Source: Parabacteroides gordonii MS-1 = DSM 23371
GTDB taxonomy: Bacteria; Bacteroidota; Bacteroidia; Bacteroidales; Tannerellaceae
Direction of reading: 5' to 3'
Length of the DNA stretch: 64,000 nt
NCBI RefSeq assembly: GCF_000969825.1
Contig: NZ_KQ033920.1
Span: 124,001-188,000, forward strand
In this document: positions 1-64,000 of the stretch, piece after piece
How positions within the stretch are numbered: position 1 is the stretch's first letter
How the letters are laid out: each line of letters begins with the position of its first letter
Notes under the pieces: model-generated
Databases searched by the model: none
What the model was told of the DNA's origin: nothing
Seen by the model: only the letters and a program-made list of their open reading frames with translations
Made by a program: the position numbers and the translations under genes

Positions 1-1603
1 GGCATTGGTACGACATCTGCAGTATCCTGTCCGGCTGGAAATTGGCGAAAGCCCCCAGCACGTATTTGTTCTTCATCACATAAGTTAGCTGCATCGAATA
101 GTTCAGTTCCGGTTTCAGATTAGGGTTACCTTTTATCACACTATACACATTCATATAATAGGTATTAGGCGTCGTAGCCCAGTAGGAAGGATACTTCCGG
201 TTGCTCGACAGCGAGAACTGCAACATATTGGATCGGTCGATCCGGTAGACCGCAGACAACGACGGGAACAGGTCGGCTTTGTCCCACAACGTACTTTCCA
301 TTCCCGCCGAGTCGACCGAAGCCTTGTAATACCTCACCGTCAGCGAAGCATCCAGCGAGAACTTCTTCCCGAACGCATACGATACCCCGGCGAAAGCACC
401 CACGGAATATTCCTTCTGCTTCAGGTCGAACGTACCTTCACTTTCCTGCTCGTTGTCGAGAAGCGCGTTTGCCTCATTAGTCGTACCAGACAGCGAAGCT
501 TCCAGGCCGTAGGCTATCTTCCATTTACCGGCTGTCGTGACGGAATGGTTCAGGTACATATTGGCCCGTTGTGCCTGCTGACGGCTTTCGTTGCGCCTGT
601 TTTGCTTATCGGCATCTTCAAAATTGTTGACCAGCTCCTGCAAGGATTTATCCTTGTAGAACGTATAGTCGATACCCGCATTGAGATTCTTATGGCCGTT
701 ATAGTCGGCACGTGCACTGTGCAGGGAAGAAGGGCCGGTAGTCCGGCTGGTTGTGTTCACTGTTTCGATGTCCGTGAAATCCGTCCGTCCGCCCCGGTAG
801 GAAGGGGGGGCGTCCTGTGTGTACCGTCCGGTGTAGGAGAGGGACAGCTTGTCTTTGTTGTCGAAATCATACTCGAAGGCAGCCCGCAGGTTGTGGGTTA
901 TGCTTTTGTTTTCCGACCAGTTCTTTTGCAGGATATCGTACTTCACACCGTTCACGGTCGGTTCGGCATGCATATCTTCCGTAGAACGCCCGTGACGGTA
1001 ACCGGCCGAGTAGGAGAGGTCGGCCGCATATTTCTTTCCGGTGTACGACAGGTTCACCAGCCCCGAAGGAGAGAAATAATAAGCCTGCTTTCCGGTCAGC
1101 GACACTTCCCCTTTCAGTTGCTCTTTCAGGCTCCTGTCGTTTTCGATGATCACGTTGATCGACGCACCTCTTACGCCGTATTGGGGCGGGGTACTGTACA
1201 TCACCTCCACCTTCTTCACCTTGCCCGAAGGGGTGGCTTTCAGCATATCGGCCAGCTGTTCCGTCGTCATGGAGCTTTTGCGGCCGTTGATAATGATGGT
1301 CGTCTCCGATGTACCCAGCAGGGTGATGTCGTCGCCGCTTTTGCCTACCCCCGGCAGTTCGCCCAGGATATCGAACGCGTTGTCTACCGGCTTGCTCTTT
1401 ATCAGGTTGGGGATGTCGTACTCCAGTTTCCCGGCGGCCATCTTCACCAACGGGCGTTCGGCTTTCACGAATACTTCCGGTAAGTCCAGCGTGATACTGT
1501 CGTTCACCAGGAGGGTGCCGGAAGCGGTTTTCGTCTGTGCCAGCATCCCTTCATGCAGAGGGAAGAGGCCTGTAATTATCCATAAGTACCAGATCTTTTT
1601 CAT
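1..1603 (-). CDS. TonB-dependent receptor-like outer-membrane beta-barrel protein (partial, C-terminus off the left edge)
   Basis: Reading the minus strand from ATG at 1603 gives an open frame to base 1, about 534 residues, with no stop. It begins MKKIWYLWIITGLFPLHEGM and has a signal peptide ending near LAQ. Then follows a short plug-like stretch (LPEVFVKAERPLVKM, then AGKLEYDIPNLIKSKPVDNA and LLGTSETTIIINGRKSS), then long beta-barrel sequence rich in aromatic strand ends. This matches the outer-membrane beta-barrel family related to TonB receptors that lacks the SusC-type N-terminal extension. It is divergent from a sensor kinase and regulator starting 151 bases away, so the pair may control it (inference). 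The substrate cannot be told. The last barrel strands lie outside the window. Confidence 0.85.
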   Translation of the reverse strand, partial: MKKIWYLWIITGLFPLHEGMLAQTKTASGTLLVNDSITLDLPEVFVKAERPLVKMAAGKLEYDIPNLIKSKPVDNAFDILGELPGVGKSGDDITLLGTSETTIIINGRKSSMTTEQLADMLKATPSGKVKKVEVMYSTPPQYGVRGASINVIIENDRSLKEQLKGEVSLTGKQAYYFSPSGLVNLSYTGKKYAADLSYSAGYRHGRSTEDMHAEPTVNGVKYDILQKNWSENKSITHNLRAAFEYDFDNKDKLSLSYTGRYTQDAPPSYRGGRTDFTDIETVNTTSRTTGPSSLHSARADYNGHKNLNAGIDYTFYKDKSLQELVNNFEDADKQNRRNESRQQAQRANMYLNHSVTTAGKWKIAYGLEASLSGTTNEANALLDNEQESEGTFDLKQKEYSVGAFAGVSYAFGKKFSLDASLTVRYYKASVDSAGMESTLWDKADLFPSLSAVYRIDRSNMLQFSLSSNRKYPSYWATTPNTYYMNVYSVIKGNPNLKPELNYSMQLTYVMKNKYVLGAFANFQPDRILQMSYQC

Positions 1604-1754
1604 GGCTTTGTGTTTTCCGGCGAATGTAGACGGGGGAAACGGAATATCCAAAAAAGCCCTTCATTTGGTAAGACTAAATAACATTCGCCCGAAACTGTGT
1701 TATTTTGGTTTAAAGCGGAGAGCGGCAAACCGGAGAATACCTATATTTGTTTGC

Positions 1755-3227
1755 ATGAAATCATCGTTCAAATATATTATCCTCCTGGTGATCCTGTCGT
1801 TGTCGGGTATCTTCGTCTATCAGCTGTTCTGGATCAGCGGGCTCTACCGTTCCCTGCAAAGGCAGAACCGGGAATACATCACCCAGGCTATCCGCAATGC
1901 CGATCATGTCGAGTTGTTCAGCCGTGCCGACTCTATCGGCAAGTTGGCCAATAAACGGCGGGAGACGATTTCTTTTGCCGATGACTTGGGCGGTACCGCC
2001 TTGACTACCCGTTTCCGTGACAGGGACTCAGTAGTTCCTCCCGTCCGGATCATCGATGAGAGAGCCGGGATTCCCTATTCACAAGGTATAAGTGAGGAAA
2101 TGAAGAAAGTCCTGCAAGACGGTAATGTCAAAGTGGGTGAAGACTTCAGTTCGCTGGGCGAGTTGGGATTGCAGATGCAGCGCAGCCTCCACGAAGTGCT
2201 CGACACGAACTTCCCGGTCGACCTTGTCCGGTTCGACAGCCTGCTGTCGGCCAACCTCCGGGAGAAGAACCTCCACCTACGCCATTTCACGGAGATACGG
2301 TCGCTTACCGACAGCACGGTCATTGCCAGCTCCGTTCCTGCCGGGGAAGACACCGGCCGTTACCGGTTATATACGTGGGAATATACCACCTACCATCCCA
2401 AGGCTTTCTACGTCTATGTGGAGTCCACCCGTATGGCTTCGCTGGCTGGGATGAGCGGGATACTCGTCTCCTCCTTCCTGATCCTGCTGATCCTGGCCTT
2501 GTCGTTCGCCTATATGATCTGGTTCCTGATTCATCAAAAGACCGTGGAGCAACTGAAAGATGACTTCACCCACAATGTCACCCACGAACTGAAAACACCG
2601 ATCGCCATCTCCTATGCCGCCATCGAGTCGATCATCCATTACAACCTGCTCGACAACAAGGCGAAGGCCGACAAGTACCTGCATCTCTGCCACGAAGAGC
2701 TGGAGAGGCTGGGCGGCATGGTGGAACAGATACTCTCCATTGATCTCGAACCGGAGAAAGAAATGCGCTTGCAGAAAGAAACGATTCCGGTTGCCGGTAT
2801 GCTGGACAAGATACGGGAGCAACAGAAGATCAAGTCGCCGCGTCCTTTCCGTATGGAGATCGATTGCCGCCCGCCGGATATCTCCCTGAAAGCCGACCGG
2901 ATGCATCTGTTCAATATCCTGTCCAACATCATCGATAATGCCCTTAAATATACGCCCGGTGAGCCGGAAATACAGATACAGGTATCGGCCGAAGAAGGAA
3001 AGGTGCAGTTCCGTATCCGCGACAACGGCCCCGGCATTGCCGCAGAATACCAGTCGCATATATTCGATAAGTTCTACCGGATACCGGGCGAACGGCGCAC
3101 GGCCGTGAAGGGATACGGGATCGGCTTGTTCTACGTCAGGACAATGGTGGAGAAGCACGGGGGAACCATCACCGTCGAAAGCGTGCCCGGGGAAGGCTGC
3201 TGTTTTATTATCATTTTACCTCAATAA
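1755..3227 (+). CDS. Membrane sensor histidine kinase
   Basis: A 490-residue two-pass sensor kinase. A membrane segment lies at about residues 6-27, a periplasmic sensor region at about 28-235, and a second membrane segment at about 237-260. The HisKA box reads DFTHNVTHELKTP with the phospho-accepting histidine at residue 277. The ATPase domain shows an N box (NIIDNALKYTP), a G1 box (IRDNGPGI) and a G2 box (GYGIGLFYVRTM). The start is placed at ATG 1755 because it begins directly with a membrane segment; the frame stays open about 200 codons upstream, but that part is antisense to the receptor gene and not protein-like. The partner regulator starts 9 bases after the stop. Signal unknown. Confidence 0.93.
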   Translation: MKSSFKYIILLVILSLSGIFVYQLFWISGLYRSLQRQNREYITQAIRNADHVELFSRADSIGKLANKRRETISFADDLGGTALTTRFRDRDSVVPPVRIIDERAGIPYSQGISEEMKKVLQDGNVKVGEDFSSLGELGLQMQRSLHEVLDTNFPVDLVRFDSLLSANLREKNLHLRHFTEIRSLTDSTVIASSVPAGEDTGRYRLYTWEYTTYHPKAFYVYVESTRMASLAGMSGILVSSFLILLILALSFAYMIWFLIHQKTVEQLKDDFTHNVTHELKTPIAISYAAIESIIHYNLLDNKAKADKYLHLCHEELERLGGMVEQILSIDLEPEKEMRLQKETIPVAGMLDKIREQQKIKSPRPFRMEIDCRPPDISLKADRMHLFNILSNIIDNALKYTPGEPEIQIQVSAEEGKVQFRIRDNGPGIAAEYQSHIFDKFYRIPGERRTAVKGYGIGLFYVRTMVEKHGGTITVESVPGEGCCFIIILPQ

Positions 3228-3236
3228 CCGGAAGAT

Positions 3237-3911
3237 ATGGATTATATATTATTAGTGGAAGATGACGCCTCGCTGGCGATGATCATAAAAGACGCCCTGG
3301 AGGAAGAGGGTTTCGGGGTACTTGTCGGACGCGACGGGTTAGACGGGATCGAGCAGTTCTTCCGTCAGTCGCCGGCACTGGTCATTGCCGACGTGATGAT
3401 GCCGGAGATCGACGGTTTCGAAATGGTTCGCCGCATACGCCGTGCCGACAAAGAGGTGCCTGTCCTTTTCCTGAGTGCCCGGTCGAGTGTGGACGATATC
3501 GTGCAGGGGTTCGAATTGGGTGCGAACGATTACCTGCGGAAACCTTTCAGCCTGCGTGAACTGATAGTCCGCGTGAAGGCCCTGATTGCCAAAAACAACC
3601 CGGAGTCTGTTCCCGCCACTTTCCATGAGATCGGGTTGTATACCTTTTTCCCTTCGCGGCAGATACTGGAAATAGCCGGGGAGGAGACGGAGCTTTCGTT
3701 CCGGGAGTCGGAGCTGCTGAAGATGCTTTGCGAAAGCGGCAACCATCCGGTAGACAGCAAAGACATCCTGTTGAAACTTTGGGGCGACGACAGTTTCTAT
3801 AATGCCCGCAGCCTGCATGTCTTCGTCACCAAGCTGCGTCATAAGCTGGAAAAAGACCCCCGGATCAAGATTCTGAATGTCCGGGGGATCGGGTATAAGC
3901 TGATCAGATGA
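3237..3911 (+). CDS. OmpR-family response regulator
   Basis: A 224-residue DNA-binding regulator. The receiver domain (about 1-118) has the acidic pair at D9-D10, the phospho-accepting aspartate D52 in ADVMMPEIDG, and the conserved lysine K102 in RKPF. The C-terminal winged helix (about 128-224) ends NVRGIGYKLIR, typical of the OmpR/PhoB effector domain. It lies 9 bases after the kinase gene and is surely co-transcribed with it. The obvious candidate target is the divergent outer-membrane receptor gene (inference). I did not assign it to a named pair such as RprXY because the sequence does not support that. Confidence 0.93.
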   Translation: MDYILLVEDDASLAMIIKDALEEEGFGVLVGRDGLDGIEQFFRQSPALVIADVMMPEIDGFEMVRRIRRADKEVPVLFLSARSSVDDIVQGFELGANDYLRKPFSLRELIVRVKALIAKNNPESVPATFHEIGLYTFFPSRQILEIAGEETELSFRESELLKMLCESGNHPVDSKDILLKLWGDDSFYNARSLHVFVTKLRHKLEKDPRIKILNVRGIGYKLIR

Positions 3912-4089
3912 CAGGATGGCTCCCACTGCCGCCATCGCTACTTCCGTCTCCTTCAGGATCAGGGCTGTCAGGGCTATGATGGTCAGGAAGGGCGTGATCC
4001 GGATGGCAGTGCCTCCCGTTGCCTTTTCCGGGAAAGATGATCTTTACGACGGAAAGGATGAAATCGAAAATTACTTTGAGTGTTGACAT
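3904..4089 (-). pseudogene. Small membrane-protein ORF, apparently frameshifted
   Basis: From ATG 4089 the frame reads MSTLKVIFDFILSVVKIIFPGK and then changes to a His/Pro/Asp/Ser-rich string before stopping at 3904. The frame one base over, taken up at the run of four A residues in GGAAAAGG (about 4025-4032), continues the hydrophobic character: ATGGTAIRITPFLTIIALTALI, then LKETEVAMAAVGAILSS. This looks like a two-helix membrane protein broken by a one-base insertion, but the continued frame runs antisense into the response-regulator gene, so its natural 3' end is uncertain or lost. It is divergent from the DUF4248 gene. It could also be a genuine 61-residue protein or no gene at all. Confidence 0.4.
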
Positions 4090-4137
4090 AAAGAGGTTGA
4101 TTTATCGGTCGTCAGACCGTAAAAAGGTTCTCGATAA

Positions 4138-4169
4138 TTTGATTATCTGCTTGTTAATGAGTATATTTA
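4138..4169 (+). promoter_or_regulatory. Bacteroidota promoter for the DUF4248 gene
   Basis: TTTG at 4138-4141, then 20 bases, then TATATTTA at 4162-4169, one base off the TAnnTTTG -7 consensus. The start codon follows at 4201. Confidence 0.6.
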
Positions 4170-4200
4170 CGTATTGTAAAACAAGCAAAAACTAAGAGTT

Positions 4201-4428
4201 ATGTCCGACAAGAAACAGAACTTCAAGCGTGTGTGGGGCTACCAGGAGCTGGCCCTGTTATACTTCCCCGACAGCAAGCCCGAATGTGCTTCCGTGCAGT
4301 TGCGGCGCTGGATCAAACTGAGTGACGAGCTGACCTCCCGGCTGACGGCCTGTGGCTGGAAAGCCGGAAGGAAGGTGCTTACCCCCAAGCAAGTGGCTTG
4401 TATAGTCGATCATCTGGGGGAACCTTAG
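4201..4428 (+). CDS. DUF4248 family protein
   Basis: A 75-residue soluble protein beginning MSDKKQNFKRVWGYQELALL. Its features (YFPDSKP, SVQLRRWI, LTPKQVACIVDHLGEP) fit the DUF4248 family of Bacteroidales, which is commonly found next to HU-like DNA-binding genes in accessory loci. The YFPD...LRRWI...TPKQ layout suggests a small helix-turn-helix fold, with no known function. Its stop at 4428 sits one base from the stop of the convergent HU-like gene, so the two transcripts must overlap at their 3' ends. Confidence 0.8.
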   Translation: MSDKKQNFKRVWGYQELALLYFPDSKPECASVQLRRWIKLSDELTSRLTACGWKAGRKVLTPKQVACIVDHLGEP

Positions 4429-4429
4429 G

Positions 4430-4885
4430 CTACTCGATCACCGGCCTGTCGTCTTCGCCACCGCCACCTGCCGGCGGGGTGGAAGGCGTTGCGCCGCTGG
4501 TGTAGCGCTCCGTCTTGAAGTTGTCCGCCATTTGCTTGAGCAGCTTGCCGGGACGGAAGAGGATGCGCCGGCTTTTGATCATATTGGCGGTGAAGTCCTT
4601 TTCGGTAGCCGCTCCTTTGCTTCCCAGCACAGCCTGGATATATCCCAGTTCGCCGAGTTGCACGGTCTGCCCCTCCGGTAGTTTCTGTTGCAGGACATGC
4701 ATGATGCCGTCGAGCACGAGTTTGACATCACCCGCAGTAGCCGCCGAGCGGTCTGCAATAATTTCACACATCTGGTTGGTGTCGCACATACCTGTCGAAC
4801 TGCTTACCGCATACACCAACTTGCCGTCTTCCGGCGCATCCTTACTCATGTCCTTCCTCAGGACTAAACGATATTTTACTGCCAT
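4430..4885 (-). CDS. HU-like DNA-binding protein with acidic tail
   Basis: A 151-residue HU/IHF-fold protein. The first 125 or so residues match the Bacteroidales HU-like domain: MAVKYRLVLRKDMSKDAPEDG at the start, MCEIIADRSAATAGDVKLVLDGI in the helical part, and PEGQTVQLGELGYIQAVL. The C-terminus is a flexible Pro/Gly stretch ending GGGGEDDRPVIE. A second protein in this window (37875-38324) ends with the same GEDDRPVIE. It presumably bends or coats DNA in the nucleoid or on mobile DNA. It is convergent with the DUF4248 gene and lies 128 bases from the toxin gene. A -7 box lies at 4941-4948. Confidence 0.85.
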   Translation of the reverse strand: MAVKYRLVLRKDMSKDAPEDGKLVYAVSSSTGMCDTNQMCEIIADRSAATAGDVKLVLDGIMHVLQQKLPEGQTVQLGELGYIQAVLGSKGAATEKDFTANMIKSRRILFRPGKLLKQMADNFKTERYTSGATPSTPPAGGGGEDDRPVIE

Positions 4886-4940
4886 GATTAGAAAAGTTTT
4901 AATAGTGAATAACTTTGTTGCCTGTTGTAATATTACACTA

Positions 4941-4948
4941 CAAAGCTA
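4941..4948 (-). promoter_or_regulatory. -7 box for the HU-like gene
   Basis: CAAAGCTA on the plus strand reads TAGCTTTG on the minus strand, a perfect TAnnTTTG, 56 bases upstream of the HU-like start codon. No clear -33 element is seen. Confidence 0.45.
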
Positions 4949-5013
4949 CGACATGGCCGATGCGGGCAGTTCGGGGGTGTTCGGGTGGGTTGGCTTGTGT
5001 TTGGATAATCGTG

Positions 5014-5328
5014 TTATTTAATGCGTTTAGCTAATTTAGCAGGTTCACGACGGGTATCCCACATATCTGCAATTTGTATGATACCTTTATTTGTTATGTA
5101 ATATATTAATTTGAAGTGATCGTGTATGATAAGACCCCGGTAATTACGTTTACGGTTCTGAAGTAAAGGCTCGGGAGGGCCTAGTAAAGGATTTTTAGAT
5201 AAACGTTTTTCATAGTCGCTTAGTTGCCTGTAAAAGCGTATCGCAATGCGTTCACCGAATAAATCGACACATTGGTTGATGATAATATCTAATTGTAGTA
5301 AGGCTTTGCGAGACCAGTTTATTTGCAT
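5014..5328 (-). CDS. RelE/ParE-type toxin
   Basis: A 104-residue protein starting MQINWSRKALLQLDIIINQC. It has the RelE/ParE fold signatures: an N-terminal strand followed by a helix (WSRKALLQLDII), a central YRQLSDYEKRLSKNPLLGPPEP, and a C-terminal strand region (YRGLIIHDHFKLIYYITNKGII, then DMWDTRREPAKL). Toxins of this fold act on the ribosome (RelE) or on gyrase (ParE); which applies cannot be told here. The start codon overlaps the antitoxin end (ATGCAAATAA, 10 bases), giving translational coupling typical of type II modules. Confidence 0.88.
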   Translation of the reverse strand: MQINWSRKALLQLDIIINQCVDLFGERIAIRFYRQLSDYEKRLSKNPLLGPPEPLLQNRKRNYRGLIIHDHFKLIYYITNKGIIQIADMWDTRREPAKLAKRIK

Positions 5329-5558
5329 AACCAGGGATATTTTTTCTCTAATATGTCATGTACCTGTTCGCTTGTATAAACCCTTCCGGCATCAATATCG
5401 TTTTCTGCTTCGTCTATGCGGGCATTTAATTCATCCAGGGTATATTGTGATTGTAAGAGTTGTTCCGCAGCATCACTTAATCCATAGGACACTATGGGTT
5501 CATTGATCGTGGAGCCGGAAGTTTCTTTCACCTTATGGGAGTAATTCTTTTTTGTCAT
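5319..5558 (-). CDS. Type II antitoxin
   Basis: A 79-residue partner of the downstream toxin. I place the start at ATG 5558 (MTKKNYSHKVKETSGSTINE) because AAAGGAACC, a plausible ribosome site, lies just upstream; an in-frame start 17 codons earlier gives a less typical N-terminus. The centre has a DNA-binding look (SYGLSDAAEQLLQSQYTLDE) and the C-terminal half (RIDEAENDIDAGRVYTSEQV) is the acidic, flexible toxin-binding part common in antitoxins. A -7 box, TACCTTTG on the minus strand, lies at 5597-5604. Confidence 0.82.
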   Translation of the reverse strand: MTKKNYSHKVKETSGSTINEPIVSYGLSDAAEQLLQSQYTLDELNARIDEAENDIDAGRVYTSEQVHDILEKKYPWLCK

Positions 5559-5596
5559 GGATTTGGTTCCTTTCTTTATTTGAATGATTGTTTCCA

Positions 5597-5604
5597 CAAA
5601 GGTA
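5597..5604 (-). promoter_or_regulatory. -7 box for the toxin-antitoxin operon
   Basis: CAAAGGTA on the plus strand is TACCTTTG on the minus strand, a perfect TAnnTTTG, 39 bases upstream of the chosen antitoxin start. This supports the shorter antitoxin, since the longer start at 5609 would precede the promoter. Confidence 0.5.
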
Positions 5605-5655
5605 ATCAATTATATGAATTTAATACTGTAGGGGAAGAAAAACTTTTCCCTTCCC

Positions 5656-7176
5656 TCAAAACCACCTCTCCCCAACCGCTGCCGTGCGGCAGGTCTGGCG
5701 GGTGATTTCGGTGAGGAGGCGGAGCTGGTTGCCGAAGGCGTGGAGGAGGGGCGGACGGGAGGATGCCGACTGGCAGTGGAGATGGTTGCGCAAACGACGG
5801 GCGGAAGCCATGATCCTTTCCTCGTAGTATTCGAGACAGAGGGTATGCAGGACGGCTTCGGGCGACAATATATCCTCCGACTCGAGCATCCCTTCCGGCA
5901 CACCGGGCACGTCGGGCAGCGGAGGAAACAGGACGGGCAGGAGCGACCGGAGGAAGGAGGCGAAGACGGCTAGCTCCGACGGGAAACCGTATGAGGTGTC
6001 GTCTGTCGTCCCCGTGCCGCTGCGTAGCTGTGCGAGGGAGAGGTGGCGGAGCAAGTCGTTGTAGTCGCTGTCGGGGAAGGGCATGTCGTCCGCTTCGAGC
6101 ATCCGCGTGAGGTGGGGAGCCAGCGAGGGGTAGCGCAGGCAATATCCTAGCAGGCGGCGGGCACAGAACCGGCCTTCCGCCGTGAGGTGGCGGATATAGG
6201 TGCGGAAATCCGTTTTCCCCAGGCGGCGGAACAGTTCGTCGGGATCTTCGGCGGTCGGGATCATGAAGGGGCGGACGGTGAAGCAACCTTTGCGTTCGCG
6301 GGTAATCTTTGCGGCGGCATTACGTCCGGGGAGGTCGCCGTCCAACAGGAGATAGAGGCCGGAGGTATAGCGGGCGAGAATCTCCGCCTGCCCGTCGGTC
6401 AGCGCCGTGCCGCAGAGGGCGACGGTGTTGCAGTAACCGGCCGCGTGCATGGCCAGCACATCCTTGTAGCCCTCTACCAGGAAGACGAAGCCCGCCCGGC
6501 GGATCGCCTCGGTGGCACGGTGGATGCCGTAGAGCGTGCGGCTCTTGTCGAAAAGCGCGTTGTTGGCGGTGTTGATGTATTTCGGGGAGTCGGAGGCGGT
6601 AGCAGCCGGGGAGTCGCCATCCTTTCGCCGTGCCCCGAAACCGGTCAGGACACCTGCTGCGTCGTAGATCGGGAAGATGATACGTCCCCGCATGGCACGG
6701 AAAGCGTCGGGCACGAAGGACGGGGCAAGCCCGACACCGAAGTCGAGCCAGGTAGGCGACAGTTCGCTGTGGCCGGAGGCGAAAGGGAGGAGGGAGCGGA
6801 GGAAAGTCCGTTGTTCTTCGGATAGCTTGTCGGGATGGCTGTGGCACACCTCCTGCCTCCTTTCGGGAGGGGAAACAGATACCTTTGCATCGCTATCGAT
6901 AAGCTTATTTGTGCTGTGTGTTTCTCCCCCTAGCTTCTTCACCGCTTCTGCGAACGAGCACCTTTCCATCCCCATCACCAGCCCGATCACATCGCCGCCC
7001 GCCCCGCAGGCATGGCATTTGAAGAACTGCCTGCCCACATGCAGCATGAGCGAAGGATGGTGGTCGTCGTGAAACGGACACAGCATCTTAAAGTTTGCAC
7101 CTGCCTTCTGAAGGCTTCCGTAACGTGCCGCCACCCGTTCGATCGGGTTGGCGGCTTTCAGTTGTTTAGTGTTCAT
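5656..7176 (-). CDS. DnaG-like DNA primase of mobile-element type
   Basis: A 506-residue primase. The N-terminal CHC2 zinc-binding domain has C33, H36, C54 and C57 (CPFHDDHHPS, then FKCHACGAGGD). The Toprim domain has its catalytic glutamate E235 in VEGYKDVLAMHAAG and the metal-binding D279-G-D281 in LLLDGDLPGRNAA. The C-terminal part is not recognisable as the chromosomal DnaB-binding domain, and the protein is shorter than typical chromosomal DnaG of this phylum. It starts at 7176, overlapping the helicase stop in TTATGA, so the two are translationally coupled. Together they form a self-contained replication fork module of phage or plasmid type (inference). Confidence 0.9.
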   Translation of the reverse strand: MNTKQLKAANPIERVAARYGSLQKAGANFKMLCPFHDDHHPSLMLHVGRQFFKCHACGAGGDVIGLVMGMERCSFAEAVKKLGGETHSTNKLIDSDAKVSVSPPERRQEVCHSHPDKLSEEQRTFLRSLLPFASGHSELSPTWLDFGVGLAPSFVPDAFRAMRGRIIFPIYDAAGVLTGFGARRKDGDSPAATASDSPKYINTANNALFDKSRTLYGIHRATEAIRRAGFVFLVEGYKDVLAMHAAGYCNTVALCGTALTDGQAEILARYTSGLYLLLDGDLPGRNAAAKITRERKGCFTVRPFMIPTAEDPDELFRRLGKTDFRTYIRHLTAEGRFCARRLLGYCLRYPSLAPHLTRMLEADDMPFPDSDYNDLLRHLSLAQLRSGTGTTDDTSYGFPSELAVFASFLRSLLPVLFPPLPDVPGVPEGMLESEDILSPEAVLHTLCLEYYEERIMASARRLRNHLHCQSASSRPPLLHAFGNQLRLLTEITRQTCRTAAVGERWF

Positions 7177-8576
7177 AATGAATTGTTTTTATATGCATAA
7201 ATCTGTGTCAGGCAATTATTGTAGCGGAAGCGGACTTCGCCGGTGGCTCCGTTGTGGTTTTTGGAGATGAAAAGCTGGCCGACGCCCCGCATATCTTCCT
7301 TCGTGGCCTTGTCGTAGTATTCCTGGTAATGCTCGGGGCGGTAGACGAACGCGATACTGTCGGCTATCTGCTCGATCTCGCCCGAGTTGCGCAGGTCGCT
7401 CATCACCGGGACATGGTCGGTGCGCGCTTCGCAGTTGCGATTGAGCTGTGCCAGCAGGAGACCCGCCACACCGGCTTCCATCACCAGGTTCTTGATGCGG
7501 CGGCACACGTCGCCCAGTGCCAGATCCATCGTGTCTTTCACCTCTCCCCGGGCTGCGGGGTTGATCTGTATCAGGTTCAGGTAGTCGATGACGATCAGGT
7601 CGAGTGCCGTGCGGCGGTGCAGCGCCATCGTCTTGGCACGTATCTCCTCGAAATTGCAGCCGCTGCAATAGTTCAGGAACAGCGGCAAGCGGTCGAGCTC
7701 CTCGCTGGCCGCACCCAGCCGGGCACGCTCGTCGGCATTGAGCAACTTAAACCGCAGCTTGTCGGGTTCCACCCCGCTTATCGTGCAGAGCAGGCGGCTT
7801 ATCAGTTGGCGTTCGGTCATCTCGAGGCTGAAGAAACACACCCGTTTCCCTTTCCGTGCCGCCGCCAGTGCCATGTGGAGCGCCAGTGCCGTCTTTCCCA
7901 TCGAAGGCCGCCCGGCCAGCACCAGTAGCTCCCCTTTGAAAAGGCCGCCCAGCCCGCGGTCGAACTCGTCGATACCCGTCGTCACCTGCAATTCTTCGCC
8001 GGCGGCACGCGCTTTTTGTTCACCGTAGATCTCTTCCAGCACCCGGCGGCTCACCTCTCCGGCCCGGCGGGTGGTACTGCTCACGGCAAAGAAATCCTCC
8101 AGCTTCTGCACCCCTTTGTGGATGCCGCCCAGGAGTGTCACCACGTCGACGGCCGGGTCGTGCGCCTTCAGGGTATGCTCCTGCATGTCCGCACAAAGGC
8201 GGCGCAACACCCAGCAACGGATCACCGAGGCGGCATAGGTGCGGATATGTGCCGCGTTGCGTACGGTCAGCATCCGGTCGGCGATGAATCCGAGGCCGTT
8301 GAGTTCCGCGGCCTGTGCGGGGTCGAGCAGGCGCATTTCGTTTTCGATGCTCAGCATGTCGATGTCGGCTTCGCGGTCGCGGAGGGCGGTCATGGCACGG
8401 TACACCAGGCGGTAGGCGGGGTTGACGAACATGTCCGGCAGCAGGCGTTCGGCCACGTCGGCAATGGCTCCGCTCTGGGCGATAACGGCCATGATGACGG
8501 CCAGCTCCATCTCTTCCGATGCAGGGATCGGGGCGGGTAGGGGTGGCTGGAAAGTGCTTTCTTGTTTCATAATCAT
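7173..8576 (-). CDS. DnaB-like replicative helicase of mobile-element type
   Basis: A 467-residue hexameric helicase. The N-terminal DnaB domain covers about 20-120. The RecA-like domain has a Walker A at about 222-230 (AGRPSMGKTALALHMA), FFSLEMTERQLISRLL after it, a Walker B near 330 (LDLIVIDYLNLIQ), and LLAQLNRNCEARTDHVP with the arginine-finger region, then DLRNSGEIEQIADSI. It is the second gene of a three-gene unit (winged-helix protein, helicase, primase). A second in-frame ATG lies two codons in (8570). The tandem arrangement with a primase marks it as an accessory copy rather than the housekeeping dnaB. Confidence 0.92.
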   Translation of the reverse strand: MIMKQESTFQPPLPAPIPASEEMELAVIMAVIAQSGAIADVAERLLPDMFVNPAYRLVYRAMTALRDREADIDMLSIENEMRLLDPAQAAELNGLGFIADRMLTVRNAAHIRTYAASVIRCWVLRRLCADMQEHTLKAHDPAVDVVTLLGGIHKGVQKLEDFFAVSSTTRRAGEVSRRVLEEIYGEQKARAAGEELQVTTGIDEFDRGLGGLFKGELLVLAGRPSMGKTALALHMALAAARKGKRVCFFSLEMTERQLISRLLCTISGVEPDKLRFKLLNADERARLGAASEELDRLPLFLNYCSGCNFEEIRAKTMALHRRTALDLIVIDYLNLIQINPAARGEVKDTMDLALGDVCRRIKNLVMEAGVAGLLLAQLNRNCEARTDHVPVMSDLRNSGEIEQIADSIAFVYRPEHYQEYYDKATKEDMRGVGQLFISKNHNGATGEVRFRYNNCLTQIYAYKNNSL

Positions 8577-8596
8577 ACTTGTTTATGTGTTTGACA

Positions 8597-9046
8597 TTAA
8601 TCAGCGAGACGCGGGTAATAAATCCTTGCCGCCACCGGGGCGGACGGTTTGCCCGGCAAGACGGGCGGGAAAGTGAGGGGTGTTTTCATCATGTCATCGT
8701 AGCGGACGATGGTTATTACCGTAAAACGGGAAAAGCGTCTGACTGTTATCAGCTCCTTGTTGACCAATATGTCCAGTAACATACTGATACAACTTATCGA
8801 GATACCTGTTTTTTCTTCGATCGTCCGGTAGGTCGTCACCCATTCACCCCGTTTGCAGGGGACACACAGCTTGCCTATTGTAATCATTCCATCTGCGAAA
8901 TAAGCATGATAGAGCAGGCAGAGATATAATTTGCCGCACAACCGTGTGATAACGTTATTTGAATAGATATCTTCCAGAACGTCATTCGGTACTTTCAGAA
9001 AACCTTTTGAAAGTATCTTAAGTGATTTAATTTTAGACTGTTTCAT
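8597..9046 (-). CDS. Winged-helix DNA-binding protein of a replication operon
   Basis: A 149-residue protein starting MKQSKIKSLKILSKGFLKVP from ATG 9046; an in-frame GTG at 9070 adds eight residues. The middle part (KRGEWVTTYRTIEEKTGISISCISMLLDILVNKELITVRRFSRFTVITI) reads as a winged helix-turn-helix with a recognition helix at TGISISCISML and a beta wing after it. Proteins of this kind stand in front of helicase and primase genes in phages and plasmids, where they load the helicase or repress the operon. It ends 20 bases before the helicase start. The leader upstream carries six iteron-like repeats it might bind (inference). Confidence 0.75.
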   Translation of the reverse strand: MKQSKIKSLKILSKGFLKVPNDVLEDIYSNNVITRLCGKLYLCLLYHAYFADGMITIGKLCVPCKRGEWVTTYRTIEEKTGISISCISMLLDILVNKELITVRRFSRFTVITIVRYDDMMKTPLTFPPVLPGKPSAPVAARIYYPRLAD

Positions 9047-9084
9047 GACTGTATTTTGTTTAGGTTCCACATGCTGTTTATTTC

Positions 9085-9204
9085 CAGAACGATTCTCAGA
9101 ACGAAGTCAGAACGCTGAAAAATGTTTGTAAATATCCGTTGATCAGTCTGTTATACCCGTCTCAAAAAGAGATTCAGAACGATCTTGGAACGATCTTTTG
9201 AACG
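9085..9204. repeat. Two triplets of iteron-like direct repeats
   Basis: CAGAACG starts at 9085, 9097 and 9108. A second triplet follows with CAGAACG at 9175, TGGAACG at 9186 and TTGAACG at 9198. Steps are 12, 11, 11 and 12 bases within triplets, close to one helical turn, so all copies in a triplet face the same side of the helix. The two triplets are 90 bases apart. An AT-rich stretch adjoins the right triplet. Confidence 0.75.
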
Positions 9205-9268
9205 CTCTCTTAATATAATAAGACTTATTTCTCTATAAAGACATAAAAGGGCATCTGCTTTTCGTTTT

Positions 9269-9276
9269 CAAAGATA
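9269..9276 (-). promoter_or_regulatory. -7 box for the winged-helix, helicase and primase operon
   Basis: CAAAGATA on the plus strand is TATCTTTG on the minus strand, a perfect TAnnTTTG. If used, transcription starts near 9262 and the six iteron-like repeats fall in the transcribed leader. No clear -33 element is seen. Confidence 0.4.
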
Positions 9277-9428
9277 CAACGGGGGATAGCTACTCCGTAT
9301 AACCCGATTTTGGAAAGGTAAGAGTTTGGTTGTTAGTTGTGTAGGTTTTGAAAACAGGCTCCTGCGTACAAAAAACGGTAATTATGGTCGGCAAAAAAAG
9401 TAAATAAACACCTCTCCCGGATTAAATA

Positions 9429-9905
9429 CTAGATATTCTTTGTGATATGCTTTGCCAACTCTTCAACCTTTATGTAAATATCCCCATATTCCGGTTGTGG
9501 ATTTTTGAGTCGGTTGACCATTCCTGCCTGGTCGTAGTCCGTATCGAGGATGCAGACCAGTATGCGTGCAAGCCGTTTGATGGTTATATCGCCCAGATAA
9601 CCCGCTTTACGTGTGGCGTTCATCATTTCGATCAGGAATTGCTCCCACACCTTGGTTTGTATGCGCAGATGATCGGGTAGAACCTCACTGCATCCGGAGT
9701 TGGAAGCCAGTTCGCGGGCATAGGTCTCGAAAAATTTATTTTTAAAGGCTAACAGTCTCTTATTCGGATTCTTAAGGTGTAGAAGGTGGTTGGCCGTCTC
9801 GTTTAGTACCTTTTTTCTGTCTGTTTGATGCTTCAGATACTTCTGGAAAAGAGCGAACGTTGGTTTGCTCTCATTGAAAAAACTTATTGTTATTGTCTTT
9901 TTCAT
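9429..9905 (-). CDS. Unknown protein, 158 residues
   Basis: I do not recognise this protein. The start is taken at ATG 9905 (MKKTITISFFNESKPTFALF); the frame extends 21 codons further but without protein-like sequence. It is soluble, basic and mostly helical (KYLKHQTDRKKVLNETANHL, then RLLAFKNKFFETYARELA), with a C-terminal part LARILVCILDTDYDQAGMVN. No signal peptide or membrane segment. It is the last gene of the accessory island and lies to the left of the invertible segment at 10235-10677. The leftward promoter in that segment could transcribe it as assembled (inference). Confidence 0.6.
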   Translation of the reverse strand: MKKTITISFFNESKPTFALFQKYLKHQTDRKKVLNETANHLLHLKNPNKRLLAFKNKFFETYARELASNSGCSEVLPDHLRIQTKVWEQFLIEMMNATRKAGYLGDITIKRLARILVCILDTDYDQAGMVNRLKNPQPEYGDIYIKVEELAKHITKNI

Positions 9906-10011
9906 GATATGTAAAATTGAGGGAGAGGCGTTTGGTATGAATTTGTCATCTGTTGTCGACAGAAGCAAAATGCTCGATTTGATCGTGATAAATAGGTAAT
10001 TAATACTACTG

Positions 10012-10058
10012 TGTCACCAATTTGTCACCAAAGTGATGGGGGCATAGCACTACTATGC
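10012..10058. repeat. TGTCACCAA tandem repeat followed by a small dyad
   Basis: TGTCACCAA occurs at 10012-10020 and 10023-10031, 11 bases apart. Just right of it GCATAG (10042-10047) and CTATGC (10053-10058) form an inverted repeat with a 5-base centre. It lies upstream of the unknown gene starting at 9905, so it may be an operator or a recombination site. Confidence 0.45.
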
Positions 10059-10234
10059 TGAAGAAGTAAAGACCATATATTATTGTTTATAATTTGCGGA
10101 GTGGAGGGGTTGACATACGGAGTGTCAGCCGCAAATATAACTTATTTTTACTATCTGCAACAATAAAAACGAAAGATCGAAAATGACTGTTCGGGCGTTT
10201 TTTCAGCGTTTGAAAAGGGAGGCGGGAAGGGGTG

Positions 10235-10677
10235 AGTCTTGTAAGAACTACGATACTTTTCTATTGCAGGAAAAGATATGCGTATAACTTACTGATTACA
10301 TATTGTTTAAATCATATATATAATTTCACAATAAAAATAGGGTATCAACCAGGTTTCTTTTATTGATATAGATTTAAAGAACAAAGGCTTAATAAGTGAG
10401 GTAAATGACCTTTTCACTCTTGAAAATGTCGGTAAAAGAATCTTACCTCAATGATTAATATTTTATATAACAATGCAAACATAAGTAAAAATTATGAATA
10501 AAACAATACTTGAACTAATTAATTTGTAACTATAATCAATTGAATACCCGACTTTAGCATTATTTGCGACCTCTTTATTTACGTACATTATATAGCATTC
10601 CGTATCTGTGAGTATATGTTAAATGCAGATGGATAAAAGGATCTCTCCTCTCAAATCGACGTAGTTCTTACAAGACT
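10235..10677. promoter_or_regulatory. Candidate invertible promoter segment (inverton) upstream of SusC/SusD 1, OFF as assembled
   Basis: AGTCTTGTAAGAACTACG at 10235-10252 is the exact reverse complement of CGTAGTTCTTACAAGACT at 10660-10677. The 18 bp arms enclose 407 bases with no gene. Inside lies a strong Bacteroidota promoter on the minus strand (separate entry) and no equivalent on the plus strand. As written it faces away from SusC; after inversion it would fall at about 10406-10436 facing SusC. Phase-variable promoters of this build are known in Bacteroidales. No recombinase gene is in the window. Confidence 0.8.
10476..10506 (-). promoter_or_regulatory. Leftward promoter inside inverton 1
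   Basis: On the minus strand, TTG (10506-10504), 20 bases, then TATGTTTG (10483-10476), a perfect TAnnTTTG with ideal spacing. As assembled it points left toward the unknown gene at 9905, away from SusC. Confidence 0.65.
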
Positions 10678-10736
10678 ATGTTAAAAGACAAGCAATATAA
10701 ATTTTCTATGTTAATCTGAATTAAACAAGTGTGTCT

Positions 10737-13700
10737 ATGAAGAAGCGATTTACATTTATCATGCTATTCTTCTTTGCAAGTATAAGCATGGTGCTGGCCC
10801 AGACAATGAAGGTAACCGGAACGGTGACCTCGGGCGATGACGGAGAACCGATTATCGGTGCTACCATTCTGGTAAAAGGGACGAATATCGGTACTATTAC
10901 CGATCTGGATGGAAAATTCTCCCTGGATGTCCCTGAGAAAAACAAAATTCTACAAATCTCTTATGTCGGTATGACGATGCAGGAAGTGGCCGTAAAACCG
11001 CAGGTTACGGTCGTACTTCAAGCAGATGTGACAGATCTGGACGAAGTGGTGGTTACTGCACTCGGTTTGACACGTGAAAAGAAATCACTCGGCTATGCCT
11101 TGCAGGAAGTAAAGTCCGACGAGTTGACCAAGGCCGGACAGCTGAATGTGGCAAGCTCATTGGCGGGTAAAGTGGCCGGTGTGCAGATTACTTCTGCCGG
11201 CGGACAGGTAGGTGCTTCGCAACGTATCGTGATTCGTGGTAACTCCTCACTCGGAAGTAATGAGCCGTTGATCGTTGTGGATGGTGTGCCTATAGCCAAC
11301 GACCAGTACCGTACGGATCAGGCGGTAGATTATGGTAGCGGTTTGCAGGATATCAACCCGGAAGATATTGAGTCTATCTCTGTTCTGAAGGGGGGATCGG
11401 CAGCCCTTTACGGTATGCGTGCCGGTAACGGGGTAATCCTGATCACCACCAAATCAGGTAAGATGAAGGATAAAGGTATTGAAATACGCTATGACGGGCA
11501 TTTTGCCGTAGACCAGATGTATAACCTGCCGAAGATGCAGAATAAATACGGCCAGGGTTACGAAGGTAGCGAATACGACTATTCGGTACGTCAGGCAAAC
11601 GGTTTTACGGGATCTTATCAGGACTTTGCCTCCAAATACGGTTTTGCTTACGGTGGCGTGAACGGCGGTGCCGACGAGAGCTGGGGGCCGCGTTTGGATG
11701 TAGGCCTGATGTTGCCGCAGGTAAACAGTCCGGTTGTAGACGGTGTACGCCAAGCTACTCCCTGGGTATCACATCCTGATAATATCAAGGATTTCTTACA
11801 GTTGGGAACTTCAATGAACCATAATCTTTCATTTCTCAGCCAGACGGAAAAAGCTTCTACACGTGCTTCGCTCGGCTATCGTGACCAGACCGGTACGATC
11901 CCGAATACCGACCAGAGACGCTATTCCGCCCAGTTGAACACACAGTTGAAGTTCAACAAATATATCGATTATGATCTCTCTCTTAACTATACACGAACCG
12001 AAAGCGATAACCTTCCCCAGGGGGGATACAACGAAGGGAATCCGATGCAGTCGCTTATGCAATGGTTCGGACGCCAAGTGGATATGAAGGATTTGAAAGA
12101 AAACTGGGATAAGACCGACCCGGTTACTGGAAAACCTTATTCATGGAACCCGGACTATCATCAGAACCCTTATTATACGGTGAATAAAAACCTGAACAAA
12201 TACCAGCGTAACCGTTTGTTCGGAAAGACTTCTTTATTTTATAAACCGTTTGAGTTCCTGAAATTTGAAGGACGCTTGGGATACGATTATTATGATACGC
12301 AGGCTAACCAGCATTATGTTTACAATACGGCATATCCCGACGGATGGTTCCGCCAGTATAATCAGAAGCAGACGGAGTTGAATGCCGACTTCATTGCTTA
12401 TTTCAATAAGAACATAGCTGACTTCTCCATCAGCTTGCTGGCTGGTGCCAACTACCGTAATGTGAACTGGGAAAGAGAAGCGATCGGTGGTAACATGCTT
12501 ACCGTACCGGGCTTGTTTACTATGGGGAATGTGAAAGGTAGCCCTATTACCGAACAAGATCATTCACATATCCGTTCGAACAGTATCTATGCCTCGGGAT
12601 CGTTTGGCTATAAGAGCATGCTTTACCTGGATGTAAGCGTACGTAACGATTGGAGTTCGACGATTGAAGATCCGTTCTTCTACCCCTCTTTCAGTGCAAG
12701 CTGGATACCTACCGCCACATTCGAAGGGCTACAGTCGGATGTCCTGAACTTCCTGAAGATCAGAGGAGGATGGGCAAAAGTAGGTTCAGCTACTACCGCT
12801 TATCGGTTGGGTAAGTATTATGGTGCGGTGTCCGATCGGATTTTTGGCAATTCGCAGTTTGTGTTGCCGACGATTTTCCCGCCTTCCGGTTTGCGTCCGG
12901 AGTCGGTGAAAACAGGTGAGGCCGGTATCGAAGCCAATTTATTCGATCATCGCCTGGGGATCGATCTGGCTTATTATCATAAGATCACAACCGACCAAAT
13001 CATGGAGGTTGCCACCTCTAAGGCGACCGGTTATAATAGTATGTTGATTAATGCCGGTAAATTAAGAAACAAAGGTTGGGAGTTGCAGTTAACCGGAACT
13101 GTGATCCGCGAAAAAGATTGGGATTGGACATTGACGGTGAACTGGTCGAAAGACAAGAGTAAGATTGAAGAACTGTATACTGATCCGGTAACCGGACAAT
13201 CGCTTACACAATATACGATCGGCTCCGAATGGAGTACCTACCTGTATGCCAAACCAGGCGAATCATGGGGCTCTCTTTACGGAACGGGTATGATCAAGAA
13301 CGATAAGGGTGAATATATTATCGGTGCGAACGGTCTGCCGAAGACGGAAAGTATGAAGATCGGTAGCGTAGCACCCGACTGGCTGGCTGGTTTCCGTAGC
13401 GAATTGCGTTGGAAAGACTTGACATTCGGCTTCCTGCTCGATTTTCGTAAAGGTGGCGATGTTTTCTCTGTGAGCCAGATGTGGGGTAGCTATACCGGTC
13501 TCCTCGACTATACCGCTGAAGGGGATATCCGTGAAAAACCGATCATTGTCGGAAAAGATGTACTGGCCGATATGGGTACCTTCGTGAAAGAAGACGGTAC
13601 GCCAAACGACCTGACAACGGATGCTAAGTCTTTCTTTTACTCTTACTACTTGAGTAATCGTCAGTTAAACGTGTTCGAAGGATCTTACCTTAAGTTGCGC

Positions 13701-13937
13701 GAAGTGCACCTGACTTATACCTTCCCGAAAGAACTGATGAAAAAGACACGCTATATCAAAGGTGCAAACGTATCGCTAATCGGTAACAACCTGGCGATCC
13801 TCTGGTTGCATTCTTCAAATAAAGCGCATATCGATCCGGAATCAAGTACAAGAAGCGATAACAACGGAGTAGGTCTTGAGTCGGGCTCTTATATGCCTTC
13901 ACGTAGTATGGGTATTAAAGTTGGTCTTACATTTTAA
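10737..13937 (+). CDS. SusC/RagA-type TonB-dependent outer-membrane transporter 1
   Basis: A 1066-residue importer. I use ATG 10737 (MKKRFTFIMLFFFASISMVL, signal peptide ending LAQ) over a GTG two codons earlier. A carboxypeptidase-regulatory-like domain comes first (about 25-100: VTGTVTSGDDGEPIIGATIL, TDLDGKFSL), then DEVVVTALGL linking to the plug (IVIRGNSSLGSNEPLIVVDG, INPEDIESISVLKGGSAALY), then the beta-barrel. The SusD partner starts 14 bases downstream. No glycosidase or regulator adjoins the pair, so the nutrient is unknown. Expression is probably phase-variable through the upstream invertible segment. Confidence 0.95.
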   Translation: MKKRFTFIMLFFFASISMVLAQTMKVTGTVTSGDDGEPIIGATILVKGTNIGTITDLDGKFSLDVPEKNKILQISYVGMTMQEVAVKPQVTVVLQADVTDLDEVVVTALGLTREKKSLGYALQEVKSDELTKAGQLNVASSLAGKVAGVQITSAGGQVGASQRIVIRGNSSLGSNEPLIVVDGVPIANDQYRTDQAVDYGSGLQDINPEDIESISVLKGGSAALYGMRAGNGVILITTKSGKMKDKGIEIRYDGHFAVDQMYNLPKMQNKYGQGYEGSEYDYSVRQANGFTGSYQDFASKYGFAYGGVNGGADESWGPRLDVGLMLPQVNSPVVDGVRQATPWVSHPDNIKDFLQLGTSMNHNLSFLSQTEKASTRASLGYRDQTGTIPNTDQRRYSAQLNTQLKFNKYIDYDLSLNYTRTESDNLPQGGYNEGNPMQSLMQWFGRQVDMKDLKENWDKTDPVTGKPYSWNPDYHQNPYYTVNKNLNKYQRNRLFGKTSLFYKPFEFLKFEGRLGYDYYDTQANQHYVYNTAYPDGWFRQYNQKQTELNADFIAYFNKNIADFSISLLAGANYRNVNWEREAIGGNMLTVPGLFTMGNVKGSPITEQDHSHIRSNSIYASGSFGYKSMLYLDVSVRNDWSSTIEDPFFYPSFSASWIPTATFEGLQSDVLNFLKIRGGWAKVGSATTAYRLGKYYGAVSDRIFGNSQFVLPTIFPPSGLRPESVKTGEAGIEANLFDHRLGIDLAYYHKITTDQIMEVATSKATGYNSMLINAGKLRNKGWELQLTGTVIREKDWDWTLTVNWSKDKSKIEELYTDPVTGQSLTQYTIGSEWSTYLYAKPGESWGSLYGTGMIKNDKGEYIIGANGLPKTESMKIGSVAPDWLAGFRSELRWKDLTFGFLLDFRKGGDVFSVSQMWGSYTGLLDYTAEGDIREKPIIVGKDVLADMGTFVKEDGTPNDLTTDAKSFFYSYYLSNRQLNVFEGSYLKLREVHLTYTFPKELMKKTRYIKGANVSLIGNNLAILWLHSSNKAHIDPESSTRSDNNGVGLESGSYMPSRSMGIKVGLTF

Positions 13938-13951
13938 AAAATCAGAAGAGT

Positions 13952-15409
13952 ATGAAAAGATATAAATTGAAACTTTCGATAATTACAGCCGGAGTAACTT
14001 TCCTGATGGGAATGGTAGGTTGTACGGATTCATTTGAAAGAGTGAATACCGATCCTGACAGAACCAATGAAGCTCCGATAACGAACCAGCTGGCGTACGT
14101 TATCCGTTATGCTTCGACAACATTGTTTGATCCATGGAATGATATGAACGAACCTAGTACCTATGGTGGTCATCTGACCAAGATACAGTATATCGACGAG
14201 TCGCGTTATGAATTTCGTACCGGGGTGGTGGAGAATAAATGGTATTATGTATACCTGACCCTCAATAACGTGAAGGATATCCGCAGACGTGCGGCAGAGG
14301 GGGAACTGGTCAATATGGAAAGCGTCGCCAAAGTTTGGGAAGCGATGCTGGTATCGATTGCTACCGATACCTGGCGGGATGTGCCATACTCGGAGGCGGC
14401 ACGTATGGATGAAGGTATTTTGCTGCCGCGCTATGACAGGCAGGAAGATATTTATCCGGCTTTGCTGGAGATGCTGGCCACGGCTGCGGATGGGTTTGCC
14501 ACGGGCGCTTCCGATCCACTGGGAGATGGTGATATATTGTTTAGCGGCGACGTGCTGAAATGGCAGAAGTATTGTAATTCGATGCGTTTACGTCTGGCGA
14601 TGCGTATTTCCGGAGTAGATGCCGGACTGGCTAAATCGACTGTCGAGCAGATCATGGGAAATCCTGCAAAATATCCGGTTATGGAGGATAATAAGGATAA
14701 TGCATTTTTTGTATGGCCGGGCGAAACACCTTATATCGAGCCTTGGGCAAATGATAGTCGTACACGTGACGACCATGCCGTGAGTGACGTGTTGGTAAAC
14801 CTGATGAAATCGCTGGATGATCCTCGTTTGCCGTCCTATGCCCATCCGGCTTCAGACGGTGAGTTTCGCGGAGGTGTGATCGGTGCTGCTTCGGTAGAAC
14901 CGGATCTAAGCCTTTTCTCGCGTATCGGAGCCCGTTTCCGTGATGAATTTAAAGGATTTACCCCGTATTATCGTTCGGCAGAAGTTTATTTCCATCTGGC
15001 TGAAGCGGCTAAGTTGGGATGGTCGGTCGGCATGTCTGCCAAAGAAGCTTACGAAAGAGGTGTGACTTTGTCATTGCAGGAAAACGAGGTGGAAGATGCT
15101 ACGGCTTATCTTGAAGGTAAGGCTAAATTCAACGATACGTTGGAGCAGATTTACGAACAGGAATGGATCGCTTTGTTCAAACAAGGTATGGAAGGCTGGT
15201 CATTGTACCGTCGCACAGGTGTACCTGCAACCAATTATCATGCACCGGGCTCACATTATGTAGGCCATAATACTCCGCCTTTCAGATATCCGTATCCGAT
15301 CAATGAATCGAGTCTGAACGGTGCCAACGTGGAACCCTTCAAAGCGGAAATCAAAGATGATTTCTGGGGTAAGCAGATGTGGTGGGATACACGTACAGGA
15401 GTTAATTGA
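13952..15409 (+). CDS. SusD/RagB-type surface nutrient-binding lipoprotein 1
   Basis: A 485-residue surface lipoprotein that caps the SusC barrel. The signal peptide ends in a lipobox MGMVGC with C24 as the lipidated cysteine. The body has features of the SusD-like group often paired with shorter SusC proteins: RVNTDPDRTNEAP after the lipobox, a helical TPR-like region with WEAMLVSIATDTWRDVPYSEA, LFSGDVLKWQKYCNSMRLRL, and a C-terminal EQEWIALFKQGMEGWSLYRR. It follows SusC by 14 bases in one operon and shares its presumed phase control. The ligand is unknown. Confidence 0.94.
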   Translation: MKRYKLKLSIITAGVTFLMGMVGCTDSFERVNTDPDRTNEAPITNQLAYVIRYASTTLFDPWNDMNEPSTYGGHLTKIQYIDESRYEFRTGVVENKWYYVYLTLNNVKDIRRRAAEGELVNMESVAKVWEAMLVSIATDTWRDVPYSEAARMDEGILLPRYDRQEDIYPALLEMLATAADGFATGASDPLGDGDILFSGDVLKWQKYCNSMRLRLAMRISGVDAGLAKSTVEQIMGNPAKYPVMEDNKDNAFFVWPGETPYIEPWANDSRTRDDHAVSDVLVNLMKSLDDPRLPSYAHPASDGEFRGGVIGAASVEPDLSLFSRIGARFRDEFKGFTPYYRSAEVYFHLAEAAKLGWSVGMSAKEAYERGVTLSLQENEVEDATAYLEGKAKFNDTLEQIYEQEWIALFKQGMEGWSLYRRTGVPATNYHAPGSHYVGHNTPPFRYPYPINESSLNGANVEPFKAEIKDDFWGKQMWWDTRTGVN

Positions 15410-15503
15410 TAAATGACACTTTTTTATTTATAATATCAACAAGCTAAAATGAAGTATTAAAGCCAAAACCGGAGAGAACCTAAACAAGACACATCTTTTT
15501 TTT

Positions 15504-15537
15504 AAACCAGGATGGACAGGGATGTTCGTCCTGGTTT
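15504..15537. terminator. Hairpin after SusD 1
   Basis: AAACCAGGA (15504-15512) pairs with TCCTGGTTT (15529-15537). The T run precedes rather than follows the hairpin on the plus strand, so it may be an imperfect terminator or an RNA-stabilising 3' stem shared by the convergent genes. Confidence 0.55.
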
Positions 15538-15582
15538 GTACATTATCTCCCGAGGTTACTCGTAAGATATAGAAACCGTCCT

Positions 15583-16017
15583 TTATAGAGGAGGTACAGG
15601 GCGCATAACCTCTACTTTTTTAGCATATGCTAGAGTTGTGGTACCATCCGCATTTTCTGCACTACATTGTATCCAAAAAACACCATATTGTGCAAACTTT
15701 ACCAAAATCTTGGAGCCAAGGTTATAAATTATTGTTGCCGAAGAAGGTACAGTCCAATTATATGTTACTCCTGGTACACTAAAATCTAATACTGCCTCAT
15801 AAAAAACCTCTTCTCCAACTTCTGGTCTTTGAGGACCATTTATGCTTATTACCCTTGGTCCATTTGTATCAACCGCATAACTTCCTTCTCCTGATGTGAT
15901 AGTTAAACCTTCTTCACTACAGCCAAAGCTTGATATACTTGACGGTGCATTACCCTGGGCGTTTATTTGCAAAAATGCAAAAGACAACAACAAAATAAAG
16001 GTGATTTTCTTTCTCAT
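15583..16017 (-). CDS. Secreted protein with PKD-like domain
   Basis: A 144-residue exported protein. A signal peptide (MRKKITFILLLSFAFLQINA) is followed by a short linker and one immunoglobulin-like beta-sandwich of PKD type: GPQRPEVGEEVFYEAVLDFS, PGVTYNWTVPSSATI, YGVFWIQCSAENADG. Such domains mediate binding or spacing in surface proteins of this phylum; on its own the function is unclear. It is convergent with SusD 1 and 202 bases downstream of the TonB-C gene. It resembles a fragment of larger adhesin-like proteins but starts and ends cleanly. Confidence 0.7.
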   Translation of the reverse strand: MRKKITFILLLSFAFLQINAQGNAPSSISSFGCSEEGLTITSGEGSYAVDTNGPRVISINGPQRPEVGEEVFYEAVLDFSVPGVTYNWTVPSSATIIYNLGSKILVKFAQYGVFWIQCSAENADGTTTLAYAKKVEVMRPVPPL

Positions 16018-16219
16018 GACGTTTGATTTTTTAGGTTAATAAATGAAGTTAAAACAACGCTGAAGATATAAAAAATAAAGTATGTGATAAAATTACCCCG
16101 TGTGTTCTATGGCATGTTTTTTATCATATTCTTGTCCGATGGGGAAATACTATTTTGGTAATTATTTTGGTGTTGCTGGGTGTTGTCTGTTGGGTGATTG
16201 TAAAATGAAGCCGGGATAA

Positions 16220-17128
16220 TCAATTAACAATTGCAGGCTTATTAAGGTCTTCTTTGAATGTTACCGGAATAGTGTATTTAACTATTTGGTATTCACGGTA
16301 CTGTCTTTTGTTGTATCCTTCCGGAACATCCTCGAATTTCCAGTCGGTTGTTTCACGTGGTTGATTTTTTCCAACCGCCCAGGCCGGCATTTCACTGAGA
16401 AGGCGTATGGCTTCTTTATCCATTTCCGGGTACTCGTTTCCGCCACGTATGATTTTTATATTATCGACCATACCGAATATATTTATATCGAAACTACAAG
16501 TCAGGCGTTTGCTTATTCCACTTCCTTTCAGTGATTCGGGGTAACGGATATTCTTTTGCATATATTTAAGTAACATTCCTTGGCCGCCGGGGAATTCGGG
16601 CATACACACAAATCTACCCTGTCCAAAGATGTATCTGTTGTTCTCCCGCCATTCTATTTCTTTTATCATATCCTCTTTTCTTTTCCTATGATATGCCCGG
16701 TAAGCGTTCGGGGAAAACTTGATGGACAGTTCGTATTTATACGGAACCGGTTTCCCGTCTCTGACGGCTGGTCGGATTCTGGGAAACGACTGGATAATAC
16801 GAATTGCTTCTTTGTTCAATAGGGAGTGGGCCTTTTGTAATAACTTGATATTCTTTGTTTCTCCATCTTCGGTAATTGTGAATTTGCACGTAACAGTTCC
16901 TCCGGTGTCTTCTTTCAATAGGGAAGGGGGATAGATTGTGATCTCATTGACTATAATATTTATATCATCAGGGAAGGCTGGTGGCATATCACCTTTCGGG
17001 ATTGCTGTGGGACGTTTATACTCCGGCTTATCACTACTGTGGGATTGTGTTATAGCGCCTGTATTAGTGATGGATAAAATGACTAATAACAGGATAGCCG
17101 GTAGGAATGATGTTCGTTTCGTTTTCAT
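16220..17128 (-). CDS. Exported protein with two TonB C-terminal domains
   Basis: A 302-residue protein with an N-terminal signal or anchor segment (PAILLLVILSITNTGAI). It carries two TonB-C-like modules. The first is at about 60-140 (GGTVTCKFTITEDGETKNIK, LNKEAIRIIQSFPRIRPAVR, DGKPVPYKYELSIKF). The second is at about 175-290 (MPEFPGGQGMLLKYMQKNIR, YPESLKGSG, DKEAIRLLSEMPAWAVGKNQ). Classical TonB has one such domain after a Pro-rich spacer; here the spacer is missing, so it may bind the envelope differently. It stands alone, without ExbB or ExbD. The two-copy form is common in Bacteroidales TonB-family proteins of unknown role. Confidence 0.72.
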   Translation of the reverse strand: MKTKRTSFLPAILLLVILSITNTGAITQSHSSDKPEYKRPTAIPKGDMPPAFPDDINIIVNEITIYPPSLLKEDTGGTVTCKFTITEDGETKNIKLLQKAHSLLNKEAIRIIQSFPRIRPAVRDGKPVPYKYELSIKFSPNAYRAYHRKRKEDMIKEIEWRENNRYIFGQGRFVCMPEFPGGQGMLLKYMQKNIRYPESLKGSGISKRLTCSFDINIFGMVDNIKIIRGGNEYPEMDKEAIRLLSEMPAWAVGKNQPRETTDWKFEDVPEGYNKRQYREYQIVKYTIPVTFKEDLNKPAIVN

Positions 17129-17203
17129 GGCCCGGATAGTTTAGATGTCTTTTCCAAAGATAAGAAAAAGATTTGTTATAAACACTTCTGGGCCATGAAT
17201 TTT

Positions 17204-18466
17204 CTACATCTCTATCACTTTCCCTTCTTTCCTGCTCCTCTCCGCCGCAAACGCGATCAAATGGCTTTCGAGCGACTTGTCGAGCGGGGTGCTCATCAGG
17301 CTGGCATCCTGTTGGCGGATGGCTTCGATCCAGTCGCGGATCATGCCGGCATCGCCGCCGCCGTGGCCTACGCCTTCGTAGTTGAGGGCGTCTTCGGCGT
17401 TGGCGTTGTATGTTTTCGAGACGCCGGTGGCAAAGTCGGTGTGGGTGAACGTCTCCATGTCGCCGACGATGTCGCCGCGTGTCCCCATGATACGCGTACG
17501 GCGGCCGCCATAGGAAGTGAACCCCTCGATCGAGAAGTTGACCGTTACGCCGCCTTCAAATTCCATCAGCATCATATAATGGTCGGGCTGGTTGTTCTCG
17601 CAATGGTAGACACATTTGCCGTACGGGCCTGTCTTCAGGTTTTCGAGGATCACGTCACCCTGCTTGTCCGGGTCTTCCGGGAGGTCGAAGACGTACAGCC
17701 AGGTGCGGTCGCGGTAATAGATCTTCAGGGCGGAGAAGGGGCAGGACGCTTCGGCCGGGCAACCGTCGGTACAACGGGCAGGAGCACCTTCGGGAGCATT
17801 ACCGGCCTTGAAATGCGACAGGTCACCGAAGGCAACTACTTTCTTACAAGGTTTGCCGATGATCCAGTGAAGGATATCCAGGTCGTGGCTCGATTTAGCC
17901 AGTACCAGCGGCGTACTCGCTTCCGCATTGCGCCAGCTTCCGCGTACGTACGAATGGCTCATGTGTACATGTTCCACCGGTTCGAAATGCTGGATGCTGA
18001 CCAGGTCGCCGATCGCTTTGCTGCTCACCATCTCTTTCAGCATCCCGAAATAAGGCGAATAACGCAGGACGTGGGTGAGACCTACGATCTTTCCTTTTTC
18101 TTGGGCATAAGCTACCAGGCGGCGGCATTCCTCGTCGGTCTGCGCGATCGGTTTTTCGAGCAGGATGTCGTATCCCAGGTCGAGCGCCTTCATGCAAGGG
18201 GCGTAATGCAGATGGTCGGGAGTGGCGATGATGACGGCATCGGCAAACTTGGGACGGCTGAGTATCTCTTCCCAGGTGGCGACACGGTTTTCCCGGGGGA
18301 CATGGTATTTGTCACCGTATATATTGCGGCGCAATTCCACCAACTCGGCAATACCGGTGATTTGCAGGTCGTCCGGATGTTCCAGTGAATAATCGCCGTA
18401 CAATTTACCTCTTCCGCTGGCTCCCAGAACGATGGCTGTTACGGGAGTGGTCTTTTCTGTGTTCAT
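17204..18466 (-). CDS. Gfo/Idh/MocA-family oxidoreductase with a cysteine-rich insertion
   Basis: A 420-residue NAD(P)-dependent enzyme. The Rossmann fold begins TAIVLGASGRGKLYGDYSLE, with the dinucleotide glycines at about 15-20. The catalytic EKP motif is E104-K105-P106 in ILLEKPIAQT. The C-terminal alpha/beta sheet domain contains HDLDILHWIIG and EGVGHGGGDAGMIRDWIEAI. An unusual insertion near 232-244 reads CTDGCPAEASCPF, with four cysteines that could bind a metal or cluster. No signal peptide. Substrates of the family are sugars, inositols or their derivatives; which one here is unknown. It is a single-gene unit between the TonB-C gene and an unrelated secreted protein. Confidence 0.85.
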   Translation of the reverse strand: MNTEKTTPVTAIVLGASGRGKLYGDYSLEHPDDLQITGIAELVELRRNIYGDKYHVPRENRVATWEEILSRPKFADAVIIATPDHLHYAPCMKALDLGYDILLEKPIAQTDEECRRLVAYAQEKGKIVGLTHVLRYSPYFGMLKEMVSSKAIGDLVSIQHFEPVEHVHMSHSYVRGSWRNAEASTPLVLAKSSHDLDILHWIIGKPCKKVVAFGDLSHFKAGNAPEGAPARCTDGCPAEASCPFSALKIYYRDRTWLYVFDLPEDPDKQGDVILENLKTGPYGKCVYHCENNQPDHYMMLMEFEGGVTVNFSIEGFTSYGGRRTRIMGTRGDIVGDMETFTHTDFATGVSKTYNANAEDALNYEGVGHGGGDAGMIRDWIEAIRQQDASLMSTPLDKSLESHLIAFAAERSRKEGKVIEM

Positions 18467-18589
18467 GGTCTGAAAGATATAATAGATTAATATTTTTCAA
18501 ATATAGGATAATTTCTTTATAAACCGTTCATATGGCAGTTTATCAGTCAATTTTTAATGCCTGGCAGCTAACAGTGTGATGATATGGAG

Positions 18590-18609
18590 TGTTACGTTCC
18601 TTTGTAACA
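18590..18609. promoter_or_regulatory. Perfect dyad upstream of the 18702 gene
   Basis: TGTTAC (18590-18595) and GTAACA (18604-18609) form a dyad with an 8-base centre, about 55 bases upstream of the -7 box. It has the size and place of an operator. Confidence 0.45.
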
Positions 18610-18662
18610 AAAAGGTAAATATATCTTCATTTCTTTGTTGCGGTTTTGTAATATGGCACCTC

Positions 18663-18670
18663 TACATTTG
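18663..18670 (+). promoter_or_regulatory. -7 box for the 18702 gene
   Basis: TACATTTG is a perfect TAnnTTTG, 31 bases before the start codon. A TTG lies 22 bases upstream of it as a weak -33 element. Confidence 0.55.
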
Positions 18671-18701
18671 CAGCATAATTTAATAGAAAAAAGAAATCGT
18701 T

Positions 18702-19238
18702 ATGAAAAAGAGTTTAGTGTTATTAGTTGTTTTATTGGGTACTTCGTTCTCTATGCTGCATGCCGTGACAGTTGCCGATGGAGATAACGACAAGGCAAGC
18801 AAAGCAAATGTGGAAGCAGCTCCTGTCGAAACGTGGGAGTTCTATTCTGCCGTGCAGGAACCTACTGCTGAAGAACTGGCTAACGCAAACAATCATAAGT
18901 TCGGCAAAGAGGTCGGATGCTTGTACAATGCGTTCATGGATATGTATGTAGTCAAAGAGGAAATAGTACCGGGCGACCCGTCACGCCGTACGGTGATCCG
19001 TAAACCGGGTATCTATAATGCCGTCCGTTCGATCGAGAAACAGCTGAACAAAGATGTAAAAAGCAAGAAGCTGACGAAGGAAGAGGCGTCGGACGAATTC
19101 GCCAATGTGCTGAAGATCGCCCTAGCCGCTATCGACTCCGATACCAATACGTTTGAAGAAGCCCTCCAGGGTAACAAGAAAGACTCGTCGCGTCTGCTGG
19201 CTATCTTTGATAACGTCAAGCTGAAAAGCCTCTACTAA
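18702..19238 (+). CDS. Exported protein of unknown function, 178 residues
   Basis: I do not recognise the family. The N-terminus is a clear signal peptide (MKKSLVLLVVLLGTSFSMLH, cleavage after HAV or a few residues later). The mature protein is helical and charged: WEFYSAVQEPTAEELANANN, an internal YNAFMDMYVVKEEIVPGDPS, and SIEKQLNKDVKSKKLTKEEA. It ends in LFDN-like sequence (LAIFDNVKLKSLY). It has its own promoter and lies 113 bases upstream of SusC 2 in the same direction, so read-through into the SusC/SusD operon is possible. Confidence 0.75.
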   Translation: MKKSLVLLVVLLGTSFSMLHAVTVADGDNDKASKANVEAAPVETWEFYSAVQEPTAEELANANNHKFGKEVGCLYNAFMDMYVVKEEIVPGDPSRRTVIRKPGIYNAVRSIEKQLNKDVKSKKLTKEEASDEFANVLKIALAAIDSDTNTFEEALQGNKKDSSRLLAIFDNVKLKSLY

Positions 19239-19292
19239 TTTTCCCCTCTCTACTCCCCATCCCCTTATATTTTAGTGGAAACGAATGTTTTA

Positions 19293-19322
19293 GGGCAAGT
19301 CCGAGACCTTGCCCCGGGACTT
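19293..19322 (+). promoter_or_regulatory. Leader with two mutually exclusive hairpins before SusC 2
   Basis: GGGCAAG (19293-19299) can pair with CTTGCCC (19308-19314). AAGTCC (19297-19302) can pair instead with GGACTT (19317-19322). The two stems share bases 19297-19299 and cannot form together, the layout of an attenuator. It lies 30 bases before the SusC 2 start codon. Confidence 0.4.
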
Positions 19323-19351
19323 CGTGCATGTACATCAATTAATGTTTATAT

Positions 19352-22300
19352 ATGAAAAGCAAATTTTACTTATTGATTTGTAGCTTTCTGATTTGTTCGA
19401 CTCTGGCCTTTGCCCAAGCGGTGAAAGTGACCGGGACGGTAACAGATAAACTGGGCCCCGTGACAGGAGCCGCAGTAGTGGTTAAGAATTCAGTTGTCGG
19501 AACCGTAACGGATATAGATGGTAATTACGAGATCGAAGCACCGAAGAACGGTACACTGGTCTTTTCTTTCGTAGGATATGAAACGGTGGAACGCCCGATA
19601 GGCAACCTGAAGGTTATCAATGTGGAAATGTCGGACGACGTGAAGCTGATCGACGAAGTGGTGGTGACTGCCATCGGTATCAAGCAGCAGAAAAAGAAAC
19701 TGGGATACACCACCCAGCAGGTGAGTACCGAAGCCTTGGAGCAACCCGGTACGGTCAACGTGGGTAACGCACTTTCCGGGCAGGTGGCAGGCCTGACGGT
19801 CAACAATCCCACCGGCATGTTCCAGGCACCCAGCTTCTCCCTTCGCGGCAAGACGCCGCTGATGGTGGTGGACGGTATTCCTGTCGAGTCGGATTTGTTC
19901 GATGTCTCTCCGGAGAATATCGAGAGTATCAACGTGTTGAAAGGGACGGCAGCGGCTGCCTTGTACGGTTCGCGTGGTAAAGACGGGGCGATCCTGATCT
20001 CTACGAAACTGGCCAAGGAAGAAGGACTGGTGGTCACTGCTGGTATCTCCAGCATGGTGACAGCCGGTTTTACGGTATTTCCTGAGACACAGAACGAGTT
20101 CGGTTCCGGCTCGAACGGACAGTATGAGTTTTGGGACGGTGCCGACGGTGGTATCTCCGATGGCGATATGACCTGGGGGCCTCGCTTTGAAGGGCAGAAG
20201 ATAGCCCAGTGGAACAGTCCGATCCGCGACAAGCAGACGGGAGAGGTGATCCCTTGGTGGGGTGATGTGGCCGGATCGGTTTACGACGACCGTACCCGCT
20301 ACGAGCGTGTGCCGACCACCTGGGAAGCCCACGATAACCTGAAAGACTTCCTTCGTACGGGTGTCATCACCAAGGCTACTTTCTCGGTGGCGAACAAGAC
20401 GAAAAAGGCGAACTACAATTTCAACGGCGACTTCTCCAAACAACGCGGGCAGGTTCCGAATACCTCTATCTATACAGGCGGCCTGAACTTCAACAGTATG
20501 TTCAACCTGAGCAACACGGTGACGTTGTCGGCCAACCTGTCGTACAACAAGGTCTATTCGCCCAACTATCCCCGTTACGGCTACGGCCCGAAGAACCATA
20601 TGTACACTATCCTGCTCTGGATGGGTAACGATGTGAACGGCAAGGAATTGTCCGAACATATGTACCGTCCCGACTCGGAAGGTACACGCCAGGCAAACTA
20701 CAACTACGCCTGGTACAACAACCCCTATTTTGCAACCAACGAGTTGACCCAGAAGCATGACCGCAACACGACGAACGGGCAGGTGAAACTGAACTGGGAC
20801 GTATTGCCCGGCCTGACTGTGCAGGGGCGTGCCGCCGGACGTCTGGAGAACACGTTCGAAGATATGAAAAGCCCGAAGTCGTACATGAACTACGGCGACT
20901 CCCGTAACGGTGACTACAAGACCTGGAACACCGACCAACTGGATATCAATGCCGATGCCCTCGCAACCTATACGCAGGCGGTGAGCAAAGACTTCGCTTT
21001 CACGGCCAACCTGGGAACCTCCCTCTATTACCGCCAGATACGTAAGGAAGCGCAGGCAACAGATGGTCTGATCGTTCCGAAAGTGTACAACCTGGGTAAC
21101 AGCCTGAACCCGGTGAGCGCAACGAACTCGATGAACGAGAAGGCGATCGAAAGTATCTACGGCTCCGTCAATATCGACCTGTTCGAGTCGGTCTTCCTGA
21201 CTTTTACCGGACGTAACGACTGGTCGTCTACCTTGTCTGCGGCAAACAATTCTTATTTCTATCCCTCCGTTTCCGTCAGTACGCTGGTAAACGAATATGT
21301 GAAACTGCCCTCCTGGATGGATTACCTGAAGGTGAACGGGGCATGGGCACAGGTGTCGAGCGACCTCGACCCGTATGCTTTGCAGGCCACTTATGCGAAA
21401 GGTATCCTCTACGGAAGTACGCCTTCGGTGACTTATCCCAATGCTGTGACCGATCCTTCGGGTTCCGGTACGGTTACCGCCCTGGTTAATCCGGATATCC
21501 TGCCGCAGAAGACCTCTTCTTTCGAAGTGGGTATGTCTACCTCATTCCTGCATAACCGGCTGGGATTGGATCTGACCTATTACCGTATGCTGGATGAGAA
21601 CAGTATCATCAAGTTGCCTATATCCGAAGCATCCGGTTTCCCTTACCGTTTCGTCAACGGAAATGAATACACGACAAACGGTTTCGAGTTGATCGTTAGT
21701 GCTACTCCGGTGCAGAACAAGAGCTTCACCTGGAACCTTTCCACCAACTGGAGCAGCAACATCCGCAAGCTCACGAAGATCTACGGCGGACAGGAGAAGT
21801 TCGGCGACCTGAAAGTGGGCGACCGTGCAGATGCCATGTACGCTACCGAATGGGAAAAGACTCCCGATGGGCAGCTCATCCTCGACAGCAACGGCATGCC
21901 TACCCAGAGTGCTTTCAAGACCCACGTAGGCAACCAGTCGCCCGACGTACGTTATGGCCTTCAGAATACATTTAAGATCAAGAATTTCACGGTCAATATC
22001 GATATAGACGGGGCGATCGGCGGTACGCTGATCTCTACGACGACCCAGAAGATGTGGTGGGGCGGCAAGCATCCCAAGTCTACTATGTACCGTCAGGAAG
22101 AATACGATAACGGCGGTAAGGCGATCTATGTGCCGGACGGAGTGAATATCGTGAGCGGCGAAGTTACCTACGATGTCAACGGGAATATCCTCTCCGATAC
22201 CCGCCAATATAAGAAGAATGAAACGGCTGTCAATATCCAGACCTGGGCGCAGAACTATCCCTACCGTGCCGTGGTACGCACCGCCGAAAGCGAATTGTTC

Positions 22301-22534
22301 GCCAATACATTCAACCGTTCTTACCTCAAACTGCGCCGTGTGGCTGTTTCCTACGATCTGAAGAACCTCTTCGAGATGAACAAGATCAAAGGACTCGAAG
22401 TGGCCCTCTTCGGTAATAACCTGGGAGTATGGAAAAAGACCCCGTACCTCGATCCCGACTTCGGTGCAAGCGACAGCGACCTGCAAGACCCGTCGGCACG
22501 TTATATAGGTATCAGCGCATCAATCAAATTATAA
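19352..22534 (+). CDS. SusC/RagA-type TonB-dependent outer-membrane transporter 2
   Basis: A 1060-residue importer with signal peptide (MKSKFYLLICSFLICSTLAF, cleavage after FAQ). The regulatory-like domain reads VTGTVTDKLGPVTGAAVVVK and TDIDGNYEI; DEVVVTAIGI leads to the plug (SFSLRGKTPLMVVDGIPVES, SPENIESINVLKGTAAAALY), followed by the barrel. The plug is a little shorter than in SusC 1, at the place between SLRG and LMVVDG. SusD 2 begins 14 bases downstream, and a phosphoesterase follows, forming a three-gene operon. The phosphoesterase hints at a phosphate- or phosphodiester-containing nutrient (inference). Confidence 0.95.
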   Translation: MKSKFYLLICSFLICSTLAFAQAVKVTGTVTDKLGPVTGAAVVVKNSVVGTVTDIDGNYEIEAPKNGTLVFSFVGYETVERPIGNLKVINVEMSDDVKLIDEVVVTAIGIKQQKKKLGYTTQQVSTEALEQPGTVNVGNALSGQVAGLTVNNPTGMFQAPSFSLRGKTPLMVVDGIPVESDLFDVSPENIESINVLKGTAAAALYGSRGKDGAILISTKLAKEEGLVVTAGISSMVTAGFTVFPETQNEFGSGSNGQYEFWDGADGGISDGDMTWGPRFEGQKIAQWNSPIRDKQTGEVIPWWGDVAGSVYDDRTRYERVPTTWEAHDNLKDFLRTGVITKATFSVANKTKKANYNFNGDFSKQRGQVPNTSIYTGGLNFNSMFNLSNTVTLSANLSYNKVYSPNYPRYGYGPKNHMYTILLWMGNDVNGKELSEHMYRPDSEGTRQANYNYAWYNNPYFATNELTQKHDRNTTNGQVKLNWDVLPGLTVQGRAAGRLENTFEDMKSPKSYMNYGDSRNGDYKTWNTDQLDINADALATYTQAVSKDFAFTANLGTSLYYRQIRKEAQATDGLIVPKVYNLGNSLNPVSATNSMNEKAIESIYGSVNIDLFESVFLTFTGRNDWSSTLSAANNSYFYPSVSVSTLVNEYVKLPSWMDYLKVNGAWAQVSSDLDPYALQATYAKGILYGSTPSVTYPNAVTDPSGSGTVTALVNPDILPQKTSSFEVGMSTSFLHNRLGLDLTYYRMLDENSIIKLPISEASGFPYRFVNGNEYTTNGFELIVSATPVQNKSFTWNLSTNWSSNIRKLTKIYGGQEKFGDLKVGDRADAMYATEWEKTPDGQLILDSNGMPTQSAFKTHVGNQSPDVRYGLQNTFKIKNFTVNIDIDGAIGGTLISTTTQKMWWGGKHPKSTMYRQEEYDNGGKAIYVPDGVNIVSGEVTYDVNGNILSDTRQYKKNETAVNIQTWAQNYPYRAVVRTAESELFANTFNRSYLKLRRVAVSYDLKNLFEMNKIKGLEVALFGNNLGVWKKTPYLDPDFGASDSDLQDPSARYIGISASIKL

Positions 22535-22548
22535 TCACAGATAAAACA

Positions 22549-24036
22549 ATGAAGAAGTATCTAAAATATATCGTTGCCGGTGCCGCATTGGCGTTTACCT
22601 GCAACTCCTGCATCGACCTGGAAGAAATGAATATCGACCCGAACAACCCGACAACCACTGATCCGGCGTTATTGCTTACCGGCTTGTCGTTTACCACGTT
22701 CGAAGAGTCAAGCGCTTTGGTCTGCCATGCCACGAAAATGTTGATCCTGACTTCCGGCGAGAGCACCTACCAGGTGTACAAATGGACACGCGGCGGTTTC
22801 GATTATTATAACAACCTGCGCAACGTAGCGAAGATGAAGGAAGAAGCCGCCAAAGGCGACCAGTCAGCATATGAGGCATTGGCTCTTTTCTTCGAAGCCC
22901 ATTATTACTACATGCTCACGATGCAGTTCGGCGACGTGCCATGCAGCGAAGCCATGCAGGCGGAAACAAACGGCTTGTACCAGCCTAAATACGACTCGCA
23001 GGAGACGGTACTCGCCACGGTGCTTGCCAAACTGGAAGAAGCGAACACCTTGCTGACCGACAATAACAGTATCATAAGCGGAGACATCATCTACAGCGGC
23101 GATCTGATGAAATGGCGCCGTCTGGTCAACGCCTACCGCCTGCGTGTCCTGATGTCGTTGTCGAACAAGCAAACCGTAGGCAGCCTGGACGTGAAATCGA
23201 CCTTCGCCCGTATCTCGCAGAACGAACCGCTGATGACAAGCGATGCCGACAACGGCCAACTGGTTTTCCTCGATCAGCAGGACGACCGTTACCCTTACTT
23301 CAACGACAGCGACTTCGGTTCGGGACGTTATATGGACTCCACCTATGTGGCTGCCCTGGCTACCCGCAAAGACCCGCGCCTGTTTGCTTTCTGTACCCAG
23401 ACCCCGGCTGCGGAGAAGGCCGGCCTGGCTATTGACGATTTCTCTTCCTACGATGGGGGAGACCCTGCCATTGCCTACAGCCTGGTGAACGACAAGGTGA
23501 CGCTGGGCGGTTGTTCTAAGCCGGCCACCCGCTATTACCAGCATGCAACGAACGAACCGATGATCCTGCTGGGCTATACGGAGCAGCAGCTGATCCTGGC
23601 GGAAGCCGTCGTGCGTGGTTGGATTTCGGGTGACGACCGGGCTCTTTACGAGTCTGCCGTCAAGGCTTCTTTCCGCTTTTATGAAAAGTATGCACCCACT
23701 GTGGCCGGTTACCTGGATGAGGCGGCGGTTACGGCTTACCTGCAAGGCGAGAAAGTGGCTTATAGCCCTTCGCTTACAAAGGATCAGAAGATAGAACGTA
23801 TCATCCTGCAGAAATACATACCGACCTTCCTGCAAGGCAGTATGTGGATGCCGTATTACGACCAGTTGCGTACGGGTTATCCCGAATTCCGCAGGGCTAC
23901 GGGCGTAAACCTGCCTTACCGCTGGATGTATCCGCAGAACGAATATAATAACAATGCCGCCAACGTAGAGGCCGCCCTGCAATCGCAGTTCGGGGGCAAC
24001 GACCGGACATCCGACAAACCGTGGTGGATTAAATAA
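22549..24036 (+). CDS. SusD/RagB-type surface nutrient-binding lipoprotein 2
   Basis: A 495-residue surface lipoprotein. The start is ATG 22549 (MKKYLKYIVAGAALAFTCNS), which gives a proper lipoprotein signal with C21 as the lipid site; the frame extends 40 codons upstream into SusC 2 without meaning. After the lipobox come IDLEEMNIDPNNPTTTDPA and the helical core with YSGDLMKWRRLVNAYRLRVL and PMILLGYTEQQLILAEAVVR. It is of the same SusD-like group as SusD 1. It partners SusC 2, and the phosphoesterase gene starts 11 bases after its stop. Confidence 0.94.
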   Translation: MKKYLKYIVAGAALAFTCNSCIDLEEMNIDPNNPTTTDPALLLTGLSFTTFEESSALVCHATKMLILTSGESTYQVYKWTRGGFDYYNNLRNVAKMKEEAAKGDQSAYEALALFFEAHYYYMLTMQFGDVPCSEAMQAETNGLYQPKYDSQETVLATVLAKLEEANTLLTDNNSIISGDIIYSGDLMKWRRLVNAYRLRVLMSLSNKQTVGSLDVKSTFARISQNEPLMTSDADNGQLVFLDQQDDRYPYFNDSDFGSGRYMDSTYVAALATRKDPRLFAFCTQTPAAEKAGLAIDDFSSYDGGDPAIAYSLVNDKVTLGGCSKPATRYYQHATNEPMILLGYTEQQLILAEAVVRGWISGDDRALYESAVKASFRFYEKYAPTVAGYLDEAAVTAYLQGEKVAYSPSLTKDQKIERIILQKYIPTFLQGSMWMPYYDQLRTGYPEFRRATGVNLPYRWMYPQNEYNNNAANVEAALQSQFGGNDRTSDKPWWIK

Positions 24037-24047
24037 GTTATAGTGAA

Positions 24048-25154
24048 ATGAATAGAAAAGAATTTTTACGGACATCGGGGCTTTTGCTCCCGGTGTCTTT
24101 TCTGGGAATATCCGGCACGAAAGCTGCCGGAAAGGAAACGGCAACCGTAACGGGTGCGACAGGCGCTTCTTACCTGGACAGTCCGTTGTATAAGGCACAT
24201 GCCGGCAAACTGAAGTTCCGTGCGGACGGTACGTTCAAGATCGTACAGTTTACCGACATCCACTGGGTGCCGGGCAATCCGACTTCGGAAGAAGCAGCTG
24301 AACGCATGAACGAAGTGCTGGATGCCGAAAAGCCCGACTTCGTGATCTATACCGGCGATATCGTATTTGCCAAACCGGCAGCAGAGGGTTTCCGGAAAGC
24401 TTTCGAGCCTGTCATCTCCCGCAATATCCCGTTTGCCGCTACGCTGGGTAACCATGACGACGAGCACGATATGACCCGCCGCGAGATCTATACCTTTATC
24501 AGTGAAATGCCGGGAAACCTGACCGGAACGGTGGAAGGTATAACCGGAGTAACGAACTTTATCCTTCCCGTGAACAGCTCGGACGGTTCAAAGGAAGCCT
24601 TTCTCCTCTATGGCTTCGACAGTCTGGCCTATTCTGTAAAGGAGGAGACTAAAGGTTACGACTGGATCAAGCCCGATCAAATCGACTGGTACAGGAAGAG
24701 CAGTGCCGCCCTGACTGCAAAGAACGGGGGAAAACCGCTTCCTGCACTGGCCTTTTTCCATATCCCGGTGCCCGAATACAACCAGGCTGCTTCCGACGAA
24801 AATACGTTGCTGATCGGCGTCCGTAAAGAGAAAGCCTGTGCACCCTTTGTCAATTCCGGACTGTTCACGGCAATGCTGGAAGCAGGCGATGTAATGGGTA
24901 CGTTCGTCGGTCACGATCACGTAAACGATTATGTGGCCAAATGGAAAGGCCTCTTACTGGGCTACGGACGTTTTACCGGAGGAAAAACCGTCTACCATGA
25001 TGTGCCCGGAGGAAACGGTGCCCGTGTATTCGAACTGATGGAAGGCAAACGCTCTTTCAAGTCATGGATACGCCTGAAAGATAACAAGGTCATTTCATCC
25101 ATCCATTATCCGGCAGACTTTGTGAAGGGTGGGGATACGAATCCGTTCGGCTAG
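24048..25154 (+). CDS. Calcineurin-like metallophosphoesterase
   Basis: A 368-residue exported hydrolase. All five metal-binding motifs of the calcineurin-like fold are visible: FTDIHW (DxH), YTGDIVF (GD), LGNHDDEHD (GNHD), AFFHIPVPEY (histidine) and VGHDHVNDY (GHxH). The N-terminus MNRKEFLRTSGLLLPVSFLG looks like a signal or Tat-like leader without a full twin-arginine. It resembles purple acid phosphatase-like or phosphohydrolase enzymes that take phosphomonoesters or diesters. As the third gene of a SusC/SusD operon, it may dephosphorylate the imported substrate in the periplasm (inference). Confidence 0.88.
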   Translation: MNRKEFLRTSGLLLPVSFLGISGTKAAGKETATVTGATGASYLDSPLYKAHAGKLKFRADGTFKIVQFTDIHWVPGNPTSEEAAERMNEVLDAEKPDFVIYTGDIVFAKPAAEGFRKAFEPVISRNIPFAATLGNHDDEHDMTRREIYTFISEMPGNLTGTVEGITGVTNFILPVNSSDGSKEAFLLYGFDSLAYSVKEETKGYDWIKPDQIDWYRKSSAALTAKNGGKPLPALAFFHIPVPEYNQAASDENTLLIGVRKEKACAPFVNSGLFTAMLEAGDVMGTFVGHDHVNDYVAKWKGLLLGYGRFTGGKTVYHDVPGGNGARVFELMEGKRSFKSWIRLKDNKVISSIHYPADFVKGGDTNPFG

Positions 25155-25158
25155 GCAT

Positions 25159-25258
25159 GTAGGAATAGTTTCACTAGGGAGAAACAACTGTTTCATGCTG
25201 ATGGAACAACTGTTTCACCTTAATGAAACAACTGTTTCGAGCAAGGGAAACAATGAAC
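25159..25258. repeat. 22 bp tandem repeat of a near-palindromic unit
   Basis: GAAACAACTGTTTC starts at 25181 and 25225, with the variant GGAACAACTGTTTC at 25203, in exact 22-base steps. Degenerate units sit one step to either side (GTTTC at 25168; GAAACAATG at 25247). Each unit is a dyad, GAAACA/TGTTTC around AC. The array fills the gap between the convergent phosphoesterase and transporter genes and may act as a termination or pausing region. Confidence 0.75.
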
Positions 25259-26425
25259 TTATTCCTGACTGGTCTTCGCTGTCAGCTGAAGCCAAAGGAA
25301 CAATGCTCCCGGAACCATAATAATTGCAGCCGATGCCAGCAATGCGACCTGCAACGAGTACATATCGTTCAGCCAACCGATGAACGGCGCGATGGCTGCA
25401 AACATCAACCGGATGATAAAGTTACGGATGGAGAGGACGGTAGCCCGCATCTCCGAAAACGTCATCTGGTTGATATATCCTTTTAATATAGGTGTGGCAA
25501 ACCCTCTGATCACATAGAATACCATCAGGATTGCCAGTCCGAAATAGGTCAGGTTGAAAGCCAGGGCGATATAACCGCCTGCCACGAAAGTAAGGATCAG
25601 TATCCCCATCTTCTTAGGCCCGAAGTAACTGTCTACCCGGTCTGAGTAAAGGGCGGCAATACCTACCGTCAGGTTCAGTACTGTCCAGATCACACCGAAC
25701 CACGAGGTCGGCGTTTTCATATACATCAGGTAAGGTTGCACGAACCAGGCCATCGTCAGTGTAGCAGCCCCGATAATCCCCGAAAACATAATGTTATAGC
25801 ATAACCGCCGGTTGGTGACAAGGGAGTATTTGATGATCCGCACGATCTCATTCACAGGGCTTTGTATCTTACTTTTTATCTTCAACTCCTGCAGGGCAAA
25901 GGCCGCTGGAATACCGCTGAAAGCAATGAGTGCCTGTGCATAGAACGGGTAACGCAGCGAATAAGCTGCCAGCAATCCACCGAAGATACCGGCAATGGCC
26001 TCCGCAAAATTCCCGATCATCGTGATCCGCCCCTCATACCGCAGGTAAAGGTTTTCCTTTTTATATTGTACGGTCGTATCGTACAGCAAAGCCGAGTCCG
26101 CCCCGTTCACCAGCGTCTGCCCCGTTCCCAACAGGATTTCCGCTATAACGAATGCTGCAAAAGTGGAAGTAAACGAATAGCAGAGATATCCGAAGAAGAA
26201 AAGAATACACCCCAGTATCAGGCATTTGCGCCGTCCCCACACATCCGCCAGATAACCCGAAGGTATCTCCAGCGCCACGGCGGCGATCGAATAAACGCTC
26301 TTCAATATAAATACATCCTGCAATCCCAGCCCGTGATCTTCATAGAAAAGCACGATGATAGGCATCACGAGGGTAAACCATTTGGATAGTTTAATAATGT
26401 ATAGTGCAAGTATGTTCCGTTTCAT
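25259..26425 (-). CDS. MFS transporter
   Basis: A 388-residue inner-membrane transporter with about twelve hydrophobic segments. The start is ATG 26425 (MKRNILALYIIKLSKWFTLV); a TTG start ten codons earlier is unlikely. The MFS loop motif between helices 2 and 3 reads GYLADVWGRRKCLILG. A further loop motif is seen in the second half near LYSDRVDSYFGPKKMG. The substrate cannot be predicted; close relatives are annotated only as MFS transporters or drug efflux pumps. It is convergent with the phosphoesterase gene across the 22 bp repeats and divergent from the propeller lipoprotein. Confidence 0.88.
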   Translation of the reverse strand: MKRNILALYIIKLSKWFTLVMPIIVLFYEDHGLGLQDVFILKSVYSIAAVALEIPSGYLADVWGRRKCLILGCILFFFGYLCYSFTSTFAAFVIAEILLGTGQTLVNGADSALLYDTTVQYKKENLYLRYEGRITMIGNFAEAIAGIFGGLLAAYSLRYPFYAQALIAFSGIPAAFALQELKIKSKIQSPVNEIVRIIKYSLVTNRRLCYNIMFSGIIGAATLTMAWFVQPYLMYMKTPTSWFGVIWTVLNLTVGIAALYSDRVDSYFGPKKMGILILTFVAGGYIALAFNLTYFGLAILMVFYVIRGFATPILKGYINQMTFSEMRATVLSIRNFIIRLMFAAIAPFIGWLNDMYSLQVALLASAAIIMVPGALFLWLQLTAKTSQE

Positions 26426-26575
26426 TAGGGAAGCCTTTATTATTTCGGCACACAAAGATACATAATTTGTTATAATATGTAGGTCGATAGGGGAAACGCC
26501 TTATCTGTATTTCTTCGCAGGCGTTAGTAGTCTTAGTATTACGAATGTACTGAAAGAATTACGAAATAATCGTAT

Positions 26576-26607
26576 TTTGCTTGTCTCTTTGAAATATAAT
26601 ACTTTTA
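26576..26607 (+). promoter_or_regulatory. Bacteroidota promoter for the propeller lipoprotein
   Basis: TTTG at 26576-26579, 20 bases, then TACTTTTA at 26600-26607, one base off TAnnTTTG. The start codon follows at 26640. Confidence 0.55.
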
Positions 26608-26639
26608 TTTGTACAATGTTGTATTAAATTTATAGGATT

Positions 26640-27821
26640 ATGAAGAAGATATGGTTATGTTTGGCAGTTGTGGCATTGTTGCCGGGGTTGAATGGATGTC
26701 GGGGGAAGGCCGGAAGTGAGGGGCCGTTGCCTGTTTTGGATTTTCGGGCGGATATTCCTAAAAAGGATGTTGCCTTGCAGGAATTGGGGAAAGTGCGTTA
26801 TTTCCGCTTGCAAACGCCTGAAAATGTCTTGTTGGGCGACCAGATGAAACTTGTACCCAGCGAAGCCGGCTTATTCTTTTTCGAACCTTCCACCGGTGAT
26901 GTGATAGGTTTCAATAAAAAGGGGGAGATGATCAGCCGGTTCAACCGTAAGGGGCAGGGTGGCGAAGAATATGCCAGGATACGCCATATCCTGTATGATG
27001 ACCAACGCCGGGAAGTCTTTTTGGATGGCTTCACGCAAATGCAGGTCTATGGACTGGACGGAAGTTACAAGAAATCCTTCAGCTTTCCGGACTCCTTGCA
27101 AATGGATGTAGTAGAATCACTGGATAAGAACACAATGGTCTTTCTGGATATGAAAGGTGTCCCGTTCGTGAAAGAAGGAGAGACCGCCGACCTGGGTGAG
27201 CGGCAGGAATCGAGCAATCGACCTTATGTCCTGATGGATAAGGAGACGGGAAAGAAGATCGAACGCCTGCCTATCGTCTCCGACAATCGTTACCGCAGTA
27301 TGATCATAACCACTCGCGACGGACGTCCTTTTGTCCTGCTTAACCGTATGAGGAACCTCTTGTCCTGCAACGGCGGAGGCTGCCTGATCAGCGAACCGGC
27401 AGCCGATACGTTATATCAGTTGTCATCTGACCGTCAGTTGAAACCTGTCTTTTCCAAACTGCCGCTATCGACTGGAAAAGAGGGGAAGATAGCTTGCGAG
27501 ATCCGGGCATTGACTCCGAATCAAATGCTTGTCAACGCCGTCTTTCTGAAAGATGAAGGTGAAATGAAACTGCGTAATGAGCTTTATTTATATAATGTGG
27601 CGGAAAACGCATTCTCACAGGTCAAACTGACAAATAAAGACTGGCAGAACGGCGACATGATGAACTTTGTCTTCAATAATAACAAGCTCTATTATACCTT
27701 ATATCCTTTTACCCTGTTGGAAGCAATGGAAAAGAACGAACTGGATGGAGAGTTGCTGGAGATAACCAAAACATTGGACGAAGACGATAATCTGATCCTT
27801 ATGGAAGTAAGTCTCGATTGA
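26640..27821 (+). CDS. Six-bladed beta-propeller lipoprotein
   Basis: A 393-residue exported lipoprotein; the lipobox is PGLNGC with C20 lipidated. The body has the repeated strand pattern of the six-bladed propeller lipoproteins common in Bacteroidales: LGKVRYFRLQTPENVLLGDQ, GDVIGFNKKGEMISRFNRKG, QGGEEYARIRHILYDDQRRE and QMQVYGLDGSYKKSFSFPD. These proteins are surface or periplasmic and often sit in nutrient-uptake loci, but their ligand is unknown. It is a single-gene unit with its own promoter, ending about 90 bases before paaK. Confidence 0.82.
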   Translation: MKKIWLCLAVVALLPGLNGCRGKAGSEGPLPVLDFRADIPKKDVALQELGKVRYFRLQTPENVLLGDQMKLVPSEAGLFFFEPSTGDVIGFNKKGEMISRFNRKGQGGEEYARIRHILYDDQRREVFLDGFTQMQVYGLDGSYKKSFSFPDSLQMDVVESLDKNTMVFLDMKGVPFVKEGETADLGERQESSNRPYVLMDKETGKKIERLPIVSDNRYRSMIITTRDGRPFVLLNRMRNLLSCNGGGCLISEPAADTLYQLSSDRQLKPVFSKLPLSTGKEGKIACEIRALTPNQMLVNAVFLKDEGEMKLRNELYLYNVAENAFSQVKLTNKDWQNGDMMNFVFNNNKLYYTLYPFTLLEAMEKNELDGELLEITKTLDEDDNLILMEVSLD

Positions 27822-27838
27822 TTTGACAGTATTATTTA

Positions 27839-27868
27839 TTGCCAGTTAGTAAAAAAGTTCTTACTTTG
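27839..27868 (+). promoter_or_regulatory. Candidate promoter for the paaK operon
   Basis: TTG at 27839-27841, 19 bases, then TTACTTTG at 27861-27868, one base off TAnnTTTG. The start codon follows at 27915. Confidence 0.45.
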
Positions 27869-27914
27869 CGACAGATTTAGACTACTAACATTTAAAAGAT
27901 AACAAACTGATACC

Positions 27915-29216
27915 ATGATTTGGAATGAGACTATTGAATGTATGGACCGCGAAGAAATGCGGAAATTACAGAGTATCCGGTTGAAACGGGTTGTAGAACA
28001 CGTTTATCATAATACCCCCTTTTATCGTAAGAAAATGCAGGAAATGGGTATTACCCCGGATGATATTCAATCTATTGAAGATATATCCAAGTTGCCGTTT
28101 ACGGTAAAACAGGATTTAAGAGATAATTACCCGTTCGGGCTGATGGCCGTGCCGATGTCCGAGATCGTTCGTTTACATGCCTCTTCTGGTACGACCGGGA
28201 AACCGATCGTGGTGGGATATACCCGTAAAGACCTGTCTATCTGGTCGGAAGTGGTGGCACGATGCCTGACGGCTTATGGTATTACGAAAGACGACTCCGT
28301 GCAGGTGTCTTACGGCTACGGTTTGTTTACCGGTGGCCTGGGCGCACACGGAGGAGTGGAGAATATAGGCGGTACCGTGATCCCGATGAGTAGCGGTAAC
28401 ACGCAGAAACAGATCCAGTTGATGCACGACTTCGGGGCAAAGGGCTTGGCTTGTACGCCTTCGTATGCCTTGTACCTGGCCGAAACGATCCACAGTTCGG
28501 GTATTCCCCTGGAAGAATTCCAACTGAGGGTAGGAGCCTTCGGAGCGGAACCTTGGACGGAAAACATGCGTAAGGAACTGGAGCAGAAACTGAACATTAA
28601 GGCATACGATATCTATGGCCTGACAGAAATATGCGGCCCCGGTGTCGGTGGCGAATGCCAGTGCCAGAACGGTACGCACCTTTGGGAAGACCATTTCTTC
28701 CCCGAGATCGTCGATCCGGTAACCTTGCAACCGGTTGAGCCGGGCGAACAAGGTGAGCTGGTATTCACTACTCTGACCAAGGAGGGTATGCCGATGATCC
28801 GTTACCGTACGCGCGACCTGACGCACCTGATCTATGAAAAGTGCGAATGCGGCCGTACCGCTGTCCGTATGGGACGTATCCTCGGCCGTAGCGACGATAT
28901 GATGATCATCCGTGGTGTTAACGTATTCCCGTCGCAGGTGGAATCTGTCTTGCTGGAAATGCCGGAATTCGAACCGCATTACCTGATCGTGGTAGACCGT
29001 GTGAACAACACCGATACCTTCCAGATCCAGGTGGAAGTACGTCCGGACTATTATTCGGACGAAATGAACAAAATGATCGCGCTGAAGAAGAAGATCGCCG
29101 CCCGCATGCAGAGCGTGATCGGTATTCAGCCTGATATAAAGATTGTGGAACCGCGCAGCCTCGAACGCAGTCAGGGCAAGGCTAAACACGTGATCGACAA
29201 TCGTAAGTTAGTTTAA
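27915..29216 (+). CDS. paaK: Phenylacetate-CoA ligase
   Basis: A 433-residue adenylate-forming enzyme that joins phenylacetate (or a similar aryl acid) to coenzyme A with ATP. The phosphate-binding loop is SSGTTGKP at 90-97. Other family motifs are YDIYGLTEICGPGVGGECQC, TREGMP-like TLTKEGMPMIRYRTRDLT, and the hinge and C-terminal lid GRSDDMMIIRGVNVFPSQVE. A cysteine-rich stretch (CECGRT) matches the family. In gut Bacteroidales this enzyme usually occurs with an ACT-domain protein and 2-oxoacid oxidoreductase genes; only the ACT partner is here, 20 bases downstream. It may activate aromatic acids from amino-acid fermentation. Confidence 0.93.
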   Translation: MIWNETIECMDREEMRKLQSIRLKRVVEHVYHNTPFYRKKMQEMGITPDDIQSIEDISKLPFTVKQDLRDNYPFGLMAVPMSEIVRLHASSGTTGKPIVVGYTRKDLSIWSEVVARCLTAYGITKDDSVQVSYGYGLFTGGLGAHGGVENIGGTVIPMSSGNTQKQIQLMHDFGAKGLACTPSYALYLAETIHSSGIPLEEFQLRVGAFGAEPWTENMRKELEQKLNIKAYDIYGLTEICGPGVGGECQCQNGTHLWEDHFFPEIVDPVTLQPVEPGEQGELVFTTLTKEGMPMIRYRTRDLTHLIYEKCECGRTAVRMGRILGRSDDMMIIRGVNVFPSQVESVLLEMPEFEPHYLIVVDRVNNTDTFQIQVEVRPDYYSDEMNKMIALKKKIAARMQSVIGIQPDIKIVEPRSLERSQGKAKHVIDNRKLV

Positions 29217-29236
29217 ACCTAAAAAAATAAAGTGCT

Positions 29237-29662
29237 ATGTTAATTAAACAGTTATCTATCTTTCTTGAAAACAAGAAAGGCCGTTTTACGGAAGTGGCAA
29301 AGATTTTGGGTGAGGCAGGAGTGAACATGTCGGCCTTTACGGTGGCAGAGAATTCCGATTTCGGTATCCTGCGTCTGATCGTATCAGATACGGAAAAAGC
29401 AATTCAGGTACTTCGCGAAAAATTATATGCAGTGAGTGTGGCGGATGTCGTATGCCTGCATTGCCCCAACCAGCCGGGAGCATTGGCTAAGGCAATGGAG
29501 ATCATCACTTCAGCCGGTATATTTGTTGAATATATGTATGCATTCTCGCAGGGAGAGGCCGCTAATGTGATCATCCGCCCCGACAATGTGGAGAAGTGTG
29601 CGGAGGTTCTGAAAGCCAACAAACTGGAGCTTATTGCTGCCAGCGATTTATATAAGTTGTAA
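29237..29662 (+). CDS. Tandem ACT-domain amino-acid-binding protein
   Basis: A 141-residue soluble protein made of two ACT domains. The first is at about 1-70 (LIKQLSIFLENKKGRFTEVA, ILGEAGVNMSAFTVAENSDF). The second is at about 72-141 (ADVVCLHCPNQPGALAKAME, IITSAGIFVEYMYAFSQGEA). ACT domains bind amino acids and regulate metabolism. It lies 20 bases after paaK, the standard pairing in this phylum, and probably senses an aromatic or branched amino acid linked to that pathway (inference). Confidence 0.9.
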   Translation: MLIKQLSIFLENKKGRFTEVAKILGEAGVNMSAFTVAENSDFGILRLIVSDTEKAIQVLREKLYAVSVADVVCLHCPNQPGALAKAMEIITSAGIFVEYMYAFSQGEAANVIIRPDNVEKCAEVLKANKLELIAASDLYKL

Positions 29663-29703
29663 ATATTAACGTTATGCGCTTCGTTATTTTGCAATAAAAA
29701 ATG

Positions 29704-29711
29704 TAACTTTG
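29704..29711 (+). promoter_or_regulatory. -7 box for bamD
   Basis: TAACTTTG is a perfect TAnnTTTG 19 bases before the start codon. A TTCG 20 bases upstream is a weak -33 element. Confidence 0.55.
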
Positions 29712-29729
29712 CGCGCTAAAAGTATGTGA

Positions 29730-30542
29730 ATGAAAAAGGTTGTATTTTTATTGATGATGATTACGGTCTTGTTATCCTCTTGCGGGGAATATAACAAGAT
29801 ATTGAAAAGTACGGACTATGAGTTGAAGTATTCGTATGCAAAGAAGTATTTCAATGCAAAGCAATACAACAAGTCCGCTACCCTGCTGGATGAACTGGTT
29901 ACAATCTTTAAAGGAACTGCTTATGCCGAAGAATCCCTGTACCTGCTGGCCCAGAGCTATTACGGACAGAAAGATTATCAGACGGCTTCGCAATACTTTA
30001 ATACGTATTACACCACCTATCCGAAAGGCGAGTACACGGAGTTGTCACGCTATTATTCGGGATATGGTTTGTATCTGGACTCTCCCGATCCGCGGTTAGA
30101 CCAGACACAGACGTATGAAGCGATCAACCAGCTACAGCTCTACCTGGAGTATTATCCGCAGAGCGAACGGGCTGCCGAAGCACAGAAGATCATGTTCGAA
30201 TTGCAGGAAAAGCTGGCCTACAAGGAGTTATTAGCAGTCAGACTGTATTTTAACCTGGGTAATTATATGCGCGATAACAACTTTTTATCTGCTGTAATTA
30301 CTGCTGAGAATGCATTGAAGAACTATCCTTACTCTAAATACAGAGAAGAATTCATGTTCTATATATTGCGTGCGAAGTACGAACAGGCTGTGTTAAGTGT
30401 GGAAGAAAAGTTGCAGGGTCGTTATCGTGAGGTGGTAGACGAATACTACACCTACATGAACGAATATCCGGAAGGCAAATACGTAAAACAGGCACAGAAG
30501 TTCTACGATTATGCCAGCAAAAGAATTACAGATGTGTATTAA
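29730..30542 (+). CDS. bamD: Outer-membrane protein assembly factor BamD
   Basis: A 270-residue lipoprotein of the BAM complex, which inserts beta-barrel proteins into the outer membrane. The lipobox LLSSC places the lipid on C18. TPR-like repeats follow: YAKKYFNAKQYNKSATLLDE, AEESLYLLAQSYYGQKDYQT, ASQYFNTYYTTYPKGEYTEL, and a later AVITAENALKNYPYSKYREE. It is followed after 26 bases by the omega-like RNA polymerase gene, an order I know from Bacteroides relatives. It has its own promoter and is essential in related bacteria. Confidence 0.93.
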   Translation: MKKVVFLLMMITVLLSSCGEYNKILKSTDYELKYSYAKKYFNAKQYNKSATLLDELVTIFKGTAYAEESLYLLAQSYYGQKDYQTASQYFNTYYTTYPKGEYTELSRYYSGYGLYLDSPDPRLDQTQTYEAINQLQLYLEYYPQSERAAEAQKIMFELQEKLAYKELLAVRLYFNLGNYMRDNNFLSAVITAENALKNYPYSKYREEFMFYILRAKYEQAVLSVEEKLQGRYREVVDEYYTYMNEYPEGKYVKQAQKFYDYASKRITDVY

Positions 30543-30568
30543 CGATATTATTTAATCAATAAAGTAAA

Positions 30569-30901
30569 ATGGATTACAGAAAGTCTAACGCCCCTTCGAA
30601 TACGGTTACCCGTGACATGATGAAGTTATCGTCCGACACGGGAAATGTGTATGAAACAGTAATGATCATTGGTAAACGGGCTAACCAGATTGGTGTTGAA
30701 ATGAAGCAAGACCTGGAAAAGAAACTTCAGGAGTTTGCTTCTTATAACGATAACCTGGAAGAAGTTTTCGAAAACAGAGAGCAGATCGAGATCTCCCGTT
30801 ATTATGAAAAACTTCCGAAGCCGACATTGATCGCTGCTCAGGAGTATGAAGAAGGTAAGGTTTATTATAAGAACCCTGCTAAGGAAAAGAATAATTTCTA
30901 A
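30569..30901 (+). CDS. rpoZ: RNA polymerase omega-like subunit
   Basis: A 110-residue protein with the Bacteroidota form of the omega fold: NTVTRDMMKLSSDTGNVYET, VMIIGKRANQIGVEMKQDLE, KKLQEFASYNDNLEEVFENR. Omega helps fold and stabilise the beta-prime subunit of RNA polymerase. The RANQI stretch corresponds to the conserved RARQI motif of omega. It follows bamD by 26 bases and precedes a DUF4293 gene, the order expected for this phylum. A hairpin terminator follows at 30926-30954. Confidence 0.88.
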   Translation: MDYRKSNAPSNTVTRDMMKLSSDTGNVYETVMIIGKRANQIGVEMKQDLEKKLQEFASYNDNLEEVFENREQIEISRYYEKLPKPTLIAAQEYEEGKVYYKNPAKEKNNF

Positions 30902-30925
30902 GAAGAAATATTGTTTAAAACATGA

Positions 30926-30954
30926 AAAGGCTGACCCTGATAGAGTCGGCCTTT
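30926..30954 (+). terminator. Hairpin after the omega-like gene
   Basis: AAAGGCTGAC (30926-30935) pairs with GTCGGCCTTT (30945-30954), ten pairs with one G-T wobble and a 9-base loop. It is followed by CCATTT, so termination is probably partial, leaving some read-through into the DUF4293 gene. Confidence 0.65.
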
Positions 30955-30977
30955 CCATTTAAAACGAACTAATAACC

Positions 30978-31439
30978 ATGTTACAAAGAATACAGACAGT
31001 TTACTTACTTATCATCGTGGCCTTGATGGTCGCTACGTTATTTTTACCGTTGGCCATGTTTCAGGCTGGCGACCAGTTTTACTCTTTCGATGCGACAGGC
31101 ATCAGCACCATCGCTGCAACGCCCGAGCTGGTCTATCCGACCTGGGGACTTTTTGCCCTGACGGCTGTGATCTCTATCCTGGCATTGGTTACCATCTTCC
31201 TGTTTAAGAAACGTATGTTGCAGATCCGCCTTTGTATCTTTAACGGGATACTGATGCTGGGTTTCTACGGCCTTTTCGCTTTCTTCGTATGGGTATTGAA
31301 AGACCAGTTGAACGATGCCGCACTGAGTGTGAAGATCGCCCTCTCTTTCCCGCTGATCAGCTTGATCCTGGATTATCTGGCCATCCGTAATATCGGAGCC
31401 GACGAAGCATTGGTGCGTTCGCTGGATCGTTTGAGATAA
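30978..31439 (+). CDS. DUF4293 membrane protein
   Basis: A 153-residue inner-membrane protein with four hydrophobic segments: about 5-30 (TVYLLIIVALMVATLFLPLA), 55-75, 85-108 (RLCIFNGILMLGFYGLFAFF) and 115-140. The opening MLQRIQTVYLLIIVALM and the C-terminal LAIRNIGADEALVRSLDRLR are hallmarks of the DUF4293 family, found beside rpoZ and bamD throughout Bacteroidales. Function unknown. Confidence 0.9.
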   Translation: MLQRIQTVYLLIIVALMVATLFLPLAMFQAGDQFYSFDATGISTIAATPELVYPTWGLFALTAVISILALVTIFLFKKRMLQIRLCIFNGILMLGFYGLFAFFVWVLKDQLNDAALSVKIALSFPLISLILDYLAIRNIGADEALVRSLDRLR

Positions 31440-31794
31440 GATAAGAGATATTGTCCGTAGCGGACAGAAAAAGTTATATATAAGCGCAGTCATGTAGTAA
31501 ATACATGGTTGCGCTTTTTTATTTGTTAACCTAGTCCGGATTTAACCGTAAACACTCCAAATATATCCTGTACCTCTGTCTAACGCTTGTTGTTCAGTCG
31601 ATTTAATAAATAACGAAAATACTTTAGACGATTTCAAACATTTAATGCCCCTCGTATTAGTTCTTTTGCTGTGTGAAATAAACAAAAAATTGCCTATGAT
31701 TTAAAAACGAAAACAAGCGTTGAACAAAAGGGAAAACCACCCTTTAAATTAAAAGAGAGAAAAGTTACCTAGAAGAAAAAAACTTAAAGAAAAA
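31440..31794. other. Intergenic region before SusC 3
   Basis: Holds a small dyad (TGTCCG 31452-31457 with CGGACA 31461-31466), a strong terminator at 31482-31520, and the leader of SusC 3. A 10-base inverted repeat at 31582/31712 was judged not significant. No promoter match I would defend was found for SusC 3. Confidence 0.5.
31482..31520 (+). terminator. Intrinsic terminator of the bamD-rpoZ-DUF4293 unit
   Basis: AAGCGCA (31482-31488) pairs with TGCGCTT (31510-31516), and CATGTA (31491-31496) with TACATG (31502-31507), with a GT/GT internal loop. A run of T follows to 31520. Confidence 0.85.
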
Positions 31795-34700
31795 ATGACA
31801 TTAAACATGAATAGAGAGAATTTCCGGGGAATGAAAAACTGGAATGTGGCCTTCGCCCTTCTTTTTTTATTCTCTGCCGCTCCATCGAAAGCGGACACAG
31901 GAAAAGGTTCGATTGCCTTGAATCCTACTATTAAAGAAAGTGCCGGCATGCCGGTCAGCCAACAAAGTGAACGTATCATTAAAGGTGTTGTAAAAGATGC
32001 TACAGGTGAAACGGTGATTGGAGCCAACGTTTCTGTTGTTGGTTCAACTAATGGTACAGTAACCGATATAGACGGCAACTTCTCATTGAAAGTACCGGCA
32101 GGGGCTACCCTGAAAATATCCTTTATCGGTTATAAAGATGTAAACGTAAAAGTCACCAACCAACAATCGCTGAATATCGTTCTGGAAGACGATTCACAAG
32201 CATTGGACGAAGTGGTAGTCGTTGGTTTCGGTTCACAGAAAAGAGTGAACTTAACCGGAGCTGTAAGTACAGTAAAGGCAGAAGCACTCGAAGCACGTCC
32301 TGTAACCAATGTTAGCCAAGCATTACAGGGTGTTGTACCGGGTTTGAACTTTAGTGTGCCCATTGGCGGTGGAGAGTTAGATAATAATATGAAGTTCAAT
32401 ATCCGTGGTGTCGGATCAATCGGCTCTGGTTCAAAAGCCGAACCGTTAGTATTGATTGATGGTATGGAGGGGGATATGAATGCTCTTAACCCTCAGGATA
32501 TTGAAAACATATCAGTATTGAAGGATGCGGCGGCTTCATCTATTTACGGGTCGCGTGCTCCGTTCGGTGTTATCTTGATTACAACTAAGTCTGGTAAAGA
32601 AGGACGTGTAAGTGTAAATTACAATAATAATATCCGTTTTTCCGATCCGACTAAGGTTCCTAATATGATGAACTCTTATGACTTTGCCCGATATTTTAAT
32701 GAAGCATCCGGTAATGGCGGTGGTAGCGGTATATTCGGACAGGAAGTAATGGATCGTATTATCGCTTACCAAAAGGGAGAAATTACAGATGGAACTGTTG
32801 CTAATAACAGTGGTAACTGGCAGGAATATGGCGGTGCTAATGCCAATACAGACTGGTTTCAGGAACATTATCGCCATTGGACTCCTTCCCATGAACATAA
32901 TATTAGTGTAAATGGCGGTTCTGAGAAAATTAAATACATGTTGTCTGGCAACTTTATGGATGAACGTGGTTTGTTGAAACATTCGGATGATAGTTTTAAG
33001 CGCTATTCAATGAATGCTAAAATCAATGCTACACTGACAAAGTTCTTGACTGTGAATTACACTTCACGTTGGATCCGTAACGATTATGACAAATCCTATT
33101 ATCAGAACGGATTATTCTTCCATAATCTGGCTCGTCGCTGGCCGAGTATTCCAGTGACTGATCCGAATGGACACTATATGGAAGGTAGTGAAATTATCCA
33201 GTTGGAAGATGGCGGTCGAGACAAGACGCAAAAGGACGATTTCACTCAGCAACTTCAGATGATAATAGAGCCTGTCAAAAACTGGCGTATTACGGTAGAA
33301 GGAAACATGAAGACGGTCGAAACATTCAGAAATTATAATGTTCCTTTGGTTTACAGGTATAACGATAGAAATGAACCTGTTCCTATGAAATTTGACGAAG
33401 GCCATTATGCAGGTGTTACCGAAGCTTATGAATCAGCAAACAAACGTAATTTTTATACGGTCAATGCGTTTACCGATTATACTTACGAAACAAAAAGCGG
33501 TCATTATATTAAAGGTATGGTTGGTTTTAACTCAGAGTTAAATCGTTACAGAGGCATTTCTGCCTCACGAAAAGGTTTGATTACGGGTGATGTTCCTTCT
33601 TTGCCGACAGCTGTAGACGATATGCAGAATAACGGTGAAATAAATGAATGGGCTACTGCTGGTTTCTTCGGACGTATCAACTACAACTATAAGGAACGCT
33701 ATTTGGCTGAAGTGAATTTGCGTTACGACGGAACTTCCCGCTTTATCGGCGACCAGCGCTGGGGAGTTTTCCCTTCGTTCTCTTTAGGTTGGAATGTTGC
33801 CAAAGAAGATTTCTGGGGTGATTTGAACCAATATGTAAGTACATTGAAGCTGAGAGGATCCTGGGGTGAATTAGGTAATCAGAATACTACCAGTTTGTAT
33901 CCTTTCTATCCGAATATGGACATCAAAACCAAAGACGGAGAATGGTTGGTGAACGGACAAAAACCGACAACAGCTGTCATGCCGGGTATGGTCAGTGATA
34001 TGTTGACCTGGGAACGGGTTCGTTCGTGGAACGTTGGCGTCGATTTTGGTGCATTAAATAATCGTTTGACCGGATCGTTTGATTACTTCAACCGTAAAAC
34101 ACTCGATATGGTAGGTCCGGCTCCTGAACTTCCTGTTATTCTAGGAGCTGATGTTCCTAAGATCAATAATGCAGATATGGAATCTTACGGTTTTGAACTG
34201 GAAGTATCCTGGAGAGATCGCATTGGTAATGTAAATTACGGTATCAAGGGTGTATTATCGGATGCTCGCCAGAAAGTGACACGTTATCCGAATGCAACAG
34301 ACGATTTTTCTAACTGGTATGCCGGAAAGATGAGTGGTGAAATTTGGGGATATACCACTATTGGTATTGCTAAATCACAGCAGGAAATGGATGCCTATCT
34401 GGCTACTTTACCTAATGGCGGACAAGATGCGATAGGATCCGGTTGGGGAGCTGGTGATATTATGTATGCCGACTTGAATGGCGATGGAAAGATTGATGGT
34501 GGTGCTGGTTTGCTGTCAGACAGCGGTGATAAGTCCATTATCGGAAATAGTACACCTCGTTATAATTATGGTATTACATTGGATGCAGAATGGAAAGGTA
34601 TAGATATCAGCATGTTTTTCCAGGGCATAGGCAAACGTGAAGTGGAAGTGGGTGGTCCTTATTTCTGGGGAGCTGTAAGTAATGAATGGCAGTCTGCCGG

Positions 34701-35115
34701 TTTCGACGAACATTGGGATTTCTTCCGTGAAGAAGGTAACTCGTTGGGTGCAAATCTAGATGCTTATTATCCCAAGCCCATATTTAATAGTAATAGTTTG
34801 ATTGCAGATCGTAACCATCAGACACAAACCCGTTATTTGCAAAACGGAGCTTATCTTCGTATGAAGAATATCCAATTGGGTTATACATTCCCGAAAAAAT
34901 GGATGAATACTATAAAGATTCAATCTTTGCGTGTGTATGTTTCCGGTGATAACTTGCTGACATTTACTAAAATGGCTAAAATGTTCGACCCCGAAACGGT
35001 GGATGGACGTGAATGGTGGGACACCGATACAAATCAATCTTCTAAAACCGGTAACAACGGTAAGGTATATCCGCTATCAAAGGTTATTTCTTTTGGTATA
35101 AACGTTAACTTCTAA
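31795..35115 (+). CDS. SusC/RagA-type TonB-dependent outer-membrane transporter 3
   Basis: A 1106-residue importer. The signal peptide is VAFALLFLFSAAPSKA after a longer basic start (MTLNMNRENFRGMKNW); ATG 31807 is an alternative start. An extra 40 residues precede the regulatory-like domain (IIKGVVKDATGETVIGANVS). DEVVVVGFGSQKRVNLTGAV leads into the plug (FNIRGVGSIGSG, PLVLIDGMEGDM, NPQDIENISVLKDAAASSIY) and the barrel. It is a different subfamily from SusC 1 and 2: the VVGFG and NLTGAV form matches the classic SusC/RagA group. SusD 3 follows by 13 bases. Confidence 0.95.
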   Translation: MTLNMNRENFRGMKNWNVAFALLFLFSAAPSKADTGKGSIALNPTIKESAGMPVSQQSERIIKGVVKDATGETVIGANVSVVGSTNGTVTDIDGNFSLKVPAGATLKISFIGYKDVNVKVTNQQSLNIVLEDDSQALDEVVVVGFGSQKRVNLTGAVSTVKAEALEARPVTNVSQALQGVVPGLNFSVPIGGGELDNNMKFNIRGVGSIGSGSKAEPLVLIDGMEGDMNALNPQDIENISVLKDAAASSIYGSRAPFGVILITTKSGKEGRVSVNYNNNIRFSDPTKVPNMMNSYDFARYFNEASGNGGGSGIFGQEVMDRIIAYQKGEITDGTVANNSGNWQEYGGANANTDWFQEHYRHWTPSHEHNISVNGGSEKIKYMLSGNFMDERGLLKHSDDSFKRYSMNAKINATLTKFLTVNYTSRWIRNDYDKSYYQNGLFFHNLARRWPSIPVTDPNGHYMEGSEIIQLEDGGRDKTQKDDFTQQLQMIIEPVKNWRITVEGNMKTVETFRNYNVPLVYRYNDRNEPVPMKFDEGHYAGVTEAYESANKRNFYTVNAFTDYTYETKSGHYIKGMVGFNSELNRYRGISASRKGLITGDVPSLPTAVDDMQNNGEINEWATAGFFGRINYNYKERYLAEVNLRYDGTSRFIGDQRWGVFPSFSLGWNVAKEDFWGDLNQYVSTLKLRGSWGELGNQNTTSLYPFYPNMDIKTKDGEWLVNGQKPTTAVMPGMVSDMLTWERVRSWNVGVDFGALNNRLTGSFDYFNRKTLDMVGPAPELPVILGADVPKINNADMESYGFELEVSWRDRIGNVNYGIKGVLSDARQKVTRYPNATDDFSNWYAGKMSGEIWGYTTIGIAKSQQEMDAYLATLPNGGQDAIGSGWGAGDIMYADLNGDGKIDGGAGLLSDSGDKSIIGNSTPRYNYGITLDAEWKGIDISMFFQGIGKREVEVGGPYFWGAVSNEWQSAGFDEHWDFFREEGNSLGANLDAYYPKPIFNSNSLIADRNHQTQTRYLQNGAYLRMKNIQLGYTFPKKWMNTIKIQSLRVYVSGDNLLTFTKMAKMFDPETVDGREWWDTDTNQSSKTGNNGKVYPLSKVISFGINVNF

Positions 35116-35128
35116 ATAGAATATAGAG

Positions 35129-37174
35129 ATGAAATATATAAAGAATAATATCATAATTGCGTGTATGGCGGTCGGTATGTTGTCGTTGGGAGCATGTAAT
35201 GACTTCCTTGACAGAGAACCGCTTGATAAAGTAACAGCAGAATCTTATTTGAAAAGTGAAGGTGATCTGGCTGCATTCGCTATCAAGCAATACGAAATAC
35301 TCCCAAATGTAGTCAATCAGTATAGCGTAGGACCTATTGGATTAGGTGATGACCATACGGATAACCAGGCGAAAGCCAATGGTGAGTTGAAATATTGGCA
35401 ACCCGGTCAATGGCGTGTAAGAGAAAAAGAAGAAAAAGAAGAATTGAAGGATCAGGAGTGGAGCTTTTACCGGATCAGAGCTTTTAACTTTTTCTTCCAA
35501 CAGGTTTTACCGAAATATGAAGCTGGGGAGATTCAAGGAGTGAAAGCTAATATTGACCAGTATATCGGTGAAGTTTATTTTCTGAGAGCTTACGAATATT
35601 TCAAGCGTTTGAAAATGTTCGGCGATTTTCCAATCGTAACCGATGTGTTGGTTGATGAAAGGGAAATGTTGGTGGCTGCCAGCCAGCGCCAGCCGCGTAA
35701 TAAAGTGGCACGTTTTATCCTTGAAGATTTGGACAAGGCTATCGGTCTGTTGAGCAACGATATAGGTAATAAAAACCGTATCACTCGCGATGCTGCATTA
35801 TTATTCAAGTCGAGAGTGGCTCTGTATGAAGCCAGCTTCGAAACTTATCATCGCGGAACTCCCCGTGTTCCTGGAGAAGCCGGATGGCCAGGTGCTATGA
35901 TGGAGTATAATAGTGGTTTTTCAATCGATCTGAATCAGGAAATAACCTTCTTTACCGATCAGGCAATGGCAGCTGCTAAAGAGGTGGCCGATAAGATTAC
36001 GCTAACTTCCAATTCAGGTCAGAATACTCCCAATACAGGTCAGACTGCAGGTTGGAATCCTTATTTCGAAATGTTCGCCGCAATGGACATGAGTAGCTAT
36101 AGCGAAGTGATTATGTGGCATAGCTTTGATGCAGGAGTAAATGTGGGTAATGCTATTATGAAATATGCATTGACAAGCGGTAGTAATACCGGATTGACCC
36201 GTGGATTTGTGGAATCTTTCTTAATGAAAAACGGTTTGCCTATTTATGCAAGTGGATCAAATTACTCAAAGATCGATTCGACATTAGATTTGGTGAAGAA
36301 AGACCGCGACGGCCGTTTGCAGTTGTTTCTGGCCAGTGAACATTCTATCCGTTCTGTATATACGGATGCAGATACTAGTAAATATCTGGGAGTACCTAAT
36401 ATAATTGATATAACAGAGCAGCGTAAAGTTACAGGATATACAGCTCTGAAAGGAGTGAACTATTCGTATGATGCCGACAATTTGCCGAGCGGAACATCTG
36501 AAGAAAGTGGTGCAATCATTTTCCGTGGAGTAGAAGCTTATTTGAATTATATCGAAGCATCTTGCCTGAAAAATGGTGGTAATTCGATTGACGGAACAGC
36601 ACGTAGCTATTGGAAAGCGATACGCGAACGTGCCGGCGTTGATACGGATATCGACAAGACGATTGCTGCGACCAATTTGAGCATGGAGAACGACTGGGGT
36701 GTCTATTCAGGTGGTGTAGCTGTCTCTTCCATCATGTATAATATTCGTCGTGAACGCCGTTGCGAATTTATGTGGGAAGGTATGCGTTGGGATGACTTGA
36801 TCCGTTGGCGTGCGCTTGACCAGGTGAAGGACTATATTATCGAAGGATGTAATTTCTGGGATAATATGTATAAAGCAGAAAGATTCTTTGACAAAGCTGC
36901 CAACGAATCTAAATTGGTTCCGGCAGGTACTCCTGGTAAGGTTGCCAATGTGTCGAGCAAAGAAAAGAGCGGAAAATACCTTCGCCCTTATCAGGTTGTA
37001 GAAAACAACAATGGTCTCTACAACGGTTACAACTGGATGAAGGCTAATTATCTGCATCCGATCTGTATTACACACTTGCGCATTTCTGCTAATGATCAGA
37101 ATAATGTTACAACATCACCGATCTATCAGAATCCTTACTGGCCGATCGAACCGAATCAGTCGCAATTAGAATAA
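35129..37174 (+). CDS. SusD/RagB-type surface nutrient-binding lipoprotein 3
   Basis: A 681-residue surface lipoprotein, larger than the other two SusD proteins here. The lipobox LSLGAC places the lipid on C23. The N-terminal RagB-type half has DFLDREPLDKVTAESYLKSE and IGEVYFLRAYEYFKRLKMFG; the C-terminal half has AYLNYIEASCLKNGGN and RRERRCEFMWEGMRWDDLIR, which is the hallmark of the family. It pairs with SusC 3. A strong hairpin follows at 37211-37245. The ligand is unknown, and no enzyme gene adjoins. Confidence 0.94.
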   Translation: MKYIKNNIIIACMAVGMLSLGACNDFLDREPLDKVTAESYLKSEGDLAAFAIKQYEILPNVVNQYSVGPIGLGDDHTDNQAKANGELKYWQPGQWRVREKEEKEELKDQEWSFYRIRAFNFFFQQVLPKYEAGEIQGVKANIDQYIGEVYFLRAYEYFKRLKMFGDFPIVTDVLVDEREMLVAASQRQPRNKVARFILEDLDKAIGLLSNDIGNKNRITRDAALLFKSRVALYEASFETYHRGTPRVPGEAGWPGAMMEYNSGFSIDLNQEITFFTDQAMAAAKEVADKITLTSNSGQNTPNTGQTAGWNPYFEMFAAMDMSSYSEVIMWHSFDAGVNVGNAIMKYALTSGSNTGLTRGFVESFLMKNGLPIYASGSNYSKIDSTLDLVKKDRDGRLQLFLASEHSIRSVYTDADTSKYLGVPNIIDITEQRKVTGYTALKGVNYSYDADNLPSGTSEESGAIIFRGVEAYLNYIEASCLKNGGNSIDGTARSYWKAIRERAGVDTDIDKTIAATNLSMENDWGVYSGGVAVSSIMYNIRRERRCEFMWEGMRWDDLIRWRALDQVKDYIIEGCNFWDNMYKAERFFDKAANESKLVPAGTPGKVANVSSKEKSGKYLRPYQVVENNNGLYNGYNWMKANYLHPICITHLRISANDQNNVTTSPIYQNPYWPIEPNQSQLE

Positions 37175-37210
37175 TTCCATAGGTTTAGTCATCAACATAA
37201 AGTGATGTGG

Positions 37211-37245
37211 AAAGGTTTCCTCCTCTGTGAAGAGGGGGAGCCTTT
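37211..37245 (+). terminator. Hairpin after SusD 3
   Basis: AAAGG (37211-37215) pairs with CCTTT (37241-37245), and the inner ten bases to 37226 pair with 37231-37240 with three wobbles, a bulge at 37216 and a GTGA loop. The tail is A-rich rather than T-rich, so it may stabilise RNA instead of ending transcription. Confidence 0.6.
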
Positions 37246-37319
37246 AAAAAATACCTATTGAACTATATGATATGATTTTGTTTAATTATTCAGTATCAAA
37301 CTTTTAAAAATTGAATGTT

Positions 37320-37757
37320 ATGAAAAAGACAAAAGTTTTAATGTTATTACTTTCTTTCTTTGTATGTGGTGTTTGCTTTGCAACTCCGCAGAATATGGAA
37401 GAAGTAACGGATGGTAATAATTCCAGTGTAGCAAGTACAACTTATAAAGTTAGTTTTATTGAGAGATCTACAACTGGACAAGATGTTTCAGTAGCAGGAC
37501 CTTTTTATATGGCTTCGTATAAAGATGATACCGGTTCACATGATTTTAACCATGATGGAATTGCAGATGTAGGGGCTAATGGGGTTGTATCGTTTTATAC
37601 ATATAAGGAGTCTAGTCAGACTGTTGTTCAAATTCTTGTCGATAATGGTCGTGTAACCTATGTACTTGGTACTTCTGGCGGTACTTATACACTTCCTCCG
37701 ATTACATCGAATACAACGATCACTATTATTTATCAATTAGGTAGCGGAGGAAATTGA
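37320..37757 (+). CDS. Exported protein of unknown function, 145 residues
   Basis: I do not recognise this protein. The start is ATG 37320 (MKKTKVLMLLLSFFVCGVCF); a TTG three codons earlier is less likely. A signal peptide ends near CFA. The mature part is all-beta and Ser/Thr/Gly-rich: TTYKVSFIERSTTGQDVSVA, VVSFYTYKESSQTVVQILVD and TYVLGTSGGTYTLPPITSNT. A segment DFNHDGIADVG resembles a calcium-binding loop of EF-hand or dockerin type, although only one copy is present. It follows SusD 3 after a hairpin. Confidence 0.65.
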   Translation: MKKTKVLMLLLSFFVCGVCFATPQNMEEVTDGNNSSVASTTYKVSFIERSTTGQDVSVAGPFYMASYKDDTGSHDFNHDGIADVGANGVVSFYTYKESSQTVVQILVDNGRVTYVLGTSGGTYTLPPITSNTTITIIYQLGSGGN

Positions 37758-37790
37758 TTTTTTACTCTTGGTTTATGTTCCACATTCTTT

Positions 37791-37810
37791 CGACATTGGT
37801 TCAAATGTCG
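37791..37810. promoter_or_regulatory. Short dyad before the second HU-like gene
   Basis: CGACATT (37791-37797) pairs with AATGTCG (37804-37810) around a 6-base centre, 64 bases before the start codon. It could be an operator or a weak terminator of the upstream gene. Confidence 0.4.
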
Positions 37811-37874
37811 TGCTTGAATGCCTTCTCATTTTGAAATACTATGTATTTTAGTTATAACTTTAAATTTATTTATC

Positions 37875-38324
37875 ATGGCAATATTAATTAGAGCAATCCA
37901 GCGTGCTAATCCACGGGATAAGGATGCTCCGAAGAAATGGTATGCCGTTCAGAACTCCACCGGATTGGTCCCGGAAACGAAAGTGGCTGAACTCATTTCC
38001 GACGAGACGACTCTGAATCCGTCGGAAGCGTTGATGTCTATCCGCCAACTCCGGAAGATAATCGAACGTTTGATGGCAGACGGGCATAGTGTAAAACTCG
38101 GTGACTGGGGTACGTTTTCTCCATCCGTTAACAGCAAGGGCAAGGATAAGAAAGAAGATCTGAAGGCTACGGATATTAATGCTGTAAATATTAATTTCCA
38201 GCCCGGTGAAGAATTAAAGGCTGCTATGCAAAAAGTGGACTTTATATGGATCGACAAACTAATTGAAGGTAAGACGAATACTGGCGGCGGTTCAGGAGAA
38301 GATGATCGTCCGGTTATTGAATAA
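37875..38324 (+). CDS. Second HU-like DNA-binding protein with the same acidic tail
   Basis: A 149-residue HU/IHF-fold protein from ATG 37875 (MAILIRAIQRANPRDKDAPK). The core reads KVAELISDETTLNPSEALMS, IRQLRKIIERLMADGHSVKL and GDWGTFSPSVNSKGKDKKED, with the phylum's HU-like pattern. The tail is TNTGGGSGEDDRPVIE and its last nine residues are identical to those of the HU-like protein at 4430-4885, although the bodies differ widely. No helicase or primase adjoins this copy. It ends with a strong terminator and is followed by the 22 bp repeat array. Confidence 0.85.
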   Translation: MAILIRAIQRANPRDKDAPKKWYAVQNSTGLVPETKVAELISDETTLNPSEALMSIRQLRKIIERLMADGHSVKLGDWGTFSPSVNSKGKDKKEDLKATDINAVNINFQPGEELKAAMQKVDFIWIDKLIEGKTNTGGGSGEDDRPVIE

Positions 38325-38350
38325 TACTTATTTTCTGAATGAAAAAGACT

Positions 38351-38381
38351 CCTCTTCGGGTTTTCCGGAGGGGATTTTTTT
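38351..38381 (+). terminator. Intrinsic terminator of the second HU-like gene
   Basis: CCTCTTCGG (38351-38359) pairs with CCGGAGGGG (38365-38373), with a GTTTT loop and a run of seven T after one A. Confidence 0.85.
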
Positions 38382-38397
38382 ATCTCTTTTAGTAAGA

Positions 38398-38617
38398 TGA
38401 AGAAGTCATTTCCGAAACATGAAGAAACAAACTCCGAAACTTGAAGAAGTTTGTTCTGAAACATGAAGAAGTTTTTTTCGGGACTTGAAGAAGTCGGCTT
38501 TGTGAGATGAAGAAGTTTGCTTCGTGAGATGAAGAAGTTTGCTTCGTGAGATGAAGAGGTCGGCGCTGTGAGATGAAGAAGTCAGCACCATGTGATGAAG
38601 GACTTATATAAAGAAGA
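38398..38617. repeat. Ten-unit 22 bp tandem repeat array
   Basis: The motif TGAAG begins at 38398, 38420, 38442, 38464, 38486, 38508, 38530, 38552, 38574 and 38596, always 22 bases apart. The best-kept units (38508-38551) read TGAAGAAGTTTGCTTCGTGA plus GA. Outer units drift in their second half while TGAAGAAG stays. There are no spacers, so it is not a CRISPR array. Confidence 0.9.
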
Positions 38618-38646
38618 GCCGGAAGTAACATTTACTCCCGGCTCTT
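38614..38646 (-). terminator. Terminator of the beta-galactosidase gene
   Basis: AAGAGCCGG (38614-38622) pairs with CCGGCTCTT (38638-38646), with an inner AGTAA/TTACT stem. It lies 24 bases past the beta-galactosidase stop on the minus strand. Confidence 0.75.
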
Positions 38647-38669
38647 CCGGTATCTGTCGGAATATAGGA

Positions 38670-41789
<3,120 letters not shown>

Positions 41790-41802
41790 TTAATATGTTT
41801 CA

Positions 41803-44118
41803 TTATTTCACTATTATTTCATCAATATAGACCCAGGTACCCTGTCCGGGACGGGTATGGCCTTCGGGGCATTTGCCGGGGTTTTTCAGGTCTACTTTCA
41901 GGTAACGACCGGAAGTCTTCAGGTTGTCGAATAGCTGGTCTTCGATGCGGATGCCTTCGCGGAATATCTGTTCCGGTGTGAAGCTGCGTTCTGCTATCGA
42001 CGTGAATGTCTTGTTATCGTTGGAGACGGACACCGTTATTTTCGCCGGGATATGCGCCCCCATTCCGTAGTTGGTGATGCAGCCGAGTGTTATCTGTTGT
42101 ATGTCCGTTTCTTTTCCCAGGTCTACCGTGAAGCCGGCATCCGTATCGTACCAGCCGCACCATTCGAAATCAGACTGTTTGTCGCTGCCACGGAGTCCGT
42201 TTGTCAGGCGGTAGGTTTGTCCGTTGCTGTCCGTTACCGGGCGTGCGGTCGCTTTGTTCCAGTGCAGCGGTAAGGTCAGTGTTTGGCCTTTCTGTTCGCC
42301 GTTGGCAAAGGTGGCGGCTTTGATCGTCAGGTCGTTTGTGATAACCAGTGAATCCTGGTAGAGGGCAGAGGTGGCCTGCGGTTCGCTGCCGTCTGTCGTG
42401 TAGCGCACTTCCATGTCCGGACGGATGCAGGTGAGGGCTACTTTCAGGGTGTCGTTGTCTCCCGTCACCAGGTGGTCGAGGTTGAACATCGAACGGGCAT
42501 AATTCACTCCCATATAGTCGTAATGGCAAGCCAGTTTATCCAACCGTTTGAGGAAGCCGGGCCAGTCTTTGGCGTCTTTTCCCGACCAGGCGATTTCTGC
42601 CAAGGCAGCCAGGCGGGGGAAGAGAAGGTATTCGACATCGTTGGCCGAGGTACAGAATTCAGTCCACATACAGCCCTGTACGCCCATCAGGTTTTCAGCC
42701 ACCTTCGGATCCCAGTCCGGTTGTACCGGCTCGTATTTATAAACGTTTTCCAACGTGTTGTTGCCGAAATAAGTACGCGGTTCGAACCATTGCGGGCCCT
42801 GGTAACGGATCAGGTAGAGTACGCGGGCAGGTGTCATGATGAAACGGTGTCCCAGTTGTCCGGCCTTGTATCCGGCGGTACCGAGTCCCTGCCAGCCGAG
42901 GATGATCGCGTCGTCGGGTATTTTGCTGTTGGTTAGTTCGTCCCAGCCGATCACCTGCCGGCCTTTACTTTTCACGTAGTCGGCCATGCGGTTCATAAAA
43001 TACCCCTGTAACTCTTCGATGTCCGTAAAGCCTTCCGCTTTCATACGGGCCTGGCAGAGCGGGCATATTTTCCAGTATCTCTTGGATGCTTCGTCGCCTC
43101 CCAAATTGATGTATTGCGAGGGGAAGAGAGCCATCACTTCGTCGAGTACATCCTGAAGGAAAGAGAAAACCTTGTCGTTGCCGGCGCAGTAGACGATCTC
43201 AGCCGCATGCCCTCCCATACCGGGTATGACGCGGATAGGGTCTTTCACCACCGGGCAGGCCAGTTCGGGGAAAGCCGCCAGCGATGAGTTGGTATGTGCC
43301 GGCATCTCTATTTCGGGGATGATCTCGACTTGCCGTGCATGGGCGTAGGCGATGATCTCTTTCATATCTTCCTGTGTGTAGAAACCGCCTACAGGTGTCG
43401 GTTCGCCGGCTTTTGCGTTTTTGCGTTGGGAGAAGTCCTTTTCGCGTTCCACACGCCAGGCACCTATTTCCGTCAGCTGCGGATATTTCTTTATTTCCAG
43501 ACGCCATCCGTTGTCGTCCACCAGATGCAGGTGGAGTTTGTTCAACTTCAACATTGACATGCAATCGATAATTTTGACCACATTCTCTTTGGGGATAAAA
43601 CAACGGGACACGTCCAACAGCAGGCCGCGATATGGGAAACGAGGGCTGTCCTGAAGGGTCAGTGCCGGTACGTTCCATTGAACATTGAGTACCTGTTCCT
43701 TACTTTCTATAGTGGAGGGTAGAAGTTGGCGGATAGACTGTGTGGCATAGAAAAAACCGCCGTTGTCTGCTGCTTTAACAGAGATCAGGGAAGGGGTTAT
43801 TTCCATTTTGTAGCTTTCGGCCGCCAGCGTCGTATCTGTGGAGAAAACGATAGAGGCGGAAGTGTCGGATGCCCCTATTCTTACAGTAGGAGTGAATCCT
43901 GCGGAGGTCGTGAACAAGTTGGCTAACAATTCGGCAACAGGTTGTTGTTCCTGGTTCTCCACCTGGATCACGGTGTGTTTGCTGAATGCGAAATGGCCGT
44001 TGCCGGATGTCTGCTGTTCCGGTTGTGGGATGATGTTTATTTCTGACGAACCGGAGGTTGTGCATCCGGTAGCAAGCCAGATAAAAAAGAAAAAGAATAA
44101 GAGCTTGTCTTTTTTCAT
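41803..44118 (-). CDS. Glycoside hydrolase family 20 beta-N-acetylhexosaminidase lipoprotein
   Basis: A 771-residue lipoprotein enzyme; the lipobox is WLATGC with C19 lipidated. A GH20 N-terminal domain (about 25-155) precedes the TIM barrel (FPYRGLLLDVSRCFIPKENV, LHLHLVDDNGWRLEIKKYPQ). The catalytic pair is D342-E343 in NLGGDEASKRYW. A chitobiase-like C-terminal domain (VRYTTDGSEPQATSALYQDS) and a discoidin-like domain (about 650-771) follow. It cleaves terminal GlcNAc or GalNAc and heads the operon with the GH2 enzyme. It is divergent from the hybrid regulator and likely under its control. Its own -7 box and a triple repeat lie upstream. Confidence 0.94.
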   Translation of the reverse strand: MKKDKLLFFFFFIWLATGCTTSGSSEINIIPQPEQQTSGNGHFAFSKHTVIQVENQEQQPVAELLANLFTTSAGFTPTVRIGASDTSASIVFSTDTTLAAESYKMEITPSLISVKAADNGGFFYATQSIRQLLPSTIESKEQVLNVQWNVPALTLQDSPRFPYRGLLLDVSRCFIPKENVVKIIDCMSMLKLNKLHLHLVDDNGWRLEIKKYPQLTEIGAWRVEREKDFSQRKNAKAGEPTPVGGFYTQEDMKEIIAYAHARQVEIIPEIEMPAHTNSSLAAFPELACPVVKDPIRVIPGMGGHAAEIVYCAGNDKVFSFLQDVLDEVMALFPSQYINLGGDEASKRYWKICPLCQARMKAEGFTDIEELQGYFMNRMADYVKSKGRQVIGWDELTNSKIPDDAIILGWQGLGTAGYKAGQLGHRFIMTPARVLYLIRYQGPQWFEPRTYFGNNTLENVYKYEPVQPDWDPKVAENLMGVQGCMWTEFCTSANDVEYLLFPRLAALAEIAWSGKDAKDWPGFLKRLDKLACHYDYMGVNYARSMFNLDHLVTGDNDTLKVALTCIRPDMEVRYTTDGSEPQATSALYQDSLVITNDLTIKAATFANGEQKGQTLTLPLHWNKATARPVTDSNGQTYRLTNGLRGSDKQSDFEWCGWYDTDAGFTVDLGKETDIQQITLGCITNYGMGAHIPAKITVSVSNDNKTFTSIAERSFTPEQIFREGIRIEDQLFDNLKTSGRYLKVDLKNPGKCPEGHTRPGQGTWVYIDEIIVK

Positions 44119-44171
44119 TTGATATATTGTTGTGTTAACATTTCCTTGTTATGTTTCCTGGTATCTAGCTG

Positions 44172-44179
44172 CAAATTTA
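44172..44179 (-). promoter_or_regulatory. -7 box for the GH20-GH2 operon
   Basis: CAAATTTA on the plus strand is TAAATTTG on the minus strand, a perfect TAnnTTTG 53 bases before the GH20 start. No -33 element; a triple repeat occupies that place, as at activator-dependent promoters. Confidence 0.55.
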
Positions 44180-44208
44180 GAGGTATGCGCTGGTGGAGAT
44201 GTCCGGTA

Positions 44209-44235
44209 TTGTACAAAAATGTTCAATATTTGTCC
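44209..44235 (-). promoter_or_regulatory. Triple direct repeat, candidate activator site of the GH20-GH2 operon
   Basis: TTGTAC at 44209, ATGTTC at 44219 and TTGTCC at 44230, at steps of 10 and 11 bases. The cluster sits 30-56 bases upstream of the GH20 -7 box on one helical face, where an AraC-type HTCS output domain would be expected to bind. Confidence 0.45.
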
Positions 44236-44284
44236 AGAATAAGGGGATAAGCTTGTTTTTTAGGCGTTTCAGGGTGGGTGTTTA

Positions 44285-44596
44285 GTTCCGCAAGAACTCA
44301 TGCCATTTGATAATAGACAAAGATATAAAAAGATTTATTTACACAAAGAGACTTTTCTTAGTCTTTATAAGACAGGCTATTATTTCATGTCTCTATTCCG
44401 TTGTAATTAAGAATACCTTAGTACGGAATTTGTACAACAACTAATACCCCCCCCTGTTTTATGCTCTTAAATAGGGGGTAATGGTTGGAAATTTATGGTT
44501 GAATATCTACCTGTAAACTACCGGACGGTTCTTAACCCATTTTAATGTATTAATATTCAGATAGCTAACTATAAATGGCATGAGTTCTTGCGGAAC
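44285..44596. promoter_or_regulatory. Candidate invertible promoter segment (inverton) between the glycosidase operon and the HTCS gene
   Basis: The 24 bases at 44285-44308 (GTTCCGCAAGAAC...CCATTT) are the exact reverse complement of 44573-44596. The arms enclose 264 bases without a gene and with one good promoter, on the minus strand (separate entry). As assembled it faces the GH20-GH2 operon. Inverted, its -7 box would lie at 44556-44563, giving a leader of about 58 bases to the HTCS start codon. The arms share a 13 bp core with those of the segment at 10235-10677. Confidence 0.85.
44318..44347 (-). promoter_or_regulatory. Leftward promoter inside inverton 2
   Basis: On the minus strand, TTTG (44347-44344), 18 bases, then TATCTTTG (44325-44318), a perfect TAnnTTTG with slightly short spacing. 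As assembled it points toward GH20. Confidence 0.6.
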
Positions 44597-44628
44597 GATG
44601 TTATTAACGTACTAAACAAGCCTTTAAG

Positions 44629-47600
44629 ATGTTAGCTATAACGAAATATATTTATTTGTGTTTTCTGTCTTTTTATTGTTTAACCGTACTACAAGCTGCA
44701 CCGGAGTACCATTTCAAGCAGATTTCACTCAGGGAAGGATTATCAGAGTCTATGGTTAAATGTGTTTTGACAGACCATAAAGGAATAATCTGGATTGGTA
44801 CCCATTTGGGGTTGAATAGCTTTGACCGGGAGAAAATAAAGACTTACTATCATGATAAAAAAGATCCCTGTTCTATCCCTGATAATAATATTCATTTTAT
44901 GGTAGAAGATTCTTTACTTAACCTATGGGTTTCGACAGGACAGGGGATGGCCTTGTATGACCGTGAAAAAGACATCTTCCACCCGGTACTCTTCAATGAA
45001 AATCAATTAAAGATCCAGGCTTATGTGTCTGTAAAAGACGGACTCTTGCTTTTTGGGAAAGGTGAGTTTTATAAATATAACTATTCCGACAGGCAAATCG
45101 TCTCCTTGCCGATCCATGCTACAGAGGATGCCTGTATCTGGTTTGAAAAAGCGTGTGGCTATCATCAGTCGGACAACCTGATTCTGTTGGCATCCCGTTG
45201 GAACGGCTTGTGGGAGTACAATGACAGGACAGGAGCTCTGCGGCGTTCCTCTTTGGTAAAAGACTATCAGATTGCTGCACTGCTGATTGATTCTTCAGAT
45301 AATCTATGGCTGTCACCCTACGGAAAAGGGCTTGTCGGGTACGACCGCACTAAGAAAGAGATTTGCCGCCTGCATGCTTCCCGGGATTTATCCAATGGGA
45401 TCATTCTGGATATAAAAGAGCGGGAAGGCAAACTCTGGCTGGCTACAGATGGAGGCGGTATCAATATATATGATAAGGAGAATGGAACCGTAGATGTTAT
45501 TAATCATGTTCCCGGCAAGTCTTCTTCTCTGCCTGTAAATTCTTTCTGGTGCCTGTATAATGATCCCGATAATAATATGTGGGCGGGTAGTATCAGAGGC
45601 GGCCTGATCGGAATGAAGGAGATCTATATGAGGACTTATCAGGATGTATTCCTTAATTCCGCTTATGGTTTGAGTGAGAAAGCCGTTAGCAGTATGTACG
45701 AGGATCTGGATAATATGATCTGGTTGGGTACGGATGGGGGAGGTATGAACCGTCTCGATCCTCATACCGGGTTGTTCCGCCATTACCCGTCCACCTATCC
45801 GTCGAAAATTGTTTCCATAATCGATTATAATGCGACGGAACTGCTCTATTCTGGCTTCGGAGAGGGGTTGTTCCTACTTAATAAGCAGACCGGAAAGGTG
45901 CGGGAATATCCGGTAATTAATACAGATAAACATAACACCTTGTTCAAGTCAGGTAAATCGGTACATCTGTTCCGTCTGGATGAAATGCGTTTTTACCTGT
46001 TGGCAGACAGTGTTTATCTGTACGACCAGTCTGCCCGTAAACTGACGACGGTGGATGCGGAGGTGGGTGGAGCGACGTTCTCTTCCCTCAATCTGATAAC
46101 CAGGGAGAAGAACGTTAGTTATCTGTGGGGAGAAAATGACCTGTTCGTATTGGATCATACGAGGAATAACATACGGGTGCTCCATTCTTTTGCAGACTCG
46201 ATAGGAGTGATTGCCGCAGCCACCAAAGGTCAGGGCGAAGATATATGGATCGGGACTTCGGTAGGATTGTACCGCTTTCATCCGGAAAAGAAAACGTTGA
46301 GCCCTATCGAGAACGACCGTTTCCTCGGTACTACCTCGCTTGGCTTCGACAAATCCGGCCGTTTATGGATCGGAACGCATAACGGGCTATACGCTTATAT
46401 GCCGGATGACGGTAAAATCATGATGTTCGGCGAGTCTGACGGTGTGTATGCGAACGAATATATTGCTAAACCTCCGCTGATAACCGGAGACGGGGATATC
46501 TATATGGCCGGTATGATGGGACTGGTACATATCGAGAACGATCTCCCTTTTCCGGAAAATCCCGATCCCGTAATAGGTCTGCTGGATGTGATACTGAACG
46601 GGGCATCTGCCGGTTCGGCGGCAAGCCGGGATGGGAATATGATCTCTGTCCCCTGGAATTATACCTCGTTGATAGCTAAGGTGATTGTCAGGGAGAATGA
46701 CCTGATGCGGAAGAAGCTGTTCCGCTATTATATAAAAGGTACGCAGGAAGAGATGGTGGAGTCGTCCAACCATACGATCGCGTTTCATGCCTTGTCTGTC
46801 GGTAAATACGAAATATGGGTGTCCTGCAGTAAGAAGAACGGGGATTGGAGCGTACCCGTCAAGCTCCTGTCTGTGGAGGTGATGCCGCCCTGGTGGCGTA
46901 CAAACTGGTTCCTGTTCTGTTGCGTATTGGTGGCGGTGGCCGGCCTGTCCGTCGTTTTCTGGCTTGTTATGAAGAGACAGGAGACAAGGATGATATGGGC
47001 GATGAAGGAACATGAACAGAGGACATATGAAGAAAAGATCCGTTTCCTTATCAACCTGAACCATGAGCTTCGTACGCCCCTGACCCTGATCTACTCGCCG
47101 CTTAAACGGCTCCTCAATTCGGGAGAGATCGACAACGCCGCCCATAGCAGGCAACTGGAAGATATTCTGAAACAGACCCGCCGCGTGAAAGACATCATCG
47201 ATATGGTACTGGATGTCCGTAAAATGGAGACCGGGACGGAAACGCTTTCCATCGGATCGCATAAACTGAATGATTGGATACGTGAGGTGGCAGATGCATT
47301 CAAAGAGGAGTTGCTTCATAAGAATATTAACCTGGAATATCAGTTGGACGGTTCGGTCGGGGAAGTCCCCTTTGATGCGGCAAAATGTGAGATAGTCCTG
47401 TCGAACCTGATAATGAATGCGTTGAAATTCAGTAATGCGAACACTTGTATTACCGTATCTTCCCATTTGGAAGAGGATTATGTGCGTGTCTCCGTTTCCG
47501 ACCAGGGTATCGGGCTGGATAATGTCGATATAACCCGGCTGTTTGAACGCTTCTACCAGGGTACCCACGACAGGCACGGGACAGGGATCGGTTTGTCTTA

Positions 47601-48555
47601 TGCCCGCTTATTGGTGGAAATGCACGGGGGACGCATCGGGGCGGCAAACAATGCCGGGAAGGGAGCCACATTCTTTTATGAATTACCCTTGAATAATACG
47701 ACGACATCGATCGTTGCCAGGCCTTACCTGAATGAGCTGTTGGTTTCTTCCGGAGAAAAAAACGATACGGCTGTCGATTTCTCCGTCAGGAAATACTCCG
47801 TCCTGGTCGTGGAGGACGAGCCGGAACTGCGGAATTATCTGAAAGTCTCCCTGAAAGAGTCTTTCCGGCAGGTATATGTGGCGGGGGATGGTGTCGAGGG
47901 GTTCGATATGGCTATCCGCCATTTGCCGGATATCATCATCAGTGATGTCATGATGCCCCGTATGGATGGTTTTGAGTTTTGCCGGCTGTTGAAGAGTAAC
48001 CTGGAGGTCAGCCATATCCCGGTCATCCTGCTGACAGCCCGTACCGATCAGGCCAGTACGGTACAGGGATATAAGGAAGGGGCGGACTTTTATCTGCCGA
48101 AACCGTTCGACCTGGAGTTCCTTCTTGCCATCGTCCGCAACCTTTTGAAGAACAGGGAAGCTGTCAAACTACGTTATAAAGAGGGTGGGGAGACTGTCTC
48201 GCCTAAAGAAGATACGATCAGCAACGCCGATGAACAGTTTGTGAAAAAACTGAACGACCTGATCAGGGAACAGCTGGAAAACCCGGAGCTGGATGTGAAC
48301 TTTGTAGCTACGCAAATGGCCATGAGCCGGGCCTCGCTATACAATAAGCTGAAAGCACTGACGGGTGTCAGCATCGGCGATTATATCAATAAATTCAGAA
48401 TGGCCCGTGTGATGGAACTGTTGGCCGATAAGGAACTGAGCCTTCTGGAGATATCCGAAAAGGCCGGGTTTACCAACCAGCGCTATTTCAGTACGGTATT
48501 TAAACAGGCCTATGGGACTACACCGTCTAAATACCGTCAGGAGCATTTTTCCTGA
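44629..48555 (+). CDS. Hybrid two-component system regulator (HTCS)
   Basis: A 1308-residue one-protein signalling system. A signal segment (residues 1-25) precedes about 14 periplasmic propeller repeats (ISLREGLSESMVKCVLTDHK, GIIWIGTHLGLNSFDREKIK, later GLYRFHPEKK). A Y_Y_Y-like domain is at about 650-750 and a membrane segment at about 757-780. The kinase core has H812 in LNHELRTPLTLIYSPLK and GTGIGLSYARLLVEMHGG. The receiver has D1106 in IISDVMMPRMDG and a lysine near 1156. A C-terminal AraC-type helix-turn-helix ends GFTNQRYFSTVFKQAYGTTP. It probably senses a breakdown product of the glycan cut by the adjacent GH20 and GH2 enzymes. The upstream segment looks invertible. Confidence 0.96.
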   Translation: MLAITKYIYLCFLSFYCLTVLQAAPEYHFKQISLREGLSESMVKCVLTDHKGIIWIGTHLGLNSFDREKIKTYYHDKKDPCSIPDNNIHFMVEDSLLNLWVSTGQGMALYDREKDIFHPVLFNENQLKIQAYVSVKDGLLLFGKGEFYKYNYSDRQIVSLPIHATEDACIWFEKACGYHQSDNLILLASRWNGLWEYNDRTGALRRSSLVKDYQIAALLIDSSDNLWLSPYGKGLVGYDRTKKEICRLHASRDLSNGIILDIKEREGKLWLATDGGGINIYDKENGTVDVINHVPGKSSSLPVNSFWCLYNDPDNNMWAGSIRGGLIGMKEIYMRTYQDVFLNSAYGLSEKAVSSMYEDLDNMIWLGTDGGGMNRLDPHTGLFRHYPSTYPSKIVSIIDYNATELLYSGFGEGLFLLNKQTGKVREYPVINTDKHNTLFKSGKSVHLFRLDEMRFYLLADSVYLYDQSARKLTTVDAEVGGATFSSLNLITREKNVSYLWGENDLFVLDHTRNNIRVLHSFADSIGVIAAATKGQGEDIWIGTSVGLYRFHPEKKTLSPIENDRFLGTTSLGFDKSGRLWIGTHNGLYAYMPDDGKIMMFGESDGVYANEYIAKPPLITGDGDIYMAGMMGLVHIENDLPFPENPDPVIGLLDVILNGASAGSAASRDGNMISVPWNYTSLIAKVIVRENDLMRKKLFRYYIKGTQEEMVESSNHTIAFHALSVGKYEIWVSCSKKNGDWSVPVKLLSVEVMPPWWRTNWFLFCCVLVAVAGLSVVFWLVMKRQETRMIWAMKEHEQRTYEEKIRFLINLNHELRTPLTLIYSPLKRLLNSGEIDNAAHSRQLEDILKQTRRVKDIIDMVLDVRKMETGTETLSIGSHKLNDWIREVADAFKEELLHKNINLEYQLDGSVGEVPFDAAKCEIVLSNLIMNALKFSNANTCITVSSHLEEDYVRVSVSDQGIGLDNVDITRLFERFYQGTHDRHGTGIGLSYARLLVEMHGGRIGAANNAGKGATFFYELPLNNTTTSIVARPYLNELLVSSGEKNDTAVDFSVRKYSVLVVEDEPELRNYLKVSLKESFRQVYVAGDGVEGFDMAIRHLPDIIISDVMMPRMDGFEFCRLLKSNLEVSHIPVILLTARTDQASTVQGYKEGADFYLPKPFDLEFLLAIVRNLLKNREAVKLRYKEGGETVSPKEDTISNADEQFVKKLNDLIREQLENPELDVNFVATQMAMSRASLYNKLKALTGVSIGDYINKFRMARVMELLADKELSLLEISEKAGFTNQRYFSTVFKQAYGTTPSKYRQEHFS

Positions 48556-48560
48556 TGAAT

Positions 48561-49223
48561 TTATTTAATGATAGGCAACAGGTAAATGATACGGGCAGAG
48601 ATTACCTGGCCGGATGCTTTGCTGAAATGGTCGCTTTTACGGGTGTTGTAGATATCTCCCAACGCATAGTAGTAACGCCCTTCGAGCAGGAAATAACCGA
48701 TACCTGTGCGTAGCTCGATACCGGGGCCACCGCATAGTCCCCAGTCGAATTTCTTCTGGATAGGCAGATTATGTTGTGTATTGTCACCTGTATTCGGTGA
48801 TTGACCGTTCAGGTTCTCACTGGTGCTTTCGCCAAAGGCATAGCCCAACTTCGGCCCCAGGTTCACATAGAACTTGAACTTGTTGCTACCGAAATAGATA
48901 TGTGTGAAGAACGGTATTTCGAAGTAGTTGATCGTGCGGCTGTAGTTATATTTCGGATCGTCGAACTCCTCTTCCCAACCCTGCTGGCTGAAGTTGAGCT
49001 CGGTTTGCAGGCCGAGATTCTTTTCCGAGTTCCAGCGCAGTACCAGTCCGCCGTTGTATCCCTGCTTCATCTTGGTCGATACCCTGGGACTAAAGCTGAC
49101 GGACGAAAAGTTCATACCGAACGAGGCGCCAACCGATACTTCCTGTGGAAATTTACTCTGTGCTTTGCTTCCGGCAATGACAGCCAGGCACAAAGAGGAT
49201 ATGATTAAAATCTTTCTGATCAT
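48561..49223 (-). CDS. PorT-family outer-membrane beta-barrel protein
   Basis: A 220-residue small barrel protein. A signal peptide (MIRKILIISSLCLAVIAGSK, cleavage after KAQ) precedes alternating strands of the PorT-like family: VSVGASFGMNFSSVSFSPRV, GGLVLRWNSEKNLGLQTELN and FDWGLCGGPGIELRTGIGYF. It ends in ISARIIYLLPIIK. Its start overlaps the stop of the LysM protein gene (4 bases, ATGA), so the two are translationally coupled. The HTCS gene ends 5 bases from its stop on the opposite strand. Function unknown; it may anchor the LysM protein in the envelope (inference). Confidence 0.82.
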   Translation of the reverse strand: MIRKILIISSLCLAVIAGSKAQSKFPQEVSVGASFGMNFSSVSFSPRVSTKMKQGYNGGLVLRWNSEKNLGLQTELNFSQQGWEEEFDDPKYNYSRTINYFEIPFFTHIYFGSNKFKFYVNLGPKLGYAFGESTSENLNGQSPNTGDNTQHNLPIQKKFDWGLCGGPGIELRTGIGYFLLEGRYYYALGDIYNTRKSDHFSKASGQVISARIIYLLPIIK

Positions 49224-51001
49224 CTTACTTCGCTGCGTGTTACATTATAGTCGTTCTGGTAGTGAACGATAAATATATTGGTATTGATAAATCCTCCCCA
49301 GTTGTTGACCCGTTCGAAGTCGAAGCCTGTCTGTATACCTTTGTAACGGATCTTGCCCAGATTGTTTTCGAAGTTCGCTCCGTATTTCTTGATCGCATCG
49401 AAGAAGAACATGCCGGTATCGAAACCTAATATACCATATTTAGGGAAGTAATTGATCAGGCTTTTGCTGTACCAGGTCTTGTATTTCGAATAGAAATCCG
49501 AGACTTCGGACGATAGGTTGTCCGCATAGAAGTTACTATATATATAGGTATTCAATGCGAAGAAATCGTCGAGGCATTCGCGGGTGTAGGTCTGCCATTC
49601 CGGATAACCGAAAAGGGTGATGTTGTATTCCGGCTTTGCTTCCGAAAGCATACGCAGGGGCGATTTGAATTTGTTCAGCGCTTCCAGCTTGCCGGTAGTC
49701 GGGACGACAACGTTTCGTTTGTCCTTGCTCATTGTCGCTTCCAGGTCGGTCGGGAATGTCTCGGCCGAGTAGGTCAGTTCGCGCCAGGCGATGTTCCGCT
49801 GTTTCATTTCGGCTTTGAAGGCTTTCATGAAGTCGGCCTTGTCTTCTGTTCCGGGAACGGTCAGCAAAACGATGTTGTCGTTGGCAAACAGGTCGCAACC
49901 GGCCTGCGAAGCCTTGGCATACAGGTAGGAATGCGGGGTATTTACCTGGAAGATATTTGCGTTGGATAATACATCGTCGTTTCTGGAAGTGAACGGGATC
50001 ACGTATTTGATATTGTTCTTTTCTGCAAAGGCGGCTACCGGGGCTATCTGTTCGTTTTGAACGGCTCCGATGATCAGGTTGGCTTCTTTCAGCTTATCGT
50101 CTTTCAGTATCTCTTTCAGCTTCTTGGTACCGTTGCCGGTGTCGAATACCGACAGTTCGATGGAACATCCGCTGTTGCGCAGGCTATCGACGGCAAGCAG
50201 CATACCTTCGTAATATTCAATGAAGCGGGGAGATTCGTCCGTCATGAACGGCAACAACAGGGCTACCTTGATCATATTCAGTCGCTTGATCTCTTTGGGG
50301 GCGGACAAGAGGGCATTCACGTCCCTTTCGTGCATCACCGGAGCGGATTCGGTCACGACGTCTTTTGTCTCTACCGGTATTTTAATGACCATGCCGGCTT
50401 TTACCCCGTTCTTCAGTTCCGGGTTCCGTTTGATCAGTTCAGCGCTGGATATATTGAACTTCCGGCAGATGCGGTACATGGTTTCTTTTTTAGCGATCGT
50501 ATAGTCGATCTCCTTTGTCACGGTCTTTACCTCTTTGGTAGGCAGCGACTCGATAGGAGTGGCCGGGATACGGATCGTTTTGCCGATAGTGAAGGTGGAA
50601 GTCGACAGACCGGGGTTTGCTTCGATGATGTCCGGGCCGGGTACAGCATACCGGATAGACAGGGAGTAAAGCGTTTCTTTGGGCTGTATCGTGTGATATA
50701 AAAAGTTATCTTCCGTCTTGTCCAATGAAGCGGAGCCTGCATCGCGCTGCGGGATCTTTAGTGTAGACCCGGCTTTGATCGACTCGCGGCTTTCGGGATT
50801 CAGGCGATAGATGTCGTCGACAGTTACCCCGTACATGGTAGCGATAGAGTAAACGGTCTGTCCCCGCTCTATGGTATGATAAAATATATTATCATTTAGT
50901 TCGTTAGTAGTAATAATCCGTGCTCTGTTGTTTTGTGAATGCAGGGAAACGCAGGCAAAACTCAGGCACAACGTCAATACGTATATACTAATCTTATTCA
51001 T
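49220..51001 (-). CDS. LysM protein with a periplasmic-binding-protein-like domain
   Basis: A 593-residue exported protein. The signal peptide is MNKISIYVLTLCLSFACVSL. Three LysM peptidoglycan-binding modules follow at about 40-85 (FYHTIERGQTVYSIATMYGV), 99-145 (YHTIQPKETLYSLSIRYAVP) and 164-210 (YTIAKKETMYRICRKFNISS). From about 240 onward it has a branched-chain amino-acid receptor-like (PBP1) fold: MIKVALLLPFMTDESPRFIE, YYEGMLLAVDSLRNSGCSIE, ANLIIGAVQNEQIAPVAAFA. The layout recalls envelope factors such as LpoA that regulate cell-wall synthesis, but that is only analogy. It is coupled to the PorT-like gene. Confidence 0.85.
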   Translation of the reverse strand: MNKISIYVLTLCLSFACVSLHSQNNRARIITTNELNDNIFYHTIERGQTVYSIATMYGVTVDDIYRLNPESRESIKAGSTLKIPQRDAGSASLDKTEDNFLYHTIQPKETLYSLSIRYAVPGPDIIEANPGLSTSTFTIGKTIRIPATPIESLPTKEVKTVTKEIDYTIAKKETMYRICRKFNISSAELIKRNPELKNGVKAGMVIKIPVETKDVVTESAPVMHERDVNALLSAPKEIKRLNMIKVALLLPFMTDESPRFIEYYEGMLLAVDSLRNSGCSIELSVFDTGNGTKKLKEILKDDKLKEANLIIGAVQNEQIAPVAAFAEKNNIKYVIPFTSRNDDVLSNANIFQVNTPHSYLYAKASQAGCDLFANDNIVLLTVPGTEDKADFMKAFKAEMKQRNIAWRELTYSAETFPTDLEATMSKDKRNVVVPTTGKLEALNKFKSPLRMLSEAKPEYNITLFGYPEWQTYTRECLDDFFALNTYIYSNFYADNLSSEVSDFYSKYKTWYSKSLINYFPKYGILGFDTGMFFFDAIKKYGANFENNLGKIRYKGIQTGFDFERVNNWGGFINTNIFIVHYQNDYNVTRSEVR

Positions 51002-51023
51002 TTGCTGATTGGAATATTTACCG

Positions 51024-51031
51024 CAAAGATA
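51024..51031 (-). promoter_or_regulatory. -7 box for the LysM and PorT-like operon
   Basis: CAAAGATA on the plus strand is TATCTTTG on the minus strand, a perfect TAnnTTTG, 23 bases before the LysM start codon. It is back to back with the promoter of the T9SS-sorted protein. Confidence 0.5.
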
Positions 51032-51052
51032 GTGTATGTCCGTATAAAATAC

Positions 51053-51060
51053 TAATTTTG
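51053..51060 (+). promoter_or_regulatory. -7 box for the T9SS-sorted protein operon
   Basis: TAATTTTG is a perfect TAnnTTTG 22 bases before the start codon at 51083. No clear -33 element is seen. Confidence 0.5.
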
Positions 51061-51082
51061 GAAGCTAATTAGGTGATAATAT

Positions 51083-52447
51083 ATGCAAAGGAATTGTTTA
51101 AGAAGAGTGCTCGGGACGCTCTGTTTTCTGTTGTTGGTACTTACAGCACATGCTCAAAAATATACGGTGACAGGGGGGCAAGGGACGCCGCTGCTGGCTT
51201 TCGATGAAAGTGCAAATAGCAGTAAGTTTCAGGTTTACCTAGTATATGGTATGGATAATGTTGAAATACGATATACCCCTACATCAAGCTCATATCAGTG
51301 GTATCGTTATAAAAATAAAGCCGGAGCCGGAGGTGATGGGGAAAGAATATCTTCCGAACAGGAGGGTGGAACTACTGTTATCCGTAATATCGAAGAAGGA
51401 TATGGATATTACGTAGTTGAAGATGATAATATGGCGAAAACGGGGGGGTATGTCTGGATTATCGATTATAGTAAATATGCTTTTGATATCACCCGTTTAT
51501 ATGTAGACGCAGAAAGAAGTAATTGTGATTATATGGCTTTAGGCGCAACCGCTGATATGAAAGATATGAAATACTATACTCCATCAGGTTCTTCCAAGAT
51601 ATTGGATCGGGAGTTTGATATTACTTATCAGACAATGAAACTAATGGGAGAGGATGATATTTATACAACGGTGACTGTCGATACGATTATTGATCCTTTC
51701 AAGAAAGTACTTCCTCCTCCGCTTTGTGATACCGATGTTACGTTGAAAGGCGATCTGTTTGCCCGTCATTTCGGAATGGAGAAAGTTATAACGAGTGATG
51801 TCTACCAAGCGGTAGCCGTAGATGCAGTGGTGAAGATAGACACTGTGTCATACGCAAGCGATGTTCCTAACCTTGTAGTGAAGGGAGACAGCTTATCGGC
51901 TCCTGTCGAGTTTAACTTTACGGCAATAGCCAATACTCCGGTAGCGGCTGTGTTCAAATGGACTATCTCCCAGAAGAATGAAGGCGGAAAAAATACGCCG
52001 CTGTCCACTTCTCCTAATGAAGATGTTAATTATGTATTCAACCAGAATGGCACCTATTTTGTTGATTTAGAAATATCAGACCGTACGTTGGCATGTACAT
52101 GGAAGCTGGAAGAACCGATTACCATAAACATTTCAGACACATATATCGATGTCCCGAATGCATTCTCTCCCGGTACGACTCCCGGCATAAACGACGAGTT
52201 CAGAGTGGCTTACCGCTCCCTTACCCGTTTCAAATGCTGGATATTCAACCGATGGGGGGCTGAAATATATTACTGGACAGACCCGTCGAAGGGCTGGGAC
52301 GGTAAGAAAGGAGGGAAGTATGTTGCTCCCGGTGTTTATTTTTACGTGATAGAGGCGACCGGCTCGGACGGTAAGTCAATAAAGAAAAAAGGTTCAATTA
52401 ACATTCTTAGATCAAAACGAATTGATGATGAAATTATCGAGGAATAG
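51083..52447 (+). CDS. Exported protein with a gliding motility-type (T9SS type B) C-terminal sorting domain
   Basis: A 454-residue protein. A signal peptide (RRVLGTLCFLLLVLTAHAQ) leads to a unique N-terminal half (YTVTGGQGTPLLAFDESANS), then a PKD-like region at about 265-350. The C-terminal about 85 residues fit the gliding motility-associated sorting domain: VPNAFSPGTTPGINDEFRVA, FKCWIFNRWGAEIYYWTDPS, GWDGKKGGKYVAPGVYFYVI. Such domains direct secretion by the type IX system and anchoring at the cell surface. No T9SS machinery gene is in this window. It overlaps the lytic transglycosylase start by about 20 bases and shares an operon with uvrA. Confidence 0.85.
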   Translation: MQRNCLRRVLGTLCFLLLVLTAHAQKYTVTGGQGTPLLAFDESANSSKFQVYLVYGMDNVEIRYTPTSSSYQWYRYKNKAGAGGDGERISSEQEGGTTVIRNIEEGYGYYVVEDDNMAKTGGYVWIIDYSKYAFDITRLYVDAERSNCDYMALGATADMKDMKYYTPSGSSKILDREFDITYQTMKLMGEDDIYTTVTVDTIIDPFKKVLPPPLCDTDVTLKGDLFARHFGMEKVITSDVYQAVAVDAVVKIDTVSYASDVPNLVVKGDSLSAPVEFNFTAIANTPVAAVFKWTISQKNEGGKNTPLSTSPNEDVNYVFNQNGTYFVDLEISDRTLACTWKLEEPITINISDTYIDVPNAFSPGTTPGINDEFRVAYRSLTRFKCWIFNRWGAEIYYWTDPSKGWDGKKGGKYVAPGVYFYVIEATGSDGKSIKKKGSINILRSKRIDDEIIEE

Positions 52448-53399
52448 TATATTTAGTTTTTTATCGGGAGGCCTGGTTTGCCTGACGGCTTGCCTTTCGA
52501 TCAGTTCAAGTGACTCTGAAAAAGTTTTGGAGGGAAAGCCGGTCGTTATGGCGATGACGGCTTCACCGGATATCCCTTCGTCCGTTGTCTTTTGTGGAGA
52601 GCCGATAGACCTCACCCGCTACAATATGCGTGAGGGGTTCGATCGTGAATTAAGTAGCTTTACTTATTTCCATTCGACTACGATGCTCCTGATCAAACGT
52701 GCCAACCGTTACTTTCCGGTTATCGAACCGATACTGAAAGCCAACGGTATCCCTGACGATTTTAAATACCTGGCCGTGATAGAGAGCCATCTCGATCCTC
52801 GGGTATCTTCTCCTGCACGTGCAGTCGGGATGTGGCAATTCATGGAAGCGACAGGTAAGCAGTACGGTCTGGCAATTACTCCGACCGTCGACGAACGCTG
52901 CCACGTAGCCAAGGCGACCGAAGCCGCCTGCAAGTACCTGAAAGCGGCGCATGCCAAGTATGGCGACTGGGCCAATGTAGCCGCCTCTTACAACGCAGGC
53001 ATGGGGCGTATCTCCGGCGAATTGACCAAACAGACTGCCGACAGTACCTTCGACCTCTGGCTGGTAGAAGAAACGAGCCGTTACGTATATCGTATCATGG
53101 CAATCAAACAGATATTCGAGAATCCGTATAAATATGGCTTTGTGCTTCGTGCCGAAGACCTGTACAAGCCGATCGCGTGTGAAGACGTAGCCGTATCGTC
53201 CGATATCCAGGACTTATCCGACTTCGCACAGAAGAACGGGATCACCTATGCCGACCTGAAGCGTTTCAACCCCTGGTTGCGCGACCGTAAGTTGCAGACC
53301 CTGGGCAAGACCTATACGCTCCAGATCCCCAAACAAAACGAAATGTATTACAAAACTCCCAACACCTATGTACATTATTCGGGTTGGGTGGTAAGATAA
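52425..53399 (+). CDS. Lytic transglycosylase lipoprotein with SLT domain and a C-terminal LysM-like region
   Basis: A 324-residue enzyme that cleaves the glycan strands of peptidoglycan. The lipobox LVCLTAC places the lipid on C23. The SLT domain has its catalytic glutamate E120 in YLAVIESHLDPRVSSPARAV, followed by GMWQFMEATGKQYGL and NVAASYNAGMGRI. A LysM-like end (LSDFAQKNGITYADLKRFNP) is similar to MltD. The start is ATG 52425 (52428 equally possible), overlapping the previous gene by about 23 bases. uvrA begins 19 bases after its stop. Confidence 0.9.
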   Translation: MMKLSRNSIFSFLSGGLVCLTACLSISSSDSEKVLEGKPVVMAMTASPDIPSSVVFCGEPIDLTRYNMREGFDRELSSFTYFHSTTMLLIKRANRYFPVIEPILKANGIPDDFKYLAVIESHLDPRVSSPARAVGMWQFMEATGKQYGLAITPTVDERCHVAKATEAACKYLKAAHAKYGDWANVAASYNAGMGRISGELTKQTADSTFDLWLVEETSRYVYRIMAIKQIFENPYKYGFVLRAEDLYKPIACEDVAVSSDIQDLSDFAQKNGITYADLKRFNPWLRDRKLQTLGKTYTLQIPKQNEMYYKTPNTYVHYSGWVVR

Positions 53400-53418
53400 A
53401 ACGCCGATAGTAAAGAGT

Positions 53419-56265
53419 ATGAACGATAAGAATGCACTGGAGGGCGGGCGTATTTCCGTTTTAGGCGCCCGTGTCCATAATTTAAAGAATATAGATGTAG
53501 AGATACCGAGAAACAAACTCACCGTGATAACCGGGATGAGCGGTAGCGGAAAGTCGTCGCTGGCTTTCGATACGATTTTCGCGGAAGGACAGCGCCGTTA
53601 CGTGGAGACATTCTCTGCTTATGCGCGTAACTTCCTCGGGAATATGGAACGTCCCGATGTGGATAAGATCACAGGCCTGAGCCCGGTTATCTCCATCGAA
53701 CAGAAAACGACGAACAAAAACCCCCGTTCGACTGTCGGTACCACTACCGAGGTATACGACTTCCTCCGTCTGCTTTATGCCCGGGCGGGAGAGGCCTATT
53801 CGTACCTGAGCGGCGAGAAGATGGTAAAATATACGGAGGAGAAGATACTCAACCTGATCCTCGAACATTACAGCGGAAAGAAAACCTACCTGCTGGCTCC
53901 GCTGGTTCGTAACCGTAAGGGGCATTATAAGGAACTGTTCGAGCAGGTGCGTAAGAAAGGCTATCTGAATGTCCGCGTCGACGGCGAGCTGAAAGAGATT
54001 TTCCACGGGATGAAGCTCGACCGTTACAAGATGCACAGTATCGAGGTGGTGATCGACAAAATGGTTGTCTCCGCCTCCGATGAGCGACGCCTGAAGGAAA
54101 GCCTGCGTGTCGCCATGAAGCAGGGGGATGGCCTGGTGCTGATCCTGGATGCCGATACGGACGAAGTGCGCCACTACAGCCGCCAGTTGATGGATCCGGC
54201 CACCGGCTTGTCTTACAGCGAACCGGCTCCCCACAATTTCTCCTTCAACTCCCCGCAGGGAGCTTGTCCGAAGTGTAAAGGTCTGGGACAGGTGAACCTG
54301 CTTGATATGGAAAAGATCGTGCCCGACCCTTCCCTCAGTATCTACAACGGAGGGATAGTAGCCCTTGGAAAATATAAGAATTCATTGATCTTCTGGCAGA
54401 TCGAAGCCCTGTGCGAAAAGCATGGCGTGACGATCAAGACACCGATCAAGGATGTACCGGAAGAAGCGATGGACGAGATCATGAACGGGACGGACGAACG
54501 CCTGCAGATCAAGAATGAATCGCTCGGTTCTTCCAATTACTTCCTTTCTTACGAGGGGGTTGCCAAATACATTCTGATGCAGCAGGAAAGCGAGGCTTCT
54601 GCTTCCGCCCAGAAATGGGCAGGCCAGTTCATCAAAATGACTACTTGTCCCGAATGCAACGGCCAGCGTCTCAACAAGGAAGCGTTGCATTACCGGATTG
54701 CCGGCAAGAATATCGCCGAACTGTCTGCTATGGATATTGCCGAACTGTATGAATGGCTGGACGGAGTGGAAGCGAAGCTCGACCAGAAACAGATACAGAT
54801 CGCTACCGAGATATTGAAAGAGATCCGTTCGCGTCTGAAGTTCCTGCTCGATGTGGGACTGGATTACCTTTCGTTGAACCGTGCGTCGGCAAGCCTTTCC
54901 GGTGGAGAGAGCCAGCGTATCCGCCTGGCTACCCAGATTGGCAGCCAGTTGGTCAATGTGCTCTATATCCTGGATGAGCCGAGTATCGGCTTGCACCAGC
55001 GCGATAATGTCCGCCTGATCAATTCGCTGAAGGAACTGCGCGATACCGGCAACTCGGTCGTCGTAGTGGAACACGATAAAGATATGATGCTGAATGCCGA
55101 CTCTGTGGTCGACATGGGGCCGAAAGCCGGCCGCCTGGGAGGAGAGGTCGTTTACGAAGGAACGCCCCAGGATATGCTGAAAGTAAATACGTTGACCTCT
55201 GCCTACCTGAACGGGGAGACAGAGATCGCGATCCCTACCGAACGCCGGCAGGGAAACGGTAAGTTCATCACGATAAAAGGTGCCAGCGGGAACAATCTGA
55301 AGAAAGTGGACGTCACCTTCCCTCTGGGGACGCTGATCTGTGTGACCGGTGTGTCCGGCAGCGGGAAATCGACCCTGATCAACCGTACCCTGCAACCGAT
55401 CCTGAGCCAGCATTTTTATCGCTCGCTGGAAGATCCGTTGCCTTATAAGTCGATCGAAGGGATCGACAATGTGGATAAGATCGTCAATGTCGACCAGTCG
55501 CCTATCGGGCGTTCGCCGCGAAGCAATCCGGCCACCTATACGGGAGTCTTTTCCGATATCCGTAACCTTTTTGTCGATCTTCCAGAATCGAAGGTGAGGG
55601 GCTATAAACCCGGGCGTTTCTCGTTCAATGTCTCCGGCGGACGCTGTGAAACCTGCAAGGGTAACGGGTACAAGACGATAGAAATGAATTTCCTTCCTGA
55701 TGTATTGGTTCCCTGCGAAGACTGTCATGGCAAGCGGTATAACCGCGAAACCCTGGAAGTCCGTTTCCGCGGTAAATCCATCGCAGACGTACTGGATATG
55801 ACGATCAACATGGCTGTGGAGTTCTTCGAGAATATCCCGACCATCCTGTCGAAGATCAAAGTCCTGCAGGACGTAGGGCTGGGTTATATCAAACTCGGAC
55901 AACCTTCCACTACCTTATCCGGTGGAGAAAGCCAGCGTGTGAAGCTGGCAACCGAACTGGCTAAGAAGGATACCGGTAATACATTATATGTACTGGACGA
56001 ACCGACTACCGGACTTCATTTCGAAGATATCCGTGTCCTGCTGGGCGTCCTCAACAAACTGGTCGAGAAGGGCAACACCATCATCGTGATCGAGCATAAC
56101 CTCGACGTAATCAAATGTGCCGACTACCTGATCGACATGGGCCCCGAAGGCGGCCGTAAAGGCGGCCAGCTCTTATTCGCCGGTACGCCCGAGGAAATGG
56201 TAAAGAAAAAATCAAAGAGCTATACGGCTCCGTTCCTGAAGGAGGAGCTGAAGGCGGCGAAATAG
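53419..56265 (+). CDS. uvrA: UvrABC excinuclease subunit A
   Basis: A 948-residue DNA-damage recognition ATPase of nucleotide excision repair, full length for the family. The first Walker A is GMSGSGKSS at about 39-47 and the second is GVSGSGKST near 643. ABC signatures are LSGGESQRIRLATQIG (near 493) and LSGGESQRVKLATELA (near 834). Zinc-binding pairs are CPKC (near 281) with CPEC (near 410), and CETC with CEDC (near 743-770). It is the third gene of an operon with the T9SS-sorted protein and the transglycosylase, an unrelated grouping. A 23 bp repeat begins just past its stop. Confidence 0.97.
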   Translation: MNDKNALEGGRISVLGARVHNLKNIDVEIPRNKLTVITGMSGSGKSSLAFDTIFAEGQRRYVETFSAYARNFLGNMERPDVDKITGLSPVISIEQKTTNKNPRSTVGTTTEVYDFLRLLYARAGEAYSYLSGEKMVKYTEEKILNLILEHYSGKKTYLLAPLVRNRKGHYKELFEQVRKKGYLNVRVDGELKEIFHGMKLDRYKMHSIEVVIDKMVVSASDERRLKESLRVAMKQGDGLVLILDADTDEVRHYSRQLMDPATGLSYSEPAPHNFSFNSPQGACPKCKGLGQVNLLDMEKIVPDPSLSIYNGGIVALGKYKNSLIFWQIEALCEKHGVTIKTPIKDVPEEAMDEIMNGTDERLQIKNESLGSSNYFLSYEGVAKYILMQQESEASASAQKWAGQFIKMTTCPECNGQRLNKEALHYRIAGKNIAELSAMDIAELYEWLDGVEAKLDQKQIQIATEILKEIRSRLKFLLDVGLDYLSLNRASASLSGGESQRIRLATQIGSQLVNVLYILDEPSIGLHQRDNVRLINSLKELRDTGNSVVVVEHDKDMMLNADSVVDMGPKAGRLGGEVVYEGTPQDMLKVNTLTSAYLNGETEIAIPTERRQGNGKFITIKGASGNNLKKVDVTFPLGTLICVTGVSGSGKSTLINRTLQPILSQHFYRSLEDPLPYKSIEGIDNVDKIVNVDQSPIGRSPRSNPATYTGVFSDIRNLFVDLPESKVRGYKPGRFSFNVSGGRCETCKGNGYKTIEMNFLPDVLVPCEDCHGKRYNRETLEVRFRGKSIADVLDMTINMAVEFFENIPTILSKIKVLQDVGLGYIKLGQPSTTLSGGESQRVKLATELAKKDTGNTLYVLDEPTTGLHFEDIRVLLGVLNKLVEKGNTIIVIEHNLDVIKCADYLIDMGPEGGRKGGQLLFAGTPEEMVKKKSKSYTAPFLKEELKAAK

Positions 56266-56266
56266 G

Positions 56267-56325
56267 TTAGTAGTGCTACGAACAGTCACTTAGTAGTGCT
56301 ACTCTACCTGTCTTAGTAGTGTTGT
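56267..56325. repeat. Three-unit 23 bp tandem repeat after uvrA
   Basis: TTAGTAGTGCTAC starts at 56267 and 56290, and TTAGTAGTGTTGT at 56313, in 23-base steps. TAGTAGTGCTA is itself nearly palindromic. It begins one base past the uvrA stop. Confidence 0.8.
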
Positions 56326-56394
56326 TAACCCGGCATAGGTAACCTGGCCGGACAAGTGTGTGGAAAATAATTTAATTAATAAAGAAATTAGAGA

Positions 56395-56613
56395 ATGAAG
56401 AACCCTATCCAAATGATCAAGCAATGCGTGGAAAAGGAAGAACCCTATTTCCTGCTGCGCGGACAAGATATATGTGCTTTGGCTGCCATTGAAACATACT
56501 ATGCCGAAGTAAAGAAGAATGTTAAAGATCCTTACTTTATCGAGGAGATCGAAGAGATAATGAAAGACTTCCGGGCTTTCCGGGAAGAACAGCAAACCCA
56601 TATTCCGGATTGA
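56395..56613 (+). CDS. Small conserved-looking protein, 72 residues
   Basis: A soluble helical protein starting MKNPIQMIKQCVEKEEPYFL. It continues LRGQDICALAAIETYYAEVK and DPYFIEEIEEIMKDFRAFRE and is acidic overall. I do not know its function. It lies 3 bases upstream of the YigZ-family gene, so the two are co-transcribed, probably from a promoter in the 129-base gap after uvrA. Confidence 0.72.
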   Translation: MKNPIQMIKQCVEKEEPYFLLRGQDICALAAIETYYAEVKKNVKDPYFIEEIEEIMKDFRAFREEQQTHIPD

Positions 56614-56616
56614 TCG

Positions 56617-57213
56617 ATGGCAGACGACAGTTACAGAACCATTCAGCAAGTAGCCGAGGGCTATTACACGGAAAAGCGTAGCCGCTTTATCTCGTATGCC
56701 ATCCCCGTGCGTACGGTAGAAGAGGTGAAAGAGGAACTGGATAAATACCGGAAACAATATTACGATGCCCGCCATGTCTGCTGGGCTTATATGCTGGGAG
56801 CCGACCGGCAAACTTTCCGGGCAAACGACGACGGGGAACCGTCTTCTACGGCCGGTAAACCGATCCTGGGACAGATCAATTCCAATGAGTTAACGGATAT
56901 CCTGATTATCGTTGTCCGTTATTTCGGAGGGATCGAGTTGGGCACCAGCGGCCTGATCGTCGCATACCGCACCGCTGCCGCCGAAGCGATTGCCGCTGCC
57001 GAGATCGAGGAACGCACGGTCGACGAAGACATTACAGTTGCGTTCGAATACCCCTATCTGAACGGGATTATGCGGATAGTGAAAGAAGACAACCCTCAGA
57101 TTGTGTCACAAAAGTTTGAAATGGACTGTGAAATGACCTTGCGCATCCGGAAGGGAGAAGCCGAACGGCTTAAGAACCGATTATTGAAAGTGGAGTCGGC
57201 CTATCTCAAGTAA
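56617..57213 (+). CDS. YigZ/IMPACT-family protein
   Basis: A 198-residue protein of the UPF0029/IMPACT family. The N-terminal catalytic-like domain shows GYYTEKRSRFISYAIPVRTV, ARHVCWAYMLGADRQTFRAN, DDGEPSSTAGKPILGQINSN and VVRYFGGIELGTSGLIVAYR. The C-terminal part is a small alpha/beta domain (DEDITVAFEYPYLNGIMRIV). In eukaryotes IMPACT modulates translation control; the bacterial role is unclear. It follows the 72-residue gene by 3 bases. A promoter with an unusual dyad for the next gene lies downstream. Confidence 0.9.
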   Translation: MADDSYRTIQQVAEGYYTEKRSRFISYAIPVRTVEEVKEELDKYRKQYYDARHVCWAYMLGADRQTFRANDDGEPSSTAGKPILGQINSNELTDILIIVVRYFGGIELGTSGLIVAYRTAAAEAIAAAEIEERTVDEDITVAFEYPYLNGIMRIVKEDNPQIVSQKFEMDCEMTLRIRKGEAERLKNRLLKVESAYLK

Positions 57214-57254
57214 ATTATTAATAATCTGAAACATGGGTTATCGGCTATTTTCGA

Positions 57255-57288
57255 TTTGAGAGGATTTGCTTATTTTTGTTCTCTCAAA
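57255..57288 (+). promoter_or_regulatory. Promoter of the antiporter gene with a flanking dyad
   Basis: The -7 box TATTTTTG (57271-57278, perfect TAnnTTTG) is bracketed by TTTGAGAG (57255-57262) and CTCTCAAA (57281-57288), a perfect 8 bp inverted repeat with an 18-base centre. A repressor bound here would cover the promoter; in RNA only the right arm would be transcribed. The start codon is at 57317. Confidence 0.6.
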
Positions 57289-57316
57289 ATCTAAACAAAA
57301 AATAGCTGATAGAATA

Positions 57317-58522
57317 ATGAGGAAGATCCTTTTATTTTCTTTTTTCTTGGTGATTGGTCTGGTCGTGTCGCAATTTCTTCCTACACTGGTAGGAGAGAGT
57401 TATTCGATGGTGAAGACAGTATCCAATACACTATTGTATGTGTGTCTGGCCTTTATTATGATTAACGTAGGCCGGGAGTTTGAAATGGACAAGACCCGTT
57501 GGAAATCTTATACGGAGGATTACTTTATCGCAATGGCTACCGCAGCCTTTCCCTGGATATTTGTTGCATTGTATTATATGTTCGTGCTGTTGCCCGACAT
57601 CTACTGGTCGAGCGGGGAGGCCTGGAAAGAGAACTTGTTGTTAAGCCGTTTTGCTGCGCCTACTTCCGCCGGGATCTTGTTTACTATGCTTGCCGCCGCC
57701 GGGTTAAAAGCATCGTGGGTCTATAAAAAGGTACAGGTATTGGCCATCTTCGACGACCTCGATACTATTTTGCTGATGATCCCGCTTCAGATCATGATGG
57801 TGGGAATGCGTTGGCAGCTGGGTGTTATTATCCTGATCGTGATGGTATTGCTTACGCTCGGATGGAAGAAGATGGGGTCTTATAACATGCGTCAGGACTG
57901 GAAGGCTATCCTGCTCTATGCGGTAATTACGCTGGCGATTACGCAGGGTGTCTACCTCGTGTCCAAGCATTTTTACGGCGAAGAGGCCAGCATCCATATC
58001 GAAGTGCTGCTGCCGGCATTTGTCCTGGGTATGATTATGAAACATAAGCATATCGACACCAAAGTGGAGCACAATGTAGCTACTGCGATATCTTTCCTGT
58101 TCATGTTCCTGGTGGGAGTCAGTATGCCGGTGTTCTTTGGCGTCGACTTTGCTAAGCAATCGGCCGAAGCTGCAACGATTACGGGAGCACAGCCGATGAT
58201 GTCGTGGCCGATGATCCTGCTGCACGTTCTGGTTGTTTCTTTCCTGTCGAATATCGGAAAGCTATTCCCGCTGTTCTTTTACCGTGACAGACGCAAACGT
58301 GAACGTTTGGCCTTGTCGATCGGTATGTTTACACGCGGTGAAGTAGGAGCAGGGATTATATTTATAGCCCTTGGTTATAATTTAGGTGGGCCTGCACTGA
58401 TGATTTCTGTGCTTACTATTGTGTTTAATTTAATTTTAACTGGTATATTTGTCGTCTGGGTGGAGAAACTTACCCGCAGTGCCTATCAGCTTGAGATGGC
58501 TGAGAAGCAGCTCGAAAAATAA
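57317..58522 (+). CDS. Cation/proton antiporter, CPA2-like
   Basis: A 401-residue inner-membrane protein with about twelve hydrophobic segments. The start is ATG 57317 (MRKILLFSFFLVIGLVVSQF); the frame extends 17 codons upstream into the promoter. Typical parts are LAFIMINVGREFEMDKTRWK, AAPTSAGILFTMLAAAGLKA, LAIFDDLDTILLMIPLQIMM (an acidic pair in a membrane segment) and SIGMFTRGEVGAGIIFIALG. Substrate ions are probably Na+ or K+ in exchange for H+. NhaA follows in the same direction after a 60-base gap with a hairpin, so the two may form a pH and salt homeostasis unit. Confidence 0.85.
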   Translation: MRKILLFSFFLVIGLVVSQFLPTLVGESYSMVKTVSNTLLYVCLAFIMINVGREFEMDKTRWKSYTEDYFIAMATAAFPWIFVALYYMFVLLPDIYWSSGEAWKENLLLSRFAAPTSAGILFTMLAAAGLKASWVYKKVQVLAIFDDLDTILLMIPLQIMMVGMRWQLGVIILIVMVLLTLGWKKMGSYNMRQDWKAILLYAVITLAITQGVYLVSKHFYGEEASIHIEVLLPAFVLGMIMKHKHIDTKVEHNVATAISFLFMFLVGVSMPVFFGVDFAKQSAEAATITGAQPMMSWPMILLHVLVVSFLSNIGKLFPLFFYRDRRKRERLALSIGMFTRGEVGAGIIFIALGYNLGGPALMISVLTIVFNLILTGIFVVWVEKLTRSAYQLEMAEKQLEK

Positions 58523-58538
58523 CAGTTAGGAATATAAC

Positions 58539-58565
58539 CGGAGACAGGCCAGCAAGCTGTCTCCG
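58539..58565 (+). terminator. Hairpin between the two antiporter genes
   Basis: CGGAGACAG (58539-58547) pairs with CTGTCTCCG (58557-58565), nine perfect pairs with a 9-base loop. No T run follows, so it may only reduce read-through into nhaA. Confidence 0.55.
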
Positions 58566-58582
58566 CAAACTTTAAACACATA

Positions 58583-59929
58583 ATGGATCGTACTATTAAT
58601 GTTATCCTGAAACCATTGCGCCGATTCGCTACACAGAAGTCGAGTGCCAGTTTTTTATTGTTTATGGCCACTATTCTGGCTATGTTACTGGCAAACTCGC
58701 CCTGGGCGAATGCTTATCATCACATCTTATCTTATCCTATAGACCTTCAGATCGGTAAATTCAATCTGTTTGCCCATCACGGGGAACCGATGCCTATGTT
58801 GGCCTTCGTGAATGATGCCCTGATGGCTGTATTCTTTTTTGTGATAGGGTTGGAGATCAAGCAAGAGGTACTGATAGGTGAACTTAGTTCGATGCGTAAG
58901 GCGATCCTTCCGGTCATAGCCGCTTGCGGTGGGATGATCGTGCCGGTTCTTTTCTATATCCTCGTTTGTAATACTTCTCCGGAGATACGTGGTGCTGCTA
59001 TTCCGATGGCTACCGATATCGCTTTTGCCCTTGCTGTTTTGGGGCTGTTGGGTAAACGGGTACCTCTGGGTATGCGTATTTTCCTGACGGCACTGGCGGT
59101 TGTCGACGATATTGGCGGTATAATTATTATTGCCTTGTTTTATAGCGGTGATATTGCCTATCAACCTCTGCTCATTTCGTTGGCGTTGCTGGCATTATTA
59201 TATGTAGGAGGGAAGATGCGGATCAATAATAACCTGTTTTATTATGTGGTCGGTTTCTTTGTATGGGTGTTGTTCCTGGAGTCGGGTATTCATCCGACCA
59301 TTGCGGGGGTATTGGTGGCATTCACCGTTCCTGCCCGCCCGAAGATTAACCTGGATGATTTTACTTGTGATATGACCGGCTATCTGAATATGCTGGATTA
59401 TACGGAGGTACGCCAGTCCAAGAAAGCGGCGGTGCTGACACCGACACAGATACAGGTGCTGAATAATATACATTCGCTGGCCGATAAAACGATCAGTCCG
59501 TTGCAGAGTATTGCCGACAAACTGCATCCTTTGGTCAACTACCTGATCCTTCCGTTGTTTGCGTTTGTCAATGCCGGTGTTACGTTCGGGGATATCCAGC
59601 CGGCGTCGTTAGTTAATGTTCCGTTGGCTGTCCTTGCCGGTCTGTTTATCGGAAAGACACTGGGTATTTTCTCTTTCACTTATCTTTTTGCCCGTACGAG
59701 CATAGGCTCTTTACCGACAGGAATGACCCGTATGAATTTATTCGGCGTGTCGATGCTGGGCGGTATTGGATTTACGGTAGCCCTGTTTATCGCCAACCTC
59801 TCATTTGCAGGCATGGGCGATGCAGGTATCGACTTGCTGAACCAGGCAAAACTGGGTGTCTTTGCCGGCTCATTCATCTCCGGCCTTTGCGGCTACCTGA
59901 TTTTGAAGAAAGTGCTGCCGAAAGAGTAG
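58583..59929 (+). CDS. nhaA: Na+/H+ antiporter NhaA
   Basis: A 448-residue inner-membrane antiporter that expels sodium in exchange for protons. NhaA landmarks are FVNDALMAVFFFVIGLEIKQ, IPMATDIAFALAVLGLLGKR and LTALAVVDDIGGIIIIALFY with the paired aspartates of the ion site. Later come PTIAGVLVAFTVPARP and GIFSFTYLFARTSIG, then MLGGIGFTVALFIANLSFA. It is somewhat longer than the E. coli protein because of a cytoplasmic loop near 250-310, a feature of the Bacteroidota form. It follows another antiporter gene. Confidence 0.95.
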   Translation: MDRTINVILKPLRRFATQKSSASFLLFMATILAMLLANSPWANAYHHILSYPIDLQIGKFNLFAHHGEPMPMLAFVNDALMAVFFFVIGLEIKQEVLIGELSSMRKAILPVIAACGGMIVPVLFYILVCNTSPEIRGAAIPMATDIAFALAVLGLLGKRVPLGMRIFLTALAVVDDIGGIIIIALFYSGDIAYQPLLISLALLALLYVGGKMRINNNLFYYVVGFFVWVLFLESGIHPTIAGVLVAFTVPARPKINLDDFTCDMTGYLNMLDYTEVRQSKKAAVLTPTQIQVLNNIHSLADKTISPLQSIADKLHPLVNYLILPLFAFVNAGVTFGDIQPASLVNVPLAVLAGLFIGKTLGIFSFTYLFARTSIGSLPTGMTRMNLFGVSMLGGIGFTVALFIANLSFAGMGDAGIDLLNQAKLGVFAGSFISGLCGYLILKKVLPKE

Positions 59930-59941
59930 TGGGGAATCTTT

Positions 59942-60382
59942 TTACTTACTGTAGTGCACATCAAACCGTCCGAAAGTGACACGCTCGCCTTCAAATCGTC
60001 CGCTGATGATTTGCGCGGTGCTGTCAAAGCGGGTGATAAAGACTTTTCCGTCTGATAGAGCTTCGTCGCCCCATGTAAATTGGGTATAAGGAATTTCTTT
60101 GTTCTCTTCCGGATTATCCAGACAGAAGCTGATGGCCATGTCTGCTTTCACCCATACATTTACCTGCATGGTTTTATTGTAGGAGATATAGTCGAAGTTG
60201 ATAGAAGGCTGGGTGAGCAGGCTATATCTGCCGCCAACGTATAACCAACCGTCTACCAGGCATCCGAAAGTATCAGCACCGATCGTAGTTTCTTCCGGCA
60301 TCACGGTGATATCTACTGATTCATCTTCCGTACAGGAGAAAAGAAAAGGAATGAGGCATAAGAGAAATATATACTTTTTCAT
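59942..60382 (-). CDS. Lipoprotein of unknown function, 146 residues
   Basis: A short lipoprotein; the lipobox FLFSC places the lipid on C17. It is followed by the acidic stretch TEDESVD, which resembles the surface-export signal described for lipoproteins of this phylum. The rest is beta-rich: EETTIGADTFGCLVDGWLYV, DYISYNKTMQVNVWVKADMA and SGRFEGERVTFGRFDVHYSK. The FDSTAQIISGRFEG end is reminiscent of the DUF6252 family, but I would not press that. It lies 29 bases downstream of the small barrel protein on the same strand, probably one unit. Confidence 0.75.
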   Translation of the reverse strand: MKKYIFLLCLIPFLFSCTEDESVDITVMPEETTIGADTFGCLVDGWLYVGGRYSLLTQPSINFDYISYNKTMQVNVWVKADMAISFCLDNPEENKEIPYTQFTWGDEALSDGKVFITRFDSTAQIISGRFEGERVTFGRFDVHYSK

Positions 60383-60411
60383 GATGTGACGAATTTAATG
60401 ATTGCTTTTAC

Positions 60412-61062
60412 TTAAAAATGATAACCCAGACCGAGTGATATGTTTAACCTGGAAACGTTCAGCCGTTCTTCCGACGGGAACCTGACCAGAACCGTTTCTC
60501 CGTGATATTTCGAATTTACTTTCCTGAGATTAGTCAGTATATACTGTAGATCGGCAGAGATACCCCAATGAGAAGATAGCATATATTCAGCATTAACTCC
60601 AATATTTCCGGCAATGCGTCCACCGGTTACCCGGCGATCTTTTTCATATACCGTACTGTTGTTTCTATATCGCAGATAACCGGTTCCTGCACTCAGGCGT
60701 ATATTCATCCGTTCGCTGTTTAAACAATACAAAGCGAATTGCGGTGCTATATAATGTGTATATACATGGTCAGAACTATGTTCTAACGAACCTTTTGAAC
60801 TGTATCCGGAGTACAGCAAACCAAAACCGATCATCTTCTTAAAATGCCAATGGTATTGTGCATCCCAGGAAATGCCCGAACAGAGGTCACGCTCATAACT
60901 ATGGGCTGAATTTGTCAAACCGGCTGTTCCGCTCAACATATTGGCATATCCCGTATGCAGGGATATGGAGTGCGGATTGTTTACCGGGTTTTCGGCATAT
61001 GAAGGCCAGGAGATTAGTGATATGCAGAAGAAAGTCAGATAGAGTAACTCTTTTGGTTTCAT
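60412..61062 (-). CDS. Small outer-membrane beta-barrel protein
   Basis: A 216-residue exported protein with signal peptide MKPKELLYLTFFCISLISWP. The mature part has eight or so amphipathic strands: NPHSISLHTGYANMLSGTAG, MIGFGLLYSGYSSKGSLEHS, RMNIRLSAGTGYLRYRNNST, GGRIAGNIGVNAEYMLSSHW and a final RLNVSRLNISLGLGYHF with a terminal aromatic. This fits the OmpX/PorT-like small-barrel group. It is followed by a lipoprotein gene 29 bases downstream. Function unknown. Confidence 0.75.
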   Translation of the reverse strand: MKPKELLYLTFFCISLISWPSYAENPVNNPHSISLHTGYANMLSGTAGLTNSAHSYERDLCSGISWDAQYHWHFKKMIGFGLLYSGYSSKGSLEHSSDHVYTHYIAPQFALYCLNSERMNIRLSAGTGYLRYRNNSTVYEKDRRVTGGRIAGNIGVNAEYMLSSHWGISADLQYILTNLRKVNSKYHGETVLVRFPSEERLNVSRLNISLGLGYHF

Positions 61063-61138
61063 AAGAATTAGAATTTATATATTGCACAAATATATAAAAG
61101 ATTATTGTTTGATTAGGCATGGAATTGAGGTAAAAAGA

Positions 61139-61172
61139 AACGGCACCAACTTCGTAATGAGCTGGCGCCGTT
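61139..61172. terminator. Bidirectional intrinsic terminator
   Basis: AACGGCACCA (61139-61148) pairs with TGGCGCCGTT (61163-61172), ten pairs with one wobble. The plus-strand tail is GTTTTT; the minus-strand tail is TCTTTTT. On the minus strand it ends the 61195-62466 gene. Confidence 0.85.
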
Positions 61173-61194
61173 GTTTTTATGGATATAAGACGGA

Positions 61195-62466
61195 TTATTG
61201 CATACGACGGATTTTGCCGTAATCGAAGTTATCGTCCAGATATTCATCTTCAGTGAATTTGTATCCCTGAGGCCCCCAGTTACCCATAGCGAGCATGGCA
61301 ATCATTGTCATTGGATTAAAGTTGGTCATATCTCCACCTGCTGCTTCCAATGGAATGGATACCATCTGTTTGCGCATGGAGTGGCCATAATTCTCATTGA
61401 TCACCATATTGCGATATAAAGCAAGCACTCCGTTACCTTGTTCTTTACGATCCCAGGCCAGCACATAAGTTCCATCATTAGCATTTGCCTTAGCCAGAAT
61501 ATTAGTTAGTTTAGGAGAGTTCTTATCAGCGATGATAAAGGTCACGAAACCTTTCTTGTCTACTTTCTGTAACTTTTCATCATAGACTGAGATATAAGAA
61601 TAAGACTCGGAAGAACCTAAGCAGACAGACCAGTAACGTACGTCGGCAGTAGGATATTCACTCACACTCTTCGGTGCTGTAGGCGGTATGAAACTGAAAG
61701 TGGCAACTTCGCCTTCCTTCAGATTAATACGGGTGAATAAATATTCGGCCGGACTGTTCGGATACATCAGGTTCAGTGGAGCACGCATGAAAGGAAGCGG
61801 TTTAGCATCAGAAGAAAAGTCCATAGAAGGCAATTGCAATGACTCATGGATATTACATTTCTCGCGTTTCGGGAAACTTACTTCCTTACCGGTAGTTACA
61901 TCGAAAGCCTGAATTTCCGGCATTTCTACACCACCATATTCGTCACCGCTATATTGTTTTGCCAGATAAAGACGCATAAACGTAGAAACCATATTCAGCG
62001 TATCCGGAAATTCACACACATTCTTCATAGAAGCACGCATGCTTGTCGGAGTACTTTTGGGAATGATATAAATGGTATAGCCATTCGATCCATAATCAGC
62101 AGTCTCTTTAACATAAGGATTGACAGAACTGTCGTCCGGTTGTACATTCACATCTTCGATACTGGATACATCGATTTGTGTTTCATCATTATATACAGTG
62201 AAGTTAAAGAAACGTGCCTTTGGAAATTTCCCGGTCAGACGCAAACCGATGTTTGGATTATCTTTATAAGAATAGGTATATTCCCAATAATCGGCAAAAA
62301 TGTCAGGGAAAGCCAATAGAGATTGGTCGTCTCCGCGGAGTGTTTTTCCCCATTGTTCTTTTGGCGCGGGATTTGGTTCCGGAGCGTTGTTGTCGTTGTC
62401 GTCATCACATGCAGTGAACAGCCCAAAAGCAAAGGCTATAGCTGCCAGGTAAAAAGTCTTTTTCAT
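61195..62466 (-). CDS. Large lipoprotein of unknown function, probably surface-exposed
   Basis: A 423-residue lipoprotein; the lipobox LFTAC places the lipid on C20. Directly after it comes DDDNDNNAPEPNPAPK, an acidic stretch of the kind that sends lipoproteins to the cell surface in this phylum. The body is beta-rich: WEYTYSYKDNPNIGLRLTGK, FPKARFFNFTVYNDETQIDV, YGSNGYTIYIIPKSTPTSMR and VRYWSVCLGSSESYSYISVY. The ARFFNF and YWSVCLG parts recall DUF1214-like beta proteins, weakly. It is a single-gene unit between two terminator hairpins. Confidence 0.75.
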   Translation of the reverse strand: MKKTFYLAAIAFAFGLFTACDDDNDNNAPEPNPAPKEQWGKTLRGDDQSLLAFPDIFADYWEYTYSYKDNPNIGLRLTGKFPKARFFNFTVYNDETQIDVSSIEDVNVQPDDSSVNPYVKETADYGSNGYTIYIIPKSTPTSMRASMKNVCEFPDTLNMVSTFMRLYLAKQYSGDEYGGVEMPEIQAFDVTTGKEVSFPKREKCNIHESLQLPSMDFSSDAKPLPFMRAPLNLMYPNSPAEYLFTRINLKEGEVATFSFIPPTAPKSVSEYPTADVRYWSVCLGSSESYSYISVYDEKLQKVDKKGFVTFIIADKNSPKLTNILAKANANDGTYVLAWDRKEQGNGVLALYRNMVINENYGHSMRKQMVSIPLEAAGGDMTNFNPMTMIAMLAMGNWGPQGYKFTEDEYLDDNFDYGKIRRMQ

Positions 62467-62638
62467 CTTTTTTGTTTATTAATTTTTTAACGGGGGACAA
62501 AAGTAACTGAATAAATATACCGGAACGAATCTTGCGTAAAGATGGAATGTCGATTATTAAATTTGGAATATAGATAGTTGAGGTTTACTGTCAAAATACG
62601 GCCAGCCACCGAAAATACGGAGGTGTAGATTTCTGTAG

Positions 62639-62673
62639 AAGATACCTCTTACCTTTTTCGTAAGAGATATCTT
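62639..62673. terminator. Hairpin downstream of the Cas7-like gene
   Basis: AAGATA (62639-62644) pairs with TATCTT (62668-62673), and CTCTTAC (62646-62652) with GTAAGAG (62660-62666), with a C/A mismatch and a 7-base loop. It follows the stop by 9 bases, so the Cas7-like gene looks like the last of its operon. Confidence 0.65.
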
Positions 62674-62682
62674 TATTGTGCG

Positions 62683-63750
62683 TTATAGTTGGTTTTCGTA
62701 ATCGAAAGAAGAGATTAGTTCGATTAGTTTGTTTTCTGCTTTCTTTAGGGCATCCACGGAACCTATCGAGCCGGCAATATAACTATTGGCAATTGGAGTG
62801 ATGAAAATATCGGCATGGGCGGTTTCATCTATTACAGGTTTGGCATCCGGCCTTTCGGTGTTGTCTTTCAAGTCACCGCGAATGGCATATGCTATTTGAT
62901 TGGCATCATTGCTGATGGCTATGGCCACTGTCTCCATTAAGCTGAAGGTTCGCGCCTGATTGGATGTGATACGCCAGTTGATAATCGCTTTTGCGAGTGC
63001 TGGAATTATTTCTTCCCTTTTCTCTTTAGGACAGATCAGGCAGTTCCCGAAAATGTTTTTGCCTTCGATCCATCCCTCTTTCCTGAGTTTGGCTTCGATT
63101 TCGGGATAAAGTTCCGGTTCAAGTTTATTGGTGGAAACACAGAACAATGTCCTCAGATCGATGGCGATGTCATAAACAAAAAGACCGGATGCCCTGGTTT
63201 GATCCTGTATGAAAGCCCGGTTGGGAAGAGACCTGCTATTGGTTGTCAGCCATTCATCCAATTCTTCTTTACTTAGTTCGCCACCTCTTTTTTTGTTTTC
63301 CATCCAATAGACCTTGACAGTGTGGTGTTCCGGATGTGATGTCCTGTCGAAGGTGATATTTTCAGTCGGCGACTCGATACCGCCCAATAAAGGATGAAGC
63401 GGTCGCATGGCCGAAACAGATAAGGGGCTGCGACGCTTTACCGTCATACTGCCGCTTTCTGCTTTCATATATCCACCCAATAGTTGATCCGTAAAAGAAG
63501 GATCGCACGGAGAGTGGGGCTCTTTCTGGTTTGCCTTATTTTCTTTTTTGTCGATTTCCCAGTTGAATGTTATTGCTGCGAAAGGCATATTCAACGCCTC
63601 TATAACGGAGCGTTTTACCTGCTGGCCGCTGGAATAAGCCATTCTTCTGCCGAACTGAGGATCGAAATAGTATTTCTGTCCGTCATTTACGCCGAATACT
63701 GTATGCTCTGCATGGCGAAGGCCACGTAAATAGATAAAAGGATTGTCCAT
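62683..63750 (-). CDS. Cas7-like CRISPR effector protein (Cst2/DevR type), tentative
   Basis: A 355-residue protein from ATG 63750 (MDNPFIYLRGLRHAEHTVFG); a TTG at 63789 would add 13 residues and overlap the upstream gene. The start resembles type I Cas7 backbone subunits: YLRGLRHAEHTVFG, YYFDPQFGRRMAYSSGQQVK and RSVIEALNMPFAAITFNWEI, where an S-x-Q-x-x-KR element followed by a helix is a Cas7 landmark. Later NWRITSNQARTFSLMETVAI resembles the C-terminal Cas7 motif. It would line CRISPR RNA in a surveillance complex. No cas5 follows; a hairpin and an unrelated lipoprotein do. Other roles are possible. Confidence 0.55.
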   Translation of the reverse strand: MDNPFIYLRGLRHAEHTVFGVNDGQKYYFDPQFGRRMAYSSGQQVKRSVIEALNMPFAAITFNWEIDKKENKANQKEPHSPCDPSFTDQLLGGYMKAESGSMTVKRRSPLSVSAMRPLHPLLGGIESPTENITFDRTSHPEHHTVKVYWMENKKRGGELSKEELDEWLTTNSRSLPNRAFIQDQTRASGLFVYDIAIDLRTLFCVSTNKLEPELYPEIEAKLRKEGWIEGKNIFGNCLICPKEKREEIIPALAKAIINWRITSNQARTFSLMETVAIAISNDANQIAYAIRGDLKDNTERPDAKPVIDETAHADIFITPIANSYIAGSIGSVDALKKAENKLIELISSFDYENQL

Positions 63751-63770
63751 AACTGTGGGTATTAGGTTGT

Positions 63771-64000
63771 TTAATTTTTTGATTTCCAATAAGTATATTC
63801 AAAGTCTATCAGTGTCATGAATAGAGGAAAAGAGTCTTTAGGTATGTAATAAGCCTCTACAAAAGCTTTTCTGAACACTTCGTTGTCAGAAGATTCATAT
63901 TCCATTATTTCTTTGAGCTTCTGCCCGAACACTTCTATTTTATTTGACTTCCTAACCTCTTTCGACAGGTTCGAATAAACCGTTTTGCCTTTCTCCGCTG
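63771..64000 (-). CDS. C-terminal end of an upstream gene, possibly a Cas8-like subunit (partial, start off the right edge)
   Basis: The minus-strand frame is open from the right edge to a TAA at 63771-63773, giving 75 residues that end LFMTLIDFEYTYWKSKN. The visible part is helical and charged (AEKGKTVYSNLSKEVRKSNK, KLKEIMEYESSDNEVFRKAF, VEAYYIPKDSFPLFMTLIDF). It is 20 bases upstream of the Cas7-like start and clearly in the same operon. A large Cas8 or Cst1 subunit would be expected in this place, but nothing in 75 residues proves it. Confidence 0.6.
   Translation of the reverse strand, partial: AEKGKTVYSNLSKEVRKSNKIEVFGQKLKEIMEYESSDNEVFRKAFVEAYYIPKDSFPLFMTLIDFEYTYWKSKN

Follow-up and report, generated by a model that had tools for sequence, protein, structure and literature searches.

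Invertible promoters occur beside their own tyrosine recombinase at capsule/UpxY loci. Tsr0667 is likewise a tyrosine recombinase, with the consensus AGTYYYN4GDACT, and the Tsr0667-controlled invertible regions of Bacteroides fragilis were reportedly described by Nakayama-Imaohji in 2009. As master invertase, Tsr0667 controls three clusters of SusC/SusD genes and nine further regions in B. fragilis (PMC4747536), and in the same species the single global invertase Mpi serves many capsule promoters at distant places (PMC4747536, PMC12632263). Neither the motif AGTYYYN4GDACT nor the gene name BF0667 was found in the text of the literature searched, and the accessible part of PMC4747536 showed no motif. 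In general, the portions of the literature covered treat the invertible promoters of gut Bacteroidales mainly in connection with capsules and SusC/SusD proteins. The mainly open-access literature searched (including PMC11892184, PMC10939037, PMC12632263, PMC7366714, PMC13114119, PMC3090145, PMC4747536 and PMC11852207) gave no account of an HTCS and its own target operon separated by an invertible promoter, and the term 'two-component' is absent from the main text of PMC11892184 and PMC10939037.

In the window analysed here, a stretch of 64,000 nucleotides of Parabacteroides gordonii MS-1, two 24-bp inverted repeats (44285-44308 and 44573-44596) are 100% complementary and enclose 264 nt (44309-44572), so that a short intergenic segment is flanked by inverted repeats as in an inverton. 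The left arm (44284-44308, plus strand) contains the 15-bp dyad AGTTC-CGCAA-GAACT at 44284-44298, and the right arm (44573-44597, minus strand) the dyad CGTTC-CGCAA-GAACT with C as its outer base. Allowing up to three mismatches, the arm 20-mer has two matches within the window against none in 100 shuffles, and the two arms are the only places of the 24-mer in the 6.79-Mb genome; a search for the arm in viral contigs gave 0 matches. To the left, 166 nt from the arm to the ATG, lies the gene for a GH20 beta-hexosaminidase-type enzyme (41803-44118, minus strand, start at 44118), which forms an operon with that for a GH2 beta-galactosidase-type enzyme (38670-41777, minus strand). To the right, the ATG of an HTCS gene (44629-48555, plus strand) follows the arm after 32 nt. 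Its product combines a Reg_prop propeller sensor, Y_Y_Y, the HisKA and HATPase domains of a histidine kinase, a receiver and an AraC-type HTH in one chain, which identifies it as an HTCS; the reading frame is uninterrupted throughout, and the 32 bp of fixed upstream DNA show no promoter.

We called promoters by the Bacteroidota consensus TAnnTTTG/TTTG, as quoted in PMC7366714, because a generic E. coli-type sigma-70 scan of the region returned six promoters where 5.0 were expected, i.e. no excess over shuffles. The segment holds a single exact TAnnTTTG -7 box, TATCTTTG, on the minus strand (44325-44318), which sits 9 nt inside the left arm and has a TTTG 18 nt upstream. As assembled it faces GH20, and if flipped the HTCS; judged from the sequence, the segment therefore carries an outward consensus promoter as an inverton does. 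On the plus strand, the segment holds no exact TAnnTTTG and none with a single mismatch and a TTG/TTTG upstream of it. After inversion (x -> 88881-x) the TATCTTTG box would lie at 44556-44563, 65 nt before the HTCS ATG at 44629, and a start about 7 nt beyond the box would leave about 58 nt to this codon. What the earlier note had read from this locus, namely exact 24 bp inverted repeats around 264 bases, one good minus-strand promoter facing GH20-GH2 and a distance of about 58 bases to the HTCS start in the flipped state, is thus confirmed. The promoter-bearing left part of the segment is conserved in two related species and its middle has diverged; the related species also partly share a block near 44540-44558, and a non-consensus HTCS promoter may also lie inside the segment.

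The arms belong to a site class with many further copies in the genome. AGTTCN5GAACT occurs at 54 genome sites versus 2 for the reversed control, and at 45 and 46 sites (controls 2 and 2) in the related genomes G012 and G037; many other members of the taxonomic family (121 genomes) lie near or under their control count. Using the 50 of the 54 sites that were listed, we found 18 neighbouring pairs no more than 1.5 kb apart where 0.55 would be expected, and all but one of the pairs (17/18) have inverted-matching spacers, with 15 different spacers among the 17. The window and 20 fetched stretches yielded 19 invertons (L240 and L246 were dropped, having no pair under the criterion); distances to genes derive from mechanical first-start ORFs and are approximate. 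An outward TAnnTTTG lies 5-40 nt inside an arm in 14 of the 19 invertons, versus 1.1 on average (at most 5) in 300 interior resamples, and the remaining five have no near-arm consensus promoter. According to Pfam, the products of the adjoining genes include SusC-type receptors, HU-like DNA-binding proteins with DUF4469, ECF sigma factors, HTCS and, in L248, a receiver-AraC protein. A shared site at many loci with SusC prominent corresponds to a Tsr0667-type regulon, and the site may be identical with the Tsr0667 consensus. The main larger result of our analysis is this site family, which takes in regulators.

In 7/19 members of the site family, the inverton has a gene directed towards it on each side, at a distance of up to 250 bp. 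Where a gene lies within 50 bp and a near-arm promoter is present, the promoter points away from the close gene in six of seven invertons; the seventh (an ECF sigma factor, L239) has one box toward the gene and another away from it, and an eighth close-gene inverton (L236) has no near-arm box. The HTCS-GH20 inverton fits this rule, with the HTCS off as assembled.

Two ECF sigma factor genes adjoin AGTTCN5GAACT invertons (L239, L241). Five HU-like/DUF4469 genes (L232, L233, L234, L247, L249) are each found about 50 bp or less from an arm, and in 5/5 the near-arm promoter is directed away from them. In L247, the promoter of an AGTTCN5GAACT inverton faces an adjacent second HTCS gene (5082-10640, 1415 aa), with the HU-like gene on the opposite side. 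Within the window, a second exact 18-bp inverted repeat (AGTCTTGTAAGAACTACG; 10235-10252 and 10660-10677, 407 nt apart) resembles the same site class and is located just ahead of a SusC gene starting near 10731; we take the Tsr0667 consensus to fit both this repeat and the HTCS-GH20 arm. In other genera of the taxonomic family, G038 and G059 hold 81 and 61 AGTTCN5GAACT sites (controls 2 and 6), and a site pair with the spacer of the HTCS-GH20 inverton occurs 1.55 kb apart in G040 (L299, 4802 and 6353).

At the level of the locus, the arm (up to three mismatches) is present in 3/38 genomes of the genus, namely P. gordonii MS-1 (G000), G012 and G037, and a looser form retrieved again only these three among 123 genomes of the taxonomic family. 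G012 and G037 have the segment flanked by the same gene pair, their arms being perfect over 19 and 18 bp and the promoter conserved; the orientation is the same in all three species, and the opposite one was found in 0/3. HTCS orthologues with 57-58% identity and the same upstream genes exist in G011 and G013. The SusC-SusD-GH2-GH20 block together with the inverton (window 31795-44600) is absent between the corresponding genes of these two genomes. For the comparison of fixed boxes we used four related HTCS genes: the G013 orthologue, which is without PUL and inverton and has several candidate TAnnTTTG boxes in its fixed upstream DNA, and three paralogues of about 46% identity (L124, L125, L132), which lie beside a GH20-like gene and have a fixed candidate TATTTTTG shortly before the ATG. 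Given the candidate fixed boxes of these inverton-free relatives, the inverton seems to have taken the place of a fixed HTCS promoter. G021, whose HTCS relative is broken and located on a short contig and which has no arm match, was left out of the comparison, and at least 80 loci from a wider HTCS scan of the genome contigs were not used, being distant relatives (best identity 36% among the matches listed). A repeat in L149 was rejected as an HTCS upstream element, as it lies on the 3' side of that HTCS.

GH20 also has a -7 box of its own, TAAATTTG (TAATTTTG in relatives; 44172-44179, minus strand), with no TTTG at the -33 place, and this promoter is probably activator-dependent. A 31-bp block (44209-44239, plus strand) is identical in the three species and contains three TGTnC repeats at 10-11 bp spacing; we regard it as a candidate HTCS operator, although the evidence for a putative activation of GH20-GH2 by the HTCS is suggestive only. 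Within the window, the GH20 copy is the only one at up to three mismatches, and a shorter form of the block has matches at chance level only. No terminator was seen in the GH20 leader, which folds no more stably than shuffles (z -0.27).

Taken at sequence level, we consider it probable that the locus is a phase switch for the HTCS, built on an invertible promoter of the genome-wide family and off as assembled. The invertible-promoter part of this reading is well supported by the site family, the promoter placement and the joint change of the spacers discussed below; present-day flipping of the segment we infer. In such a switch, a recombinase would bring the two AGTTC-N5-GAACT sites together, and strand exchange within the 5-bp spacer would invert the 264 bp. 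In the assembled state, transcription from the promoter would run left for about 190 nt before reaching GH20-GH2, and the HTCS would be left with its 32 bp of fixed upstream DNA and no visible promoter. In the flipped state, the same promoter would serve the HTCS, with about 58 nt of leader, and the HTCS could activate GH20-GH2 via the conserved operator-like block and the weak own promoter of the operon. The earlier note had suggested that one inversion trades constitutive input into the glycosidases for expression of the sensor. Its sensor half is supported by the 32-bp gap and the candidate fixed boxes of the relatives; meaningful leftward constitutive transcription of GH20-GH2, and its size, we can only infer, with no terminator in the leader on one side and the six of seven promoters pointing away on the other.

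Two versions of this HTCS phase switch have to be weighed. The switch may well serve the HTCS only, a version we place just short of probable: the HTCS would be off in the assembled orientation, and leftward transcription would be without effect. Facing GH20 may mean no more than this because six of the seven close-gene invertons with a near-arm promoter point away from the close gene, next to L239 with a box each way and the boxless L236. However, the far-side gene at this locus is the likely target of the HTCS, and nothing was seen that would stop transcription. In the second version, the one of the earlier note, which is possible and which we put forward tentatively, both outputs are selected, sensor-independent GH20-GH2 in one orientation and the sensor plus inducible GH20-GH2 in the other. 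The promoter and its GH20-ward orientation are kept in 3/3 species, the leader shows no terminator, and two-sided layouts are common, as seen from the 7/19 members with facing genes. On the other hand, the far-side genes elsewhere (Cons_hypoth698 in L249, DUF3575 in L234) were judged no obvious partners of the near gene, so that a promoter pointing at a far-side gene may be incidental, and GH20 retains its own -7 box and operator-like block. Since GH20 has these two elements, a constitutive/inducible toggle of GH20-GH2 is plausible but unproven; the switch would be two-way if leftward transcription matters.

In a comparison with G037 anchored by the flanks, 12 of the 19 invertons have an orthologue in 20 fetched G037 stretches (7/19 lack a two-sided orthologue). 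The spacer differs in 5/12, and in all five, including the HTCS-GH20 inverton, the same change is found in both arms, for which a simple Poisson estimate gives a chance of about 4e-7; a spacer change in one arm only does not occur among the 12. Half-site changes in single arms were seen in three cases, counting the outer base of the HTCS-GH20 right arm. Such a combination of spacer co-change and single-arm half-site changes is expected if the spacer is where strands are exchanged, and it points indirectly to recombination between the arms, or selection for recombining ability, since the species split. The orientation is the same in G000 and G037 for 11/11 orthologous invertons with matching interior (p about 0.001 versus a coin-flip; L236 is left out, as it has no interior match). 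Since three of three species and 11 of 11 invertons agree, switching would be biased or flipping rare in the assembled material. Such a bias has a precedent in a polysaccharide promoter that is reported to be almost only ON in broth-grown cells and was found in both orientations in five of six mice (PMC13114119). The uniform orientation would also suit a relic or locked inverton which has lost flipping and whose promoter now is a fixed GH20 promoter; we consider this unlikely, as both arms acquired the identical spacer change once the species had separated, the repeats have stayed exact, and the HTCS has a fully open frame without another visible promoter. Finally, the short palindrome in each arm could suggest a transcription terminator or protein-binding palindromes rather than recombination sites, which is very improbable in view of the 264-nt spacing, the genome-wide inverted pairing, the pair-specific spacers and the promoters just inside the arms.

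For the HTCS phase switch and its relatives, probably one recombinase acts in trans on the whole family, presumably a single enzyme of the tyrosine type. The 5-bp matching spacer between the half-sites suits a tyrosine recombinase better, in which the HTCS-GH20 inverton would differ from Mpi-controlled promoters. The genome contains 66 matches to the tyrosine recombinase profile PF00589 and four to PF00239, and XerC/XerD-like genes are present. Two candidates were rejected, as neither L155:4353-5321 nor L158:4500-5450 has a close intact counterpart in G012 or G037, despite the 45 and 46 sites there. The nearest tyrosine recombinase (L153, 26 kb off) was also rejected, because its neighbouring inverted repeat has another sequence. 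At this locus (L153 6475-8359), a TATCTTTG box enclosed by a 27-bp inverted repeat lies behind the recombinase gene and ahead of a run of ORFs. A small tyrosine recombinase near a CTTATTT...AAATAAG-type repeat pair enclosing TAnnTTTG was found in 12/21 stretches scanned, and no CTTATTT-type segment in the 11 stretches L174-L184.

Compared with the described systems, the HTCS-GH20 inverton shares with capsule/UpxY-type invertible promoters a TAnnTTTG promoter between inverted repeats, but the recombinase-adjacent CTTATTT-type segments in P. gordonii differ from it, as it has another site and no recombinase nearby. With the Mpi system, as described in PMC4747536 and PMC12632263, it would have in common that a single global invertase serves many distant promoters. 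The HTCS lies beside its likely glycosidase targets as in HTCS-controlled polysaccharide utilisation loci; in contrast to the fixed boxes upstream of the four related HTCS genes, the only visible box here is on the invertible segment. The Tsr0667 system is similar in its many scattered invertible regions, its one master invertase and the prominence of SusC/SusD; it differs in that Tsr0667 controls SusC/SusD clusters and other regions, whereas the neighbours of the segment here are a sensor/regulator and the operon that it probably controls. We regard the HTCS-GH20 inverton as Tsr0667-like in kind, a kind that is already known.

For P. gordonii, the AGTTCN5GAACT motif provides a direct list of testable loci in the genome. 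That a global recombinase phase-varies regulators as well as transporters, with one inversion toggling GH20-GH2 between sensor-independent and sensor-dependent expression, is a doubtful but conceivable extension of our reading. A sugar-sensor promoter on such a segment would make glycan sensing itself heritable and reversible, and therefore inducible and non-inducible (or constitutive) cells could coexist in one clonal population. If the toggle is true, whether foraging is constitutive or inducible would be a heritable decision taken by one promoter.
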